Shown in pieces: positions 1 through 64,000 of a DNA stretch of 64,000 bases (the first letter of the stretch is position 1; each line of letters begins with the position of its first letter). The stretch is taken from positions 206,854 through 270,853 of the forward strand of contig NZ_JARKMR010000004.1 in the NCBI RefSeq assembly GCF_029350975.1. Direction: 5' to 3'. Below the pieces are notes generated by a model. The model searched no databases. It was given only the letters and a program-made list of their open reading frames with translations, and was not told the origin of the DNA. This stretch comes from Maribacter zhoushanensis (GTDB taxonomy: Bacteria > Bacteroidota > Bacteroidia > Flavobacteriales > Flavobacteriaceae). The position numbers and the translations under genes are program-made.

Positions 1-2
1 CC

Positions 3-1988
3 ATGCCTTTCGCATATTTTCCACTTTCTCAAGGCAGGTCTGCAGGTATATTAATGCCTTCTTTTGGTAATGATCCGGACCAAGGTTATTTTCTGCAAGA
101 TATGGGATACTATGTTCCACTGGGTGATTATGCAGACATTACACTTTCAGGTGATTTTTATACCAATGGTAGTTATGGGTTTAGAACTGCATCTATTTAT
201 ACAAAACGCTATAAATACAGAGGAAATGTTAATTTCAGGTTTGAAAATATTGTAAATAGCCAAAAAGGGTTTAGTGACTATAGTCTATCCCAAAATTATA
301 ATATTCAGTTCTCTCACTCACAAGATACCAAAGCAAGTCCTAACTCTAGGTTTTCTGCCTCTGTTAACTTGGGTAGTAGTGATTATTTTCAAAATTCATT
401 ACAACAACGTAATTTACCCAACACCCAAAATAATACTTTATCCTCCTCTATTTCCTACTCAAAGACGTTTCCAAATTATCCGTCTGTAAACATGAGTTTA
501 ACCGCTACGCATTCACAGCTAACAACAGCGGCAACAGACGACGAAGATGACGACGACAACATTAACATGACCTTACCAACATTTCAAGCAAGTGTTGAGC
601 GTATATATCCTTTCGTAAAAAAAGACGGTGTTAAAAAGGGAATCATTGACAATATTAATTTTCAATACAGTGTTAACGCCCAGAATAGATTAACAACGAA
701 CGACGACGATTTTTTTACTTCAAAAATGTTCGACAACGCAAGAGTTGGTGCAAGCCATAGCATACCGGTAGCAACAAACTTTAAAGTAGCTAAATTTTTT
801 AGTGTAAGTATGGGCGGTAGCTATGAAGATGTTTGGTCATTAGAAACCTACAACAGAAGCTACGATAATGAACTAGAAGAAGTTGTCATAGATACCGTTA
901 GTGGATTTGATCGCTACAACACCTATAATTTTAGTGCAAGTATTGGTACCACCCTATACGGTACTTTCAATTTTGGCGAGGACAAAAGAATTCAAGCTAT
1001 AAGACATACTGCGAGACCATCATTAAGCTATGGCTACGCCCCTTCTTTTGAACAGTTTTATGATGAGTATCTTGGTGAGGACGGAGTTGAAGTCCAATAC
1101 AGCCGCTTTACAGGAACTCTCAATGGCGCACCTTCTTTAGGAAAATCTAATAGTTTAAGTTTCTCTTTAGCCAATACCTTAGAAGCAAAAGTGAGGGATA
1201 AGGATTCTACCAAAACAGAACCTAAGAAAATATCACTATTGAGTAATTTCAATATTTCTACGGGATATAATTTTGAATCTGATTCTCTACGACTTAACCC
1301 GTTAAGCATTAATGGAGGAACCAATATACTTGACAACAAAATGTCAATTAACTTTTCAGCAGGTTTAGATCCGTATGCTATTGACAATAACGGAACCAGA
1401 ATAGACACTTGGAACATTGACAATGGCGGTAGTCTTTTTAGATTAACGAGAGCAAATGCCAATGTCTCATACTCCATTAGCAGTGAAATGTTCGGCAAAA
1501 AGAACAAAAAGGACAAAGACGAAGAAGAAGAACAAGACCCTTTTGATTACGTAGCTCAAAGTGGCGGTAGAGAAGATGACCTATTTGGTAGGGCAGACGA
1601 TTTTAATTCTAACCCCATCAAAAAGGATGATAAGGGTTCTGACGTTGAAAATCCCATATTCGGAACCAAAATTCCGTGGAACTTTAGGCTTGCCTATTCT
1701 GCAAACTACAGTAATTCTGCACGTCAAAATGAATTTAGCAGTCACTCTTTAATGTTTTCCGGAGACATAGAACTTGCACCACGTTGGTCTGTTGGCGGCT
1801 CTTCTGGTTATGATTTCAAAAACCAAGGATTTACATTAACACAACTACGTTTTCAACGAGATTTAAAGAGTTTTACCATGCGCTTTAATTGGACACCGTT
1901 TGGAACTTACAAAAGATGGTACTTCTTCATAGGTATAGATTCATCTATACTTAAAGACCTTAAGTGGGAAAATAGAAGCCAAAACTAA
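3..1988 (+). CDS. lptD: LPS-assembly protein LptD (Bacteroidota type), 5'-truncated by the window edge
   Basis: This is the C-terminal 661 residues of an outer-membrane beta-barrel protein. The frame is open to the first base, so the Met at base 3 is probably internal and the N-terminal part lies outside the window. Alternating polar/aromatic strands run through the whole product, broken by an acidic low-complexity loop near residues 178-185 and a Lys/Asp/Glu-rich loop near 500-515. It ends with typical barrel strands rich in W, F and R. LptD inserts lipopolysaccharide into the outer leaflet. Family assignment rests on overall resemblance to Bacteroidota LptD and on the following ridA, a neighbour often seen in flavobacteria. 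Another large outer-membrane barrel is the main alternative. Confidence 0.72.
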   Translation: MPFAYFPLSQGRSAGILMPSFGNDPDQGYFLQDMGYYVPLGDYADITLSGDFYTNGSYGFRTASIYTKRYKYRGNVNFRFENIVNSQKGFSDYSLSQNYNIQFSHSQDTKASPNSRFSASVNLGSSDYFQNSLQQRNLPNTQNNTLSSSISYSKTFPNYPSVNMSLTATHSQLTTAATDDEDDDDNINMTLPTFQASVERIYPFVKKDGVKKGIIDNINFQYSVNAQNRLTTNDDDFFTSKMFDNARVGASHSIPVATNFKVAKFFSVSMGGSYEDVWSLETYNRSYDNELEEVVIDTVSGFDRYNTYNFSASIGTTLYGTFNFGEDKRIQAIRHTARPSLSYGYAPSFEQFYDEYLGEDGVEVQYSRFTGTLNGAPSLGKSNSLSFSLANTLEAKVRDKDSTKTEPKKISLLSNFNISTGYNFESDSLRLNPLSINGGTNILDNKMSINFSAGLDPYAIDNNGTRIDTWNIDNGGSLFRLTRANANVSYSISSEMFGKKNKKDKDEEEEQDPFDYVAQSGGREDDLFGRADDFNSNPIKKDDKGSDVENPIFGTKIPWNFRLAYSANYSNSARQNEFSSHSLMFSGDIELAPRWSVGGSSGYDFKNQGFTLTQLRFQRDLKSFTMRFNWTPFGTYKRWYFFIGIDSSILKDLKWENRSQN

Positions 1989-2006
1989 CACCTAAATTCT
2001 AAAGAA

Positions 2007-2387
2007 ATGAAGAAAACAATAAACACAGAGAACGCTCCAGCACCTATAGGACCTTACAATCAAGCAACATTGAGTAATGGCACTTTATATATTTCCGGTC
2101 AAATTCCTTTAAACCCTAAAAGTGGAGAATTGGTTTCTGGAGATATAAAATTAGAAACAAAGCAGTCTATGGAAAATTTAAAGGCCATTTTAACCGAAGC
2201 TGAAATGACCTTTGACAATGTTGTTAAATCGTCTATTTTTCTTAGTGATATGAATCAGTTCACTGAAGTAAACGAAGTTTATGCATCTTATTTTAATGCA
2301 GAAACAGCACCGGCAAGAGAAACAGTAGAAGTTGCAAATTTACCTAAGTTTGTAAATGTTGAAATTTCTATGATTGCCGTAAAGTAG
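2007..2387 (+). CDS. ridA: RidA family reactive-intermediate deaminase
   Basis: The 126-residue product has the full RidA (YjgF/YER057c/UK114) length and signature. The N-terminal APAPIGPYNQA segment (about 10-20), the SGQIPLNP strand (30-37) and the C-terminal APARETVEVANLP block are all present. Arg104 matches the substrate-carboxylate-binding arginine and Glu119 the catalytic-water glutamate of the family. RidA hydrolyses 2-aminoacrylate and related enamines or imines released by PLP enzymes, protecting the cytosol. It begins 18 bases after lptD and is probably co-transcribed with it. It faces the convergent kinase gene, leaving only 4 bases between the stop codons. Confidence 0.93.
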   Translation: MKKTINTENAPAPIGPYNQATLSNGTLYISGQIPLNPKSGELVSGDIKLETKQSMENLKAILTEAEMTFDNVVKSSIFLSDMNQFTEVNEVYASYFNAETAPARETVEVANLPKFVNVEISMIAVK

Positions 2388-2391
2388 TATT

Positions 2392-3243
2392 TTACATATT
2401 AGCTTTATGAAATTCTACCAAACCTTCAATAGGCTTTTGTCTAATTACGCCAACTATTAAATCGTTTCTAAGCAATACAGTGGTTAATTCTTCTTTTAAA
2501 TAATAAGCTATACTACCCACAAAATTGATAGGCACTTTTGTAGCAAGCTCAAATTGCATTACGTAATTATTGATGAACTGCTGAAAACCTTTATCAATAA
2601 CCCCTTTAGAATAAGGGTGGTCTTTGTTCTCAATTAAAAAACGAGCAAAGGTTGCTAAATAGGTATTTGGATTAGGTTGCTTGTATAAATTCTCTTTAAT
2701 AACATCGGCATCCAAATCATGTTGCTTAGCAAATTTATGCGCTAAATCTGCAGGCATCTTATGAAAGTAATAGTCACGTATTAATTTACGGCCAAAAAAG
2801 TTTCCACTACCATCATCCATAGGTATATACCCTAATGATGTCACTTTTTGAAACAGTTGGTTACCATCATAATAACTACAATTAGAACCTGTACCTAAAA
2901 TACAAACGATACCTTGATGACCAACTTTTGTTGTAGCAAATATGGCAGCATACGTATCTTCTTTTACATCTGCTTTGGCATTTGGAAAAAAGTCTTTAAA
3001 AATTGCTTTCAAGAACAACTTCATACGATCGGTTCCACAACCTGCACCGTAAAAATAAAGATGAGTTACTTTTTCTCTATTCTTAGAAATTTCAAAATTA
3101 TTCGCTAAACGATCTTCAATAACATCTTTCGTCAATACTTCAGGACTAAGACCTAAAGTCTGTGTTAAAAAAAGTTGTTCGCCACTTTCATCTAATGCAA
3201 TCCAATCTGACTTGGTTGCACCACTATCTACTATTAAAATCAT
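2392..3243 (-). CDS. BadF/BadG-type ATPase, probable N-acetylglucosamine (or MurNAc) kinase
   Basis: The 283-residue protein has the ASKHA-fold phosphate-binding loop at its N terminus (VDSGATKSDW, residues 5-14), a second loop ILGTGSN (115-121) and the DDGSG motif (143-147) of the eukaryotic NAGK/BadF family. Members phosphorylate free GlcNAc, and some bacterial ones (MurK) also MurNAc, at O-6. In this genome it could supply GlcNAc-6-P from the GlcNAc released by the NagZ encoded at 41.9 kb; that link is inference. It follows pfkA-gapA on the same strand, but a strong hairpin terminator lies between, so its own promoter is expected; no TAnnTTTG box was found upstream of it. Confidence 0.82.
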   Translation of the reverse strand: MILIVDSGATKSDWIALDESGEQLFLTQTLGLSPEVLTKDVIEDRLANNFEISKNREKVTHLYFYGAGCGTDRMKLFLKAIFKDFFPNAKADVKEDTYAAIFATTKVGHQGIVCILGTGSNCSYYDGNQLFQKVTSLGYIPMDDGSGNFFGRKLIRDYYFHKMPADLAHKFAKQHDLDADVIKENLYKQPNPNTYLATFARFLIENKDHPYSKGVIDKGFQQFINNYVMQFELATKVPINFVGSIAYYLKEELTTVLLRNDLIVGVIRQKPIEGLVEFHKANM

Positions 3244-3258
3244 ATACCGAATGTCTTT

Positions 3259-3303
3259 AAAAAATAATCCTGAAAATAAGGAAAAACCGCCTCATTTTCA
3301 GGA
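3259..3303 (-). terminator. Rho-independent terminator of pfkA-gapA
   Basis: A perfect 10-bp inverted repeat (TCCTGAAAAT at 3268-3277 and ATTTTCAGGA at 3294-3303) encloses a 16-base loop. Read on the minus strand it is followed directly by TTATTTTTT. It lies between the gapA stop and the kinase start. Confidence 0.75.
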
Positions 3304-3330
3304 TATATCTTTGTTATACTAAAATGAAGG

Positions 3331-5342
<2,012 letters not shown>

Positions 5343-5504
5343 TGAAAAATTTAAGCCAACGAAATTAAGAAATCTTGTTTAAAAACGGAATAAAACGGAG
5401 TCGCATTTTAAGAAAAAATCAACGAAAAGGATTTCGCTGTAACAGATTAATAGTCAAATTCTTAAAATTTGTTATTTATTCACAAAGAGAGAAGTGTTTA
5501 TCTG

Positions 5505-8500
5505 TTAATTTAATGATTTAGGCTTATCGTAAAAACGAATTAAACTATCATTACCCATGACCGAAGATGGGTTTTGAATTTCTTTTACAGGCGCTTCTTC
5601 AACCTCAGGTTTAGTAGCCAAAATCTTTTGAAAGAGTTCCTTAAAATTATTGAAATCTACCTCATAAGAAATTCCCGCACCTTGAGTGGAACCTTGTTGA
5701 TCTGACAAATACGCCTGTATCTCACTTTGCCTACTAAAGAAATTCGCACTTAAGGTACCTTCTTCATTTAACAAAACCTGTATTTCAAAATCACCGGCCA
5801 CTAAAGTTTCACTAGATGCACCAACCGGCACGCCTACTTTACCGTTGAACAGTATCCTATCCGATATTTGGGTGGATACCGTTACCCCTATTCTATCATC
5901 TGTTTCTATATCTGCCGATCGATCCAATATACCTTGCTCATAAGATAGACCAAGATTAAACTTATCGTTACCGCCACTTAAGATAGAATTTAATATACTA
6001 GATGCACTTTGCACCAAATTACCTGTAATTGCCTGTTGGTTAATACCGCTCTGAGAATTTACGAAAGTACCTTGAGCCAATAGGAATATAGCATTTTTCT
6101 CTTCTACGGTTGGATCCTGCAAACGATATTCTAATTCCGATTTAACAATAGAGTTCGTACCCGGAAAATCAATACCAAAATCGATATCAGGTTTTTGAAG
6201 TTGTCCCGTTAAACTGATTATTACGTCTGTAGGGATTCTTCTCGTAAATCCTGCATCATCAAGTAAAGGTGCAGGGTTCGCATTTAAGGAATATACCGCC
6301 TCCATATCTAAAATTGCCTCTAACGGCTTTTGATCCCAATTTATAGTACCACCGGGTTCCACCTTAAATTTCTTATCAATGATGCCACCAAACTTATAAT
6401 TGAATTCACCTGTAACCACAACATAATCACCGTACATTTCAAATTTGCCATTAGTGTTGATCTGTATTAATATAATACCCACCCCTGTACCTTTCAGAGA
6501 GCTACCTGTTTTAGTATCGGTCACAATTTCAACTTCGGCATCAGGAGTAACGTCAAGGTTAAATTCCAGTTCCAGACCTTGGTAATCTTTTAACTGAAGT
6601 TTGCTTTCAATACGTTGCTTATCCTTCTTTTCTAAAAAATTAATAAACGAGTAATCACCAACACTGGCAACATCACTCAAAGGTATTTTCAGAGAAGTTC
6701 CTTTAGCCGTAGACCCATCTACAGTTATATTCAAAGCAGTAGTAGGTCCATAAATACGACCTGTTCCATTTAAATACCCGTCGCCATAATACAAATCACC
6801 TTCCTTAAATTCGGTATTCAGAATTAAGAATCTATCATTCTTGGTATCTACATTTAGATCCAAAACCCAATCCTTGAAAAAACTATGGGTTATAGTACCG
6901 TCAAGATTTGCGCGTGTACTCTTTGCCACATCTTCCAATGCTATATTTTCAAAGTCGAAAGTCTGATTTTTAAGTATTACTCTTGAGCGTGGAGCAAAAC
7001 CATAATCAACATTTAAATAGGGTACAGCAATGCCCGCATTATCCAGAGTCAGCAATCCGTTAAAATCAGGATTGTCAACATTGCCTTCTATCTGAACCCT
7101 ACCATCAATATCTCCACGTATATTATCTATAACCCCTTCACCCAATGGGCTAAACGGGTCTAAACTAAAATTACTAAAATTGGCTATCAGGTTAGCTTTA
7201 GGTATTTCTCCTTTATTTTCAATACTACCTACTACACTGAATTTTTCTACATTATTGTCTGACAATTGTGAATTTACTTGAAACTCAGATAAATCTTTAT
7301 TCCCAATAATATTAATTGCCAAATCTCCTAAAGGAATACTGTTAATACCGAAATCAACAATATTCAAATTTGATGATGGCAAATAGATACCATCTTTTTG
7401 AAGGACGTTCAAAGTACCGTTAACCTCTCCCTGTAATTTAAGACTATCTATTACAGGTGTTATTTTATCCAAGGATACAATTTTAAACTGAAGCTGCAGA
7501 TCCTTATAGGTTGAATCTGCCAATTGCCCCTTTAATCTAATTTGCTCTTTCTCTTCGTTGTTCATTACAATTTCTTGAATTGTAATACTATCTAAAGACC
7601 TATTTAATATAACCTTGTTCTTTGTATCACCATCTTTATTCAACACCCATTTGTTGCCTTTGAAATTTACATCTGATGTTTTAAGACCTATTACAGATTT
7701 GTTATCCTTATTAAATGTGTGATAGAAGTTAAGATTATAAGAATCGTTAAACTCACTACCACCCTTGAATTCAGACCTAAAGAATAACGTATCTTTTAAT
7801 GTGGTATTAATTAGGTTAAAATCTTTAAAATTATAATAAGGTGTATCTAACTCACTTACGGAAACATATGTATTGAACAGCGGGTTCTTATTATCAATTC
7901 TAACCTCTATACTATCGGCAGCTGTACCGAAAGCCTCTATACTTGGAGAAGCAAAATTGAGCTTAAAATCACCATCATCAGCCACAATATTACCTTTTAT
8001 AAAAGTATTTGGATCAAAACGAACCTCAGGAAAAAACACATCTACAATCTTATTATATATTTTAAAATTGAAGGAAAGGTTCTGACCATCAGAAATCTCA
8101 AAGGGTCTGTAATTAGTGTAAATACTACCCAAAGAGTTTTGCACGAGTTTACCCAACTCTTTAACCTTAAAATTACCTTTCATAAAACCGGTAATGATAT
8201 CAGGTGAGTTGATATTTATAGTTCGTTCGCGATCTTCGCCAAAGCTAGAAGTCACCGCAAAATCTTCAAAATAATAGGTGTCATTTACGTTTTGATAGCT
8301 TGTTTGTGTAAAATTTATATCTCCCGTAATATTATCTAGCGTAGTACCTGTGATATCCATACTTACATTACCCTTGAACACAGAAACGCTGTCATTGATG
8401 ATATTCAACTTCTTTAAATCAGCATAATCTACAGAGGCAATAAAGTTGAAATTATTTCTAGCTTCCGCAACATTGGCAAGACCTTTAAAATCAAATTTGA

Positions 8501-9953
8501 AATTCTCGTCATTACTGATCAAAGACCCATCAAACAACTGATCTTTAATAATACCCGAAACACGTAAATCTTGGTAATTATACTTATTAAATTCTATAGA
8601 ATATATTTGCCCTATAACCTCAGTATTTAGCTTCTCTTTTACAAAGCCCTTACCTTCCACATTAAAATCTAAAGTTGTCTTACCAAGGTTTTTATTCTCT
8701 GCAAAATCACCCAAATCAAAATCTATCAAAGAAATAAATCCTTTATAAGTTGCATTGTCAATATTATTGAAATCACTTAAAACGATATCAGCATAACTAC
8801 TACCAACGGCAGTATTTAAGTTTACTTTTGCAGCTATAGAAGAATTGGTAATAAACGCATTACCACGTATTGTAAATTGTCCAAGTTTACTAAAAGATGA
8901 TGGCAACGATTTACCGATTAAATTAGGCAACAAAGCATTTAATTGATAATAACTACTTGTTACGTTTTTCATTTCAGCATTTAAGCTAAAAGGCTTTTGC
9001 TTATTAAATAAGTTTTTAAAATTAAAATCGCCACGTATACCGGTATCATCAGAAAACAGAAAAAGATCATCAGTATTAAGATCATTTAAAACCCCGTTTA
9101 CATTGGCATTGAACGTTACTCCTTTTCCTTTACCAAATTCATTGTACAACAAATTGACTTCATCAAAAGCCACCTTAGACTCTTTAAACTCTGCTACAAC
9201 ATTAACCTTGTTCAAAAAATCTGCAAAATCTTTACGATCATAGTTAAACACCAAGTTACCGTCTAAAGCAGAAAGCGGAGTATTTATTTTCAAAGAATCA
9301 AAACGCATTTGTTGTTTTGTATACTTGAAATTTGTCGCTAATCTATCTACTTTTAATCCTCTTTTACTGAAGAAAGACATTTCTTGAATATCTGCAGAAA
9401 CCTCAGGACCTAGAATTAAAAAATCTCCTGCATTAATATTAAGACTATCAAAATTTAAGACAGTCGCATTATTTAAATTTTCATCAATATATTTAAACCT
9501 GCTATTTTCAATGTCAACCTTGGATGATGAAAGTCTAAATGGTGGTGTACCAGGAGCTCTAGGATTGCCACTATCAAGTTTATCTACAAAAACCTCAAGG
9601 TTAGTATTGGTTTCACCGAAATACCTTTTAAGCTTAAAGTTTAATTTATCAACTTCAATATCTCCAAATTCTAAATTTCCCTGTACCAAATTATTAATAC
9701 TTAAAACAGAAGTTTTAAGCTCATTTACATAGAATAAAGTGTCTTGTTTGTAATCTTCTATAAAAACACCCTCTAAACCTGTATTCCATGAAATTAAAGA
9801 AACTTTTAATCGCTCAATATTGATATGCGTACCATATTGATCGTTAATTTTTTTCGTAGCAAACTGCGCCAGCAAGGTCTGTACCACTGGCAATGAAAAA
9901 ATGATGGTACCTAAAACACATATCAGCACAAGCACCAATAATGTTCTCACCAA
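5505..9953 (-). CDS. TamB/DUF490-domain translocation and assembly module protein
   Basis: A 1482-residue protein with one N-terminal membrane anchor (residues 2-24), then a very long run of beta-strand repeats typical of AsmA/TamB bridge proteins. It ends in the TamB C-terminal region, which contains the LTGQLQKPDIDFGIDFPG segment and the glycine-rich, barrel-like last 200 residues. In proteobacteria TamB pairs with TamA for outer-membrane protein assembly and with relatives for phospholipid transport across the periplasm. Bacteroidota homologues of this length are commonly divergent from tsaD, exactly as here. No tamA-like gene is in the window. The exact cargo in this phylum is not known from sequence. 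Confidence 0.87.
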   Translation of the reverse strand: MVRTLLVLVLICVLGTIIFSLPVVQTLLAQFATKKINDQYGTHINIERLKVSLISWNTGLEGVFIEDYKQDTLFYVNELKTSVLSINNLVQGNLEFGDIEVDKLNFKLKRYFGETNTNLEVFVDKLDSGNPRAPGTPPFRLSSSKVDIENSRFKYIDENLNNATVLNFDSLNINAGDFLILGPEVSADIQEMSFFSKRGLKVDRLATNFKYTKQQMRFDSLKINTPLSALDGNLVFNYDRKDFADFLNKVNVVAEFKESKVAFDEVNLLYNEFGKGKGVTFNANVNGVLNDLNTDDLFLFSDDTGIRGDFNFKNLFNKQKPFSLNAEMKNVTSSYYQLNALLPNLIGKSLPSSFSKLGQFTIRGNAFITNSSIAAKVNLNTAVGSSYADIVLSDFNNIDNATYKGFISLIDFDLGDFAENKNLGKTTLDFNVEGKGFVKEKLNTEVIGQIYSIEFNKYNYQDLRVSGIIKDQLFDGSLISNDENFKFDFKGLANVAEARNNFNFIASVDYADLKKLNIINDSVSVFKGNVSMDITGTTLDNITGDINFTQTSYQNVNDTYYFEDFAVTSSFGEDRERTININSPDIITGFMKGNFKVKELGKLVQNSLGSIYTNYRPFEISDGQNLSFNFKIYNKIVDVFFPEVRFDPNTFIKGNIVADDGDFKLNFASPSIEAFGTAADSIEVRIDNKNPLFNTYVSVSELDTPYYNFKDFNLINTTLKDTLFFRSEFKGGSEFNDSYNLNFYHTFNKDNKSVIGLKTSDVNFKGNKWVLNKDGDTKNKVILNRSLDSITIQEIVMNNEEKEQIRLKGQLADSTYKDLQLQFKIVSLDKITPVIDSLKLQGEVNGTLNVLQKDGIYLPSSNLNIVDFGINSIPLGDLAINIIGNKDLSEFQVNSQLSDNNVEKFSVVGSIENKGEIPKANLIANFSNFSLDPFSPLGEGVIDNIRGDIDGRVQIEGNVDNPDFNGLLTLDNAGIAVPYLNVDYGFAPRSRVILKNQTFDFENIALEDVAKSTRANLDGTITHSFFKDWVLDLNVDTKNDRFLILNTEFKEGDLYYGDGYLNGTGRIYGPTTALNITVDGSTAKGTSLKIPLSDVASVGDYSFINFLEKKDKQRIESKLQLKDYQGLELEFNLDVTPDAEVEIVTDTKTGSSLKGTGVGIILIQINTNGKFEMYGDYVVVTGEFNYKFGGIIDKKFKVEPGGTINWDQKPLEAILDMEAVYSLNANPAPLLDDAGFTRRIPTDVIISLTGQLQKPDIDFGIDFPGTNSIVKSELEYRLQDPTVEEKNAIFLLAQGTFVNSQSGINQQAITGNLVQSASSILNSILSGGNDKFNLGLSYEQGILDRSADIETDDRIGVTVSTQISDRILFNGKVGVPVGASSETLVAGDFEIQVLLNEEGTLSANFFSRQSEIQAYLSDQQGSTQGAGISYEVDFNNFKELFQKILATKPEVEEAPVKEIQNPSSVMGNDSLIRFYDKPKSLN

Positions 9954-9968
9954 TATTTTTCTCAGTTT

Positions 9969-9996
9969 TTTGATAGGTCTTTATGTTTTACCTTTG
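9969..9996 (+). promoter_or_regulatory. Flavobacterial-type promoter of tsaD
   Basis: A TTTG (9969-9972) is followed after 16 bases by a perfect -7 element TACCTTTG (9989-9996). Transcription would start near 10000-10003. That is downstream of the first in-frame ATG (9983), so this promoter supports the start at 10019. Confidence 0.6.
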
Positions 9997-10018
9997 TTGC
10001 TCAAATTTTATTCCAAAT

Positions 10019-11047
10019 ATGTCTGAACACGATACAATTTATATACTTGCTATAGAATCTTCTTGTGACGACACTTCTGCGGCAGTTTTAATGAACGATA
10101 AAGTGCTCAGTAATGTTGTGGCTACCCAGGCTATTCACGAAGAATACGGAGGGGTTGTACCAGAACTTGCTTCAAGAGCGCATCAACAAAATATAGTCCC
10201 TGTCGTTCATCAAGCCATAGCCAAAGCAAATATCGATAAAAAACAATTATCAGCCATAGCATTTACACGCGGACCTGGACTAATGGGCTCATTACTTGTA
10301 GGCACTTCATTTGCAAAATCTTTATCATTAGGTTTACAAATACCACTCATTGAGGTTAACCACATGAAAGCCCATATTTTAGCTCATTTTATAGATGACG
10401 AAACTATGAAGGCACCGTCATTTCCTTTTTTGGCACTCACCATAAGTGGAGGTCACACACAGATTGTTCAAGTCAACGATTTCTTTGACATGAAAATTAT
10501 TGGACAAACTTTAGATGATGCGGTTGGTGAAGCATTTGACAAAAGTGCTAAAATTTTAGGTCTACCCTACCCTGGCGGACCTTTGATAGACAAATATGCC
10601 GCAACAGGCAACCCTAATAAATTTGAATTTACCATACCCAATGTTAAAGATTTAGATTTTAGTTTCAGCGGGTTGAAAACTAATATTTTATATTTTATAC
10701 AAAGACAAACGAAAGAAAATCCAAATTTCATAAAGGACAATCTTGAGGATATCTGTGCCTCTATTCAGTATACGATCATCACTATATTGATGAGAAAATT
10801 AAAAAAAGCCGTAAAGCAAACAGGCATAAAAGAAATTGCCATTGGCGGCGGAGTATCGGCAAATTCCGGAATTAGAAATGCGCTAACTGAAACACAGTCA
10901 AGGTACGGATGGAAAACTTATACCCCTAAATTTGAGTATTGCACTGATAATGCTGCCATGATAGGCATTGTAGGCTATCAAAAATATAAAAACGAGAAAT
11001 TTTCTCAACAAGATGTAACTGCTAAAGCCAGGTATGTTATATCCTAG
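10019..11047 (+). CDS. tsaD: tRNA N6-adenosine threonylcarbamoyltransferase TsaD
   Basis: TsaD is the catalytic subunit that transfers threonylcarbamoyl from TC-AMP to A37 of ANN-decoding tRNAs. Translation is taken from MSEHDTIYILAIESSCDD, giving 342 residues, the usual length. The upstream ATG at 9983 would add 12 unconserved residues and lies inside the predicted promoter. The N-terminal IESSCDDTSAA phosphate loop, the metal-binding NHMKAHILAH and the GGGVSAN loop near the C terminus are all present. The gene leads a plus-strand run with rsmE, 17 bases downstream, and is divergent from the tamB-like gene. Confidence 0.95.
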   Translation: MSEHDTIYILAIESSCDDTSAAVLMNDKVLSNVVATQAIHEEYGGVVPELASRAHQQNIVPVVHQAIAKANIDKKQLSAIAFTRGPGLMGSLLVGTSFAKSLSLGLQIPLIEVNHMKAHILAHFIDDETMKAPSFPFLALTISGGHTQIVQVNDFFDMKIIGQTLDDAVGEAFDKSAKILGLPYPGGPLIDKYAATGNPNKFEFTIPNVKDLDFSFSGLKTNILYFIQRQTKENPNFIKDNLEDICASIQYTIITILMRKLKKAVKQTGIKEIAIGGGVSANSGIRNALTETQSRYGWKTYTPKFEYCTDNAAMIGIVGYQKYKNEKFSQQDVTAKARYVIS

Positions 11048-11064
11048 TTTTTAAAACAACCCAC

Positions 11065-11772
11065 ATGCAATTATTTTACAATTCAGATATTAAACCCACA
11101 GATGCTACTTTCATTTTTGATAGTAACGAAAGTAAGCACATCATCAAAGTTTTGAGAAAAAAAAATGGTGATCAGTTGTGGATTACAAATGGAAATGGCT
11201 ACTTATTTGAAGCAAAAATAATTGGCGATAATTTAAAAAAATGTGAGGTTGAACTTGTATCCTCAAAGAAAACTCATCCAAAATCGCATTGGTTACACAT
11301 AGCAGTTGCACCAACAAAAATGAATGATCGTTTTGAATGGTTTTTAGAAAAAGCTACCGAAATAGGCATTGATGAAATAACACCCATTATTTGTGTAAGA
11401 TCAGAACGCAAAGTATTAAAACTAGAGCGTATGCAGCGTGTGCTAGAATCAGCTATGAAGCAATCTTTACAAACATATTTACCTAAACTAAACGAACCCA
11501 TTAGTTTCTCTGAATTTTTAGAAAAACCAGCAGCTGAACTACAATTCATTGCGCATTGCGAAGACACAGAGCGGCATGAACTTAAAAGAAGGGTTGCAGC
11601 AGATAAAGATGTTACCATTTTAATAGGTCCTGAAGGTGATTTTTCTCCCGAAGAAATAAAGAATGCAATGCAAAAAGGCTATGCACCTGTTGCCATGGGC
11701 AAAACAAGATTAAGAACAGAAACAGCTGCAATTGTAGCCTGTACCATTATAGCGACAATAAATAATGGCTAA
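11065..11772 (+). CDS. rsmE: 16S rRNA (uracil(1498)-N(3))-methyltransferase
   Basis: The 235-residue protein has an N-terminal PUA-like domain (SKHIIKVLRKKNGDQLWITNG region, about 27-48) and a C-terminal SPOUT trefoil-knot domain. The knot signatures are IGPEGDFSPEE and the MGKTRLRTETA block near the C terminus. RsmE uses S-adenosylmethionine to methylate U1498 in the decoding region of 16S rRNA. It follows tsaD by 17 bases and probably shares its transcript. It converges on the DUF1223 gene with only 2 bases between stop codons. Confidence 0.94.
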   Translation: MQLFYNSDIKPTDATFIFDSNESKHIIKVLRKKNGDQLWITNGNGYLFEAKIIGDNLKKCEVELVSSKKTHPKSHWLHIAVAPTKMNDRFEWFLEKATEIGIDEITPIICVRSERKVLKLERMQRVLESAMKQSLQTYLPKLNEPISFSEFLEKPAAELQFIAHCEDTERHELKRRVAADKDVTILIGPEGDFSPEEIKNAMQKGYAPVAMGKTRLRTETAAIVACTIIATINNG

Positions 11773-11774
11773 TT

Positions 11775-12566
11775 TTATATAACTGCATTAACCGCTCCTA
11801 TTATATCACCATTTCTGTTTTCTATAAGCAACATGAGCACAAGCGCTTCTTTGTTTTTAACAATTGAAGGAATATTTATGCCCCCAACAAGACTATTATC
11901 CTCAATTTTTACACTCTTTTCTGCTACCACAATGTTAGAATTCACTAATGTTCTTTGTCTATTCTCTCCTCTTTTTACTTGTGTAGTTCTTTCGTTTAAT
12001 ACCAAAACAGCTCTTACAGTTTTACCTGATGTATCCCCAACAATACTATAATCAAAATTTACTTTATCAATTCCTCTATTTAAATTTTGAACAATAAATT
12101 GGTTTTCTGATTTCACAGCAGAATATTTATTGATAGCGCTTATAACCTTGCCCCTATTTGAACCTACCAAATGTTCTTTCCCATTAACCACCAGTTCTGG
12201 CGTATAATTACCTCTATACCCAAACTTTCTATTATAACTGCTTTGCTTTTCAGTAAACTCTTTATTGCTAAATGGATCAGTCCAACCTATATAATTCCAA
12301 TAATCAACATGGTAACTAAGTACAAATACATTTTCAGGATACTTAATCTTTACTTCTTGCAACAAATCATCGGCTGGCGGACAACTAGAACAACCCTGTG
12401 AGGTAAAGAGCTCTAACACTACCATTCCGTTCAATACATTTTCTGAATACTTTGAAGAAAAAGCATCATCAACTTTATTATCTTTACTCGGTTGAGATTT
12501 AATAAAGGAGGTTAATAAAAGACCTGCTCCCATAAACAATAGAACAATTATTTTTTTATGTAACAT
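11775..12566 (-). CDS. DUF1223 (thioredoxin-like) exported protein
   Basis: A 263-residue protein with an N-terminal hydrophobic export signal (about 5-21) followed by a DUF1223 domain. The domain opens with a thioredoxin-like strand and a redox-like pair Cys59-x-x-Cys62 in TSQGCSSCPPADD. DUF1223 proteins are structurally related to thioredoxins, but their substrate is not established. The gene runs against the flanking plus-strand block, converging on rsmE and diverging from the DUF4159 gene with a 36-base gap that must hold both start regions. The export site (periplasm or membrane-anchored) is inferred from the signal. Confidence 0.85.
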   Translation of the reverse strand: MLHKKIIVLLFMGAGLLLTSFIKSQPSKDNKVDDAFSSKYSENVLNGMVVLELFTSQGCSSCPPADDLLQEVKIKYPENVFVLSYHVDYWNYIGWTDPFSNKEFTEKQSSYNRKFGYRGNYTPELVVNGKEHLVGSNRGKVISAINKYSAVKSENQFIVQNLNRGIDKVNFDYSIVGDTSGKTVRAVLVLNERTTQVKRGENRQRTLVNSNIVVAEKSVKIEDNSLVGGINIPSIVKNKEALVLMLLIENRNGDIIGAVNAVI

Positions 12567-12602
12567 AATAGTATAATTAGGTATTCTATTATTCGAATTA
12601 AA

Positions 12603-13253
12603 ATGAAAAAACTTACAATTTATCTTGCTTTAACCCTGTTGTTCTTCTGTTTTCAGATGTCATCACAAGAATTAGCTATTTTAAAATATCAAGGTGGTGG
12701 AGATTGGTATGCCAACCCAACTGCATTACCTAACTTAATTAAATTTTGCAATAATAATATTGACACAACCATTAACAGCAAACCTGAAACTGTAGAAGTT
12801 GGCAGTAGTTCCATTTTTCAATACCCTTACTTACATATGACCGGGCATGGTAATGTTGTATTTTCAGATGAGGAATTAGACAATTTAAGAAATTACCTAT
12901 TATCTGGCGGTTTTTTACATATTGATGATAATTATGGTATGAAGCCTTACATCACCAGAGAAATTAAAAGGCTTTTTCCAGATACCCCTTTGGAAGAGTT
13001 AGGTGCAGAACATCAAATTTTTAAAAACATATATTCTTTTCCAAAAGGATTACCAAAAATTCATGAGCATGATGGGCAGCGCCCGCAAGCATTTGCCATA
13101 TCAATAAACAATAGAATTGTATTATTATTTACATCAGAATCAGATTTAGGTGATGGCTGGGAAGACCCTACTGTACATAACGACCCTGTAGAGGTTAGAG
13201 AAAAAGCGCTGCAAATGGGAGCTAATATCATAACTTATGCCTTTAAAAATTAA
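12603..13253 (+). CDS. DUF4159 domain exported protein
   Basis: A 216-residue protein with a cleavable signal peptide (hydrophobic core about 5-19, likely cut near SSQ at 20-22) and one DUF4159 domain. Recognisable pieces are the MTGHGNVVFSDEE segment, the GGFLHIDDNYG motif (gatase-like fold) and LGAEHQIFKNIYSFPKG. DUF4159 is common in Bacteroidota near rRNA methyltransferase genes; it resembles class I glutamine-amidotransferase folds without a clear catalytic triad, so no enzyme activity is assigned. The next gene, the AI-2E permease, begins 3 bases after its stop, indicating an operon. Confidence 0.85.
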   Translation: MKKLTIYLALTLLFFCFQMSSQELAILKYQGGGDWYANPTALPNLIKFCNNNIDTTINSKPETVEVGSSSIFQYPYLHMTGHGNVVFSDEELDNLRNYLLSGGFLHIDDNYGMKPYITREIKRLFPDTPLEELGAEHQIFKNIYSFPKGLPKIHEHDGQRPQAFAISINNRIVLLFTSESDLGDGWEDPTVHNDPVEVREKALQMGANIITYAFKN

Positions 13254-13256
13254 TCA

Positions 13257-14357
13257 ATGACCTCAAAAACCATATCGCAAGGCATACTAAGAGCAATAGG
13301 AGTACTAGTTGGCATTACTCTTTTATTATACTTCTTATACACTATACAATCTGTTATAGCCTACTTGGCAATTGCCGCTGTTACGGCGTTAATAGGCAGC
13401 CCTTTAGTTCGTTTTTTTAGATTACGACTTAAACTACCAAATATTCTAGCCGTCATTATAACCATGCTTTTAATGGTTGGGATCTTGGTGGGTATTGTAG
13501 CCTTGTTTATACCATTGTTAACCGAGCAAGGCAAGAACCTTTCTTTACTTGACATAGATGAACTACAAAAAAGCTTAAACACATTAAATCATCAAATAAC
13601 AAATTACTTAGGGCTTTCATCACATATAGTTGAAGATGTAATTGATGATTCTGGTCTAGAACAAAATATACTACAAGGCTTAGATATAGGCTTTATTCCA
13701 AATTTTTTAAATTCCTTTTTAAATATCTTGAGCACGGCAAGTATTGGATTGTTTTCAGTACTCTTTATTTCATTTTTCTTTTTAAAGGACAGTAAATTAT
13801 TTGAACATGGCTTATTAATATTCGTGCCATTAGACAAGAAGAAAGGCACCACCAATTCAATTGGAAAAATTAATGGATTATTGTCAAGATACTTTGTTGG
13901 TCTACTACTTCAAATTTTCATTCTATTTGTAATCTACACCATAGTTTTATTAATTGTTGGTATTGAAAATGCTGTAGTTATAGCATTTCTTTGCGCCCTT
14001 TTTAATATCATTCCCTATATAGGACCTATAATAGGTGGTGTTATTATGTTGACATTGACCATGACGAGTAATTTAGGTTCAGATTTTAGCGAAGTAATAT
14101 TACCAAAAACGGGCTATGTATTTATAGGATTGCTAATTGGGCAATTAGTAGATAATTTTTTCTCTCAACCTTTTATATTTTCCAATAGTGTAAAATCTCA
14201 TCCTCTAGAGATTTTCTTAGTTATTATCATTGCGGGTTTATTATTTGGCACCGTAGGTATGATAGTTGCTGTTCCTGGCTATACTGCATTAAAAGTTATT
14301 TTGAAAGAATTCCTTTCTGATAACCAAATAGTAAAATCTTTGACCCATAATCTCTAG
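13257..14357 (+). CDS. AI-2E family transporter (putative permease)
   Basis: A 366-residue inner-membrane protein with about eight predicted membrane segments. Two to three lie near 12-90, there is a soluble region around 100-150, and the rest form the C-terminal bundle. The family signature is visible in the NIIPYIGPIIGG segment (about 249-260) and in the VAVPGYTALKVI C-terminal helix. The family includes AI-2 exporters and sodium/proton antiporters, so the substrate cannot be told from the sequence. It lies 3 bases after the DUF4159 gene and 6 bases before the methyltransferase gene, forming a compact three-gene run. Confidence 0.9.
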   Translation: MTSKTISQGILRAIGVLVGITLLLYFLYTIQSVIAYLAIAAVTALIGSPLVRFFRLRLKLPNILAVIITMLLMVGILVGIVALFIPLLTEQGKNLSLLDIDELQKSLNTLNHQITNYLGLSSHIVEDVIDDSGLEQNILQGLDIGFIPNFLNSFLNILSTASIGLFSVLFISFFFLKDSKLFEHGLLIFVPLDKKKGTTNSIGKINGLLSRYFVGLLLQIFILFVIYTIVLLIVGIENAVVIAFLCALFNIIPYIGPIIGGVIMLTLTMTSNLGSDFSEVILPKTGYVFIGLLIGQLVDNFFSQPFIFSNSVKSHPLEIFLVIIIAGLLFGTVGMIVAVPGYTALKVILKEFLSDNQIVKSLTHNL

Positions 14358-14363
14358 ATTGTC

Positions 14364-15542
14364 GTGAATTTAGAAATTACAACCAGTGAAGCACAAAAGT
14401 TTATAGATACTAATCTAAAGAACGATGTTCACAAAATTATCCTTTCAAAACCAAGGTTCAAAAATATAACCCAGAAAGAATTAGTTGAACAAATTGAGTC
14501 GAAATTAAAAGCAAAAACAAAATTACCTACATGGTATAAAGCAAAAAACATATACTACCCCAACAAACTTAATCTTTCACAGACTTCATCAGAAATTACA
14601 GCAAATTACAAAGCGTCGTTAGTAGAAGGAGATATTTTGATTGATGTAACTGGTGGTTTTGGCGTAGATTCATTAGCATTTTCCAAAAAAGTAAACCAAG
14701 TTTTCCATATCGAAAAAAACAAAACACTATCAAAAATTGCCGATTATAATTTTACCCAAATGGGTATTTCAAACATAAAATGCGTTGCAGACGATGGATT
14801 AACCTTCTTAAACAACACATCTAAAACCTATAATTGGCTTTATATTGACCCATCTAGAAGAGACAAAGACAACAAAAAAGTATATTACTTGTCTGATTGC
14901 GAACCAAACGTAGTAAGCAACATGGACCTTTTATTGTCAAAATCTTCTAATCTAATTATTAAAACCGGACCATTATTAGATATTAAGAGTGGATTAAAAG
15001 AATTAAACCATGTAAAAGAGATACACATTATAGCTATCAACAATGATGTAAAGGAAATTTTATGGTTAATTGAAAAAGACTTTAGTAGTGAAGCTTTTAT
15101 AAAAACAATGAATTTTAAGTCAAGTAATGTACAGCAGTTTAATTTCTATTTAAGCGATGAAGTAAATGCAATACCTAAATATTCAGAACCATTAAGCTAT
15201 ATATATGAGCCAAATGCATCTATTTTAAAATCTGGCTCGTTTCAGTATTTAGGAAATCACTTCAACCTAAATAAAATTCACCCCAATTCTCACCTTTACA
15301 CATCAGAAAAATTAATTGAGTTCCCAGGGCGAACATTCAAAGTTGAACATATTTATGATTACTCTAAAAAATCATTAAAAAAATCAGGCATTAAAAAAGC
15401 CAATATCACTACAAGGAATTTCCCAGATTCTGTAGCCGAAATCAGAAAAAAACTCGCACTTAAAGACGGTGGAAAAAACTACCTATTCTGTACCACAAAA
15501 TTAGATGGAAATTTAATAGTAATTTCTTCTTTTCAAATTTAA
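14364..15542 (+). CDS. Class I SAM-dependent methyltransferase with THUMP-like domain
   Basis: A 392-residue cytosolic protein starting at GTG, 6 bases after the permease stop codon. The Rossmann SAM-binding motif I is DVTGGFGVDSLAFS (about 93-106), and the acidic end of strand 2 is the Glu in VFHIEKN. A DPSRRD motif (about 167-172) stands where DPPY-type catalytic motifs occur. The C-terminal third matches the THUMP-like domain found in a Bacteroidota family of uncharacterised, probably RNA-directed methyltransferases. The target nucleotide is unknown. A weak hairpin with a short T tract follows at 15581-15599. Confidence 0.82.
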   Translation: MNLEITTSEAQKFIDTNLKNDVHKIILSKPRFKNITQKELVEQIESKLKAKTKLPTWYKAKNIYYPNKLNLSQTSSEITANYKASLVEGDILIDVTGGFGVDSLAFSKKVNQVFHIEKNKTLSKIADYNFTQMGISNIKCVADDGLTFLNNTSKTYNWLYIDPSRRDKDNKKVYYLSDCEPNVVSNMDLLLSKSSNLIIKTGPLLDIKSGLKELNHVKEIHIIAINNDVKEILWLIEKDFSSEAFIKTMNFKSSNVQQFNFYLSDEVNAIPKYSEPLSYIYEPNASILKSGSFQYLGNHFNLNKIHPNSHLYTSEKLIEFPGRTFKVEHIYDYSKKSLKKSGIKKANITTRNFPDSVAEIRKKLALKDGGKNYLFCTTKLDGNLIVISSFQI

Positions 15543-15952
15543 ACGCTTTAAAAAGTACATCCATATATTTTTACCAGGCTTTGCTTTCAAGCAATTTTTG
15601 AGTACAAAAAACCACCTACTACAACGTTGTAAATTTGAAATTTTATGTAGTTTTTTTCTTACACAATGTAATTAAATTGTTAAAAAATTAACTTAGCAAA
15701 TTTCAAATTATTGAAGCTCTAAATTATTGATATCCTATTAATTACAGCTATTAATACAGATTATTACAATAACAATAGCCTTGTTTAGTTTTATGACCTT
15801 CGAAAATTAACACTGTTGAATTATTCATTTTTAAAGGAAAAGTGCTATTATTATACCGGATTTTGATTTTTTTAACATTTAAAGACTGCAACTAAAAATT
15901 TTAGAAGCTCAATTTCCAAGCATTTAATTTAAACTAACAAACAACAACAATT
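15543..15952 (+). promoter_or_regulatory. 410-base intergenic region upstream of susC, with a 12-bp palindrome
   Basis: No gene is seen here. The region is AT-rich. It contains a small hairpin (TTGCT/AGCAA, 15581-15594, followed by TTTTT) that may end the methyltransferase transcript. It also holds a perfect palindrome TACAACGTTGTA (15620-15631) centred on CG, like many LacI-family operators. A one-mismatch -7 box TAGCCTTG lies at 15776-15783, which would give a leader of about 165 bases. The last 30 bases before the start codon are A-rich, as in many flavobacterial leaders. The promoter assignment is weak. Confidence 0.4.
15581..15599 (+). terminator. Possible weak terminator after the methyltransferase gene
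   Basis: A 5-bp stem (TTGCT and AGCAA) with a 4-base loop is followed by five T residues. The stem is short, so function is doubtful. Confidence 0.3.
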
Positions 15953-18900
15953 ATGAGTCAAAAACGTGATTACACGTTGATGAAATCCAGTAAAAGGTCA
16001 TCCTTTATTAAATCTGGAGTTTTATCAATGCTTGTTTGCTTAGGTACCCAAATGGTACAAGCAAATGAAAACACAAGTACTTCAAAAGAGGTTGAAGTAA
16101 AAACACTTCAATCTACTATTACGGGAACCGTTTTAGATGACACTGGCCAACCCCTGCCTGGAGCCAATGTTGTAGAAAAAGGTACAACTAATGGTACACA
16201 AACAGATTTTGATGGTAACTATAGCTTAAACGTATCTGATGGTGCCACATTAGTATTTAGCTATATAGGATTTAAAAGTACAGAGATCGCTGTAAACGGT
16301 CAATCAAGCGTAAACGCAACTTTAGCCGAAGATGCTGCAGCCCTTGACGAAGTTATTGTACTAGGGTACTCTCAGCAAACTAGAGGTGACCTAACCGGTT
16401 CAGTAGCATCTGTAGATGTATCTGAAGCAACAAAAGCACCAGTGGTTAATGCCGCATCTGCATTACAAGGTCGTGTAAGTGGTGTAACTGTTGTACAAAA
16501 CGCAACACCAGGTAGCCCACCAAAAATTAACATTCGTGGTTTTGGTACTAGTAACAATACCAACCCATTGTTTATTATTGACGGTCTACAAACAGATGAC
16601 CCATTTGTATTGAACAGTATCAACCCTAATGATATTGACCAAATGAACGTCTTAAAAGATGGTGCTGCTGCTATATACGGTGCAAGAGCATCTAACGGGG
16701 TAGTAATTATCACAACTAAAGGTGGTGGTTATAATATGGATAAACCAATAGTATCTGTTGATACATATACTGGGTTTTCTTCAATAGCGAACACTCCTGA
16801 ATTTTTAAATGCACAACAATTAGGAGATGTCTTGTTTCAAAGTTCGGCAAACGATGGAACAGTATTTGATCATCCTCAATATGGTAATGGTTCATCTGCA
16901 GTTGTTCCTTCATCATTAAATGGTTACACCAGAGTAGTTTCTTATGATCCTATCGTAAGAGGTGATGCTTCTGCTTCTGTAGACCCTAATGGTACAGATT
17001 GGATAGATGCTATCACAAGAACTTCAATTATTCAAAGTGTAGCTTTCTCTGTTGCGAATGGTGAAGAAAATAGTAAATATTCACTTTCTGCTAATTTCTT
17101 GAACAATCCAAGTAATCTTGTAAATACATTTTATAAAATAGGTCAAATTCGATTAAACTCAGAATTTAAACTTGGAGACAAAGTTCGTGTTGGTCAACAC
17201 TTTAGTACGGCTTATTCTAACGGAAACCAAGGTGGAGCCGGAGCTAGATATGAAGAAGCAGTAAGAAGTAGCCCGTTAATACCATTATATGATGATAACG
17301 GTAATTTTGCAGGTACTGGGGCGCAAGGTACAGGTAACTCTAGAAGTCCTTTAGCACAATTAGGTAGAGCAAGTGACAACTTCAACAAAACACTTAGGGT
17401 TTTAGGTGATATTTATTTATCTGCTGAAATAGCAAATGGACTTACGTTCAAAACTAATTTTGGTGGTACTATAAACTCGTTCAATACTCGTAGTTTTCAA
17501 GCATTAGACCCTGAGCACAGCGAGCCATTAGGAACAAACCAACTTACAGAACTAAACCAAGATGGTTACTCATGGACTTTTACAAATACCTTAAACTATA
17601 AAAAAACATTTGAAAACAGTAAAATTGATGCTTTAGTAGGTATTGAATCTGTTGAAGATGGTGTAAAAGGAAAGCAAGTAAGTAGAACCGGTTTCTTATT
17701 TGAAACACCAGATTTCTACTTATTAAACAATGGTAGCGGAACACCTAATATTGACAATGCATATGACGCAACTACCAGCTTGTATTCTTTATTTGGATCT
17801 GCAACATATTCTTATGCTGACAAATATTTTATTACAGGTACTTTACGTAACGATACATCTTCACGTTTTGCTGGAGATAACAAAAGTGACACCTTCCCTT
17901 CTATAAGTGGTGCTTGGGTAGTTAGTAAAGAAGATTTCATTTCTTCTGACTCAGCTTTAAGCTGGTTCAAATTAAAAGGATCATGGGGTCAATTAGGTAA
18001 CCAATCTTTACCAGCTAGTAACCCTACTATTAACATTTCTTCATTAAATGAAAGTTTATCTAATTACGCCATTGATGGTAGTTCTATAGCAACGGGAGCA
18101 TTGTTATCCGCAGTTGGTAACCCAAATTTAAAATGGGAAACTAGTGAAGCGATTAATGCAGGTATTGAACTAGGTTTTTTCAATGACAAATTGAACTTGG
18201 ATTTTGAATGGTTCAACATTAAAACCAAAGATTTAATTGTTCAAGATAACAGTTTAATTAGTACAACAGCTATCGATGCAGGTGCACCATATGTAAATGC
18301 AGGTAATGTAACAAACACAGGTTTTGATATCAATCTTCGTTATAAAGATGAAACTACATCTGGATGGAAATATGGTTTCGATGTAAACTTTTCTAAATAC
18401 AAAAATGAAGTAACTGATTGGATCAGTGAATTCCAAACTGGTGATGACAGTTTCCGTGGTGGTGCTGTATCTAGAACGCAAGTTGGTCAGCCTATTTCTT
18501 CTTTCTTTGGTAGAGAAGTAATTGGTTTTACAGACGAAGGTAGATTTGAATACAGAGATGTAAACGGTGACACAGTAATTGACGATGATGACAGAACTTT
18601 TATTGGTTCTCCACATCCAGATTTCACTTATGGCTTCAACTTTAACTTAGGATATAAAGCTTTTGACCTTTCATTATTCTTACAAGGTTCTCAAGGAAAT
18701 GATATTTATAATTACACTAAAATATTTACTGACTTCCCAACTTTCGTTGACGGTAACAGAAGTGTAAGAGTTTTAGATTCTTGGACACCAACAAATACGA
18801 ATGCTACTTTACCAGCATTAAGTAATTCTATCCAGAATAGTGAAACACAACCAAATTCATACTTTGTAGAAGATGGTTCTTACTTACGTTTAAAAAATGT

Positions 18901-19123
18901 TCAATTAGGTTATGCTTTTCCTGATAAGATAACAAATAAGATTGGTCTTGACTTATTACGTGTTTACGTACAAGCCACAAATTTACTTACTGTTACAGGA
19001 TATGATGGCTTTGATCCAGAGATCATTTCATCAGTTACCGGTAATAACTTAACATTAGGTGTAGATAGTCAGGTTGTACCACAATCAAGAATTCTTACAC
19101 TTGGATTTAATTTAAAATTGTAA
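15953..19123 (+). CDS. SusC/RagA family TonB-linked outer-membrane transporter
   Basis: The 1056-residue protein is of normal SusC size. A signal peptide (core about 20-32) probably ends at VQA (35-37). Then come a carboxypeptidase-regulatory-like domain (about 55-130, ITGTVLDDTGQPLPGANV), a TonB-box/plug region including the SusC signature INIRGFG and the ASNGVVIITTKGG end of the plug, and a long beta-barrel ending in strand LTLGFNLKL with a terminal hydrophobic residue. SusC forms the barrel of a TonB-dependent pump, lidded by the SusD lipoprotein encoded 4 bases downstream. A start at the next Met (15980) is possible. The substrate is not evident, because no degradative enzyme lies nearby. 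Confidence 0.95.
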   Translation: MSQKRDYTLMKSSKRSSFIKSGVLSMLVCLGTQMVQANENTSTSKEVEVKTLQSTITGTVLDDTGQPLPGANVVEKGTTNGTQTDFDGNYSLNVSDGATLVFSYIGFKSTEIAVNGQSSVNATLAEDAAALDEVIVLGYSQQTRGDLTGSVASVDVSEATKAPVVNAASALQGRVSGVTVVQNATPGSPPKINIRGFGTSNNTNPLFIIDGLQTDDPFVLNSINPNDIDQMNVLKDGAAAIYGARASNGVVIITTKGGGYNMDKPIVSVDTYTGFSSIANTPEFLNAQQLGDVLFQSSANDGTVFDHPQYGNGSSAVVPSSLNGYTRVVSYDPIVRGDASASVDPNGTDWIDAITRTSIIQSVAFSVANGEENSKYSLSANFLNNPSNLVNTFYKIGQIRLNSEFKLGDKVRVGQHFSTAYSNGNQGGAGARYEEAVRSSPLIPLYDDNGNFAGTGAQGTGNSRSPLAQLGRASDNFNKTLRVLGDIYLSAEIANGLTFKTNFGGTINSFNTRSFQALDPEHSEPLGTNQLTELNQDGYSWTFTNTLNYKKTFENSKIDALVGIESVEDGVKGKQVSRTGFLFETPDFYLLNNGSGTPNIDNAYDATTSLYSLFGSATYSYADKYFITGTLRNDTSSRFAGDNKSDTFPSISGAWVVSKEDFISSDSALSWFKLKGSWGQLGNQSLPASNPTINISSLNESLSNYAIDGSSIATGALLSAVGNPNLKWETSEAINAGIELGFFNDKLNLDFEWFNIKTKDLIVQDNSLISTTAIDAGAPYVNAGNVTNTGFDINLRYKDETTSGWKYGFDVNFSKYKNEVTDWISEFQTGDDSFRGGAVSRTQVGQPISSFFGREVIGFTDEGRFEYRDVNGDTVIDDDDRTFIGSPHPDFTYGFNFNLGYKAFDLSLFLQGSQGNDIYNYTKIFTDFPTFVDGNRSVRVLDSWTPTNTNATLPALSNSIQNSETQPNSYFVEDGSYLRLKNVQLGYAFPDKITNKIGLDLLRVYVQATNLLTVTGYDGFDPEIISSVTGNNLTLGVDSQVVPQSRILTLGFNLKL

Positions 19124-19127
19124 AAAA

Positions 19128-20819
19128 ATGAAAAAGAAATTAATTTATTTATTTTCACTATTCGCTGTTATAAGCGCATGTAGTGATGATTTTACAGAGC
19201 AGCCTGCAGTTGGTGCTCTTAGTGACGCTGCAGTACAAAATGAAGATGGTGTTGAACTCCTTTTAATTGGAGCATATTCTACTCTTGATGGTATACGTAA
19301 CAACCTTGCAGGAAATGGTTTTGCAGCAAGTGGAGATAACTGGTGGTTTGACGTTGTTGCAGATGACGCTCACAAAGGTAGTACTGATGGTGATCAAGCT
19401 GACCTATTTGAGATGGAAGTTTACAACTGGACTACAGGTAACCCTTACGTTTTAGGAAAATGGTCATCTATTTTTGCCGGTGTAAACAGAGCTAACGCAG
19501 TAATTGCCTTAATAGCTACTATTGAAGATGCAGATTTAACTGGCAAATTAGCAGAGGCGCGTTTTTTAAGAGGTCATTTTAATTTTGAATTGCAAAGAAT
19601 TTACGGAAATGTACCTTACATTTCTGAAGAAAACTATGCAAATACAGAATTTAACCAGCCTAACCCAGGACCAATCTGGGATGAAATTGAAGCTGATTTA
19701 CAATTTGCAATGGACAATTTACCTGCTACACAAGCACAATCAGGAAGACCAACTTCTTGGGCTGCACAAGCATATTTAGGTAAGGTTCATTTACAACAAT
19801 CTGAATGGGCTGAAGCTTTCGCTTTATTAGAAGATGTCATCAACAATGGCCCTTATAGCTTAAACCCTGAGTTTGTAGCTAATTTTGAAAGTACAGGAGA
19901 AAATAGTTCTGAAGCAGTTTTTGCAATTCAGTTTACTGCTGATGATGGTCAATCATTCAACGGTAATATTGGAGGGGTATTGAATTTCCCTAACCCAGGG
20001 CCATTTGGTTCGTGTTGTGGTTTTTACCAACCGTCTCAAGATTTGGTGAATGCTTTCCAAACTGACGGAACTACTGGTCTTCCTTTATTAGATACTTTCA
20101 ACCAATCTGACGTAGCTAATGATTACGGAATTGAAGATGAAGACGCATTTACTCCTCATACCGGTCCATTAGATCCAAGGTTAGATTATACCGTTGGTAG
20201 AAGAGGTGTTGATTATAACCGTTATGGTACTTTCCCTGGACATTCATGGATACGTGCAACTTTTTCAGATATCTCAGGCCCATACTTACCAGCTAAGAAC
20301 GTTTACCAATCTGGTGATACAGACAACCAAGGTACGGGTGCATGGGGACAACAACATGCAGGTATCAACTATCATATAATTCGTTTTGCAGATGTTCTAT
20401 TAATGGGTGCTGAGGCAGCTGTAGAAACTAATGACCTGGCTTCTGCCCTAACATGGGTTAACATGGTTCGTAATAGAGCTAAAAACATGACCTATGTTCA
20501 GAATGAAGCAGGTGATGCTGATGCTGCCAATTACGTTATTGAACCTTACACAAGTTTTGCCGATCAAGCATTTGCAAGAAAAGCGGTTCGTCATGAAAGA
20601 CGTTTAGAGCTTGGTATGGAAGGTCATCGCCTATTCGATTTATACAGATGGGGTAACGGAGTGGAAGTAATCAATGAGTATATTTCAAATGAAAGCCGTA
20701 CTATTGCGAACTTCGGCACAAAGGCTAATGCTTTTGAAGCTAAAAATGAAGTTTTACCAATTCCTTTATCTGCAATAGATTTAAGTGGTGGTATTCTTGA
20801 ACAGAACCCTGGATACTAA
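19128..20819 (+). CDS. SusD/RagB family nutrient-binding outer-membrane lipoprotein
   Basis: A 563-residue lipoprotein with signal sequence and lipobox VISAC; Cys18 would be lipidated. The N-terminal half holds the TPR-like helices (the EARFLRGHFNFELQRIYG region is characteristic). The C-terminal half carries the conserved RHERRLELGMEGHRLFDLYRWG segment, a hallmark of the RagB/SusD family. SusD caps the SusC barrel and captures a glycan or other ligand at the surface. It starts 4 bases after susC and ends 24 bases before a strong terminator, so susC-susD form a closed two-gene operon. Confidence 0.95.
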   Translation: MKKKLIYLFSLFAVISACSDDFTEQPAVGALSDAAVQNEDGVELLLIGAYSTLDGIRNNLAGNGFAASGDNWWFDVVADDAHKGSTDGDQADLFEMEVYNWTTGNPYVLGKWSSIFAGVNRANAVIALIATIEDADLTGKLAEARFLRGHFNFELQRIYGNVPYISEENYANTEFNQPNPGPIWDEIEADLQFAMDNLPATQAQSGRPTSWAAQAYLGKVHLQQSEWAEAFALLEDVINNGPYSLNPEFVANFESTGENSSEAVFAIQFTADDGQSFNGNIGGVLNFPNPGPFGSCCGFYQPSQDLVNAFQTDGTTGLPLLDTFNQSDVANDYGIEDEDAFTPHTGPLDPRLDYTVGRRGVDYNRYGTFPGHSWIRATFSDISGPYLPAKNVYQSGDTDNQGTGAWGQQHAGINYHIIRFADVLLMGAEAAVETNDLASALTWVNMVRNRAKNMTYVQNEAGDADAANYVIEPYTSFADQAFARKAVRHERRLELGMEGHRLFDLYRWGNGVEVINEYISNESRTIANFGTKANAFEAKNEVLPIPLSAIDLSGGILEQNPGY

Positions 20820-21125
20820 ATAATATTTATTCTTATTATTTTTAAAAGCAGGACATTTTAATGTCCTGCTTTTTTTATTTTAAACATACCAAATGCTTAT
20901 CATAATTATCTCGAATTTCTAAAATAACAATAAAGACCAACCTCCCAAAAAATCACTTAAAATCAAATAAAACTAGTCGTAAATGCTTTAAGTAAATAGG
21001 CTTACTACTATGATTTTCTATTCAAAAATATTACTTTGGTACTTGATAAAATGATTGGATTTAATTTGGCAATCTACAATCAATCACCATTTTTTTAACT
21101 CTTATTTCAACTAACTCATCAAACA
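20820..21125 (+). promoter_or_regulatory. 306-base gap between susD and the FG-GAP gene: terminator, possible promoter and a short upstream reading frame
   Basis: Besides the susD terminator this gap contains a one-mismatch -7 box TTACTTTG (21031-21038). Behind it is a 15-codon reading frame at 21051-21098 (product MIGFNLAIYNQSPFF), which ends 27 bases before the TTG start of the next gene and is in the same frame. Whether it is translated cannot be told. Nothing else is recognisable. Confidence 0.35.
20844..20876 (+). terminator. Strong rho-independent terminator of susC-susD
   Basis: A perfect 13-bp stem (20844-20856 with 20861-20873) with loop TTTA carries the core GCAGGACAT/ATGTCCTGC and is followed by a T-rich tail. 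It separates susCD from the downstream FG-GAP gene. Confidence 0.9.
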
Positions 21126-24100
21126 TTGAACACACCTATAACTACTACTTTAAAACAAAAATCTGTACGTATTTTATTAGCCGTATTATTAGTTATATTT
21201 CTACTAAATGCGACACATTGTAAGAAACAAAGCGAATCATTATTTGAGGTTGTACCAAGTTCAAATTCCGGAATCGACTTCAATAATAAAATTGTAGAAA
21301 CGGATAGCTTCAATATATTAACAAGTGAATACATATTTAATGGAGGTGGTGTCGCTATAGGTGATTTTAACAATGACCAAAAACCAGATATATTCTTCAG
21401 TGGAAATCAAGTTTCAAATAAGCTTTATTTAAATGAAGGCAATTTTAAATTTAAAGATATTTCTAAAGAATCTGGAATAGAAGCCCTTAACAAATGGAAT
21501 ACTGGTGTTGCTTTGGCAGATATAAACAATGATGGTTTTCTAGACATCTACGTATGCTCTGCAATGTTGAACAGTGAACAAGAAAAGAAAAATATACTGT
21601 TTATACATCAAGGTTTAGATGATAACGGTATACCGTCTTTTAAAAATATGGGCAAAGAATATGGTCTTGAAGAATCTGGCAATAGTATGGGTGCATCTTT
21701 CTTAGATTACAACAAAGATGGTCTTTTAGATTTGTATGTTTTAAACAATGTTGATGTACATATTTTACCTTCTAATTTTAGAAAAAAAATTACTGACGGT
21801 TCTGCATTAAGCAATGATAAATTATATAAAAATAATGGTGATGGTACATTTTCAGATGTTACTATAGAGGCAGGTATAACTATAGAAGGTTATGGACTAG
21901 GGCTTTCGATTGCTGACTTAAATTATGACGGTTGGCCAGATATTTATGTAAGTAATGATTATCTGTCAAATGATATTCTATACGTTAACAATCAAGACGG
22001 TACATTTTCTAACAAGATAAAAGAAAACATTAAACACCAAAGTAAGTTTTCTATGGGCAATGATATTTCTGACTACAACAATGATGGGTATTTAGATATC
22101 ATCACCTTAGATATGCTTGGTGAAACTAATGAAAGGTTAAAAACAACATTAGCAGGAAATAAATACACAGAGTATATTCTAAATGACCGTTTTGGTTATG
22201 AATACCAACATACCAGAAACATGTTACAAAAAGGTAATGGAAACAACGTACCGTTTAGTGAAATTGGGTTAATGGCAGGTGTATCTAAAACAGATTGGAG
22301 CTGGTCTCCCTTATTTGCTGATATGGACAATGATGGTTATGAAGATTTATTAATTACAAATGGGTTCCCAAGAGATATCACGGACTTAGATTTTGGTGAC
22401 TTCAAATTTAACGTTAGTAGATATTTAAGTCCTGCTCAAATTTTAGATTCCATTCCAAAAATAAAGATTCCTAATTACGCATATAAAAACAATACCAACA
22501 ATCAATTCACAGATGTTAGTGAAGATTGGGGCATTGGAATAGCATCTTTTTCTAATGGCGCTGCATTTGCTGATTTAGATAATGATGGTGATTTAGATTA
22601 TATCGTCAATAATATAAACGACGAAGCATTAATCTTTCAAAACAAAACTGACCTAAAAGATGGTCAACATAATTACTTAAGTGTAGACCTTAAAGATTCC
22701 CCTTCAAAATCTCAAAAAACAGGTGCAAAAATTGTTTTAAGGTTTGATGATAATACATTTCAATATAAGGAACATCATACCTATAGAGGCTATATGTCTA
22801 CCGTTGAAGATATCATGCATTTTGGTCTAGGAAACATAAAACAAATAACATCAATTGAAATACTATGGCCAGATTATAAGTTTCAAAAAATATCTAATGT
22901 TAAAGCAAATCAAAGAATAATTCTTGACTACGAAGATGCAATTTCAATAGCCCAAGAAAAATTAAGTTTTCCATTTGTTCCTAAAAAAGAAAATACCATT
23001 TTTAAAGAGGTTTCAAGCGATTTAGGATTGTCATACATACATGAAGAAAAAGATTTCATTGATTACAATATTCAACGAACAATACCACATAAATTAACTC
23101 AAAATGGTCCTATAACAGCCGTGGGAGATATGAATGGAGATGGTTTTGAAGATTTTATCATTGGTAGTTCTTCCGGTAAGTCACCTCAAATATTCTTTCA
23201 AAACTCAACAGGTAAGTTCACTCAACAAAACTTATTTGATGATGAAGAAAACAAAACATATGAAGAGGAAAGTATTGCATTGTTCGATTTAGAGAACGAT
23301 GGTGATTTAGATATGTACCTAGTCTCTGGTAGTAATGAATTTAATCAAGGGAGTACTAATTACAATCATCGTTTATTAGTAAATGATGGTCAAGGAAACT
23401 TTGAGGTTGCAACGAATAAGATGCCTACAATTAATACTAGCGGATCAATCGTAACCGTCTCAGATTTTAATAAAGACGGATTCGTTGATCTGTTTGTTGG
23501 TGGTAGAACTCCTTATTCACAATACCCTAATACCGAAAAAAGCTTTCTATTAAAAAACCACAATGGTGTACTAGAAGATGTAACTAAAAGTATGGCACCT
23601 GATTTAGGTAACGTAGGTATGGTCACAGATGCTGTTTGGGCAGATATTGATTTAGATGGTTATGATGATTTAATAGTCATTGGTGAATTTATGCCCATTT
23701 CTATTTTTAAAAATAATGGTGCCAATTTCAAAAAACTGGATAAAACAGGTATTGAAAAACTTTCGGGTTGGTGGGAAAGCATTGCACAAACCGACATAGA
23801 TAATGATGGCGATATAGATTTTGTAGTAGGTAATTTAGGTATGAATAATTTTTATCAACCTTCGGAAGAAAGACCAGTTACCGTAGTCGCAAAAGATTTT
23901 GATGACAACGGCACTATAGACCCCGTAATGTTCGCTTATTTTAAAGACAGTTTTGATAAACCTACCTACAAAGCATTTCCTGTAAATTTTTGGGGAGACT
24001 TAAACGGACAAAGTCCAATTTTTAGAGCAAAATTCAACACATTCAAGGCATATTCTAAAGCAACGATTTCTACTTTATTCACTGATGATGAATTAGAAGG

Positions 24101-24497
24101 TTCTACTAAATTGATTGGAAATTTTGATAATAGTATAATAATAGAAAATAATGGCGATAGTACATTTAAGTATAGTCCACTGCCTATTGAAGCTCAAGTA
24201 GCCCCAATAAACGGAATTACATTTTTGGATTATAATAATGATGGCTACAAAGATCTTTTGTTGGTTGGCAACAATTTTGGAAATGAAGTTTTTATAGGTA
24301 GAAATGATGCATTTAATGGGCTATTATTAGAGAATGATGGAAAGGGAAAGTTCAAATCTATTGAGACATCTAAAAGCGGATTTTTGGTACCTGGAGATTC
24401 AAAAAGTATTGTAAAGGTCAACAGTGACATTAAAGAAAAGCCATATTATATAGTCACTCAAAATAGAGATTCAATTAAGGTATTTCAGAAGAATTAA
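21126..24497 (+). CDS. FG-GAP/VCBS-repeat protein with ASPIC/UnbV domain (CRTAC1-like), probable lipoprotein
   Basis: The 1123-residue product begins at a TTG codon: an in-frame stop lies at 21096-21098 and no ATG occurs before the export signal. A hydrophobic segment (16-28) leads to Cys32 in a poor lipobox (NATHC). At least a dozen FG-GAP/VCBS blades follow, each with a calcium-loop-like DxNxDGxxD motif, for example DINNDGFLDIYV, DYNKDGLLDLYV, DMDNDGYEDLL and DYNNDGYKDLLL. An ASPIC/UnbV domain is near residues 515-610. Such beta-propeller proteins often accompany susCD pairs in flavobacteria and are thought to bind extracellular ligands, but no function is established. It has its own start region, separated from susD by a terminator. 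Confidence 0.88.
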   Translation: MNTPITTTLKQKSVRILLAVLLVIFLLNATHCKKQSESLFEVVPSSNSGIDFNNKIVETDSFNILTSEYIFNGGGVAIGDFNNDQKPDIFFSGNQVSNKLYLNEGNFKFKDISKESGIEALNKWNTGVALADINNDGFLDIYVCSAMLNSEQEKKNILFIHQGLDDNGIPSFKNMGKEYGLEESGNSMGASFLDYNKDGLLDLYVLNNVDVHILPSNFRKKITDGSALSNDKLYKNNGDGTFSDVTIEAGITIEGYGLGLSIADLNYDGWPDIYVSNDYLSNDILYVNNQDGTFSNKIKENIKHQSKFSMGNDISDYNNDGYLDIITLDMLGETNERLKTTLAGNKYTEYILNDRFGYEYQHTRNMLQKGNGNNVPFSEIGLMAGVSKTDWSWSPLFADMDNDGYEDLLITNGFPRDITDLDFGDFKFNVSRYLSPAQILDSIPKIKIPNYAYKNNTNNQFTDVSEDWGIGIASFSNGAAFADLDNDGDLDYIVNNINDEALIFQNKTDLKDGQHNYLSVDLKDSPSKSQKTGAKIVLRFDDNTFQYKEHHTYRGYMSTVEDIMHFGLGNIKQITSIEILWPDYKFQKISNVKANQRIILDYEDAISIAQEKLSFPFVPKKENTIFKEVSSDLGLSYIHEEKDFIDYNIQRTIPHKLTQNGPITAVGDMNGDGFEDFIIGSSSGKSPQIFFQNSTGKFTQQNLFDDEENKTYEEESIALFDLENDGDLDMYLVSGSNEFNQGSTNYNHRLLVNDGQGNFEVATNKMPTINTSGSIVTVSDFNKDGFVDLFVGGRTPYSQYPNTEKSFLLKNHNGVLEDVTKSMAPDLGNVGMVTDAVWADIDLDGYDDLIVIGEFMPISIFKNNGANFKKLDKTGIEKLSGWWESIAQTDIDNDGDIDFVVGNLGMNNFYQPSEERPVTVVAKDFDDNGTIDPVMFAYFKDSFDKPTYKAFPVNFWGDLNGQSPIFRAKFNTFKAYSKATISTLFTDDELEGSTKLIGNFDNSIIIENNGDSTFKYSPLPIEAQVAPINGITFLDYNNDGYKDLLLVGNNFGNEVFIGRNDAFNGLLLENDGKGKFKSIETSKSGFLVPGDSKSIVKVNSDIKEKPYYIVTQNRDSIKVFQKN

Positions 24498-24510
24498 GAA
24501 AAATAGGGCT

Positions 24511-25224
24511 TTACCTCAACTCTTGATCAACAAACCAATCATATAAAGCTTCGGTTTCATAGGCTTTAATCCATGCGTTATGACCAACGTTAGGATATCT
24601 AGTAAAGATGACCTCATAGCCCATTTCCTTTAATTTGGCGACCATATTTTCTGATTCGGAAAAGGGAATAGATTTATCTTTCTCTCCATGAAAAACCCAC
24701 ATAGGCATTTTCCTATTTATCCAAGAGGCATAAGGTAAAGGTGCCATGCCACATACTACCGCCATAGCGGCAAAAGTATCAGGATATTGAACTGCCAATT
24801 CCCAGGCAGCTCCTCCTCCTCTACTTAATCCGGTTAAATAAATTCTACGTTTGTCTATCCTATTAGTCTCCACAATAGAATCTAATAACTGTTTTACAGC
24901 TCTTGTATTCCACCACTTTTTCGCATTAGGGTTCTGCGGTGCCAATATCAAAAAAGGAAATTTTTTACCTTGCACTATTAATTTTGGCGGACCGTTTCTT
25001 TTTACAGTAACCAAACTATCACCAGACTCACCACCACCGTGTAAGAACAATAGAATTGGAAATTCTTTTTCAGGTTCCTCTTCATAGTCTTCAGGGTAAT
25101 AAAGATAATAGGCAAGATTCTCTTTTACGTTCGTTTGCATAGCTGAATCTATTAGAACAGGCTTTGCTTGAGATGCACAACTTTGAAAAATAACCAATAA
25201 AATAATATATGCAATTGCCCTCAT
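24511..25224 (-). CDS. Alpha/beta-hydrolase lipoprotein (esterase/peptidase-like)
   Basis: A 237-residue protein with a short signal and lipobox IFQSC (Cys16), so probably membrane-anchored. The alpha/beta-hydrolase fold is shown by the oxyanion segment LFLHGGGESGD (59-69) and the nucleophile elbow GLSRGG with Ser134. Asp183 (HGEKDKS) and His215 (NVGHNAW) complete a plausible triad. It resembles phospholipase/carboxylesterase and dienelactone-hydrolase-like proteins found in polysaccharide loci, so an acyl esterase role is inferred. It converges on the FG-GAP gene with 13 bases between stop codons. A perfect -7 box lies 22 bases upstream of its start. Confidence 0.84.
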   Translation of the reverse strand: MRAIAYIILLVIFQSCASQAKPVLIDSAMQTNVKENLAYYLYYPEDYEEEPEKEFPILLFLHGGGESGDSLVTVKRNGPPKLIVQGKKFPFLILAPQNPNAKKWWNTRAVKQLLDSIVETNRIDKRRIYLTGLSRGGGAAWELAVQYPDTFAAMAVVCGMAPLPYASWINRKMPMWVFHGEKDKSIPFSESENMVAKLKEMGYEVIFTRYPNVGHNAWIKAYETEALYDWFVDQELR

Positions 25225-25246
25225 CTGTGAAATCTTAATTTGCTAT

Positions 25247-25254
25247 CAAATGTA
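25247..25254 (-). promoter_or_regulatory. -7 promoter element of the lipoprotein hydrolase gene
   Basis: On the minus strand this reads TACATTTG, a perfect TAnnTTTG match, 22 bases from the start codon. No TTG at the usual -33 spacing was seen, so it is a partial promoter call. Confidence 0.4.
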
Positions 25255-25360
25255 CCCTAAAAACAAGTTCCTTAAAAGTAATTGTAGTTTTAGGTTAATT
25301 CGCGTTCAGAAAGTTAGACGGTAAAGATTTCAAAAACTTAATCGTTACATTTTTAAACAA

Positions 25361-25391
25361 AAAAAGAGGATGCAAAATGCATCCTCTTTTT
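25361..25391. terminator. Bidirectional hairpin terminator after the SprB-like gene
   Basis: A perfect 14-bp stem (25361-25374 with 25378-25391, core AGAGGATGCA) has a 3-base loop and A5/T5 flanks on both strands. It lies 22 bases beyond the 3' end of the SprB-like gene, read on the minus strand. Confidence 0.85.
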
Positions 25392-25413
25392 CAAATATAT
25401 TTTTCTGTTTTAT

Positions 25414-28400
25414 TTATCTGTATAAAGTAAAGTGACCTACATACTTCAGCTCATTGCTATTAGCATTTACCACGTACCAGTAATCTCCTGTTGGCACTTC
25501 TTTACCTTCATAGGTACCGTCCCAACCGCTAACTTCATCTAATACAGCCACTACTCTACCATAACGGTCATATATTCTAACCTCAACACCATCAAAAAGA
25601 TCTCTATTCTTTGGTGACCAAATATCATTAAGGTTATCTCCATCAGGAGTAAAGAAATTAGGGAATTCTAGCATACCTGTAAATTCGAACGGTACACTCA
25701 ATTCTAGCTCACAACCTCTTGCATCTCTTACACGAACATTTACCATTCCGCTTTCATTGGTTGTAAATGTAGTTTCGGCACCGTAAGATTGTCCGTTAAA
25801 GAAAAATTCATAGTCTCCATAACCACCTTCTGCAAAAGCTTGAACTTCATTTGGTCCTGTTTTATCAACTACTAAGCTTAAAGGCTCGTATGCATCAATA
25901 CTGAACTCCACAAAATTAGTACATCCGTTTTCGTGATAAATATAAACCGTATGATCACCTGCCGGTAAATCTCCCCATACATACTCATCATTTGCATTTG
26001 CGGTTATCGCATCGGTAGGATCAATAGGATCTAATGCAAACATTAACTCAGATAGCAAATTGGTATTATCTAACTGAATAGTTGTTGTACTATTCGGGAA
26101 AATACCCTCACAACCGTATTGTACTTGTGGTTCTGCAGTTAAATCTACCCCAATATCAATAGTGAACAACTCTGATGCTGTACACAAGTTGGCATCTTGT
26201 ATATATATAATATACGACGCTCCACCCTGTAAATCCTCTATAATTTCTCCGTTATAAGGAGCAAAAACTGCCGTTCCCGTTTCGTCTACCGGATCAATCA
26301 TTTCAATTTTATACTCAAAATAAGGAGTAGGATTAACTAAAACATCATCAAAAGGAGTACCACCAACAATATCAAAAACTACGGTACCATCATTGGCGCC
26401 AATACATAATTCATCTGTTGTCTCAATATTGATTACTTGTAATTGGTCTGGCTCCTCTACCGTAATAAAATCTTTTTCAAAACAGCCATTGTCATCTTTA
26501 ATCAAAATCTCATAAGTACCAGCCGCAAGTTCATCAAAAGTATACGTACCCGGATTATCGGCATCACTAAAGAATTCATTGAAGTTTGGTGCAATTGCAA
26601 ATTGAATTAAGCCTTCGCCACCAGCACTTACAGATACTGTTATGGTACCATCTTCTTCACCGTTACAAGTAACATTTGTTGGAACTGCATCGAAGATAAT
26701 AGGATCAGGTCTAATTATTTCAAAAGGACCAGCAATATCCATACAAGTAGCTCCACTAGTTACCGCTATATAATATTCTGTACCTTCAGGAAGACCTTCA
26801 AATGTTCCGTTATCTTGAGGACCTCTAATTACCGTTGCTGTTGCAGCAGGATTAAAAGCATCTACAGGATCACCTTCATACAGGTAAAATAAATCTGCAC
26901 CTACACCACCGTTAACAAATGACTCTATTCTACCATCTAATTCAGATGCACAAGAAATATCATCCGGCAAATTTGGAAGTAAAGTAATACCTGTAGCATC
27001 GGTCATGGTAATACCATTTGATCGAATTGCAGGACAAGCACCCGCACCATTTACTTTTCTTACATCAAACTGATATGTAATACCCTGAACTCCTGTAATA
27101 GTTACAGAATTACTCGTCATAGGCTGATAAGTACCAATGGTCACTCCATTTTCAACTCTTAAATATTCATAAGTAAATAAAGGATCAGGATTCTCAACAG
27201 TCATTCTCATTTCACCATCTCCACCACAACCAGGTACTCTTGTTTGTACCAATAATGGTTGAATTGGTGGTGGGGGATCAACATAGTAAGCATCAGTTAC
27301 AAATGAACACCCAAAACTAGAAGATACTTCTATTGCATACCAACCAGCACTAATATAACCACCACTGTCACCAATGAAAGTTGGTGTATTTTGCAATCCA
27401 CTTTCAGACACAACAGCTGTGTTATCATCACCACTTAAATATAATAAAGTGTAATTGTAACCAGCACCAGGAAAACCTCCGCTTGCACCAGGCGTAGCAG
27501 TAATAGCATCACCCGAAGTAGTATCATAAGCTTCTAATACTGCATTGTTACCATTAGGACAATCTAAAGTTTGTGGCTCTCTTATACCTGCAATAATTTG
27601 AGGAACTTCTTCCAATTCTATTTCAACAGTATTTGTACAACCTTCCACATCCCTGATTTCTACTTCATAAAAACCGAAAGACAAACCTGTAAACTCATTA
27701 TCGTTAGAGAATGTAGCTACTTCAGTAGTATAACTAGAACCACCATCAGTGCTCATTAACAATCTGTACTCATATGCAGTAGTATCCCAACCACCAGTAC
27801 CGGTAGCTATAATTTCACCGGTATTATTAGTACAACTAACATTACCTATAGATTCTGCAGTAACTTGAAGTTCACCATTAGGAGTTCTGATATTGGTAAC
27901 ATTACTGGTACCTGAACAGAACGGTGTATCTATAGAAATTATATCAACAATTAAGTTACCACCTATTAGATTATCTATTCTAGCTTCGTCACCATTGATA
28001 TCAGGGAAATTATTGGTATCAAAAGTTCCTGAAGCCAAAGGTGTTGTTCTAGCATCATCGGTAGCCTCATAAACGATGTAATCAAATACACCTACATAAT
28101 CGCTAACCGTAATGAACAAAGCACCATCATTACCAGGTACCGCACAGCTAACCGGTTTAGCCTCGCTAATTAATACTGTAGGAGCAATAGGAGTATTTAC
28201 CGTATGCACAGGCATTGGATAGGTACAACCTACGGTATTATCAACAATCTCGAACAAGTAATCACCTACATCCGGCAAGAACACATCAACATAGTTGTTA
28301 CCTGCTGTATTCGTTACTGGAGCAACCGCAGTAACCGAAACCGTATTCACCGTAAAATCAGTTGTACCCGCTACTTCTATACGTACACGCTCATCATCTC

Positions 28401-31400
28401 TACAATTTAAAATATCTACTTCAACAATAGTTGGAACAACATCTGTAGGTGGATTGATAGTAGGAACGTCAAATGTAGTCTGACAACCATTTCCATCAAT
28501 AGCATAAACAGTGATATTTTGTGCGCTACCGTCATCAATAATTTCAAATGTATTACCAGGTTGATAATTTTCAAAACCAGTGATACTATATTGATATCCT
28601 GAACCAACAGTACCTGCATCTACTACATTTACGTTGATGATTGTAGAACTATATCTATTTGCACCTGGCTCACAAGCAAAATCTGCAGCACTTGCCGTAA
28701 TGCTAAATGCATCAGGATTTGTAATTGAATGTACAGCAGATAGCACCTCACAATTACGTGCCGTTACCACCTGAACTTGATAATCACCTGCTGGTAAATC
28801 TGAAAAAGCACCAGTATTATTTCTTGTCACCTCTGTAGTTCCCGAACTAACATCATTTAAGATATAAGTTATAGGAGTGTCTTGGGATGTAAATGGCACC
28901 AACGCATTTGCCGGACCAACTACTACCTCTATAGACCCATCATTTTCATCTCTACAACTAATATCAATTGCTTCTTCTGAAACAATTACTGGTTGTGCAG
29001 CTTGATTTAGAACAATGTTTGTAACCGTAGTTTCACAGAAACCAGCACCATCGTTAACTATATTGTCAGTTATTAAAACCTCATAAGTACCAGGAGCAAG
29101 CCCTGTAAAAACTGGATTATTATTTTGTGTTAAGGGTCCAACGGCATTTGAATTATAATCAACACCTGTTAACTCAAATTCAAAATCACCACTACCTCCA
29201 GTAGTTGAAATTGTAATTTCCCCATCTGCGTCATTACAAGTACTATCTGTTGAAAATCTACCAGTAGCCGATAAGAAATCGTAAACCGTAGCAATACCTT
29301 CACTAGTACAACCATTGGCATCTACTACATCTACTACATAATCACCAGGGCTACTAACAACATAAGTATATTCCCAAAATGAACCGACTACAGTTGGTAA
29401 TTGCTCATCACCACCCAAAGTGAATCTTGGAGTGTTAACAGAACTAGGTACTCTCACCGTAATATCAAAAGCAGTTGACGTAGGATCACATTGATTTACT
29501 ACTGCAAATGTTGGAATTGGTAAATCTGGATCTAATGAAATAATAGTAGCTATATCAAAAGAAGTACAACCACTTGCGTCTCTTACATAAACATCATAAG
29601 TACCATCAGCTGCCGAGAACGTTGTATCCGTCGTCCAACCAGAAGGAGGCACACCTGTATCCATAAAGGCAAATTCGTATGGTCCACCTGAACCACCTCT
29701 ACCCTGAACGGTTACCTGACCAAATGCATTACAGTTTGCAGGAACTTCCTGCAAAATATCAATATCAGGTAAATTTTGTTCTATGATTACGCCTGAGGCA
29801 TCTGTACAAGTATCGGTTAAGTTTTCAACCAATATCTGATAGCTACCCGGTAATTCTGCATATGTACCTGTATAAGGTAATGCTGTCGTTGTTACAGAAT
29901 TTTCAAGTATAATACTTGAGCCGTCTGAATTATCTATTAATTCTATTCTTAAATTATCACCAATTGTATACCCTATTATTTCATAAGCTATTTCTCCATT
30001 TCTGTTTACATCACATGCCCCCGGCGTTGAAGTTGCTGTAACATCTAATGTTGAAGGCGCATCTACAGGAGGAATTTCCTGCTCATACGTACAGTTTGTA
30101 ACAACATCTAAAACAACAACAGTATAAGCTACTCCGTACTGAATACCATCTGAAGTATTACTAAAAGTATGATCGTTAACCGTTGGCGTATCATTCAAGT
30201 TATAAAAACCTGGTTGATCTATTAATCTTATTTGATAGGTCCCAGAACCTCCACTTACGGTAACTGCATACGTAAAAGCAGTATCATCACAATCTGCCGG
30301 TGCTGGTGGTGGTATTGGCGTAATTACTACTTCGTTAGAAGTAATAGAAACAGTATCAATATCCGTACAACCATTTGCATCAATTGTTATTACCGTATAA
30401 TCTCCTGTTACTAGAAGTGGATCTAAAATTTGTACAGGTAATGCAGTAGGATCAACATCTTCCATTCTCGTAATCTCTACCCCTGTATTATCTTCAACTA
30501 TGAATGTATAATTTGCCGTACCGTCAGTTACAGCATCAATACTGACACCACCACTAACTGGTCCGCTACCGCCACAAACCGCTTGAACTTCAGAGACCGT
30601 AGTTGCAGGTGGTGGGGTGTTATCCAATACAATATCAAAAGTATCGGCCGGGGTTTCACAACCTCTGGCATCTCTAACCAAGTATGAGTATGTACCTACC
30701 GTTAAGTTGGAATATACCGTTTCTGAAGCCCATCCCGTTCCGTTGAAATTAACTTCGTATGGTGGTACTCCGCTAGTAGCATCTGGTATAATAGTTACAG
30801 AACCGTTATTTGTTGAACTACAACTAACCGGTCTAGCAACATAAGATGCAGCAGCAATATTTTGAGGAGGATTTAAGGTGATAGCAACGGACTGTGCTAC
30901 ACAACCACTACTTGTCGTATTATTATCCGTAATTCTGAAAACATAATCTCCAGGTACATTAGTATTATAATCAAAAGTATTGGTTGTAAGTGGAATTGCC
31001 GCACCAAAAGTAGCACCACCATCAGAACTAACTTCATACTGTTTAGCCCCAGCACCAGAAGTGTAACCTCCATTAACACTTACTTCAATTCTACCATCAG
31101 CTCCACCACAAGGTATTTCAGCTACAATACTTGTATTTACTCTCAGTTGTGGGGCAATTGTTACCGAAAGACTATCTGAACAGTCATTACCATCAACAAC
31201 CTCAATCGTATAATTACCAGGAGAAAGTCCGGCAAAAGTTGGAGTTGGTTGAAGTGCCCCTCCATTAATTCTATATTGATGTGTTCCAATTGCTGCTGTA
31301 CCCGCTGTAGAAGTAACCGCTACAGTTGCTCCAGTACCTGCAACAAAACAAAAATCTGAAGACGGACCATCTAATGCTATACTTGGTGCATCAATAGGAT

Positions 31401-33978
31401 TTAAATCAAATGTGAATGTATCTGTACAACCTTCAGCATCTTCAACAGTTAATGTGTATGTTCCCGCTGCAGAAAGGTTACTAAAAGTCCTTCCTGATTT
31501 TGGTCCTATTTGTGGTCCTACAGGCTGGATTAAAGTGTATCTATATGTACCCCAACCTCCAATTGCTTCCGCTCTTACCGCTCCTAAATTTCCATTGGCA
31601 CAGCTCATAGCTGTTACCGTACTAGTAGATAAATCTAAAACCGGCGCTTCATTTATATCAAAAGAAATAGTATCTGTACAACCTGTATCAGCATCAGTTA
31701 CCGTAATTGTATAAGTATCTGCTCCAGATAATGGCAAGTCTACTTCACGATCACTTTGTGGAGCACTAGTTGCACCACCATTAATATCAAAAGTATAATT
31801 GTTTGCGAAACCGTCAACTATAAAAGTTCCACTACCATCGGTAGCACCGTTACACACTCTTAAGTCTCCACCTGATTTAACTTGAACTCTAATAGAACTG
31901 ATTTCTACAGGTCTAAAACCTTCTGTGTAAGAACATCCATTAACATCAGTAATCTGAAAAATATATGCCTGAGAAGTCATTAACCCAGTAAATGTATCAT
32001 TAGTACCGTTATCAACATAAGCCGGACTAATAATTTCATATCTATTGATTGCAGCGTTGCTTGTTGGTGTCAACTGAACATCTGTAGTACCCGCAGCACA
32101 ACTAGTATTGCTCTGTGCAAAATCTAAGTCTGTAGGTGGATCAACATCTAAAATTTCAATTGCTGTCAATTCTAATCTACATCCACCTGCATCACGAATA
32201 ATAGGAGTATAAGTACCCGCAGCTAAATCCGTATAAGAAGTTATTGTAGAGAAGTTAACTCCATCAATACTAAATACATATCCACTACCTGAACCACCGG
32301 AAAAAGGACCAACAAAATCAATTTGTCCACCTACATTTCCTGCTCCAGAACATGTTACATCAGAAACTTTTGTGGCACTACCCGTTAATGAACCTACAGT
32401 ATCAACCGTTACAGATGGCAAATCTAATGTACACTCAAACGCACCTTGTTGATACCTTACTTCAATATCAGCATACGTACCTGCAGCTACTGAAATTTGT
32501 GGTGTACTTACCCATGGTTCAGAAGCACTTTCTCTAAATGAGATATTATAACCTCTACCATTATTTATAGTAAACTCTAATTTTGCACCTCCGTTACTAC
32601 AAGTACCATCAATACCGGCAACACTTACATCCGGTGGTAATAAATCTTCTACATCTGAAGAAGCATTAATAATACAACCGTTACTATCTGTAATTACAAA
32701 ATCATACGTTCCTGCGGTGTTCACCGTATACGTTGTTGAACCAGAATCTGTAGCGGCATCTCCAAATGAAGGTTGTACCGGTCCACCATTTACCGTAAAG
32801 GTATAGGGAGCAGAACCACCTGATGTATTTAAAGTAATATCTACACTAGAAATATTAGAACAACCAAAACTACTATTTACCTCCGTAGAAGCATCTAAAG
32901 CTGATGCACCTGCACCAATTGTCATGGGATTTCCGTTGATATCTAAACTTTGTCTTGGCGGATCTATACCGTTTAAAGGATCACCAGTGCACTGTTGGGT
33001 TTCAACTTGTACCGTATAAGTACCAAAACCTACTGCTGAAAAAGTATAAGGGTTTGTTGAAATAAATGCAGTAAATTCTTGGGCAACCCCACTAGAATTC
33101 AATAATGTATATTTATAAGGTCCGGGAACATTAGAAGCGGTTACCGTAATAGTACCCGTATCTCCACTACATAAAGCATCTGTAAAAGTAGTAGTAATTT
33201 CAATCTCCTTTTCTTCTATTACTATAGGTTCATAAGGATACTCACAAGTATTTGCCGTATTTTTTAATCTTGCTAAAATATTATATGTACCAGGAGTTAA
33301 GTTAGAAAAAATAGCACCTTGCCAAGAAGAACCTCCGTCAATACTAAACTCATAAGCACTAGAAAGATTGGTAATTTGAATTCTACCATCTACACCACAG
33401 ATATAATCTTGTTTTTGATATGTTTGTGTTATGGTACTTTTCTTTACTTTAAAGTAGTATGGTTGTCCATCTACAACAACTTTATATTCTGCACCTGAAG
33501 TTGAAGGTACAGAGCTAGCGTCTATATTAAATGTTTGACCAGAACCAACTGAAGAATAACAAGAACTTGTTGTATTTGGACATTCGGTATTTACATCTGA
33601 AGAACAAGAACCACCTAGTACCTCCCATGAAACCGAACTATACGGGCCGCCAGACAAACTAATTAAACGATCATCATAATCACCACATAGATTAAACCGT
33701 GCAATCGTAAATCCGTTGTCATTACAAGTTTCCGTATCATCTGCTCCTACTATAACAGTAGTAAACATTGCCGGAGCCGCTAAGCTAGACTTGGATGTAA
33801 TTTTATTTTCTAATGTTGTTTGGTTGTTGGTAGAAACCGAAACAGCCTTTTCGATTACATGAGCCACCTTTTCGTATAAAGTAGTTACTTTAGAGTTGGC
33901 TAAAGCCGTAGTACCAATTACTGAAAGAACAATCAGAAATAGTACATACAGCGCATACCGCTGTTGTTTTGGAAGCAT
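25414..33978 (-). CDS. Giant SprB-repeat surface adhesin with type B T9SS C-terminal sorting domain
   Basis: This 2854-residue (about 300 kDa) protein has an N-terminal signal or anchor (about 9-27) and an N-terminal non-repeat region to about residue 190. It then has between 25 and 30 repeats of roughly 85-100 residues. Each repeat typically starts with a Cys-x-G-like turn and closes with a DxxGC motif (for example RDAGGC, VDANGC, RDASGC, KDDNGC), the SprB-repeat pattern. The last 85 residues form the gliding-motility-associated type B sorting domain: FPNFFTPDGDNLNDIW, then RIYDRYGRVV, GWDGTYEGKEVPTGDYWYV and a terminal FTLYR. It is predicted to be secreted by the type IX system to the surface, where SprB-type filaments act in gliding or adhesion. 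No PorP/SprF-like partner gene is next to it. Confidence 0.93.
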   Translation of the reverse strand: MLPKQQRYALYVLFLIVLSVIGTTALANSKVTTLYEKVAHVIEKAVSVSTNNQTTLENKITSKSSLAAPAMFTTVIVGADDTETCNDNGFTIARFNLCGDYDDRLISLSGGPYSSVSWEVLGGSCSSDVNTECPNTTSSCYSSVGSGQTFNIDASSVPSTSGAEYKVVVDGQPYYFKVKKSTITQTYQKQDYICGVDGRIQITNLSSAYEFSIDGGSSWQGAIFSNLTPGTYNILARLKNTANTCEYPYEPIVIEEKEIEITTTFTDALCSGDTGTITVTASNVPGPYKYTLLNSSGVAQEFTAFISTNPYTFSAVGFGTYTVQVETQQCTGDPLNGIDPPRQSLDINGNPMTIGAGASALDASTEVNSSFGCSNISSVDITLNTSGGSAPYTFTVNGGPVQPSFGDAATDSGSTTYTVNTAGTYDFVITDSNGCIINASSDVEDLLPPDVSVAGIDGTCSNGGAKLEFTINNGRGYNISFRESASEPWVSTPQISVAAGTYADIEVRYQQGAFECTLDLPSVTVDTVGSLTGSATKVSDVTCSGAGNVGGQIDFVGPFSGGSGSGYVFSIDGVNFSTITSYTDLAAGTYTPIIRDAGGCRLELTAIEILDVDPPTDLDFAQSNTSCAAGTTDVQLTPTSNAAINRYEIISPAYVDNGTNDTFTGLMTSQAYIFQITDVNGCSYTEGFRPVEISSIRVQVKSGGDLRVCNGATDGSGTFIVDGFANNYTFDINGGATSAPQSDREVDLPLSGADTYTITVTDADTGCTDTISFDINEAPVLDLSTSTVTAMSCANGNLGAVRAEAIGGWGTYRYTLIQPVGPQIGPKSGRTFSNLSAAGTYTLTVEDAEGCTDTFTFDLNPIDAPSIALDGPSSDFCFVAGTGATVAVTSTAGTAAIGTHQYRINGGALQPTPTFAGLSPGNYTIEVVDGNDCSDSLSVTIAPQLRVNTSIVAEIPCGGADGRIEVSVNGGYTSGAGAKQYEVSSDGGATFGAAIPLTTNTFDYNTNVPGDYVFRITDNNTTSSGCVAQSVAITLNPPQNIAAASYVARPVSCSSTNNGSVTIIPDATSGVPPYEVNFNGTGWASETVYSNLTVGTYSYLVRDARGCETPADTFDIVLDNTPPPATTVSEVQAVCGGSGPVSGGVSIDAVTDGTANYTFIVEDNTGVEITRMEDVDPTALPVQILDPLLVTGDYTVITIDANGCTDIDTVSITSNEVVITPIPPPAPADCDDTAFTYAVTVSGGSGTYQIRLIDQPGFYNLNDTPTVNDHTFSNTSDGIQYGVAYTVVVLDVVTNCTYEQEIPPVDAPSTLDVTATSTPGACDVNRNGEIAYEIIGYTIGDNLRIELIDNSDGSSIILENSVTTTALPYTGTYAELPGSYQILVENLTDTCTDASGVIIEQNLPDIDILQEVPANCNAFGQVTVQGRGGSGGPYEFAFMDTGVPPSGWTTDTTFSAADGTYDVYVRDASGCTSFDIATIISLDPDLPIPTFAVVNQCDPTSTAFDITVRVPSSVNTPRFTLGGDEQLPTVVGSFWEYTYVVSSPGDYVVDVVDANGCTSEGIATVYDFLSATGRFSTDSTCNDADGEITISTTGGSGDFEFELTGVDYNSNAVGPLTQNNNPVFTGLAPGTYEVLITDNIVNDGAGFCETTVTNIVLNQAAQPVIVSEEAIDISCRDENDGSIEVVVGPANALVPFTSQDTPITYILNDVSSGTTEVTRNNTGAFSDLPAGDYQVQVVTARNCEVLSAVHSITNPDAFSITASAADFACEPGANRYSSTIINVNVVDAGTVGSGYQYSITGFENYQPGNTFEIIDDGSAQNITVYAIDGNGCQTTFDVPTINPPTDVVPTIVEVDILNCRDDERVRIEVAGTTDFTVNTVSVTAVAPVTNTAGNNYVDVFLPDVGDYLFEIVDNTVGCTYPMPVHTVNTPIAPTVLISEAKPVSCAVPGNDGALFITVSDYVGVFDYIVYEATDDARTTPLASGTFDTNNFPDINGDEARIDNLIGGNLIVDIISIDTPFCSGTSNVTNIRTPNGELQVTAESIGNVSCTNNTGEIIATGTGGWDTTAYEYRLLMSTDGGSSYTTEVATFSNDNEFTGLSFGFYEVEIRDVEGCTNTVEIELEEVPQIIAGIREPQTLDCPNGNNAVLEAYDTTSGDAITATPGASGGFPGAGYNYTLLYLSGDDNTAVVSESGLQNTPTFIGDSGGYISAGWYAIEVSSSFGCSFVTDAYYVDPPPPIQPLLVQTRVPGCGGDGEMRMTVENPDPLFTYEYLRVENGVTIGTYQPMTSNSVTITGVQGITYQFDVRKVNGAGACPAIRSNGITMTDATGITLLPNLPDDISCASELDGRIESFVNGGVGADLFYLYEGDPVDAFNPAATATVIRGPQDNGTFEGLPEGTEYYIAVTSGATCMDIAGPFEIIRPDPIIFDAVPTNVTCNGEEDGTITVSVSAGGEGLIQFAIAPNFNEFFSDADNPGTYTFDELAAGTYEILIKDDNGCFEKDFITVEEPDQLQVINIETTDELCIGANDGTVVFDIVGGTPFDDVLVNPTPYFEYKIEMIDPVDETGTAVFAPYNGEIIEDLQGGASYIIYIQDANLCTASELFTIDIGVDLTAEPQVQYGCEGIFPNSTTTIQLDNTNLLSELMFALDPIDPTDAITANANDEYVWGDLPAGDHTVYIYHENGCTNFVEFSIDAYEPLSLVVDKTGPNEVQAFAEGGYGDYEFFFNGQSYGAETTFTTNESGMVNVRVRDARGCELELSVPFEFTGMLEFPNFFTPDGDNLNDIWSPKNRDLFDGVEVRIYDRYGRVVAVLDEVSGWDGTYEGKEVPTGDYWYVVNANSNELKYVGHFTLYR

Positions 33979-34104
33979 AGGTTAAGTTTCGTTTTTAAGA
34001 ACAAAGTCGATTTGGGATCTAATTAGTTCTTTGGTGTAATTTTTTGCTTATATTTTAACTTTTAAATAATCATGTGTTCTCTAATATATTTCTAACGCCT
34101 GTAT

Positions 34105-35226
34105 ATGAAAAATAGTATTATAGTCAACCTTTTATTCGTTGTAACGCTAAATTTTTCTTGCGCACAAAATACTGACAACAAGGTAACTACCCCAAAAAAG
34201 TCTGTTTTTACAGCTGAGCTGTTCGTCGATGAGGTACAGATTCCATGGGGCTTCACCTTCCTTCCTGACAAAAGTATTTTAATCACCGAAAAAGAAGGGA
34301 AATTGATTCATTTTGCAAACGGAAAAAAAACTCTAATCGGTAATATTCCTAAGGTATATAATAGAGGTCAAGGTGGGTTATTGGATGTAGCCCTTCATCC
34401 AGAGTATTCAAAAAATGGATGGATTTACCTCACTTACGCATCAACGGAAGGGGATGAAAAGGGAGGACATACAGCAATTATGAGAGCAAAATTGAAGAAT
34501 AATTCTTTGACCGAAAAACAAGTACTTTATAAAGCAACGCCCAATACTACCAAAGGGCAACATTTTGGATCTAGAATTGCTTTTGATAATGACGAATATC
34601 TATTCTTTTCAATTGGTGAACGAGGAGATAGAGATATTAATCCGCAAGACATTAAAAGAGACGGTGGTAAAATTTACCGTTTACATGATGATGGGCGCAT
34701 TCCTACAGATAACCCATTTATTGATGTCAAGGGTGCAAAGTCTGCTATTTACAGCTATGGACACCGAAATCCACAAGGATTGACAAAGCACCCGGTTACC
34801 GGAGAAATTTGGGATAACGAACATGGTCCAAGAGGTGGTGATGAAATAAATAGTATTAAAAAAGGCGCTAACTATGGATGGCCATTAGTGACCTACGGAA
34901 TCAATTATGGCGGTACACCTATTACAGATAAAACTGAAATGAAAGGAATGGAACAACCCATACATTATTGGGTACCGTCTATTGCACCTAGCGGCATGGA
35001 GTTCGTAACAACCGATAAATATAAAAATTGGAAAGGAAGCCTATTAGTTGGGTCCCTAGCTTTTCAATATTTAGAACGATTGGTCCTGGATGGAGAAAAA
35101 GTAATTTTGCGTGAAAAACTAATGCCTGGTTTAGGTAGAGTACGTGCCGTAAAACAAGGACCTGATGGGTATATTTATGTAGCCGTTGAAGGTAAGGGTA
35201 TCTATAAACTAATACCGAAAAATTAG
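34105..35226 (+). CDS. PQQ-dependent sugar dehydrogenase (GSDH/Asd family) lipoprotein
   Basis: A 373-residue protein with signal and lipobox LNFSC (Cys19). The remainder is a six-bladed beta-propeller of the glucose/sorbosone dehydrogenase family. Visible signatures are PWGFTFLPD, the GQGGLLDVALHP blade, YSYGHRNPQGL and ENEHGPRGGDE-like WDNEHGPRGGDEIN, which supply the PQQ and calcium site in the soluble aldose sugar dehydrogenase family (YliI/Asd). It would oxidise aldoses in the periplasm if PQQ is available; no pqq biosynthesis genes are in the window. It is divergent from the SprB-like gene and is followed by a shared terminator. Confidence 0.88.
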   Translation: MKNSIIVNLLFVVTLNFSCAQNTDNKVTTPKKSVFTAELFVDEVQIPWGFTFLPDKSILITEKEGKLIHFANGKKTLIGNIPKVYNRGQGGLLDVALHPEYSKNGWIYLTYASTEGDEKGGHTAIMRAKLKNNSLTEKQVLYKATPNTTKGQHFGSRIAFDNDEYLFFSIGERGDRDINPQDIKRDGGKIYRLHDDGRIPTDNPFIDVKGAKSAIYSYGHRNPQGLTKHPVTGEIWDNEHGPRGGDEINSIKKGANYGWPLVTYGINYGGTPITDKTEMKGMEQPIHYWVPSIAPSGMEFVTTDKYKNWKGSLLVGSLAFQYLERLVLDGEKVILREKLMPGLGRVRAVKQGPDGYIYVAVEGKGIYKLIPKN

Positions 35227-35246
35227 ACACCAACATAATAGTATAA

Positions 35247-35287
35247 AAAAAGGTCTGTAACCAGAGAATTTGGTTACAGACCTTTTT
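35247..35287. terminator. Bidirectional terminator between sugar dehydrogenase and murQ
   Basis: A perfect 17-bp stem (35247-35263 with 35271-35287, core GGTCTGTAACCA) has a 7-base loop and A/T tracts on both sides, so it can stop both convergent transcripts. Confidence 0.9.
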
Positions 35288-35315
35288 AAGGTATACAATC
35301 TATTAGAAAAGCTAC

Positions 35316-36128
35316 TTATCCCCTACCGGCATCAATAGCCAACTTTACAGAGCCATGCTTTTTTAATAAAGCCTCAGCTGCTGCATATTCTATGTCGAGC
35401 CCCTCCATGATATAACGTGTACCACGATCAACCAACTTGTCGTTGCTCAATTGCATATTCACCATTTTATTACCCTTAACCCTACCTATTTTTATCATTA
35501 AAGCAGTTGATATCATATTAAGAACCAGTTTTTGCGAAGTACCACTTTTCATTCTAGTACTACCGGTTAGAAATTCTGGGCCAACATTGATTTCTATAGG
35601 AATATCCGCAATTCTAGCAATGGGCGCACCTGGATTGTTCGTAATCGCTGCAGTTAAAATTCCATTTTGTTTAGCATCTTCCAAACCACCAATTACATAT
35701 GGTGTACTACCCGATGCCGCAATACCTACAACAACATCATTAGCATTAATATCATGTTTTTTTAAATCTAACCATGCTTGCTTAGTAGCATCTTCAGCAT
35801 TTTCTACGGCTTTTCTTATCGCAGTATCTCCACCAGCAATTAAACCCACAACACGTTCATGTGGCATACCAAAAGTTGGCGGAATTTCAGAAGCATCTAG
35901 AATTCCTAATCTACCACTAGTACCGGCACCAATGTAAAAAAGTCTCCCGCCTTTATTAAATCTTTCAGTCAAAGCATCTACTAGTTTAGTAACCTGTGGA
36001 ATTGTTTTTTCTACGGCATCAGCTATTTTCTTATCCTCCTCATTCATTTTTTGAAGAATAGTAGTGGTATCCATCAACTCTAAATTGTCATGATTAGACG
36101 GAGTCTCAGTAATTTTTTTGTAATCCAT
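35316..36128 (-). CDS. murQ: N-acetylmuramic acid 6-phosphate etherase
   Basis: MurQ cleaves the D-lactyl ether of MurNAc-6-P, giving GlcNAc-6-P and D-lactate in peptidoglycan recycling. The 270-residue protein has the SIS-domain sugar-phosphate loop GAGTSGRLG (68-76), catalytic Glu81 in DASEIPPTFG, a second conserved Glu near 111 (ENAEDA) and the TGSTRMKSGTSQKL signature. It is slightly shorter than the E. coli enzyme (298) at the C terminus. Its start lies 4 bases after the stop codon of the regulator gene upstream, so the two share a transcript from the divergent promoter at about 36.92 kb. Confidence 0.96.
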   Translation of the reverse strand: MDYKKITETPSNHDNLELMDTTTILQKMNEEDKKIADAVEKTIPQVTKLVDALTERFNKGGRLFYIGAGTSGRLGILDASEIPPTFGMPHERVVGLIAGGDTAIRKAVENAEDATKQAWLDLKKHDINANDVVVGIAASGSTPYVIGGLEDAKQNGILTAAITNNPGAPIARIADIPIEINVGPEFLTGSTRMKSGTSQKLVLNMISTALMIKIGRVKGNKMVNMQLSNDKLVDRGTRYIMEGLDIEYAAAEALLKKHGSVKLAIDAGRG

Positions 36129-36132
36129 ATAA

Positions 36133-36882
36133 TTATAAAATTTTAATATCGTGATTTTTAAAAGCCTTTAGTAAGTTATCATCGGGCTTTAACTCGGTAA
36201 TCATTGTATTGATAGAGTTAATATCGCATGTCTTATAACGATGTTGAGAATTTAGTTTTTCAGAAATAGATAATAACACAGTTTTCTTTGATGCCTTTAT
36301 TACCGCTTTTTTTATCTGAACAATATCCCAATCAAACTCCGTTAGACCATATGTTGCATCAACATACCCTGTACCTATAAAACTATAATCAAATCGTATT
36401 TCAGAAATATGATGAATGGCATTTGCGCCAATAGCGATCTGTGCTTCTTTAGAAATTTGTCCCCCAATTGAAATTACGTTGATATTTGCTTTATGAGAAA
36501 GCTCCATAGCAACTGGCAGACTAATGGTAAAGCAAGTAAGGTTTAAATTCTCAGGTATAATCCTGGCAAGTTCCATACAGGTAGTACCACCGTCTAAAAA
36601 AATAACTGCACCATCTCTCAACATACCAACAGCTTTAGCAGCAATGGCAGCCTTATCGGCTAACTTATAAATATTGGTGTTTCTGGCACTATTGGTCATA
36701 AACCCCATAGAGATTGCGCCACCATGTACCTTACGCAGTTTTTTTTCAGCGTCTAGCTCCTTAACATCTCTTCTTATAGTATCAATAGAAACATCTAAAG
36801 CCTCGGCTATATCCGTTATAAGAATTCTATTATGCAAATCTACCTCACTTAATATAGTCTGCTGCCGTTCTTCTTTTAGCAT
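36133..36882 (-). CDS. DeoR/GlpR-family transcriptional regulator of the amino-sugar locus
   Basis: A 249-residue DeoR-type regulator. The N-terminal winged helix-turn-helix is at about 5-58, with the family signature in VSIDTIRRDVKELD and the wing LRKVHGGA. The C-terminal DeoRC sugar-phosphate-sensing domain has the ribose-phosphate-isomerase-like loop FLDGGTTCMELA (about 96-107). The family usually represses sugar catabolism genes and is released by a phosphorylated intermediate. Here GlcN-6-P, GlcNAc-6-P or MurNAc-6-P are plausible effectors, inferred from the neighbours murQ and nagB. Mirror-image operator-like sites lie immediately upstream, suggesting autoregulation. Confidence 0.92.
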   Translation of the reverse strand: MLKEERQQTILSEVDLHNRILITDIAEALDVSIDTIRRDVKELDAEKKLRKVHGGAISMGFMTNSARNTNIYKLADKAAIAAKAVGMLRDGAVIFLDGGTTCMELARIIPENLNLTCFTISLPVAMELSHKANINVISIGGQISKEAQIAIGANAIHHISEIRFDYSFIGTGYVDATYGLTEFDWDIVQIKKAVIKASKKTVLLSISEKLNSQHRYKTCDINSINTMITELKPDDNLLKAFKNHDIKIL

Positions 36883-36914
36883 TTAAAAAACCTCTTTTTT
36901 ACTTATGAATCATA

Positions 36915-36922
36915 CAAAGATA
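36915..36922 (-). promoter_or_regulatory. -7 element of the deoR-murQ promoter
   Basis: The minus strand reads TATCTTTG, a perfect TAnnTTTG match, 32 bases upstream of the regulator start codon. Its expected -33 region coincides with the operator half at 36939-36949 instead of a TTTG. Confidence 0.55.
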
Positions 36923-36938
36923 GGGATTTTTAACGCAT

Positions 36939-36949
36939 GCTGTTTTATG
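36939..36949 (+). promoter_or_regulatory. Operator-like site, left arm (GCTGTTTTATG)
   Basis: This 11-base sequence is the exact inverted copy of CATAAAACAGC at 37014-37024. It lies 16 bases behind the minus-strand -7 box, where RNA polymerase would contact -33. It is the probable binding site of the adjacent DeoR-family protein. Confidence 0.5.
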
Positions 36950-36987
36950 ACGTTAATATAATGTAAATAGAATTTAAAGATTAATTA

Positions 36988-37024
36988 ACAGCAAAATACA
37001 GCATAATTTATGGCATAAAACAGC
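36988..37024 (+). promoter_or_regulatory. Operator-like cluster, right side (three ACAGC units ending in CATAAAACAGC)
   Basis: ACAGC occurs at 36988-36992, 36998-37002 and 37020-37024, with starts 10 and 22 bases apart, close to whole helical turns. The last is part of CATAAAACAGC (37014-37024), the inverted match of the left arm. It lies 19 bases before the nagB -7 box. Confidence 0.5.
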
Positions 37025-37043
37025 AAATATTCAAAATAACGCA

Positions 37044-37051
37044 TATATTTG
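37044..37051 (+). promoter_or_regulatory. -7 element of the nagB promoter
   Basis: TATATTTG is a perfect TAnnTTTG match and would start transcription near 37055-37058, about 30 bases before the nagB ATG. There is no TTTG at -33; the operator CATAAAACAGC is there instead. Confidence 0.55.
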
Positions 37052-37087
37052 CATGGATTCAAAAATTCAAAACCCTACCACTAGCTC

Positions 37088-39016
37088 ATGAAAAATACCG
37101 CAAAAAAATCCAAATTTGACATCAGCCACAAACCCATTGGTCAGTTTGAAGAAACAAGATTTGAAAAAATACATAATGTAATTTTCGAAGATTCCAATGA
37201 AGCTTCAATAGTAGTTGCTCATGAAATTGCTGCATTGATAAAAAAGAGACAAGGGCAAAAAAGAAATTGTGTTTTAGGCTTAGCTACCGGGTCTTCCCCT
37301 ATTAGAGTATATGAAGAATTGGTTAGAATGCATAAAGAAGAAGGATTAAGTTTTAAAAATGTAGTCACCTTTAACTTAGACGAATATCTACCAATGGAGC
37401 CAAATAACATACAGAGTTATTTTTACTTCATGCACGAGCATCTTTTTAACCATGTAGATATTCCAGAGGAAAATATCCACATTCCAGATGGTACGGTTAG
37501 TAGTAAAGAGACAATTGCGTATTGCCTAAGTTATGATCGCAAAATAAAAGAATATGGCGGTTTAGATTTTCAATTGTTAGGAATTGGTAGAACAGGCCAT
37601 GTTGGCTTTAACGAACCTGGCTCACATTTTAATTCGGGAACACGAGTTATCACGCTAGATCACATTACACGTGTAGATGCCGCACCTGCTTTTTTAGGCA
37701 TAGCTAATGTTCCTAGAAAGGCAATTACCATGGGCATTGCTACGGTAAGAAAAGCAAAAAGAATTGTTTTATTAGGATGGGGTGAAAACAAAGCAGGAAT
37801 TATAAAAAAGACCATTGAGGGCGATATCTCATCTCATGTTCCAGCAACCTATTTACAAGAACATGACAATTGTACTTTTGTTTTAGATACCGGTGCAGGA
37901 AGCCAATTAACAAAAAACAAAACGCCTTGGCTGGTAGATGCCTGTGAATGGACGGAGGAACTAAAAGCGAAAGCCATGGTTTGGCTCTGTGAAAACACGG
38001 GTAAAACAATATTGAGCCTAACCGATAAAGATTACAACGATAACGGTATGGCCGATCTATTGGCCTTAGCTGATTCTTATGATCTGAATATTGAAATGTT
38101 CAATAAGCTACAACATACCATTACAGGATGGCCAGGTGGCAAACCAAATGCAGATGACACCCATAGACCTGAAAGAGCAACACCTGCTAAAAAACGAGTT
38201 ATTATTTTTAGTCCACACCCCGATGATGACGTTATTTCCATGGGCGGAACTTTTGATAGATTGGTAGAACAAGGTCATGATGTGCATATCGTTTACCAAA
38301 CTTCAGGTAACATTGCGGTATCAGACACCGATGCTAGAAAATATGCAGAAATAGCTATGCAGATTAATCCGTCAGATGAGGCAAAGAATATTATAAAATC
38401 AATTTCTGAAAAGAATGAAACTCGCATAGATGCTCCAGAAGTTAGAAATCTAAAAGGAAAAATTAGAAGAGGAGAATCTTATGCTGCTACTAGATATATG
38501 GGGCTGCAAGATGAAAACGTTCACTTTTTAGATTTACCATTTTATGAAACAGGAACGATCAAGAAAAAGAACTTATCTGATGAAGACATTAACATCGTTA
38601 TAGATATTATCAAACAGATAAAACCTCATCAAATATATGCTGCTGGCGACTTAGCTGATCCACATGGCACCCACAAAGTTTGTTTAGATGCTGTCTTTGC
38701 AGCATGCGAAGAATTGAAATCAGAATCATTTATGAAAGACTGCTGGTTATGGCTATACAGAGGGGCTTGGCATGAATGGGATATTAATGAAATTGAAATG
38801 GCAGTACCTATGAGTCCGGGGCAAGTATTGAAAAAAAGATATGCTATTTTCTGTCACCAATCTCAGAAGGACGGCGTAATGTTCCAAGGTGATGATTCTA
38901 GAGAATTCTGGATGCGTGCAGAAGAAAGAAACAGAGATACCGCTAATAAATATAAAGCAATGGGCTTATCATCATATGCAGCAATGGAAGCCTTTGTAAG
39001 ACATAAATTTAACTAA
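37088..39016 (+). CDS. nagB: Glucosamine-6-phosphate deaminase fused to a PIG-L/LmbE deacetylase-like domain
   Basis: The 642-residue protein is more than twice the length of E. coli NagB (266). Residues about 30-290 form the deaminase: FNLDEY (95-100, Asp98 at the catalytic position), GRTGHVGFNEPG (167-178) with His171, and the substrate loop LATGSSPI. Residues about 365-640 form a PIG-L-type N-acetyl-hydrolase fold with SPHPDDD (375-381) and DPHGTH (524-529), which match the zinc-binding HPDD and HxxH motifs, so the second active site looks intact. NagB converts GlcN-6-P to fructose-6-P and ammonia. The fused domain could deacetylate GlcNAc-6-P, which is inference. It has its own regulated promoter and a 3' terminator. 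Confidence 0.93.
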   Translation: MKNTAKKSKFDISHKPIGQFEETRFEKIHNVIFEDSNEASIVVAHEIAALIKKRQGQKRNCVLGLATGSSPIRVYEELVRMHKEEGLSFKNVVTFNLDEYLPMEPNNIQSYFYFMHEHLFNHVDIPEENIHIPDGTVSSKETIAYCLSYDRKIKEYGGLDFQLLGIGRTGHVGFNEPGSHFNSGTRVITLDHITRVDAAPAFLGIANVPRKAITMGIATVRKAKRIVLLGWGENKAGIIKKTIEGDISSHVPATYLQEHDNCTFVLDTGAGSQLTKNKTPWLVDACEWTEELKAKAMVWLCENTGKTILSLTDKDYNDNGMADLLALADSYDLNIEMFNKLQHTITGWPGGKPNADDTHRPERATPAKKRVIIFSPHPDDDVISMGGTFDRLVEQGHDVHIVYQTSGNIAVSDTDARKYAEIAMQINPSDEAKNIIKSISEKNETRIDAPEVRNLKGKIRRGESYAATRYMGLQDENVHFLDLPFYETGTIKKKNLSDEDINIVIDIIKQIKPHQIYAAGDLADPHGTHKVCLDAVFAACEELKSESFMKDCWLWLYRGAWHEWDINEIEMAVPMSPGQVLKKRYAIFCHQSQKDGVMFQGDDSREFWMRAEERNRDTANKYKAMGLSSYAAMEAFVRHKFN

Positions 39017-39028
39017 CAACTAAATTTG
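38993..39028 (+). promoter_or_regulatory. Possible promoter of the muropeptide operon, at the 3' end of nagB
   Basis: TTTG (38993-38996) and a perfect -7 box TAAATTTG (39021-39028) are separated by 24 bases, slightly wide. Transcription would begin near 39033-39036, inside the 5' arm of the nagB terminator hairpin. Confidence 0.4.
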
Positions 39029-39032
39029 AATT

Positions 39033-39068
39033 AAAAGGCCTATTTTAGTTTTAAAATGGGTCTTTTTT
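39033..39068 (+). terminator. Terminator between nagB and the DigH-like gene
   Basis: A 15-bp stem with two G-U wobbles (39033-39047 with 39052-39066) and loop GTTT is followed by T residues. It ends only 6 bases before the next ATG. Confidence 0.65.
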
Positions 39069-39074
39069 ATATTT

Positions 39075-40592
39075 ATGACTAAACAACTAACGCTACTCGT
39101 ACTATTATTACTTCTTAATTCTTGCGGAATTTTCAAATCATATGAGAAATATCCAAAGAGAGAATTTAGAGGGGTTTGGATTGCTACCGTGGTCAATATT
39201 GATTGGCCCAAAAATGGCAATGACACTGCAGATAAGCAAAAAGCCGACTACCTTAAAATTTTAGATTTTTACGAAAAGGAGAATTACAATGCTGTAATAG
39301 TTCAGGTAAGAGCTGCAGGTGATGCCTTTTATCAATCTGACTATGCACCATATTCTAGGTTTCTAACAGGCAAAGAAGGTACACCTCCAAAATGGAATAC
39401 AGATGTTCTTGATTGGATGATAAACGAAGCTCATGTAAGAGGTATGGAATTCCATGCATGGTTAAACCCATACAGAGCAACTTTTGATGAGAATTTTGAA
39501 GTTCTATCAGAAACGCATGACTACTGTACTCACCCAGAATGGATAGTTCATTATGGGAAAAAGAACTATTATAACCCAGGATTACCTGAAGTTCGTAATC
39601 ACTTTTCCAAAATCATTGAAGAACTGGTTTCTTCCTATGATGTAGATGCCATTCACTTTGATGATTATTTCTATCCGTACACTATCCAAGATGCTGTTTT
39701 TAATGATTCCCTAGCATTTGAAACCTATGCTGAGCAAGGGCAGACCATTGATGATTGGCGACGTAGCAATATTGATTCACTCGTAAAACAATCTCACGAA
39801 ACTATTAAATCAATTAAACCATGGGTTCAGTTTGGTATTAGTCCGTTTGGAGTTTGGAAAAACAATTCTACAGATCCAAAAGGCTCTGACACCAAAGCAG
39901 GGCAAACCACTTATGAAGATTTATATGCAGACCCATTACTTTGGATGCAAAAAGGATGGATAGATTATCTAGCTCCCCAAGTCTATTGGAGCATGGAATT
40001 ACCGGTAGCCTCGCATAGAAAAATTGTAGACTGGTGGTCAAAAAACAATTACAACACCAACCTTTATGTGGGCAATGGTCCATACAAGATTAGAAACAAC
40101 AGCGACAAAGCATGGGATGATATTGAGGAAATTCCAAATCAGATTGAACTTGCCCGTGAAACTCCTGAAATTCAAGGCAACATAATGTTTAGTGCAAAGT
40201 CGCTAATGAAAGACAATGACGATGTGGTTGAATATATGCACAAAAAGTATTACAAAAAACCGGCATTGAATCCTGTTTCTACATTATCAAAAAATCATAC
40301 TACGAGAACCCCAAAGTTATTAGCCACTTCCAAGACAGATTCTGAGCTTATTCTTGAGTTTAATGATTTAAACGAGATACGGTTTGCATTGTTTTACACT
40401 TCTGGTATTCGAGTAAAAAAAACTTATGACATTAAGAAATTACGTCACAAAATTTATGTGGACAACCACTCAAAAACCGTACGTATTCCTCTAGAGCAAT
40501 TGAGAAAAAAATATAACGCCATTACCTTTTTAGACGTCTATGGTAAAGAAACCACACCTATAATTTTCAATTTAAAACAAGTGAATAAATAA
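39075..40592 (+). CDS. GHL10-type (DigH-like) glycosyl hydrolase lipoprotein
   Basis: A 505-residue lipoprotein (lipobox LLNSC, Cys17). The body is a TIM-barrel of the glycosyl-hydrolase-like 10 (GHL10, former DUF187) family: the strand REFRGVWIATVVNIDWP (about 28-44), AVIVQVRAAGDAFYQS, FHAWLNPYRATFD, the DAIHFDDYFYPY motif with two Asp at a barrel strand end, and LAPQVYWSMEL. E. coli DigH of this family cleaves denuded peptidoglycan glycan strands. Here the neighbours (AmpG-like, NagZ, AnmK) make a peptidoglycan-glycan hydrolase role likely, which is inference. The AmpG-like gene follows after 1 base. Confidence 0.86.
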   Translation: MTKQLTLLVLLLLLNSCGIFKSYEKYPKREFRGVWIATVVNIDWPKNGNDTADKQKADYLKILDFYEKENYNAVIVQVRAAGDAFYQSDYAPYSRFLTGKEGTPPKWNTDVLDWMINEAHVRGMEFHAWLNPYRATFDENFEVLSETHDYCTHPEWIVHYGKKNYYNPGLPEVRNHFSKIIEELVSSYDVDAIHFDDYFYPYTIQDAVFNDSLAFETYAEQGQTIDDWRRSNIDSLVKQSHETIKSIKPWVQFGISPFGVWKNNSTDPKGSDTKAGQTTYEDLYADPLLWMQKGWIDYLAPQVYWSMELPVASHRKIVDWWSKNNYNTNLYVGNGPYKIRNNSDKAWDDIEEIPNQIELARETPEIQGNIMFSAKSLMKDNDDVVEYMHKKYYKKPALNPVSTLSKNHTTRTPKLLATSKTDSELILEFNDLNEIRFALFYTSGIRVKKTYDIKKLRHKIYVDNHSKTVRIPLEQLRKKYNAITFLDVYGKETTPIIFNLKQVNK

Positions 40593-40593
40593 T

Positions 40594-41868
40594 ATGGTAC
40601 AAAAAGACAAAGGAGCTTGGGCATGGGTACCTGTGTTATATTTCACACAAGGTTTACCTTACGTATTGGTGGTTACGGTATCTGTAATCATGTATAAAAA
40701 ACTAGGTGTTAGTAATGAAGATATTGGGCTTTACACCAGTATTTTATATTTGCCATGGGTATTAAAACCCTTATGGAGTCCGTTTGTAGATTTAAAAAGT
40801 ACTAAGCGTAAATGGTTTTTAAGCATGCAGCTTTTAATCGCCATTGCGCTACTAGGCGTTGGGCTCACCCTACCAACCAATATGTTTTTCATTTCATCAT
40901 TAGCCTGTTTTTGGATAGCTGCTTTTGCCTCGGCTACAAATGACATTGCTTCAGATGGGTATTATATGCTAGGGCTGACCGAAAAAAAACAATCTTTTTT
41001 CGTGGGAATGCGAAGTACTTTTTACCGACTTGCCATGGTTACGGGCGAAGGATTAATAGTGGTACTTGCCGGTTTTTTAGAAAATAAATATGGTGACAAT
41101 ACCAAAGCTTGGAGTATAACCATGTCTGCAGCAGCTTTTTTAATGTTGATTATGACCGTTGCCAACTTCTTTGTTACTCCAAAATATGAAATAGAAAACA
41201 CCGAAGAAAAAGAAAAACCTGCAGGTTTCTTAGAGGTATTTGCCTCCTTCTTCCAAAAACCAGGTATCGGTATTGCTCTAGCCTTTATTCTAAGCTACCG
41301 TTTAGGAGAATCACAATTGGTAAAAATGACATCGCCGTTTTTACTGGACTCTCCCGACAAAGGCGGTCTCGGATATTCAACAGAACAATTAGGAACCATT
41401 TTTGGTACTGCGGGAGTTATTTTTCTTTCCATAGGAGGAATATTAGGAGGTATACTTATTTCTCGAGACGGATTAAAAAAATGGATGCTACCAATGGTAC
41501 TTTCTTTGAATCTACCCAACATTTTATATGCTGTATTGGCAATCACAAATACTACTAATATTTACGCAGTAACGGCAACCGTAATTTTTGAAAAATTTGG
41601 CTATGGATTCGGCTTCGCCGCCTTTTTAATGTACCTCATTTATATTGCAGATGGTAAGTCTAAAACATCACATTATGCCATTGCTACAGGCTTTATGGCA
41701 TTGGGCATGATGTTACCCGGTATGGTAAGCGGTTATATTCAACAATGGCTGGGGTATGATGGCTTTTTTGTTTGGGTAGTCATTGCTGCCTTACCAGCGC
41801 TATTCTTATTAAAATTCATTTCTTACCCGGCAGATTTCGGCAAAAAAACAACAGTCCCCAATGAATAA
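40594..41868 (+). CDS. ampG: AmpG-like MFS muropeptide permease
   Basis: A 424-residue major-facilitator protein with about 12 membrane segments. The N-terminal FTQGLPYVLV stretch and the LPWVLKPLWSPFVDLKSTKRKW loop between the second and third helices are characteristic of AmpG-type permeases. AmpG proteins bring GlcNAc-anhydroMurNAc (with or without peptide) into the cytoplasm. It begins 1 base after the DigH-like gene and overlaps the NagZ gene by 8 bases, so its product stands between a surface or periplasmic hydrolase and cytoplasmic enzymes. It lacks the two extra C-terminal helices of enterobacterial AmpG (491 residues). Confidence 0.86.
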   Translation: MVQKDKGAWAWVPVLYFTQGLPYVLVVTVSVIMYKKLGVSNEDIGLYTSILYLPWVLKPLWSPFVDLKSTKRKWFLSMQLLIAIALLGVGLTLPTNMFFISSLACFWIAAFASATNDIASDGYYMLGLTEKKQSFFVGMRSTFYRLAMVTGEGLIVVLAGFLENKYGDNTKAWSITMSAAAFLMLIMTVANFFVTPKYEIENTEEKEKPAGFLEVFASFFQKPGIGIALAFILSYRLGESQLVKMTSPFLLDSPDKGGLGYSTEQLGTIFGTAGVIFLSIGGILGGILISRDGLKKWMLPMVLSLNLPNILYAVLAITNTTNIYAVTATVIFEKFGYGFGFAAFLMYLIYIADGKSKTSHYAIATGFMALGMMLPGMVSGYIQQWLGYDGFFVWVVIAALPALFLLKFISYPADFGKKTTVPNE

Positions 41869-43417
41869 ATTTATACCTACAATTGAAGCAATAGAAAAGC
41901 TTTCCCTAACGGAGAAAGTTGGACAACTATTTATGCCTGCTGCATTTATAAATGATACTGAGGAAGATATTCAGCAATTAGAAAAAGTAATATCTGAGCA
42001 CCACGTTGGCGGACTCTGCTTTTTTCACTCCAGAGCCAGTGCTGCTACCAATTTTGAAGGCAAGAAGAAAATAGTTATCAATGAAAATAGTTTCAACACT
42101 TTAAAAAACCTCATCAAGAGATATCAAAAAGCAGCTACCTATCCCCTATTAATTTCTATTGATGCAGAATGGGGCTTGGCTATGCGAATAGAAAACACTC
42201 CACAATACCCGTACGCTATAACTTTAGGGGCAAATTCAGAAAACAAAGATTTAGTCTTTGAAGTGGGCAAGCAGATAGCTAAAGATTGCAAAGCAGCCGG
42301 TATACACTGGAACCTTTCTCCCGTGGTAGATGTAAACGTGAATCCTAATAACCCTGTTATTGGCTATCGTTCTTTTGGTGATGACAAGGATAATGTTGTT
42401 GCCATGGCAACTGCTTTTGTTAAAGGCACACAGATAGAAAACTTACTTACAAGCATTAAACATTTTCCAGGTCACGGTGATACGGCAACAGATTCTCATT
42501 TAGGTTTACCAGTAATTGATAAGTCTAAAACTGACCTAATGGAAAATGAGCTCTATCCATTTCAAAAATTAATTGACCAAGGTGTAGATTCAGTTATGGT
42601 AGGTCATTTATCCGTTCCTGCTTTAACTACTACTCCTGAACTACCCTCAAGTATCAATAAAGATATTATAACCGGAGTGCTAAGAAATGAAATGGGTTTT
42701 GACGGAGTTGTAATTTCCGACGCTTTAAATATGCATGCCGTTTCTAAAAATTATCCGACTAAAGGCGAACTAGAATGGCTTGCTTTTGATGCCGGTAACG
42801 ACGTATTATGTTTTGCGGAGCATATTGAAGAAGGAATACAATTCATATTAAAAAATGCATCAAAAGAACAAATCAATAAAAGTATAGAGCGTATTTGGCA
42901 ATTAAAGGAAAAAGCAATTACTGAAGAAGGTTTGGAAATAGAATTAACCGCCCCTTCTACTCTAAATAGAAAAATAGCCGAAAAATCAATCACTTTACAT
43001 CACGGTTCTGCCACTGAAATTGCACATTTTAGGGGAACAATTTTCTGCACATTAACTATTAAAAGATTTGGGACAGACCAAACTAAAAAAGACATTTTAG
43101 AAAACATTGTAGCGATGAAAAAGGAAGTTAAAAACGAAACAGAGATTCTTTTGCTTTTAACTCCCCCACAAATAAAACCGACTAACAAATTCGGCTTTTT
43201 TGATGAGGAAATAGATTTCATCAACGAACTAATCGCTACTAAAAATGTTGTAATGTATCACTTTGGAAATCCGTATGCGTTAAAGTTTTTCAATACAGAA
43301 AGAACAACAGCGACAGTAATAGCCTATCAAAATTTCAAAGAGTTTCAAGATGTGGCAACTGAACATTTTTTAGGCAATCTTGAAGCAGTAGGGAAATTGC
43401 CAGTAACATTAAAATAA
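41861..43417 (+). CDS. nagZ: Glycoside hydrolase family 3 beta-N-acetylglucosaminidase (NagZ-type), cytoplasmic
   Basis: NagZ removes GlcNAc from GlcNAc-anhydroMurNAc. The 518-residue protein has no signal peptide, so it is cytoplasmic. The NagZ motif KHFPGHGDTATDSH (200-213) supplies the Asp211-Ser-His213 acid/base dyad, and the nucleophile is Asp287 in VVISDALNMH. A C-terminal alpha/beta domain (about 370-518) makes it longer than one-domain E. coli NagZ (341) and nearer the two-domain Bacillus type. Its ATG overlaps the end of the AmpG-like gene by 8 bases, implying coupled translation. It is followed after 4 bases by the CPBP protease gene. Confidence 0.93.
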   Translation: MNKFIPTIEAIEKLSLTEKVGQLFMPAAFINDTEEDIQQLEKVISEHHVGGLCFFHSRASAATNFEGKKKIVINENSFNTLKNLIKRYQKAATYPLLISIDAEWGLAMRIENTPQYPYAITLGANSENKDLVFEVGKQIAKDCKAAGIHWNLSPVVDVNVNPNNPVIGYRSFGDDKDNVVAMATAFVKGTQIENLLTSIKHFPGHGDTATDSHLGLPVIDKSKTDLMENELYPFQKLIDQGVDSVMVGHLSVPALTTTPELPSSINKDIITGVLRNEMGFDGVVISDALNMHAVSKNYPTKGELEWLAFDAGNDVLCFAEHIEEGIQFILKNASKEQINKSIERIWQLKEKAITEEGLEIELTAPSTLNRKIAEKSITLHHGSATEIAHFRGTIFCTLTIKRFGTDQTKKDILENIVAMKKEVKNETEILLLLTPPQIKPTNKFGFFDEEIDFINELIATKNVVMYHFGNPYALKFFNTERTTATVIAYQNFKEFQDVATEHFLGNLEAVGKLPVTLK

Positions 43418-43421
43418 AAAT

Positions 43422-44276
43422 ATGAATCATAATGGATGGAGTAGAATATTCGCTCTTATAATTCCGTACATTCTAATACTTAGTATATTTCAAGTTGCGG
43501 GTTCCTTAGTTGCCGGTATTCCATTTGGTGATAGAGATTTCCAAGAAACCTCTCTTCAACAATTGATAATGACATTTTTCTCATTTTTAGGCACTCTTTT
43601 TTTAGTTTGGCTTTTCATGAAATATATGGATACGCAGAATTTTATCGAAGTTGGACTTCAAATAAAAGACAGAAAAAAAGATATTATAATAGGAACCCTA
43701 CTTGGAATTGTCATTATGGGCGTAGCCTATTTAGGTTTAATTGTATCTGAAGAAATTATCTTTACTGCAATTAAATTTGATTTTTTAGAACTGGTTTACA
43801 CTATACTATTATTTATATTAGTAGCAATTTTAGAAGAAGTGCTGTTTAGAGGGTATATTCAAAAGAACCTAATGCTCTCATTTAACAAATATGTTGCATT
43901 AATAATTACTTCTGCACTTTTCGCCTTAGTACATGGCGCCAATCCTAATATAAGTTTATTTAGTTTACTTGGGCTTTTCTTAGCCGGTTTAGCGTTGGGT
44001 GCTTCTTATATGTATACAAAAAATTTATGGTACCCAATAGCATTTCATTTTAGTTGGAACTTGTTTCAATCGTTGTTCGGGTTCAATGTTAGTGGGCAAG
44101 ACATTTATAGTATAATTGAATTTACAATTCCAGAAAATAACAAAATCAACGGAGGTCAATTTGGCTTTGAAGGTTCAATTTTTTCTTTGCTCACAGAAGC
44201 AACGTTATTGGCCGTTATCATTTATTATTATCAAGTAAAAAAGAAAACGCAACATCTTACTAATGAAAACATATAA
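43422..44276 (+). CDS. CPBP family intramembrane glutamic protease
   Basis: A 284-residue protein with about eight membrane segments. The CPBP (Abi/Rce1-like) active-site motifs are complete: Glu138-Glu139 with Arg143 (LEEVLFRGY), His171 in FALVHG, and His209 with Asn213 in AFHFSWN. Rce1-type members cleave prenylated proteins; bacterial members have varied or unknown substrates. Its place inside the muropeptide operon, 4 bases after nagZ and overlapping anmK by 14 bases, indicates co-expression with peptidoglycan salvage. Its substrate is unknown. Confidence 0.9.
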   Translation: MNHNGWSRIFALIIPYILILSIFQVAGSLVAGIPFGDRDFQETSLQQLIMTFFSFLGTLFLVWLFMKYMDTQNFIEVGLQIKDRKKDIIIGTLLGIVIMGVAYLGLIVSEEIIFTAIKFDFLELVYTILLFILVAILEEVLFRGYIQKNLMLSFNKYVALIITSALFALVHGANPNISLFSLLGLFLAGLALGASYMYTKNLWYPIAFHFSWNLFQSLFGFNVSGQDIYSIIEFTIPENNKINGGQFGFEGSIFSLLTEATLLAVIIYYYQVKKKTQHLTNENI

Positions 44277-45339
44277 TATTATCGGTCTTATGTCAGGCAC
44301 ATCATTAGATGGTCTAGATTTAGCCTATTGTCACATTTGGGAGAAAGATCACATTTGGCATTTTGATATCAAAGAAACCAAAAGTGTGAACTATTCAACA
44401 GAAATGCTGAATACGCTTAAGAATGCCATTAGTTTATCCGGAGAAAAACTTATTGAATTACATAACACCTACGGCACTTGGCTTGGTGAACAAACCTCTT
44501 TATTTATTAATCAAAATAATTTAGAGGTCGATTATATAGCCAGTCACGGGCATACCACACATCACAGACCAGAAATGGGACTTACTTTTCAAGTAGGTTC
44601 TGGGCAACATATAGCAAACACAACCGGAATTAAAGTCATAGCTGATTTTAGAACAAATGACTTGGCGCTTGGTGGTCAGGGCGCTCCTCTAGTACCTATA
44701 GGTGACCGCATGTTTTTTAATGACTATGAATTCTGTTTGAATTTAGGCGGTATTAGTAACATCTCTTTTGATGTTAAGGATAAAAGAATAGCTTATGATA
44801 TAGGCTTAGCAAATATGATTCTAAATTACATTACCAGAAAGGTAGATTTAGAATATGATGAAGATGGCAATCTCGCCAGAACCGGAAGCATAAACCAAGA
44901 AATGTTAGAGCGATTAAATAGTCTTAAATACTACTTATTGCCACACCCAAAATCTATTGGTTATGAATGGTTTTTAGACGAAGTGGTACCTATTGTGGAA
45001 AATACAGATGATACTATTGAGAATTTATTACACACCAGTATTCACCATATATGCGATAAAGTTGCGCAACAGATTCAATTAAATTTTATAAAAAAAGAAC
45101 AACAAGTATTGGTTACAGGTGGTGGCGCATTGAACTCCTTTTTAATTGAGATGCTACAACAAAAACTAGGTTTTACCACAAAAGTGGTTGTACCAGAAAA
45201 AATAATTATTGAATTTAAAGAAGCTTTGGTATTCGCATTAATGGGTGTATTAAGAGTAGAGCAATTAACAAATGTACTCTCTTCTGTTACCGGGGCAAAA
45301 AAAGACTCTTCAAGTGGAGTATTGTTCATACCCAATTAA
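44263..45339 (+). CDS. anmK: Anhydro-N-acetylmuramic acid kinase
   Basis: AnmK opens the 1,6-anhydro ring of anhydroMurNAc while phosphorylating it, giving MurNAc-6-P for MurQ. The 358-residue protein has the N-terminal phosphate motif GLMSGTSLDGLDLA (8-21), the DFRTNDLALGGQGAPLVPIGD substrate/catalytic block (first Asp as base), NLGGISNISF and the C-terminal adenosine motif TGGGALN. The start overlaps the CPBP gene by 14 bases. It is the last gene of the operon that starts with the DigH-like hydrolase; a weak hairpin follows at 45382-45397. Confidence 0.95.
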   Translation: MKTYNIIGLMSGTSLDGLDLAYCHIWEKDHIWHFDIKETKSVNYSTEMLNTLKNAISLSGEKLIELHNTYGTWLGEQTSLFINQNNLEVDYIASHGHTTHHRPEMGLTFQVGSGQHIANTTGIKVIADFRTNDLALGGQGAPLVPIGDRMFFNDYEFCLNLGGISNISFDVKDKRIAYDIGLANMILNYITRKVDLEYDEDGNLARTGSINQEMLERLNSLKYYLLPHPKSIGYEWFLDEVVPIVENTDDTIENLLHTSIHHICDKVAQQIQLNFIKKEQQVLVTGGGALNSFLIEMLQQKLGFTTKVVVPEKIIIEFKEALVFALMGVLRVEQLTNVLSSVTGAKKDSSSGVLFIPN

Positions 45340-45381
45340 AGTTTTTTACCTAATTTACTCGATAATCGAGATTTAAAATTC

Positions 45382-45410
45382 CAGAGGTACCCCTCTGCTT
45401 TAGTATTTTT
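45382..45410 (+). terminator. Possible terminator after anmK
   Basis: A 6-bp stem (CAGAGG 45382-45387, CCTCTG 45392-45397) with a 4-base loop is followed, after about 7 bases, by six T residues. A separate perfect hairpin CTCGAT-A-ATCGAG sits at 45358-45370. Either or both may act; the call is weak. Confidence 0.35.
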
Positions 45411-45469
45411 TATTTGATTCACTCTTGTTGAAAAACAAGGGTATTCACGCCATTAAAATCGTATCGAAA

Positions 45470-45730
45470 ATGTCAGAAAAACAAAAGAAAGCATCAGCCT
45501 ACTGGAAAGAAAATGTTAGGTACTTATTCATTTTACTAGCAATTTGGTTTCTTGTTTCGTTTGGCGCGGGAATACTCTTCAAAGAATCTTTGGACACTAT
45601 TAAAATTGGAGGTTTTAAACTAGGCTTTTGGTTTGCGCAACAAGGTTCTATTTATGTATTTGTTATTTTGATTTTTGTCTATGTAAGGCTCATGAACAAA
45701 TTAGATAAGAAATACGGATATGACGAATAA
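45470..45730 (+). CDS. DUF4212 protein: small subunit of a sodium/solute symporter
   Basis: An 86-residue membrane protein with two helices (about 16-36 and 55-77) belonging to DUF4212, the family described as the small subunit of VC_2705-type sodium:solute symporters. Translation is placed at ATG 45470 (MSEKQKK) rather than the upstream TTG at 45425, because family members start with this charged segment and WKENVRY. The large subunit begins 33 bases after its stop. By association with acetyl-CoA synthetase, acetate or another monocarboxylate is the likely substrate. Confidence 0.9.
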   Translation: MSEKQKKASAYWKENVRYLFILLAIWFLVSFGAGILFKESLDTIKIGGFKLGFWFAQQGSIYVFVILIFVYVRLMNKLDKKYGYDE

Positions 45731-45763
45731 CACCAAAACCTTCAACCACCAAAAACCAAATTT

Positions 45764-47458
45764 ATGACTGTTCAAACTTGGACGTATATTTTAGTCGGAC
45801 TCACATTTGCACTATACATAGGTATCGCAATCTGGTCTAGAGCCGGATCTACAAAAGACTTTTATGTTGCTGGCGGCGGCGTTTCACCACTTGCAAATGG
45901 TATGGCAACAGCAGCGGATTGGATGTCTGCAGCATCATTTATTTCAATGGCAGGGATTATCTCCTTCGCCGGCTATGATGGCTCTGTATACTTAATGGGT
46001 TGGACAGGCGGCTATGTATTACTGGCTTTATTGTTAGCTCCATATTTGAGAAAATTTGGCAAATTCACGGTACCTGATTTTATAGGCGATAGATACTATT
46101 CAAAAACAGCACGTATTGTTGCGGTAATTTGTGCACTAATTGTTTCTTTCACATATGTAGCAGGTCAAATGCGAGGTGTTGGTGTTGTTTTTTCAAGATT
46201 CCTGCAAGTAGATATTAATACCGGTGTTATTATTGGTATGATAATAGTTTTGTTTTATGCCGTTTTAGGCGGAATGAAAGGCATTACCTATACTCAGGTT
46301 GCTCAGTATTGCGTATTAATTTTTGCCTTTATGGTTCCCGCAATATTCATATCCATCCAAATGACAGGAAACCCTATTCCACAACTAGGTATGGGTGCAA
46401 CTCTTAATGATGGATCCGGTACTTTTTTATTGGATAAATTAGATGGACTATCAACAGAACTAGGTTTCAACGAGTACACCAATGGCTCTAAATCTGTAAC
46501 CGATATTTTTGCCATTACTTTAGCGTTAATGGTAGGTACCGCAGGATTACCACATGTTATTGTTCGTTTCTTTACGGTCAAGAAAGTAAAAGATGCCCGT
46601 AAATCTGCAGGGTTGGCATTGTTGCTAATCGCTATTCTTTATACCACGGCACCAGCGGTATCTGTATTTGCAAAGACAAATCTAATTAACACAGTTAGCA
46701 ACGAAGAATATTCCAATATGCCGGTTTGGTTTAAAAACTGGGAAGAAACCGGATTACTTTCTTTTGAGGATAAGAACGATGATGGTAAAATTCAATATGT
46801 AGCAGATATATCTAAAAATGAATTGACCATAGATAATGATATTATGGTATTGGCAAATCCTGAAATTGCAGATTTACCAGCTTGGGTAATTGCTTTGGTA
46901 GCAGCTGGCGGATTGGCAGCAGCGCTTTCAACGGCAGCGGGGTTGTTGCTAGTAATTTCAGCATCGGTTTCTCATGACCTAGTGAAGAAAGTATTTAAAC
47001 CGAATATTTCTGACAAAGCAGAATTATGGGTCGCCAGAGGTGCAGCAACAGTTGCTGTAGTTATCGCAGGTTATTTTGGTATAAATCCGCCAGGCTTTGT
47101 AGCTGCGGTAGTAGCATTAGCCTTCGGTTTGGCAGCAGCCTCCTTCTTCCCTGCCATTGTGCTAGGTATCTTTTATAAAAAAATGAACAAAGAAGGGGCT
47201 ATTAGCGGCATGGTAGTCGGTATAGTTCTAATGTTATTCTACATGACCAAATTTAAATTTGGCTGGTTCGGTGGCGGAACCCCTGAAGATTGGTGGTTTG
47301 GTATTTCACCTGAAGGCTTTGGTAGTATTGCTATGATTGCTAACTTTATTGTAGCAATCATTGTTCTTCAATTTACACCAGAACCACCTACAGATGTTCA
47401 AGAAATTGTAGAAAACATAAGAATACCCAGTGGTGCAGGTGAAGCTACGGGACATTAA
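45764..47458 (+). CDS. Sodium:solute symporter, VC_2705/ActP-like subfamily
   Basis: A 564-residue transporter with about 13 membrane segments. SSS-family signatures are visible: FYVAGGGVSPLANGMATAAD near the N terminus, AASFISMAG, YVAGQMRG and the LVAAGGLAAALSTAAGLLLV helix. A periplasmic insert around residues 325-365 contains an EF-hand-like DKNDDGKIQ loop, seen in this subfamily. It is related to the acetate permease ActP. With the DUF4212 subunit upstream and acs downstream it probably imports acetate or another short carboxylate with sodium; the substrate is inference. Confidence 0.92.
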   Translation: MTVQTWTYILVGLTFALYIGIAIWSRAGSTKDFYVAGGGVSPLANGMATAADWMSAASFISMAGIISFAGYDGSVYLMGWTGGYVLLALLLAPYLRKFGKFTVPDFIGDRYYSKTARIVAVICALIVSFTYVAGQMRGVGVVFSRFLQVDINTGVIIGMIIVLFYAVLGGMKGITYTQVAQYCVLIFAFMVPAIFISIQMTGNPIPQLGMGATLNDGSGTFLLDKLDGLSTELGFNEYTNGSKSVTDIFAITLALMVGTAGLPHVIVRFFTVKKVKDARKSAGLALLLIAILYTTAPAVSVFAKTNLINTVSNEEYSNMPVWFKNWEETGLLSFEDKNDDGKIQYVADISKNELTIDNDIMVLANPEIADLPAWVIALVAAGGLAAALSTAAGLLLVISASVSHDLVKKVFKPNISDKAELWVARGAATVAVVIAGYFGINPPGFVAAVVALAFGLAAASFFPAIVLGIFYKKMNKEGAISGMVVGIVLMLFYMTKFKFGWFGGGTPEDWWFGISPEGFGSIAMIANFIVAIIVLQFTPEPPTDVQEIVENIRIPSGAGEATGH

Positions 47459-47529
47459 CAGTAACAAATCAATATTCAACAACAACCAAAGGACATCAAC
47501 ACCCTTTGCATATTAAATTAACGCATACC

Positions 47530-49437
47530 ATGAGTAATTATCACATTAAACATCTGGAGGAATATTATCAAGTCTATCGAAAATCGGTTCGTAATCCCGA
47601 AGCTTTCTGGGAAGAAATTGCAGAGGAGCATTTTGTTTGGCGTAAGCGATGGGATAATGTGTTAGCTTGGGATTTTAAAAAACCAGAAATAAAATGGTTT
47701 GAAGGTGCAAAACTAAACATTACAGAAAACTGTTTAGACCGCCATTTACCAACAAGAGGTAACAAAACAGCTATAATTTTTGAACCTAACAATCCAGACG
47801 AAGAAGCACTACACATAACGTACAGGCAATTGCATGAACGTGTTTGTCGTATGGCGAATGTGTTATTGGACCACGGAGTTAAAAAAGGTGATCGTGTATG
47901 TATTTATTTACCAATGATCCCTGAGTTATCTGTAGCACTTTTAGCATGTGCACGTATAGGAGCCATACATTCCGTTGTATTCGCAGGTTTTTCTTCACAT
48001 GCATTAGCAACGCGTATTAACGACTCTGATTGTAAGGTCGTATTAACATCAGATGGTTCTTTTAGAGGAAATAAATCCATCGACCTAAAAGGTATCGTGG
48101 ATAAAGCTTTGGAAGGTTGCCCAGGTGTAGCTAATGTTTTAGTCGTAAAACGTACCGGTTCTAAAATTGATATGCTAGAAAATAGGGACAAATGGCTACA
48201 ACCATTGTTAGATGAAGCATATGCAGATTGTGTTGCCGAGGTTATGGATGCCGAAGACCCGTTATTTATTTTATATACATCAGGATCTACGGGTACACCC
48301 AAAGGAATGGTACATACCACGGCAGGCTATATGGTATACACTGCTTACACCTTTAAAAACGTATTTCAATACAAAGAACATGATGTATATTGGTGTACTG
48401 CGGACATCGGGTGGATAACCGGACACTCTTATATTGTTTACGGACCGTTAGCAAATGGCGCCACAACTTTAATGTTTGAAGGGGTTCCCTCTTATCCAGA
48501 TTTTGGTCGTTTTTGGGAAGTTGTCGAAAAACACAAAGTAAATCAGTTTTATACGGCGCCAACAGCCATTAGAGCACTTGCTAAAGAAAATTTAGATTTT
48601 CTTGAAAAACACGATTTATCCAGCCTTAAAGTTTTAGGTTCTGTAGGCGAGCCTATAAACGAGGAGGCATGGCATTGGTACAATAATAACGTAGGTAAAA
48701 AGAATAGTCCAATTGTAGATACCTGGTGGCAAACAGAAACAGGTGGTATTATGATTACGCCAATACCATATGTAACACCAACCACACCAACGTATGCTAC
48801 ATTACCATTTATTGGTATTCAACCAGCATTAATGGACGAGAATGCGAAAGAAATAAAAGGTAATCAGGTTGAAGGTAGATTATGTGTAAAATTCCCATGG
48901 CCATCTATAGCCAGAACTATTTGGGGTAACCACGACCGTTACCGAGACACCTATTTTTCAGCATATGAAAACATGTATTTTACAGGTGATGGTGCCTTAA
49001 GAGATGCTGTAGGCTATTACAGAATTACAGGTCGTGTAGATGATGTAATTATAGTATCCGGTCATAATTTAGGAACCGCACCAATAGAAGATTCTATTAA
49101 CGAGCACCAAGCTGTGGCAGAATCTGCAATAGTAGGTTTCCCGCACGATGTAAAAGGAAATGCACTCTACGGATACGTTATTTTAAAGGAAACAGGTGAA
49201 AGTAGAGATCGCGATAACTTAAGAAAAGAAATCAACCAACAGATCACAGAGCATGTGGGGCCAATTGCAAAACTAGATAAGATTCAGTTCGTATCCGGAT
49301 TACCAAAAACACGTAGCGGTAAAATTATGCGTAGAATTTTACGTAAAATAGCAAGCAACGACACAAGTAATTTAGGGGACACAAGCACCTTATTAAATCC
49401 GGAAATTGTTCAAGAAATTATGGATAACTCCTTGTAA
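47530..49437 (+). CDS. acs: Acetate--CoA ligase (acetyl-CoA synthetase)
   Basis: The enzyme activates acetate with ATP and CoA through acetyl-AMP. The 635-residue form starts at ATG 47530 (MSNYHIKHL); a TTG at 47506 would add eight residues of no resemblance. Adenylation motifs are LYTSGSTGTPKGMVH, the DTWWQTETG motif that binds the adenine and acetyl group, TGDGALRD, and the hinge ITGRVDDVIIVSGHN. Near the C terminus PKTRSGKIMRR contains the catalytic lysine that is the target of regulatory acetylation in Acs enzymes. It follows the symporter by about 70 bases and ends in a strong terminator. Confidence 0.96.
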   Translation: MSNYHIKHLEEYYQVYRKSVRNPEAFWEEIAEEHFVWRKRWDNVLAWDFKKPEIKWFEGAKLNITENCLDRHLPTRGNKTAIIFEPNNPDEEALHITYRQLHERVCRMANVLLDHGVKKGDRVCIYLPMIPELSVALLACARIGAIHSVVFAGFSSHALATRINDSDCKVVLTSDGSFRGNKSIDLKGIVDKALEGCPGVANVLVVKRTGSKIDMLENRDKWLQPLLDEAYADCVAEVMDAEDPLFILYTSGSTGTPKGMVHTTAGYMVYTAYTFKNVFQYKEHDVYWCTADIGWITGHSYIVYGPLANGATTLMFEGVPSYPDFGRFWEVVEKHKVNQFYTAPTAIRALAKENLDFLEKHDLSSLKVLGSVGEPINEEAWHWYNNNVGKKNSPIVDTWWQTETGGIMITPIPYVTPTTPTYATLPFIGIQPALMDENAKEIKGNQVEGRLCVKFPWPSIARTIWGNHDRYRDTYFSAYENMYFTGDGALRDAVGYYRITGRVDDVIIVSGHNLGTAPIEDSINEHQAVAESAIVGFPHDVKGNALYGYVILKETGESRDRDNLRKEINQQITEHVGPIAKLDKIQFVSGLPKTRSGKIMRRILRKIASNDTSNLGDTSTLLNPEIVQEIMDNSL

Positions 49438-49468
49438 TCAAGAGTTCGATCTACAATAATATTTTATT

Positions 49469-49518
49469 TGAAATCCATCAAGTTTATATAACATTGAACT
49501 TGATGGATTTTTATTTTA
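49469..49518 (+). terminator. Rho-independent terminator of acs
   Basis: A perfect 14-bp stem (AAATCCATCAAGTT, 49469-49482, with 49495-49508) and a 12-base loop are followed by TTATTTTATT. Confidence 0.88.
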
Positions 49519-49570
49519 TTGGAAACATAGACTCAAATAATGCTATGCAAAAGATTCAGATAAGAAAGTA

Positions 49571-50800
49571 CTAAGACTGATTAGAAAACGCACGATTATT
49601 AGCAAAAAGCGGACGAGTTTTAAAAGTCATAAATAAGATTATTGATATTAACCCGCAGACACCCAAACCTGCAAATAGTGCCCAAACTGAATCTTCAATA
49701 AAGCTACCTACAAAAATTGATATTGGAATAGAAAGTATGGTAGAAATAAAACCGGTAATTGCCGCACCAATACCTGCAATATGACCAATAGGCTCCATTG
49801 CAATAGAACGCATGTTTCCCCATATGAAACCTAAACACAAAAACTGCAGTGATAAGAATATCAATAAAATAGTAATGCTTGGATTTTTAGAGCCCAAAAA
49901 CAATAAACTATACGACAGGGCAATAACGGTAAAAGCCACTAAAGCTGTGAATGATAAATTTCGCATTCCAAAGCGTAATACCAAAGTACCGTTCATTAGT
50001 GTAGAAAAACCTACAGAAAGTGCCAAACCGGCAAAAACATAGGGGAATGTTTCCGTTAACCCATATAGCTCTTCAAAAACGTGTTGAGCAGAACTCAAGT
50101 ACACTAAAAAAGATCCCGTAATCAATCCTGATATCATGGTGCACGATACTGTTTCCTTGTATTTAAAAATTTCTTTAGTCCCTCTAATAAAAACATTGAA
50201 TGAAAAAGGAACCTTATACTCCGGCTTTAGTGTTTCTTCCTGTCTTTTATAAAACCATAACCCCACTAACAAAGCAAAAAATAATTGCATGTAAAAGATA
50301 CCTTGCCAACCCGTAATACCCATAACAGCTTTACCGATAGCAGGTGCAACCACAGGAACTAGAATAAAAAATGCAGTAACAAAAGACATTATTTTTGCCA
50401 TATAATCACCACGGTAAGTATCACGAATAATAGAAATACTTATAGTTCTTGGTGCAGAAAGACCAATACCCTGCAAAATACGACCAACTAACATTACCTC
50501 TAGGTTTGGCGCCAACAAACAGATAATACTAGCAATCAAAAACACGGTAAAGCCAAAGTATACAATTGGCTTTCTACCCAGACTATCTGACAGCGGACCA
50601 AAAAACAACTGCCCTACTCCCAATCCTAAAAAAATCATGGTAACCAGTAACTGATTTCGGGTAGGATCCAAACTATTAATAGACACGCCAATATCTGCCA
50701 TTGCGGGTAAAATAGCATCAATAGTCAATGCTACGATAGACATTAAAGAAGCCATTAAGGCAACAAACTCAAAATTAGGTTTTACCTGTTCATTCTGCAT
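49571..50800 (-). CDS. Bcr/CflA-type MFS multidrug efflux transporter
   Basis: A 409-residue inner-membrane protein with 12 predicted helices. The loop between helices 2 and 3 has the MFS motif A variant GPLSDSLGRKPIVYFG (about 68-83), and the DAILPAMADIG first-loop motif is typical of the Bcr/CflA drug:proton antiporters (bicyclomycin, sulfonamide and related efflux). Substrate range cannot be read from sequence. It stands alone on the minus strand, divergent from udk, with a -7 box only 4 bases in front of its ATG. Confidence 0.9.
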   Translation of the reverse strand: MQNEQVKPNFEFVALMASLMSIVALTIDAILPAMADIGVSINSLDPTRNQLLVTMIFLGLGVGQLFFGPLSDSLGRKPIVYFGFTVFLIASIICLLAPNLEVMLVGRILQGIGLSAPRTISISIIRDTYRGDYMAKIMSFVTAFFILVPVVAPAIGKAVMGITGWQGIFYMQLFFALLVGLWFYKRQEETLKPEYKVPFSFNVFIRGTKEIFKYKETVSCTMISGLITGSFLVYLSSAQHVFEELYGLTETFPYVFAGLALSVGFSTLMNGTLVLRFGMRNLSFTALVAFTVIALSYSLLFLGSKNPSITILLIFLSLQFLCLGFIWGNMRSIAMEPIGHIAGIGAAITGFISTILSIPISIFVGSFIEDSVWALFAGLGVCGLISIILFMTFKTRPLFANNRAFSNQS

Positions 50801-50804
50801 CCTG

Positions 50805-50832
50805 CAAAAATACGGCTTAACAATTCATGCAA
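50805..50832 (-). promoter_or_regulatory. Promoter of the Bcr/CflA gene, adjoining the start codon
   Basis: On the minus strand TTG (50832-50830), a 17-base spacer and a perfect -7 box TATTTTTG (50812-50805) are followed after 4 bases by the ATG. Transcription would begin at or next to the ATG, implying a leaderless or nearly leaderless message. Confidence 0.5.
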
Positions 50833-50882
50833 TGTTATTAAAAGTTGATTTTTGAGATTATGCTTTTTGAAATTCAAATATG

Positions 50883-50890
50883 TACTTTTG
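50883..50890 (+). promoter_or_regulatory. -7 element of the udk promoter
   Basis: TACTTTTG is a perfect TAnnTTTG match 16 bases before the chosen ATG (50907). A TTTG lies only 13 bases upstream of it, shorter than usual. The box overlaps the alternative start codon at 50880, which argues for the later start. Confidence 0.45.
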
Positions 50891-50906
50891 CATTAAATTA
50901 CAATGT

Positions 50907-51521
50907 ATGTTGATTATAGGTATTGCCGGTGGAACAGGTTGTGGAAAAACCACAGTAGTAAATCAAATTATTAATGAATTACCAAATCAAGAAGTAGGTG
51001 TAATTTCTCAAGACTCTTACTATAACGATCTTTCTCATCTATCTTTAGAAGAAAGGCGTAAAACAAATTTTGACCACCCTAGCAGCATAGATTTTGCATT
51101 GCTTGAGCAACATTTAATTGCATTAAGAAACGGTGAATCTATTGAGCAACCCGTGTATTCATTTTTAGAATGTAACCGTACTGCCAAAACTGTACCTACA
51201 CATCCTACAAAGGTTATAATCGTTGAAGGTATCTTGATAATGACCAATAGTGCTATTCGTAAAATGTTCGACATTAAAATCTTTGTACATGCAGATACTG
51301 ACGAAAGATTGATTAGAAGATTAAAGCGCGACGTTAACGAAAGAGGTTGGGATCTAGATGAAACAATAGAGAAATACCAAGCTGTAATCAAGCCCATGCA
51401 CGAGCAATTTATAGAACCTACAAAAGAGTATGCAGATATTATAATACCGAATAATAAATACAACACTGTTGCCGTTGAAATAGTCAAGAGCATTATCAAC
51501 GAAAAATTTATGCAAGCATAA
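50907..51521 (+). CDS. udk: Uridine kinase
   Basis: Udk phosphorylates uridine and cytidine in pyrimidine salvage. Starting at MLIIGIAGG gives 204 residues, the normal size; the in-frame ATG at 50880 would add nine residues and lies at the predicted promoter. Visible are the P-loop GGTGCGKTT (7-15), the DSYYNDLSH substrate loop, NFDHPSSIDF and VEGILIM. The downstream septum-formation gene starts inside its stop codon (TAATG, 1-base overlap), so the two are translationally linked, a pairing often found in flavobacteria. Confidence 0.95.
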   Translation: MLIIGIAGGTGCGKTTVVNQIINELPNQEVGVISQDSYYNDLSHLSLEERRKTNFDHPSSIDFALLEQHLIALRNGESIEQPVYSFLECNRTAKTVPTHPTKVIIVEGILIMTNSAIRKMFDIKIFVHADTDERLIRRLKRDVNERGWDLDETIEKYQAVIKPMHEQFIEPTKEYADIIIPNNKYNTVAVEIVKSIINEKFMQA

Positions 51522-51853
51522 TGGCATTCAAAGACTTAAAACAAAAAAAATGGTTTAAAATCATGACCAATATGTATGTATTGGTGCTCTCCGTTTTTGT
51601 TGTTTGGATGCTTTTCTTTGATACAAACTCCCTTTTAATTCATCTAGAATTAAGAAAAGAAATCAAGAAACTAGAAAAAACCCAAGATTTTTTAAAGGAA
51701 GAAATTGCCCGTGATAAAAAAATTATAGAAAAACTATCTGATGAAGATGAACTTGAGCGTTTTGCCAGAGAGGAATACTATTTAAAGAAAAAGAACGAAG
51801 AAATTTACCTTATTGAATACGAGGACAGTTTAAAAACTAAAGAGAAAGAATAG
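51521..51853 (+). CDS. FtsB/DivIC-like septum formation initiator protein
   Basis: A 110-residue bitopic protein with a short cytosolic N terminus, one membrane helix (about 18-36), then a coiled coil (about 45-75, heptads in LRKEIKKLEKTQDFLKEEIA) and the EDELERFAREEYYLKKKNEE segment, which matches the FtsB/DivIC/DUF1290-type ARE..Y motif. Such proteins bind FtsL and FtsQ in the divisome at the septum. It overlaps udk by one base. A 189-base gap without a recognised gene or clear terminator follows; it contains an 8-bp inverted repeat TAATGAAA/TTTCATTA of unknown role. Confidence 0.85.
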   Translation: MAFKDLKQKKWFKIMTNMYVLVLSVFVVWMLFFDTNSLLIHLELRKEIKKLEKTQDFLKEEIARDKKIIEKLSDEDELERFAREEYYLKKKNEEIYLIEYEDSLKTKEKE

Positions 51854-52042
51854 TTTTTAATATCCTTTTAATAAGTTTATCCCTTTTAACATACTACAAT
51901 CTAAGCTTGGTTCTAATCAATTCACAATTAAAAGTTTAACGCTTTATTAATGAAAACAAAGGGCTTATTCACTCAGTGTTAACAAAAAGCTTTCATTAGC
52001 CCCATAAATAATTGTATTTTTACCACCTAACTTACTTTGAAC

Positions 52043-52816
52043 ATGGGCAAGATTATTGCTATAGCCAACCAAAAAGGCGGTGTAGGTAAAACTACTACTT
52101 CGGTAAACTTAGCTGCCTCGCTAGGTGTATTGGAAAAAAAGGTATTATTAATAGATGCCGACCCTCAGGCGAATGCCACTTCTGGGTTAGGTATAGATGT
52201 TGACGGCGTTGAATTAGGCTCGTACCAATTATTGGAACATACTAAAACAGCCAGAGAAACCATCATCTCTACAACATCACCAAACGTAGACCTTATCCCC
52301 GCACACATTGACCTTGTTGCCATTGAAATAGAATTGGTTGACAAGGATGAGCGCGAGTATATGATGAAAAAAGCCATTACCGAGCTTAAAGATGATTACG
52401 ATTATATTTTAATAGATTGCGCCCCATCTTTAGGGCTATTGACATTAAATGCATTGACAGCTGCAGATTCTGTTGTAATACCTATACAATGCGAGTATTT
52501 TGCGTTAGAAGGATTGGGCAAGCTGTTAAACACGATAAAAAGTGTACAAAAACTACATAATGCCGAATTGGATATTGAAGGCATGCTGTTAACTATGTAC
52601 GATTCTAGATTACGCTTATCTAACCAAGTAGTTGATGAGGTAAGAAAGCATTTTGGTGACATGGTTTTTGAAACTGTAATTCAACGTAATGTTAGATTAA
52701 GTGAAGCTCCTAGTTATGGAGAAAGTATAATCAAATATGATGCTGCCAGTAAAGGAGCAACAAATTATTTGAACTTGGCTAACGAGATAGTCAAAAAAAA
52801 TAAGCAGACGGTTTAA
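52043..52816 (+). CDS. parA: ParA family chromosome-partition ATPase
   Basis: A 257-residue ParA/Soj ATPase. The deviant Walker A KGGVGKTT is at about 11-18, Walker A' is the DADPQANATSG segment, and Walker B is YDYILIDCAPSLG. There is no N-terminal DNA-binding extension, as in chromosomal ParA. ATG 52043 was preferred over the TTG two codons upstream. It acts with ParB (next gene, 2 bases downstream) in segregation of the replication origin region. A sequence resembling a -7 box (TTACTTTG) sits only 3 bases before the ATG, so the actual promoter is unclear. Confidence 0.95.
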   Translation: MGKIIAIANQKGGVGKTTTSVNLAASLGVLEKKVLLIDADPQANATSGLGIDVDGVELGSYQLLEHTKTARETIISTTSPNVDLIPAHIDLVAIEIELVDKDEREYMMKKAITELKDDYDYILIDCAPSLGLLTLNALTAADSVVIPIQCEYFALEGLGKLLNTIKSVQKLHNAELDIEGMLLTMYDSRLRLSNQVVDEVRKHFGDMVFETVIQRNVRLSEAPSYGESIIKYDAASKGATNYLNLANEIVKKNKQTV

Positions 52817-52818
52817 GT

Positions 52819-53727
52819 ATGGCAAAAGCGACAAAGAAACAAGCTCTTGGTAGAGGACTTTCGGCTCTTTTGAAAGACCCGGAAAATGATATAAACACGG
52901 CATCAGATAAGAATGCCGATAAAGTTGTTGGTAATATAATAGAGTTAGATTTAGAACACATTGAAGTAAATCCATTTCAGCCACGTTCTAATTTCAATGA
53001 TGAAAACATAAAAGAACTAGCCGCCTCTATTAAAGAATTGGGGGTTATTCAGCCAATTACAGTTAGAAAATTAGGCTTTAACGAATACCAACTTGTATCT
53101 GGAGAAAGAAGATATCGTGCTTCTAAACTTTTAGGTTTAGAAACTATACCAGCTTATATACGTATTGCAAATGACCAAGAGTCTTTAGAGATGGCTTTGG
53201 TTGAAAACATTCAACGTCAAGATTTAGACCCTATAGAAATTGCTCTTTCTTACCAACGTCTTATTGATGAAATTAACCTTACACAAGAAAGACTTAGTGA
53301 ACGTGTTGGTAAAAAGAGATCTACTATTGCCAATTATTTACGCCTATTAAAGTTAGACCCAATTATTCAAACGGGTATGCGTGACGGATTCTTAACAATG
53401 GGTCACGGTAGAGCTTTGGTAAATATTGATAAAAAGCAAGATCAAATATCGCTATACGAAAAAATCATATTTGACAATCTTTCTGTTAGAGATACGGAAA
53501 GTGCAGTAAAAGCCTATCACGCTGATGATGTACCTACTGATGAAGTAGTTAAAAAGGTAAATAAAGAAGCTTCTGTTTTTGTTCGTAAGGGCATAAAAGA
53601 ACTTACTGACGCCTTATCGGTAAAGGTAGATATCAAATCTGCTGATAATGCAAGAGGAAAAATAACCATACCATTTAAGTCTCAAGAGGAATTTGACCGT
53701 ATCAAAAAATTGATAACAGGTGCGTAA
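52819..53727 (+). CDS. parB: ParB/Spo0J family partition protein
   Basis: A 302-residue chromosomal ParB. The N-terminal CTP-binding domain has the IEVNPFQPR box, VSGERRYRASK (the GERRxRA motif) and ENIQRQDLDPIEIA. The central helix-turn-helix for parS binding includes LSERVGKKRSTIANYLRLL, and a C-terminal dimerisation region follows. ParB loads on parS as a CTP-dependent clamp and recruits ParA and SMC. No parS-like palindrome was noticed close to the genes. The following DUF5683 gene overlaps its end by 8 bases. Confidence 0.95.
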   Translation: MAKATKKQALGRGLSALLKDPENDINTASDKNADKVVGNIIELDLEHIEVNPFQPRSNFNDENIKELAASIKELGVIQPITVRKLGFNEYQLVSGERRYRASKLLGLETIPAYIRIANDQESLEMALVENIQRQDLDPIEIALSYQRLIDEINLTQERLSERVGKKRSTIANYLRLLKLDPIIQTGMRDGFLTMGHGRALVNIDKKQDQISLYEKIIFDNLSVRDTESAVKAYHADDVPTDEVVKKVNKEASVFVRKGIKELTDALSVKVDIKSADNARGKITIPFKSQEEFDRIKKLITGA

Positions 53728-54361
53728 CTATCTTTTATTATTTAGTACTCTATTATTATTTATTAATTTATCCTTTTCTCAAGAGGAGCAAGATTCTATT
53801 CCTAAAACTGAAATAGACAGTGTACAAGCTGATTTAGCTGATAAGGGAGTAGTCATCAAAGATTCCATTTCTTTCAAAAAATCAAAAAAAGAATTTAATC
53901 CATTAGCACCAAGTAAAGCAGCATTTTACTCTGCCGTAATACCAGGTTTAGGTCAAATCTACAACAAGAGATACTGGAAAGTTCCTATCGTTTGGGGAGC
54001 TATTGGTGGCAGTGCGTATATGTATATCTATAACAACGATCAATACCAACGTTTTAGAACTGCTTTCAAAAGAAGACAGGCCGGTTTTACAGATGACGAA
54101 TTTAATGGGGAAGGAACCTTACCTCTCTTTGATGTAGACGACCTTGAATACCAACAAGAACGTTTTCAAAATGACCGTGATCTTTGGTTGGTTGCCGCTA
54201 TTGGCTTATATGCCCTAAATATTGTTGATGCCAATGTTGATGCGCATTTAAAACAATTTAATATTGACGATGACCTAAGTATAGACTTTGAGCCATATCT
54301 TGATTTTAATCAAGCAACCAACAGTCCTAATTACGGAATGGCATTAATTATAAAATTTTAA
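53720..54361 (+). CDS. DUF5683 exported or membrane protein
   Basis: A 213-residue protein starting at GTG within the end of parB (8-base overlap). It has a signal peptide (core 4-16, likely cut at SFS-QE near 20) and a DUF5683 domain, with the conserved PSKAAFYSAVIPGLGQIYN segment (about 64-82), a YWKVPIVWGAIGGSAYMY hydrophobic stretch and a second hydrophobic helix near 155-170. The gene regularly lies between parB and dapB in flavobacteria, but its function is unknown. A structural or membrane role is all that can be suggested. Confidence 0.85.
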   Translation: MRNYLLLFSTLLLFINLSFSQEEQDSIPKTEIDSVQADLADKGVVIKDSISFKKSKKEFNPLAPSKAAFYSAVIPGLGQIYNKRYWKVPIVWGAIGGSAYMYIYNNDQYQRFRTAFKRRQAGFTDDEFNGEGTLPLFDVDDLEYQQERFQNDRDLWLVAAIGLYALNIVDANVDAHLKQFNIDDDLSIDFEPYLDFNQATNSPNYGMALIIKF

Positions 54362-54363
54362 AA

Positions 54364-55065
54364 ATGAGAATTGCACTTTTCGGATACGGAAAAATGGGTC
54401 AGATGATAGAGCAAATAGCTGTAAATAGTGGTCATGAGATTGTCGCAAAAATTGACGAAAATTCTGAGAATATTGACTTTAGCATAATGGATGTTGCCAT
54501 TGATTTCAGTATGCCAGAGGCAGCTTTCGGTAATATTACCAAATGCTTGAACAATAATGTTCCTGTAATTTCCGGTACAACAGGTTGGCTAGACAAATAT
54601 GATGAGGCTATTTCTTTATGCGAAAAAAAGAAGGGTGCTTTTATATATGCTTCTAATTTTAGTTTAGGAGTTAACATTTTTTTTGAGCTAAATAACTATT
54701 TGGCTAAAATGATGCAAAACCTACCTGAGTATAAGGTAGAATTGGAAGAAATACATCATACTCAGAAATTAGACGCACCAAGCGGCACAGCTATAACTTT
54801 GGCTGAAGGTGTCATTGCAAATTCTAATTATACCCAATGGAAATTGGATAGTACAAGTGAAGAAGACTTAAAAATAACCTCTAAAAGAATTGGTAAAGTA
54901 CCAGGCACGCATACCGTTGCTTACAACAGTAATGTAGATAGTATTGAAATAAAACATACTGCCCACAATAGAGAAGGCTTTGCCTTAGGAGCTGTTACCG
55001 CTGCGGAATGGATTATTGGAAAAACAGGTGTTTTTTCAATGCGAGATGTGTTAAACCTAGGTTAA
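54364..55065 (+). CDS. dapB: 4-hydroxy-tetrahydrodipicolinate reductase
   Basis: DapB reduces hydroxy-tetrahydrodipicolinate in the lysine/diaminopimelate pathway, which also feeds peptidoglycan synthesis. At 233 residues it is shorter than E. coli DapB (273), as usual in Bacteroidota. The nucleotide motif GYGKMG is at 7-12, and the catalytic/substrate signature EIHHTQKLDAPSGTA spans about 129-143 with His131, His132 and Lys135. It starts 2 bases after the DUF5683 gene, making it the last member of the parA-parB-DUF5683-dapB run. Confidence 0.94.
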   Translation: MRIALFGYGKMGQMIEQIAVNSGHEIVAKIDENSENIDFSIMDVAIDFSMPEAAFGNITKCLNNNVPVISGTTGWLDKYDEAISLCEKKKGAFIYASNFSLGVNIFFELNNYLAKMMQNLPEYKVELEEIHHTQKLDAPSGTAITLAEGVIANSNYTQWKLDSTSEEDLKITSKRIGKVPGTHTVAYNSNVDSIEIKHTAHNREGFALGAVTAAEWIIGKTGVFSMRDVLNLG

Positions 55066-55159
55066 AAACGTAACAAAAATCAATCTATAAGACTGATGGA
55101 TTATTGATGTTAACCAACACATCTAAAAATTCATACTATTTCAATAAAAAACAAAGACG

Positions 55160-56860
55160 ATGAACGGCACTCAATGGATTATTTTTATTCTCATTGTACA
55201 AGTAATACATTTCTTAGGTACTTGGAAACTATACGTTAAAGCAGGAAGAAAAGCTTGGGAAGCTGCTATACCAGTTTATAATGCCATAGTTTTAATGCAA
55301 ATTATCAATAGACCAAAATGGTGGGTAATATTATTATTCATTCCTATAATCAATTTATTGATGTTTCCGGTGATATGGGTAGAAACCATTAGAAGCTTTG
55401 GAAGAAACAGCAAACTAGAAACTTGGATCGTAGTATTGACTCTTGGTTTTTACATCTACTACGTAAACTATTCTCTTGATGTAAAATATATTGAAGACCG
55501 ATCTTTGCAACCAACAACGGCAGCCGGAGAATGGGTTAGCTCAATTTTATTCGCAGTCGTTGCCGCCACTTTAGTACATACCTATTTTATTCAACCCTAT
55601 GTAATACCAACAGGTTCTTTAGAGCGTACATTAAGAGTGGGAGATTTTCTCTTTGTAAGTAAGTTTCACTACGGCGCAAGAACACCTATGACCACTGTTG
55701 CAGCTCCAATGGTGCATGACACTTTACCCGGTTTAGGAGTTCCTTCTTATTTAAAGAAACCACAACTACCCTATTTTAGGCTTCCTGGTTTTACAAAAGT
55801 AGAGAGAAATGACATTGTAGTATTCAGCTGGCCAGCAGATACCGTTCGTGTATTTTTCAAAAAAGAAAAAGGCGTTGACAAGCCAATTGATAAAAAATCT
55901 AACTACGTAAAACGTTGTGTAGGTGTACCAGGCGATTCTCTTGAAGTTCGTGATGGTTATGTTTTTATCAACGGAAAGCAATTAGAATTACCTAAAAGTG
56001 CCAAACCACAGTTTGATTATACCGTTTATAGCGCTAAAGGTGTTTCTTCAAAAATACTTGACAACTTAGGGGTTACTGATTTCACTAGAAAATATTTATC
56101 AGGTCAGCTTAATCAAAATCAAGCAAATGCAATTAACCCATATCTTATGGGATACAAACCAACAGACAATGGTCAATTGGAACTATATACAAAGTCTTCG
56201 GGTATTCCATCTAATGTGATATCCAAATATGGATTTGCATTAAAAGAAATCACAGACCGCCAACGCACAGTTCCATTAACGGCAGATATGGTTGCCTCTT
56301 TGAGAAACAATCCTAACATTGATTCTGTTGTACAGCAGGTAGTAGAAAAAGGAAGAAGAGGTATTAACCTATTCCCTCAGAGTCCTGACTACCCATGGAA
56401 TTATAGTCAGATGGGACCTATTTACATCCCTCAAAAAGGAGCAACGGTAGACTTGAATTTAAAAGTACTTCCGTTATACAAGAAAATTATTAAAGAATAC
56501 GAGAAGAATGAAATTTCAGTATCTGGCAATCAAATAAGTATAAATGGATCACCGGCGACCAGCTATACATTTAAACAAGATTATTTCTGGATGATGGGTG
56601 ACAACAGAGACCACTCTGAAGATAGTAGAGCTTGGGGTTATGTTCCAGAAAACCACATTGTAGGCACACCTATATTTATATGGATGAGTTTTGACAATTT
56701 CACCGAAGGTATCAGTAATTGGAGACCTCGATGGGATCGTATATTTACTACTGTAAATGGTGACGGAGAGCCACAGTCTTATTTCAAGTATTTCTTAATT
56801 CTACTAGTAGCATATTTCGTTGGAAATTGGTTCTGGAAACGCAAAAAGGATAAAAAGTGA
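55160..56860 (+). CDS. lepB: Signal peptidase I with N-terminal DUF5684-like membrane domain and a large insert
   Basis: A 566-residue type I signal peptidase, far larger than E. coli LepB (324). Residues 1-110 form a multi-helix membrane domain resembling DUF5684. The catalytic part starts near 125: box B IPTGSLERTL with nucleophile Ser153, followed by Leu where most enzymes have Met, and box D NYVKRCVGVPGDSLEV with the general base Lys251. An insert of about 200 residues separates this from the final boxes WMMGDNRDHSEDSR and YVPENHIVG. A C-terminal membrane helix (about 543-560) ends in lysines. It removes signal peptides of exported preproteins. It overlaps the WbqC gene by 4 bases. Confidence 0.93.
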   Translation: MNGTQWIIFILIVQVIHFLGTWKLYVKAGRKAWEAAIPVYNAIVLMQIINRPKWWVILLFIPIINLLMFPVIWVETIRSFGRNSKLETWIVVLTLGFYIYYVNYSLDVKYIEDRSLQPTTAAGEWVSSILFAVVAATLVHTYFIQPYVIPTGSLERTLRVGDFLFVSKFHYGARTPMTTVAAPMVHDTLPGLGVPSYLKKPQLPYFRLPGFTKVERNDIVVFSWPADTVRVFFKKEKGVDKPIDKKSNYVKRCVGVPGDSLEVRDGYVFINGKQLELPKSAKPQFDYTVYSAKGVSSKILDNLGVTDFTRKYLSGQLNQNQANAINPYLMGYKPTDNGQLELYTKSSGIPSNVISKYGFALKEITDRQRTVPLTADMVASLRNNPNIDSVVQQVVEKGRRGINLFPQSPDYPWNYSQMGPIYIPQKGATVDLNLKVLPLYKKIIKEYEKNEISVSGNQISINGSPATSYTFKQDYFWMMGDNRDHSEDSRAWGYVPENHIVGTPIFIWMSFDNFTEGISNWRPRWDRIFTTVNGDGEPQSYFKYFLILLVAYFVGNWFWKRKKDKK

Positions 56861-57486
56861 AATTAATTCATCCCTCATATTTTCCCAACATACTCACATT
56901 TAGTTATATCATGCATCACCCAATATGTTGGGAGGTAAACGATAATTACCAAAAGCAGACATTTAGAAATAGAACTTACATTTCTAATGATCGCGGCAAG
57001 CATATATTAAGTATACCCATTATTCATGTGGGTAGAGCGAATGGCAGACAGAAATATAAAGATGTCAAAATAGACAATTCTTACCCTTGGCAAAGGCAAC
57101 ATTGGCGAACGTTAGAGACTGCCTATAGAACATCACCATTCTTTGAGTTTTACGAAGATGATATAAGGCCGTTATACGACCAACCTTACGAAAGTCTACT
57201 TGACTACAATTTAAAGACCATAGAGACCATATTCGAATGTCTTCAGGTACAAATGCCAACTGATAAAACAATTGCTTTTGAGACCACACCAGAAGGCAAA
57301 GAAGATTTTAGATTTTTAATAAGTGCTAAATTTAAGCCCCAACTAAATATAGAGCCCTATACACAAGTATTTGGTGACAGACACGGTTTTACACCCAATC
57401 TAAGTATTTTAGATCTTTTATTCAACATGGGGCCAAATAGTATTGAATATCTAAAACACGAGTTTACCGCGACCTCAAATGATTAG
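56857..57486 (+). CDS. WbqC family protein
   Basis: A 209-residue cytosolic protein beginning at GTG in the overlap GTGA with the lepB stop codon. WbqC-family features seen are the N-terminal HPSYFPNI segment, NRTYISNDRGKHILSIPI (about 40-57), the WQRQHWRTLETAYRTSPFFEFY block with conserved His and Arg, and the FTPNLSILDLLFNMGP C-terminal motif. WbqC proteins occur in O-antigen and other glycan loci; one proposed role is amino-sugar or aminoacyl modification, but the reaction is not settled. It overlaps the DUF6122 gene by 8 bases. Confidence 0.87.
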   Translation: MKLIHPSYFPNILTFSYIMHHPICWEVNDNYQKQTFRNRTYISNDRGKHILSIPIIHVGRANGRQKYKDVKIDNSYPWQRQHWRTLETAYRTSPFFEFYEDDIRPLYDQPYESLLDYNLKTIETIFECLQVQMPTDKTIAFETTPEGKEDFRFLISAKFKPQLNIEPYTQVFGDRHGFTPNLSILDLLFNMGPNSIEYLKHEFTATSND

Positions 57487-57799
57487 GTTCATAGCTCACT
57501 ACGGAATACATTTCATTGTACCGATTGTAATTGCTGTTTACTTCTATAAAGAAAACAAGTTTTGGTCTGCCGTGATACTTCTATCTGCAATTGTAATTGA
57601 TATTGATCACTTTTTAGCAACACCATTGTTTGACCCTAATCGTTGCAGTATCAATTTTCATCCGTTACATAGCCATTGGGCAATTGGTCTTTATTCCCTA
57701 ATGTTTATATATAAAAAAACGAGGATTTTTGGGCTAGCCTTACTACTGCACATATTGGCAGATATAGTAGATTGCTTGTTTATTATTCGGACAACTTAA
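57479..57799 (+). CDS. DUF6122 family small membrane protein
   Basis: A 106-residue membrane protein with about three to four helices. It contains IDIDHFLATPLFDPNRCSIN and the HPLHSHW motif, whose histidines and aspartates resemble metal-binding groups of membrane-bound metal-dependent hydrolases (YdjM-like). That resemblance is only a suggestion. It overlaps the WbqC gene by 8 bases, so lepB, wbqC and DUF6122 appear translationally coupled. Its 3' end overlaps the convergent EEP gene by 17 bases. Confidence 0.78.
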   Translation: MIRFIAHYGIHFIVPIVIAVYFYKENKFWSAVILLSAIVIDIDHFLATPLFDPNRCSINFHPLHSHWAIGLYSLMFIYKKTRIFGLALLLHILADIVDCLFIIRTT

Positions 57800-58811
57800 A
57801 AGTGGCCATTATAGGCTCATGATCAGAAATATTTATACTGTAGTTGTCATGAGACAAGAAGGTAAAACTAGAATCTCCTAAAATCATATCAATTCTAAAC
57901 GGAAATTTCCAAAATTTAATGGTTTCCCCATAACCATGACCAGCTTCTAAAAAGCTATCTTTTAATTCTCCCTTTATATTAAAATAAACTTTAGAAAATT
58001 GGGTGTTATTAAAATCACCACCAACAATAACTGGATAAGGACTGGTTTTAATATGCTCTTTGACAATATCAGATTGTCTTTCCTGTTTATCAAAAGAATC
58101 TCTAAGCCTAACAAACAGCTTATCTGAGCGTTCTTTTTTAATATAACCAGGCCTTATACTTAAAGATTCTAAGTGTAAATTATAGAAACGAATAGTGTCT
58201 TTTTTAAATACAATATCTGCATACACACCACCATTAAAGGTATTTGGAAAATCAAGCTCTCCATTATTAATAATCTTAAACTTAGAAAAAATTGCTAAAT
58301 TTTTACTTGACTCCCCGTCTTTAACTTCAAACTTATTGGCTTTAAAAGGATAGCTTTTCAACATATCACCCTTAACATAATGAGGCTCAAATTCTTGAAA
58401 ATAGATTATATCAGGATTTTCACCTTCAACAAATTCTATCACCTCGGGGCTTGTTATATTCTCCCAATCTCCATGATACTTACTATGAAATCCTAATGCA
58501 TTATAACTTAACAAAGAAATGGTGTTAGTATCAGAAACACTATTAGAGCGACCATTAAACGCAATAAAAGAACCAAGTGTAAAATAACCAAAAACCAAAA
58601 TGGACAATGATAGTAAAAGGTATATCTTTTTACCTATTAACCAGTATAAGAAAAACAGCATATTAACAATAACCAATGCAGGTACCGCTAAACTAATAAA
58701 AGCCAAACTAGCTATAGATGTGTAAGGAACTATACACGCCAAAAACAAACTAAAAGCTACAATCACATTTAAGAACAACATGAGTTTTTTAAAGAAAGAC
58801 ATTCTTTTCAT
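57783..58811 (-). CDS. Membrane-anchored endonuclease/exonuclease/phosphatase (EEP) family protein
   Basis: A 342-residue protein with three N-terminal membrane helices (about 8-80) and an extracytoplasmic EEP domain from about residue 92. The metal-dependent hydrolase motifs are SYNALGFHS (Asn), IIYFQEFEP (Glu), GGDFNNT (Asp/Asn) and SDHEPIMATF (Asp-His) at the C terminus, so the active site looks intact. EEP members cleave DNA, RNA or phosphoesters of lipids and inositols; the substrate here is unknown. It lies 2 bases after the rhomboid gene, at the end of the minus-strand mutL run. Confidence 0.88.
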   Translation of the reverse strand: MKRMSFFKKLMLFLNVIVAFSLFLACIVPYTSIASLAFISLAVPALVIVNMLFFLYWLIGKKIYLLLSLSILVFGYFTLGSFIAFNGRSNSVSDTNTISLLSYNALGFHSKYHGDWENITSPEVIEFVEGENPDIIYFQEFEPHYVKGDMLKSYPFKANKFEVKDGESSKNLAIFSKFKIINNGELDFPNTFNGGVYADIVFKKDTIRFYNLHLESLSIRPGYIKKERSDKLFVRLRDSFDKQERQSDIVKEHIKTSPYPVIVGGDFNNTQFSKVYFNIKGELKDSFLEAGHGYGETIKFWKFPFRIDMILGDSSFTFLSHDNYSINISDHEPIMATFKLSE

Positions 58812-58813
58812 GC

Positions 58814-59695
58814 TTAATTTTCTTTACCCGCTTTAAATAAAAAGTCTTTTTCTGCTTTTGAAAGGCTTTCATAACCAGACTTGCTTATTTTATCTAAAAT
58901 AGCATCTATCTTCTTCTGATGTGTTTTTTTATCATAATCTACCGCTGAACTACTAGTACTACGGGCGGCGCCTTTATTTTTATATACTGTTTTTAATGGT
59001 GCTTTTTTCTCTGAACCCTTAAAGAGGTTGACAACACTATCCATAAACTTTGAAAATCCTGAACCTATATCGTTTCCTTTTGTTAGTTGACTTGCATATA
59101 AGTAACCCAGAAACGCACCGCCTAAATGTGCTAAATGTCCACCAGAATTGCTAATGGGCAACTGTATTAAATCGCTTAAAACCAAAAGAGCACCTACCAT
59201 CCATAGCTTTACATTAAAAAATATAACCCTAACTTCTTGATTAGGTAGATAAGTACAAATAAATATTAAAACCGCACTAGCACCTGCCGAGGCACCTATC
59301 AAAGTAGCATTCACATCAAAGAACGCAGGAAATATATTATAACCCAAAACAAAGAAGAGTCCACCTAAAATGACTCCCAACAAATACACATTTAAGAATC
59401 TCCTTGCATCAAATAGGTTTAAAAAAATACGGCCTACAAAATAAATCATCAACATGTTCCAAAACAAATGACCTATACCTCCATGAAAAAAGGAATAGGT
59501 AACAATTGACCATGGTTGAAAAGCTATGTCAACAATATCATTTGGCAATTCAAACCATTGCACAATAATATTACCTGACAAGCCTAATAAAAAAGGAATT
59601 AAAGCATTTACAATAAAAACCACCACGTTAACCGCTATGAGTTTCTCTGCAATGTTTAATCTACTAAATTGATATTTTAAATCTGGTTGAGCCAT
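58814..59695 (-). CDS. Rhomboid family intramembrane serine protease with C-terminal DUF6576-like tail
   Basis: A 293-residue membrane protein with about six helices. The HGGIGHLFWNM loop (about 72-82) and the GGHLAHLGGAFLGY helix with the catalytic His are rhomboid signatures. The serine helix reads LIGASAGASAVL, where the usual GxSG has Ala in place of the last Gly, so the serine position should be checked. A charged cytosolic tail (about 230-293) ending in DYDKKTHQKKIDAILDKIS is the DUF6576-type extension. It is 3 bases downstream of a second rhomboid gene; the pair follows mutL. Confidence 0.88.
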   Translation of the reverse strand: MAQPDLKYQFSRLNIAEKLIAVNVVVFIVNALIPFLLGLSGNIIVQWFELPNDIVDIAFQPWSIVTYSFFHGGIGHLFWNMLMIYFVGRIFLNLFDARRFLNVYLLGVILGGLFFVLGYNIFPAFFDVNATLIGASAGASAVLIFICTYLPNQEVRVIFFNVKLWMVGALLVLSDLIQLPISNSGGHLAHLGGAFLGYLYASQLTKGNDIGSGFSKFMDSVVNLFKGSEKKAPLKTVYKNKGAARSTSSSAVDYDKKTHQKKIDAILDKISKSGYESLSKAEKDFLFKAGKEN

Positions 59696-59698
59696 ATG

Positions 59699-60442
59699 TT
59701 AGTTCCACCTATTATTATTAAATTGATTTTTTTTCCAATACCACATCATTAAAAATCCGAACAAAGCCCCACCCACGTGTGCGAAGTGAGCAATACCTTG
59801 TCCAAATAGACTGTACCCCGTAACACCGGAAAACAAATCTAAACCTATTAAAACTGGTATAAAGTACTTTGCCTTGATAGGAACAGGTAGAAATATTAAA
59901 AACAATTCGCTGTTCGGGTAAGACATTCCAAATGCCACCAATATACCGTAAATAGCTCCTGAAGCACCAACCACTGGAGTATTGAATGCTCCTAGAAAGT
60001 TATCTATGGTAGCTTTACCCGCTATACCATACCAATCTGTACTATACTGCCCGCTATTGATTATCTCTAGAATACTACTCTCAGATATGCCCGCATCCAT
60101 CAAAGCACTCATACCGGCATTGTAGTAGTAATAATTTACACCAATATGAATCAAAGCTGCACCTAAACCAGCAGATATATAGAAAAACAAAAACTTATTT
60201 CTACCCCACATACGCTCTAAAGGCGTACCAAATGCCCATAAGGCATACATATTAAAAAGAATATGCATAAAACCACCATGCATAAACATATGCGTGATAA
60301 TCTGCCATAACTGAAAATGATCGTTTTTTGGGAAATACAATGAAAACCACTCGTACATCTGTTCGCCATACATTTGTGTAGCAACAAAAAACAGAACATT
60401 AATAATCAGTAAGTGCTTAATTGTTTCTGTTATTCTTCCCAT
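59699..60442 (-). CDS. Rhomboid family intramembrane serine protease
   Basis: A 247-residue six-helix rhomboid with the canonical serine motif VVGASGAIYGIL, a HGGFMHILFNMYALWAFG loop and the catalytic His in GIAHFAHVGGALFGF. It should cleave membrane proteins near the outer end of transmembrane helices; substrates are not known. Its start codon directly abuts the mutL stop codon (0 bases between) and the second rhomboid follows after 3 bases, so the two proteases are made together. The start MGRITETIKH is the only Met before the first helix. Confidence 0.92.
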   Translation of the reverse strand: MGRITETIKHLLIINVLFFVATQMYGEQMYEWFSLYFPKNDHFQLWQIITHMFMHGGFMHILFNMYALWAFGTPLERMWGRNKFLFFYISAGLGAALIHIGVNYYYYNAGMSALMDAGISESSILEIINSGQYSTDWYGIAGKATIDNFLGAFNTPVVGASGAIYGILVAFGMSYPNSELFLIFLPVPIKAKYFIPVLIGLDLFSGVTGYSLFGQGIAHFAHVGGALFGFLMMWYWKKNQFNNNRWN

Positions 60443-62299
60443 TTATATAAATTTTCGTTCAATATCATTCTCTGTAATCGTAATGTATACTTTTTTGTTA
60501 AACGGACTCAAAGTTGTTTCCTTACATGCAAATAAATCGTTTACCAATTTCACTTGAGAAAACTCATCTAACGTTTCGCCCGTTTTCACCGAAAGTGTTT
60601 TTGCCAATGTTTTCGCCAACATATCACTCTGAGAAAAACTATCACCAGGTACTTCTTGTTGAAAATCAGAAATTAGTTGCTCCATAATCATTTGCACTTC
60701 ACTTTCTACAACTAGTACAGGCACTCCAGAAATCTCTACGCCGTTTTCGGTAATTTCACCGAACACGAAACCTACGGTACATAAATTCTCTTTAATCTCT
60801 TTTAGAATATTTATTTCACTAGTAGAAAAAGATAAGGTCAACGGAAAAAGTAATTGCTGACTTATAGCCTCTTTGATGGTGATATTCTTTAAAAAGTTCT
60901 CGTATAATACGCGTTGGTGAGCTCTACTCTGATTAATAACTACCATACCAGACTTAATGGTCGTTATAATATACTTTTTACGCATTTGAAAAGTGGTAGT
61001 AGAATGATCAACAACCTCTTTTTCATCATCAAAAATACTACTATTGACAACTTCAGATTCAAACTCTAAATGGCTAACACCGCTATCTACAGTTGTTTCT
61101 AAACCTGCATATAAATTTTCCCATCCATCCACTTTTGGCTTCGTATAATTACCACCCCCACCAACAGCGTTACTTTTTGATGGCTTAACTGTTTCAAATG
61201 GATTAAACGAAGAATCTACCACAACTTGCGGTACACCCACCTGTTTATTTTTATATGAATATGGAGTATCTAAATTTTGATCTTGCTCAAAGTCTAATGC
61301 AGGCACCACATTAAATTGACCTAGACTATGCTTTACCGTTGACTTCAGCATAGCATAAAGCGTATGTTCATCATCAAACTTGACTTCCGTTTTAGTAGGG
61401 TGTATATTAATATCAATGGTAGCAGGATCTACTTCTAGATTCAAAAAATATCCAGGGTGAGTACCCGGACGAATCAATCCTTCAAAAGCACCCAAAATAG
61501 CATGATGCAAGTAAGGACTCTTGATAAACCTATTATTAGCAAAGAAAAACTGCTCACCCCTACTCTTTTTCGCAAACTCTGGTTTTTGAATATAACCAGA
61601 GATTTTTACTACCTGTGTCTCTTCTTCTACAGGTACAAGTTTCTCATCTGTCTTTCTTCCAAAAATATGTACAATGCGTTTTCTAAAATCATTAGCGGGC
61701 AGTTGAAAAACATCACCACCGTTATTATAAAAATTAAACGCTACATGTGGGTGAGCCAAAGCTATTCTATGAAACTCATCTGTTATATGACGATATTCTA
61801 CCTGATCAGATTTTAAAAAATTACGTCTTGCCGGTATATTGAAGAAAAGGTTCTTAACCAACATTGAAGTTCCTTTAGGAGCAACTACAACCTCTTGGGT
61901 AACTATTTTACTACCTTCAATTTTAATTTTTGTTCCAATTTCATCATCTTCTGTTTTGGTCAGCATTTCTACATGCGCAATAGCTGCAATAGAAGCTAGT
62001 GCCTCTCCCCTAAAACCTTTGGTATTTAAATTAAAAAGATCTTCTGCTTTTTGAATTTTAGATGTGGCATGGCGTTCAAAGCTTAAGCGCGCATCTGTGC
62101 CGCTCATGCCCTTACCATTATCAACCACTTGAATAAGTGTTTTACCACCATCTTTTATAATAAGTTGAATATCGGTAGCACCTGCATCAATGGCATTCTC
62201 CATTAATTCTTTTACCACTGAAGATGGGCGTTGCACCACTTCGCCAGCAGCAATTTGGTTTGCTACATGGTCAGGTAATAATCTAATAATATCTGCCAT
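60443..62299 (-). CDS. mutL: DNA mismatch repair protein MutL, endonuclease motif degenerate
   Basis: A 618-residue GHKL-ATPase mismatch repair protein. Motifs I-III are clear: Glu31 and Asn35 in VKELMENAIDAG, Asp60 in VDNGKGM, and FRGEALASI near 95. The C-terminal domain has NQSRAHQRVLYE (about 454-465) where endonuclease-type MutL has DQHAxxERxxYE, and SPFNKKVY near the end instead of CPHGRP. Nicking residues therefore appear lost. MutL links MutS recognition to strand removal; another nuclease would be needed. It shares a TAATG overlap with the small membrane protein gene upstream. Confidence 0.95.
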   Translation of the reverse strand: MADIIRLLPDHVANQIAAGEVVQRPSSVVKELMENAIDAGATDIQLIIKDGGKTLIQVVDNGKGMSGTDARLSFERHATSKIQKAEDLFNLNTKGFRGEALASIAAIAHVEMLTKTEDDEIGTKIKIEGSKIVTQEVVVAPKGTSMLVKNLFFNIPARRNFLKSDQVEYRHITDEFHRIALAHPHVAFNFYNNGGDVFQLPANDFRKRIVHIFGRKTDEKLVPVEEETQVVKISGYIQKPEFAKKSRGEQFFFANNRFIKSPYLHHAILGAFEGLIRPGTHPGYFLNLEVDPATIDINIHPTKTEVKFDDEHTLYAMLKSTVKHSLGQFNVVPALDFEQDQNLDTPYSYKNKQVGVPQVVVDSSFNPFETVKPSKSNAVGGGGNYTKPKVDGWENLYAGLETTVDSGVSHLEFESEVVNSSIFDDEKEVVDHSTTTFQMRKKYIITTIKSGMVVINQSRAHQRVLYENFLKNITIKEAISQQLLFPLTLSFSTSEINILKEIKENLCTVGFVFGEITENGVEISGVPVLVVESEVQMIMEQLISDFQQEVPGDSFSQSDMLAKTLAKTLSVKTGETLDEFSQVKLVNDLFACKETTLSPFNKKVYITITENDIERKFI

Positions 62300-62598
62300 T
62301 ATGAAGTAAAGAAAATTGTGAGGTCAAAATCAATAATGTAAAGAAAAATAAAAACCAATACTGCAATTATAACAGCCATTCTAATCTTTAAGTTGCGATC
62401 TCCCTTTCTTTTAGAATCTTCGATGGCACTATTAATCTTTCTTTTTAATCCTCGAGATGTATTTAATGTACTACGAAACTGGTCAAATTTAGGCTCCATT
62501 TTAAACGGATTCCCTTTTCCTTTGCCATCATAATACCTAGGATTGTATTCAAATGACCTATTTTTTCGTAACCGCGTTATTTTGCTCAACATCCCCAT
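62299..62598 (-). CDS. Small basic membrane protein next to ribH (often mislabelled riboflavin synthase beta)
   Basis: A 99-residue protein from the start MGMLSKITRLRKNRSFEYNPRYYDGKG; a longer version from 62661 would add 21 unconserved residues. It has a basic cytosolic N-terminal part with the NPRYYDGKGKGNPF motif and one hydrophobic helix near the C terminus (VIIAVLVFIFLYII). Flavobacterial homologues next to ribH are frequently annotated as riboflavin synthase subunit beta, but nothing here resembles that enzyme; lumazine synthase is the separate gene upstream. Function unknown. Its stop overlaps the mutL start by one base. Confidence 0.75.
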   Translation of the reverse strand: MGMLSKITRLRKNRSFEYNPRYYDGKGKGNPFKMEPKFDQFRSTLNTSRGLKRKINSAIEDSKRKGDRNLKIRMAVIIAVLVFIFLYIIDFDLTIFFTS

Positions 62599-62603
62599 AA
62601 CCT

Positions 62604-62611
62604 CAAAGTTA
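62604..62611 (-). promoter_or_regulatory. Possible -7 element just before the small membrane protein gene
   Basis: The minus strand reads TAACTTTG, a perfect TAnnTTTG match, ending 5 bases before the chosen ATG (62598). No TTG at the -33 spacing was found. If used, the message would be leaderless or start at the second ATG (62592). Confidence 0.3.
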
Positions 62612-62718
62612 CTTAAAATAGAAAAATGGGGCATGTTACCAATGCCAAAATTTGTTAACATCTTGCGACATTAACCTGGCACCGTTAAACTTAGTTGAAA
62701 ATTGAACTGATAAAAAGT

Positions 62719-63204
62719 CTACTTATTACCTAAAACTGCCATTTTAATGGCTGCAATAGCGGCTTCAGTACCTTTATTACCATGCTTACCACCACTACGA
62801 TCAATGGCTTGCTGCATGTTATTATCCGTTAGTACACAAAATATTACAGGTACGTTAGTAATAACATTTAAGTCTTTAATACCTTGAGCAGTAGCATCAC
62901 ACACAAAATCGAAATGTTTGGTCTCTCCTTGTATAACGCTGCCAATGGCAATAACTGCATCGACCTTAAGACTCTGGATCATTTTCTTTGAACCAAAAGT
63001 AAGTTCAAAACTACCAGGAACATCCCAGCGGATAATATCAGATTCTTGTGCTCCACAATCCGTTAAAGCTTCAATTGCACCAGAATACAAACCTTCCGTT
63101 ATCTCTGAATTCCATTCTGAAACAACAATCCCAAACCGAAGTCCGTTCGCGTTTGGGATTGTTGCCTTATCGTAAACCGATAAATTTTTATTTACTGTAG
63201 CCAT
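62719..63204 (-). CDS. ribH: 6,7-dimethyl-8-ribityllumazine synthase
   Basis: RibH condenses 5-amino-6-ribitylamino-uracil with dihydroxybutanone phosphate to lumazine in riboflavin synthesis. The 161-residue protein has the substrate-binding SEWNSEITEGL (about 29-39), the VPGSFELTFGSKK segment, the GSVIQGETKHFDFVCD motif with the catalytic His, and PVIFCVLTDNN. It begins at the last base of the TPR gene upstream (ATAATG-type 1-base overlap), so both share a transcript. The next gene, the small membrane protein, lies more than 100 bases further. Confidence 0.96.
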   Translation of the reverse strand: MATVNKNLSVYDKATIPNANGLRFGIVVSEWNSEITEGLYSGAIEALTDCGAQESDIIRWDVPGSFELTFGSKKMIQSLKVDAVIAIGSVIQGETKHFDFVCDATAQGIKDLNVITNVPVIFCVLTDNNMQQAIDRSGGKHGNKGTEAAIAAIKMAVLGNK

Positions 63205-63971
63205 TATTCACCACTTTTAGCCATACCTATAAACGCATCTATAGAATTGGCATTTTCTGAATTTGGAAAATCGTCCTTAATTTTTTGAAAGAATCCTAAA
63301 GCTTTATCCTTATCTCCCATTTCCAATGCAGTTACACCTGCTTTGTATAAAAACTTTGGAGCCGTATAATCATTATCACTGTGATTTACAGCAGCTTCAT
63401 AATACCCTAAAGCATCAGACGCTTGGTCTAATTGCATAAAGGCATCACCTAAACCACCTTTTGCCAAGGCACCTAAAACATCATCATCAGAGCTAAAATC
63501 CTCTAAATATGTTATAGCGTTTTGGTAATCGTTCATATTTAAATATGACATACCTGCACCATAATTTGCAAGATTGGCAGCTTTAGTACCACTATATTCT
63601 TCTATGATATCTAAAAAACCATATTTACCCTCAGCACCTTCTAATGCTAAAGTAAACAATGAGTCTTTTGCAGTTGTTGCAACCAATGCCTGGTCAAAAT
63701 ACTGTTGTGGGTAGTACATCTCATTTGCAGCACTTGCCTCTTTCGGCTTTTCCACAAATTGATCATAAGCCAAATAGCCTAAAACACCAATAGCAATAAC
63801 ACCAATGACACCCAAAATAATATTCTGATTCTTAGAAACCCACTCTTCTGACCTAGAAGCGCCTTCATCTAATGAACTAAAAACTTCAGCTGTTGTGCTT
63901 TCCTGTTCGTCAAATTCTTGCTGTTCAGCCTTTGTTTCAGGTTTATATCCTCTTTTCTTATATGTTGCCAT
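63204..63971 (-). CDS. TPR-containing membrane-anchored protein (YfgM-like)
   Basis: A 255-residue protein with an acidic/polar cytosolic N terminus (about 1-48), one membrane helix (about 50-70, ILGVIGVIAIGVLGYLAY) and a C-terminal domain of tetratricopeptide repeats (about 100-245). The repeats are seen as regularly spaced helices such as YLNMNDYQNAITYLEDF, GLGDAFMQLDQASDALGYY and ALEMGDKDKALGFFQKI. The layout matches YfgM, an ancillary of the SecYEG/periplasmic chaperone network. It leads the minus-strand run through ribH and mutL, and a perfect -7 box precedes it. Confidence 0.88.
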   Translation of the reverse strand: MATYKKRGYKPETKAEQQEFDEQESTTAEVFSSLDEGASRSEEWVSKNQNIILGVIGVIAIGVLGYLAYDQFVEKPKEASAANEMYYPQQYFDQALVATTAKDSLFTLALEGAEGKYGFLDIIEEYSGTKAANLANYGAGMSYLNMNDYQNAITYLEDFSSDDDVLGALAKGGLGDAFMQLDQASDALGYYEAAVNHSDNDYTAPKFLYKAGVTALEMGDKDKALGFFQKIKDDFPNSENANSIDAFIGMAKSGE

Positions 63972-63991
63972 CTGTAAATTTATTGATCGCG

Positions 63992-63999
63992 CAAAAATA
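63992..63999 (-). promoter_or_regulatory. -7 element of the TPR-ribH promoter
   Basis: The minus strand reads TATTTTTG, a perfect TAnnTTTG match 20 bases before the start codon. The -33 region lies beyond the window, so only half of the promoter can be seen. Confidence 0.45.
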
Positions 64000-64000
64000 A

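Follow-up and report, generated by a model that had tools for sequence, protein, structure and literature searches.

The locus studied here in Maribacter zhoushanensis is, with fair probability, an inducible salvage set for cell-wall sugars, in which a PIG-L domain would deacetylate N-acetylglucosamine 6-phosphate (GlcNAc-6-P) and a NagB domain in the same protein would deaminate the product. The analysis suggests that the PIG-L domain fused to NagB carries out the NagA step, a replacement that is unproven. At the sequence level, the analysis showed the order of the genes, a genome without nagA, two active sites with their residues intact, and conserved operator-like repeats.

Gene content and conservation of the locus

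In the window, which means the whole 64-kb stretch of DNA analysed, all ten genes of the locus named in the original prediction were open frames at the positions of Table 1, and Pfam and NCBIfam agreed on their identities. The order was MurQ, DeoR, NagB-PIG-L fusion, GHL10 lipoprotein, AmpG-like, NagZ-like, CPBP, AnmK, SSF symporter and Acs, and these identities supported the predicted peptidoglycan salvage route. The names AmpG and NagZ were softened to AmpG-like and NagZ-like GH3, since homologues were present but both scores fell under the NCBIfam cut-offs. No signal peptide was visible when the sequence of the NagZ-like protein was inspected, and the GHL10 protein, which we take to be DigH-like, carried a signal with a cysteine (LLLLLNSC). 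A DUF4212 gene, missing from the earlier gene list, directly preceded the symporter.

Table 1. Positions, strands and supporting matches of features in the window
Feature	Position	Strand	Evidence
BadF-type kinase, kin to solved MurNAc/GlcNAc kinases	2392..3243	-	PDB relatives 8ow9, 8oqk, 8ow7
MurQ, N-acetylmuramic acid 6-phosphate etherase	35316..36128	-	NF003915 379.9 bits; TIGR00274 313.2 bits, cut-off 302
DeoR/GlpR-type regulator, divergent from fusion gene	36133..36882	-	PF00455, PF08220
Operator-like repeat TGCTGTTTT	36938..36946	-	recurs in relatives' upstream regions
Two further operator-like repeats	36995..37025	+	36995-37003 with one mismatch; 37017-37025 exact
Fusion gene NagB/PIG-L	37088..39016	+	NF002557 1055.6 bits over residues 4-641
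NagB (GlcN-6-P deaminase) domain of fusion	37178..37912	+	residues about 31-275; TIGR00502 253.7 bits, cut-off 236.9
PIG-L/LmbE-type metal-dependent N-deacetylase domain of fusion	38183..39013	+	residues about 366-642; PF02585 72.4 bits
GHL10 (DigH-like) lipoprotein, putative glycan hydrolase	39075..40592	+	PF02638 232.5 bits
AmpG-like MFS muropeptide importer	40594..41868	+	TIGR00901 199 bits, under cut-off 350
GH3 NagZ-like hexosaminidase	41861..43417	+	PF00933 262 bits; NF003740 150 bits, under cut-off 207
CPBP (Rce1-like) intramembrane protease	43422..44276	+	PF02517
AnmK, anhydro-MurNAc kinase	44263..45339	+	NF007144 504.6 bits, cut-off 436 (NCBIfam equivalog)
DUF4212, small partner of SSF symporter	45425..45730	+	PF13937 122 bits
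VC_2705-family sodium/solute symporter (SSF)	45764..47458	+	TIGR03648 861 bits
AcsA, acetate-CoA ligase	47506..49437	+	TIGR02188 957.6 bits

The locus was compared with those of relatives, 80 of which were kept of 565 encoding a relative, and the counts were taken from 68 fetched loci of at least 18 kb, a sample that is biased because it is made of the closest relatives, the nearest being Maribacter. The gene order is not due to chance: MurQ and DeoR were each present in 63 of the 68 loci, NagZ in 62, and AmpG and AnmK in 60 each. DigH was found in 53 loci, SSF in 39, Acs in 37 and CPBP in 6, so that the CPBP gene is probably a passenger. The earlier proposal that acetate released by PIG-L feeds Acs remained plausible but loose, since Acs was encoded in far fewer loci than the five recurrent genes and is often paired with the SSF symporter independently, the two being a common gene pair on their own.

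At least two operator-like sites (one mismatch at most) were detected in 59 of 68 upstream regions, comprising the window and 67 relatives, with a mean of 3.06 sites per region versus 0.07 in mononucleotide shuffles. When a 13-base operator pattern was run over the whole window with two mismatches allowed, the 11 matches were not above the chance mean of 7.7, and exact matches occurred only at 36937-36949 and 37014-37026. The repeats exceed chance only in their clustering in the control region and their conservation; promoter and terminator scans gave chance-level results.

Elsewhere in the window, the gene of a BadF-type kinase adjoined the GAPDH and phosphofructokinase genes. The kinase matched 8ow9, a "putative novel MurNAc kinase", over residues 2-279 (1.6e-45), and the N-acetylglucosamine kinases 8oqk (3.3e-36) and 8ow7 (6.1e-36). 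The idea that it could phosphorylate GlcNAc was strengthened by this full-length relation, although the Pfam BadF match itself was weak (23.6 bits, cut-off 31.5).

The fusion protein and the absence of nagA

Both halves of the fusion carried their active-site residues. In the NagB half, which scored as a NagB equivalog, the catalytic D98, H171, E176 and K235 were present, and T169 is the counterpart of E. coli D141. The intact metal motifs claimed for the PIG-L half were recovered as H377-P-D379-D380-D381 and H529, with H377, D380 and H529 as likely metal ligands and D379 as likely general base by analogy with rat PIG-L, whose counterparts are H49, D52 and H157 as ligands and D51 as general base (available text of PMC4101496). 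The modelled NagB domain matched 2bkv with a TMt of 0.97 and 41% identity. For the PIG-L domain, Foldseek returned 8bgo, a diacetylchitobiose deacetylase (Dac) and the closest characterised PDB relative (TMt 0.63), and 2ixd, the putative deacetylase BC1534 (TMt 0.74); the fold and the H-P-D-D / H motifs are common to all three, but only the window domain is fused to NagB. The signature FSPHPDDD, YRGAWxEW and REFW/REFY-RA--RN was shared by five fusions and the split protein of genome G219 and was not found in the three other PIG-L proteins aligned, in an alignment that a motif filter kept free of BshB1 and of four PIG-L proteins from plain-NagB genomes. Of the other three PIG-L genes in the genome, one encodes BshB1 (296.9 bits, cut-off 182.5) and two products bear apparent N-terminal export signals, which leaves the fusion as the only cytoplasmic PIG-L protein without another assignment.

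The original prediction had noted that nagA was absent from the window and had stated that finding a normal nagA outside the window would count against it. In the whole genome (4.26 Mb, 99.98% complete) none was found: with all 24 candidates scored, TIGR00221 gave five fragments only, of 41-72 positions and 20.9-26.7 bits, all below the cut-off, while the same profile matched 14 of 14 control genomes, over the cut-off in 7. The absence extended to the genus, where a Bacteroidota NagA profile revealed no nagA in 36 of 36 genomes (best 40.2 bits), 30 of which reached a completeness of 90% or more with contamination of 5% or less.

Distribution across Bacteroidota

Among 296 Bacteroidota genomes, 121 carried the fusion and 211 carried MurQ, which was present in 120 of the 121 fusion genomes. 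No nagA-like gene was found in 92 fusion genomes, while 23 had a nagA over the cut-off and 6 a weaker one; these weak matches, counted as nagA-like, had been suspected of being non-deacetylases after failing strict motifs, a view withdrawn when all six were seen to keep the metal residues. Because the first search scored just 6 candidates per genome, the 92 genomes were rechecked (80 + 12) with the Bacteroidota NagA profile, in some cases on 24 of up to 54 candidates, and only partial matches were obtained (best 46.8 bits). Plain-NagB genomes had a nagA-like gene in 17 of 26 cases, 16 of them over the cut-off, compared with 29 of 121 for the fusion (Fisher P = 1e-4; strict count P = 3e-5; genus level 15/23 versus 21/64, P = 0.0125), in tests that ignore phylogeny and with 2x2 tables compiled, and the genus table collapsed, by hand. 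One nagA-less genome (G219) had the same PIG-L subfamily as a separate gene adjoining plain NagB. In 11 nagA-less genomes a gene belonging to the GH20 hexosaminidase cluster lay within 340 bp of the fusion on the same strand, and at one of these loci GH18 chitinase and TonB receptor genes were present too. It was also supposed that MurQ genomes always hold the fusion or nagA, which was rejected since 70 of the 211 have neither, 61 of these being without a true NagB as well, so that a missing nagA is not in itself a sign of the fusion; in 20 loci from these 70 genomes, neither PIG-L nor NagA was encoded beside MurQ.

Of 150 fusion proteins, 146 had an intact set of PIG-L catalytic residues. At least one intact copy was present in each of the 114 genomes (of 121) in which some or all fusion copies were examined. 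In 22 of the 23 fusion genomes with nagA over the cut-off, all fetched copies were intact. The four altered proteins of the 150, which kept the NagB residues, were second copies from one genus, in genomes both with and without nagA. A first count of 2/45 versus 0/76 proteins had suggested that PIG-L decays where nagA is present, an idea rejected because second copies in two nagA-less genomes (G108, G119) were also altered.

The reverse pattern was seen in family f11. All 25 fusion genomes kept the PIG-L half intact; 23 had a NagB half altered at catalytic residues (17 at D98 and H171, 6 at H171 only, to Q), and the other 2 had lost it. Another NagB match, apart from the fusion, was carried by 22 of the 25, 7 of them with a canonical NagB immediately next to the fusion; the nagA search within this family covered 2 genomes. 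In Bacteroidales, represented by one record each from Bacteroides, Parabacteroides, Phocaeicola and Prevotella, the deaminase half had changed or missing catalytic residues and PIG-L was intact in 4 of 4 records. In Parabacteroides distasonis such a fusion was directly preceded by two nagA genes, both of which encode the catalytic residues intact, and the Bacteroides finegoldii and Phocaeicola massiliensis records held nagA homologues. Over its full length the window protein belongs to NF002557 (PRK02122, "glucosamine-6-phosphate deaminase-like protein"), a name covering the deaminase only, although it is the PIG-L half that stays intact where the deaminase half is changed or missing.

Discussion

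The salvage set would be inducible and read from the divergent control region. The DigH-like lipoprotein may trim glycan, the AmpG-like importer may bring in GlcNAc-anhydroMurNAc for the NagZ-like enzyme to split, AnmK would yield MurNAc-6-P and MurQ would convert it to GlcNAc-6-P, and free GlcNAc is probably phosphorylated by the BadF kinase. The fused PIG-L domain, metal-dependent and not homologous to NagA, would then take acetate off GlcNAc-6-P, the NagB domain would turn GlcN-6-P into fructose-6-P and ammonia, and Acs could recapture the acetate. Each of these reactions, above all the substrate of PIG-L, we infer from the genes. That MurQ and AnmK would make GlcNAc-6-P while nagA is absent counts for deacetylation by PIG-L, and fusion to, or adjacency with, a GlcN-6-P deaminase predicts GlcN-6-P as its product. 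The predicted replacement of NagA was thus favoured by the 92 nagA-less fusion genomes, by the split gene pair, by the intact PIG-L half in 114 genomes and in the f11 genomes with altered or missing NagB, by the GH20 neighbours of the fusion and by the kinship of PIG-L to diacetylchitobiose deacetylase; it was weakened by equal retention of PIG-L beside nagA and by the 70 MurQ genomes with neither nagA nor the fusion.

These last two observations, together with the action of the nearest characterised solved relative on diacetylchitobiose (PMC4101496, available text), could also mean that PIG-L acts on another pathway-linked amino sugar, either free GlcNAc prior to its phosphorylation or another N-acetylhexosamine phosphate, and that an unrecognised enzyme handles GlcNAc-6-P. 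We consider this unlikely, though a serious alternative: the link with a GlcN-6-P deaminase predicts a different product, and the genome's own PIG-L genes include no other unassigned cytoplasmic one. There is a slight chance that GlcNAc-6-P is the end of the route, the sugar being excreted after loss of its phosphate, or that a diverged amidohydrolase missed by the NagA profiles deacetylates it. This would fit the 61 MurQ genomes that lack nagA, the fusion and a true NagB alike, and the weak amidohydrolase fragments in the genome, but NagB is kept next to MurQ, and the NagA matches are too short and low-scoring to argue for it. It is very improbable that PIG-L is a regulatory or structural appendage of NagB with no need of catalysis; the four second copies that lost its catalytic residues and kept those of NagB would agree, whereas retention in the other 146 proteins, and in every f11 genome where NagB is changed or missing, argues for a catalytic role.

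NagA (TIGR00221, amidohydrolase superfamily) would share its reaction and pathway place with this PIG-L domain and is not homologous to it, the two differing in fold and metal motifs. E. coli recycles peptidoglycan with AmpG, NagZ, AnmK and MurQ, a logic repeated in the window locus. In Tannerella forsythia, AmpG, MurT, MurK and MurQ are encoded together in a cluster of nine genes (PMC7670621, accessible part). The window locus differs from both in having no NagA, a proposed deacetylase on the NagB polypeptide and a DeoR-type regulator. In the open-licence literature, no paper was found that gives the PIG-L/NagB fusion the role of GlcNAc-6-P deacetylase. In section 7 of PMC9007349, as far as it is available, acs matters for glucosamine use in Echinicola vietnamensis via an acetylated NagX route, and a part for NagA was indicated in each of the four remaining species (Fig 3A-3D) but not in this one, which speaks for our reading. 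According to the available text of PMC5127042, Flavobacterium johnsoniae, credited with a NagA, showed no chitin phenotype after deletion of one of four nagB-like genes, which was attributed to redundancy; this null phenotype counts against our reading of PIG-L. The same source states that attempts to express a related protein in E. coli did not succeed.

We give about even chances to the wider proposal that Bacteroidota have a second, so far unrecognised kind of GlcNAc-6-P deacetylase, a PIG-L protein usually fused to NagB (121 of 296 genomes), which stands in where NagA is missing and which in Bacteroidales would be a deacetylase whose deaminase half is dead, although such annotation as exists names it a deaminase. 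GlcNAc-6-P deacetylation joins the use of chitin, mucin and cell-wall sugars to glycolysis. If the proposal is true, a widely propagated deaminase annotation would be half wrong, and many Bacteroidota scored as lacking the deacetylation step could perform it.

Gene content of the locus and structure of the fusion protein

The gene content proposed for the salvage locus in the original prediction (MurQ, DeoR, NagB/PIG-L, GHL10, AmpG-like, GH3, CPBP, AnmK, SSF and AcsA) was confirmed throughout, with the AmpG and NagZ assignments scoring under the curated cut-offs in the profile search. The closest named relatives of the NagB/PIG-L fusion were from Maribacter, up to 97% identical. In its AlphaFold model (61 sequences, pLDDT 90.3, pTM 0.82), the NagB half matched B. 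subtilis NagB (2bkv, TMt 0.97) and the second half matched a diacetylchitobiose deacetylase (8bgo, TMt 0.63) and the putative deacetylase BC1534 (2ixd, TMt 0.74), all among the best 50 of 1170 matches; a solved structure of the fusion was not found by sequence search.

Features located in the window
Feature	Position	Context	Basis
NagB/PIG-L fusion gene	37088-39016 (+)		
Conserved repeats AAAACAGCA	36883-37087	between divergent DeoR and fusion genes	sequence pattern
DUF4212 gene, preceding VC_2705-family symporter gene	45425-47458	adjoin acs; taken by us as a probable acetate uptake pair	association of these families
Glucose/sorbosone dehydrogenase-type protein	34105-35226	murQ neighbour	PF07995, 443.9 bits
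2854-residue protein	25414-33978	signal-like start, many repeats; end presumably like a gliding-type C-terminal domain	by eye

Distribution of the fusion and nagA

A normal nagA elsewhere in the genome, named in the original prediction as a refuting case, was not found by TIGR00221 across the whole Maribacter zhoushanensis genome (4.26 Mb, 99.98% complete), where all 24 candidates were scored and the best reached 26.7 bits over 52 positions. With profile A1, built from 12 Bacteroidota NagA proteins, nagA was found in none of the 36 genomes of the genus (30 of them at least 90% complete; best 40.2 bits). Four PIG-L genes were present in the genome: the fusion, BshB1 (296.9 bits to the BshB1 profile) and two whose proteins begin with apparent export signals.

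Fusion, nagA and MurQ were then compared in 296 genomes of the phylum (completeness at least 90%), of which 121 carried the fusion, 26 plain NagB (E below 1e-55), 12 a weaker NagB-like protein and 137 none. Of the 121 fusion genomes, 29 had a NagA-like protein, which in 23 scored over the cut-off; such proteins were also found in 17/26 genomes with plain NagB, 2/12 with the weaker form and 2/137 without a NagB match. Thus nagA was rarer in fusion than in plain-NagB genomes (P = 1e-4; strict P = 3e-5; genus level P = 0.0125; phylogeny ignored), and an A1 recheck of all 92 fusion genomes without nagA (80 + 12) gave only partial matches of at most 46.8 bits. In one locus (L348, genome G171), the NagA adjoined its own NagB-like gene and had an apparent Tat-type signal by eye; it is possibly an exported deacetylase.

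MurQ was present in 120/121 fusion genomes and 50/50 nagA genomes. However, 70 of the 211 MurQ genomes had neither fusion nor nagA, which counts against PIG-L acting in place of NagA, and 20 MurQ neighbourhoods from such genomes gave no hint of a GlcNAc-6-P deacetylation route.

Active sites and natural separation of the two halves

Fusion loci were fetched (120, then 29 more), giving a final set of 150 proteins, including that of the window, from 114 of the 121 fusion genomes. Both sites were intact in 143, PIG-L residues being changed in 4 and NagB residues in 3, and none of the 114 genomes lacked a PIG-L-intact copy. In the first 121 proteins, the NagB part averaged 59.6% pairwise identity and the PIG-L part 58.8%, so both halves were about equally constrained. 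Of the 23 genomes carrying nagA over the cut-off, 22 kept PIG-L intact in every copy fetched.

The halves were also found apart. In genomes G230 and G238 of family f11, the NagB half was altered (D98Y, H171N) and a separate canonical NagB (about 419 bits) was present; the A1 recheck, which covered these two genomes within the family, found nagA in neither. Among the 61 genomes of f11, 25 had a fusion match over the family cut-off: 17 were changed at both D98 and H171, 6 carried H171Q alone and 2 lacked the NagB half, while PIG-L was intact in 25/25. A further separate NagB match occurred in 22 of the 25, and canonical NagB directly adjoined the fusion in 7. The altered-NagB form was found in all four named Bacteroidales records examined (Bacteroides finegoldii, Parabacteroides distasonis, Prevotella sp. 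oral taxon 299 and Phocaeicola massiliensis), and a Hymenobacter record had both sites intact. In genome G219, where no nagA was found, PIG-L of the fusion-type subfamily was a separate gene adjoining plain NagB. The f11 loci (L380-L403, L033) and the Bacteroidales loci (L409-L412) have changed or missing deaminase residues; of the four Bacteroidales fusions, two are annotated as glucosamine-6-phosphate deaminase and two carry no annotation.

Gene neighbourhood and control region

In 68 long relative loci, MurQ (63), DeoR (63), NagZ (62), AmpG (60) and AnmK (60) accompanied the fusion, which among close relatives of the window belongs to peptidoglycan salvage. Such linkage was rare on a wider scale, with MurQ within about 6 kb in 6/120 phylum-wide loci. 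Chitin-type neighbours were commoner: members of a GH20 cluster (BLAST-defined; Pfam confirmed three members) occurred in 23/120 loci, and in 19 of these the member lay on the same strand as the fusion and no more than 340 bp away, 11 of the 19 being from nagA-less genomes; one locus (L130) held GH18, GH20 and a TonB receptor. A NagX-like HGSNAT cluster occurred in 8 loci, mostly of nagA-bearing genomes. All of these fit a GlcNAc catabolic role for the fusion. Of 68 regions upstream of it, 59 held at least two operator-like repeats, with a mean of 3.06 repeats per region against 0.07 in shuffled sequence; these are possibly the DeoR operator.

Discussion

Replacement of NagA by PIG-L, as originally predicted, is the best explanation for the M. 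zhoushanensis genome, given its lack of nagA and the fusion/nagA pattern, but the activity is unproven. We consider it no more than moderately probable, mainly because some Bacteroidales carry both genes. P. distasonis has two nagA genes directly upstream of the fusion, over the TIGR00221 cut-off and with intact metal residues, and nagA homologues also occur in the B. finegoldii and Ph. massiliensis records; therefore PIG-L is not simply filling a gap there, and is either redundant, differently regulated or acting on another substrate.

Among the open-licence papers listed, judged by title and abstract start (subscription papers lying mostly outside), none assigned GlcNAc-6-P deacetylase to the fusion. 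For F. johnsoniae, portions of Larsbrink 2016 (PMC5127042) give Fjoh_3974 as a predicted NagA, nagB deletion without effect on chitin use, and NagB that could not be expressed. In part of Price 2022 (PMC9007349), glucosamine use in Echinicola vietnamensis depends importantly on acs, and NagA is implicated in the four other species. Portions of Ravcheev 2017 (PMC5583593) list gaps and replacements, PIG-L for NagA not among them.

The fusion family itself is already known and has been annotated; the novelty lies in the activity proposed for its second half, and in the finding that the Bacteroidales copies examined, judging by their residues, have probably lost the annotated deaminase activity.
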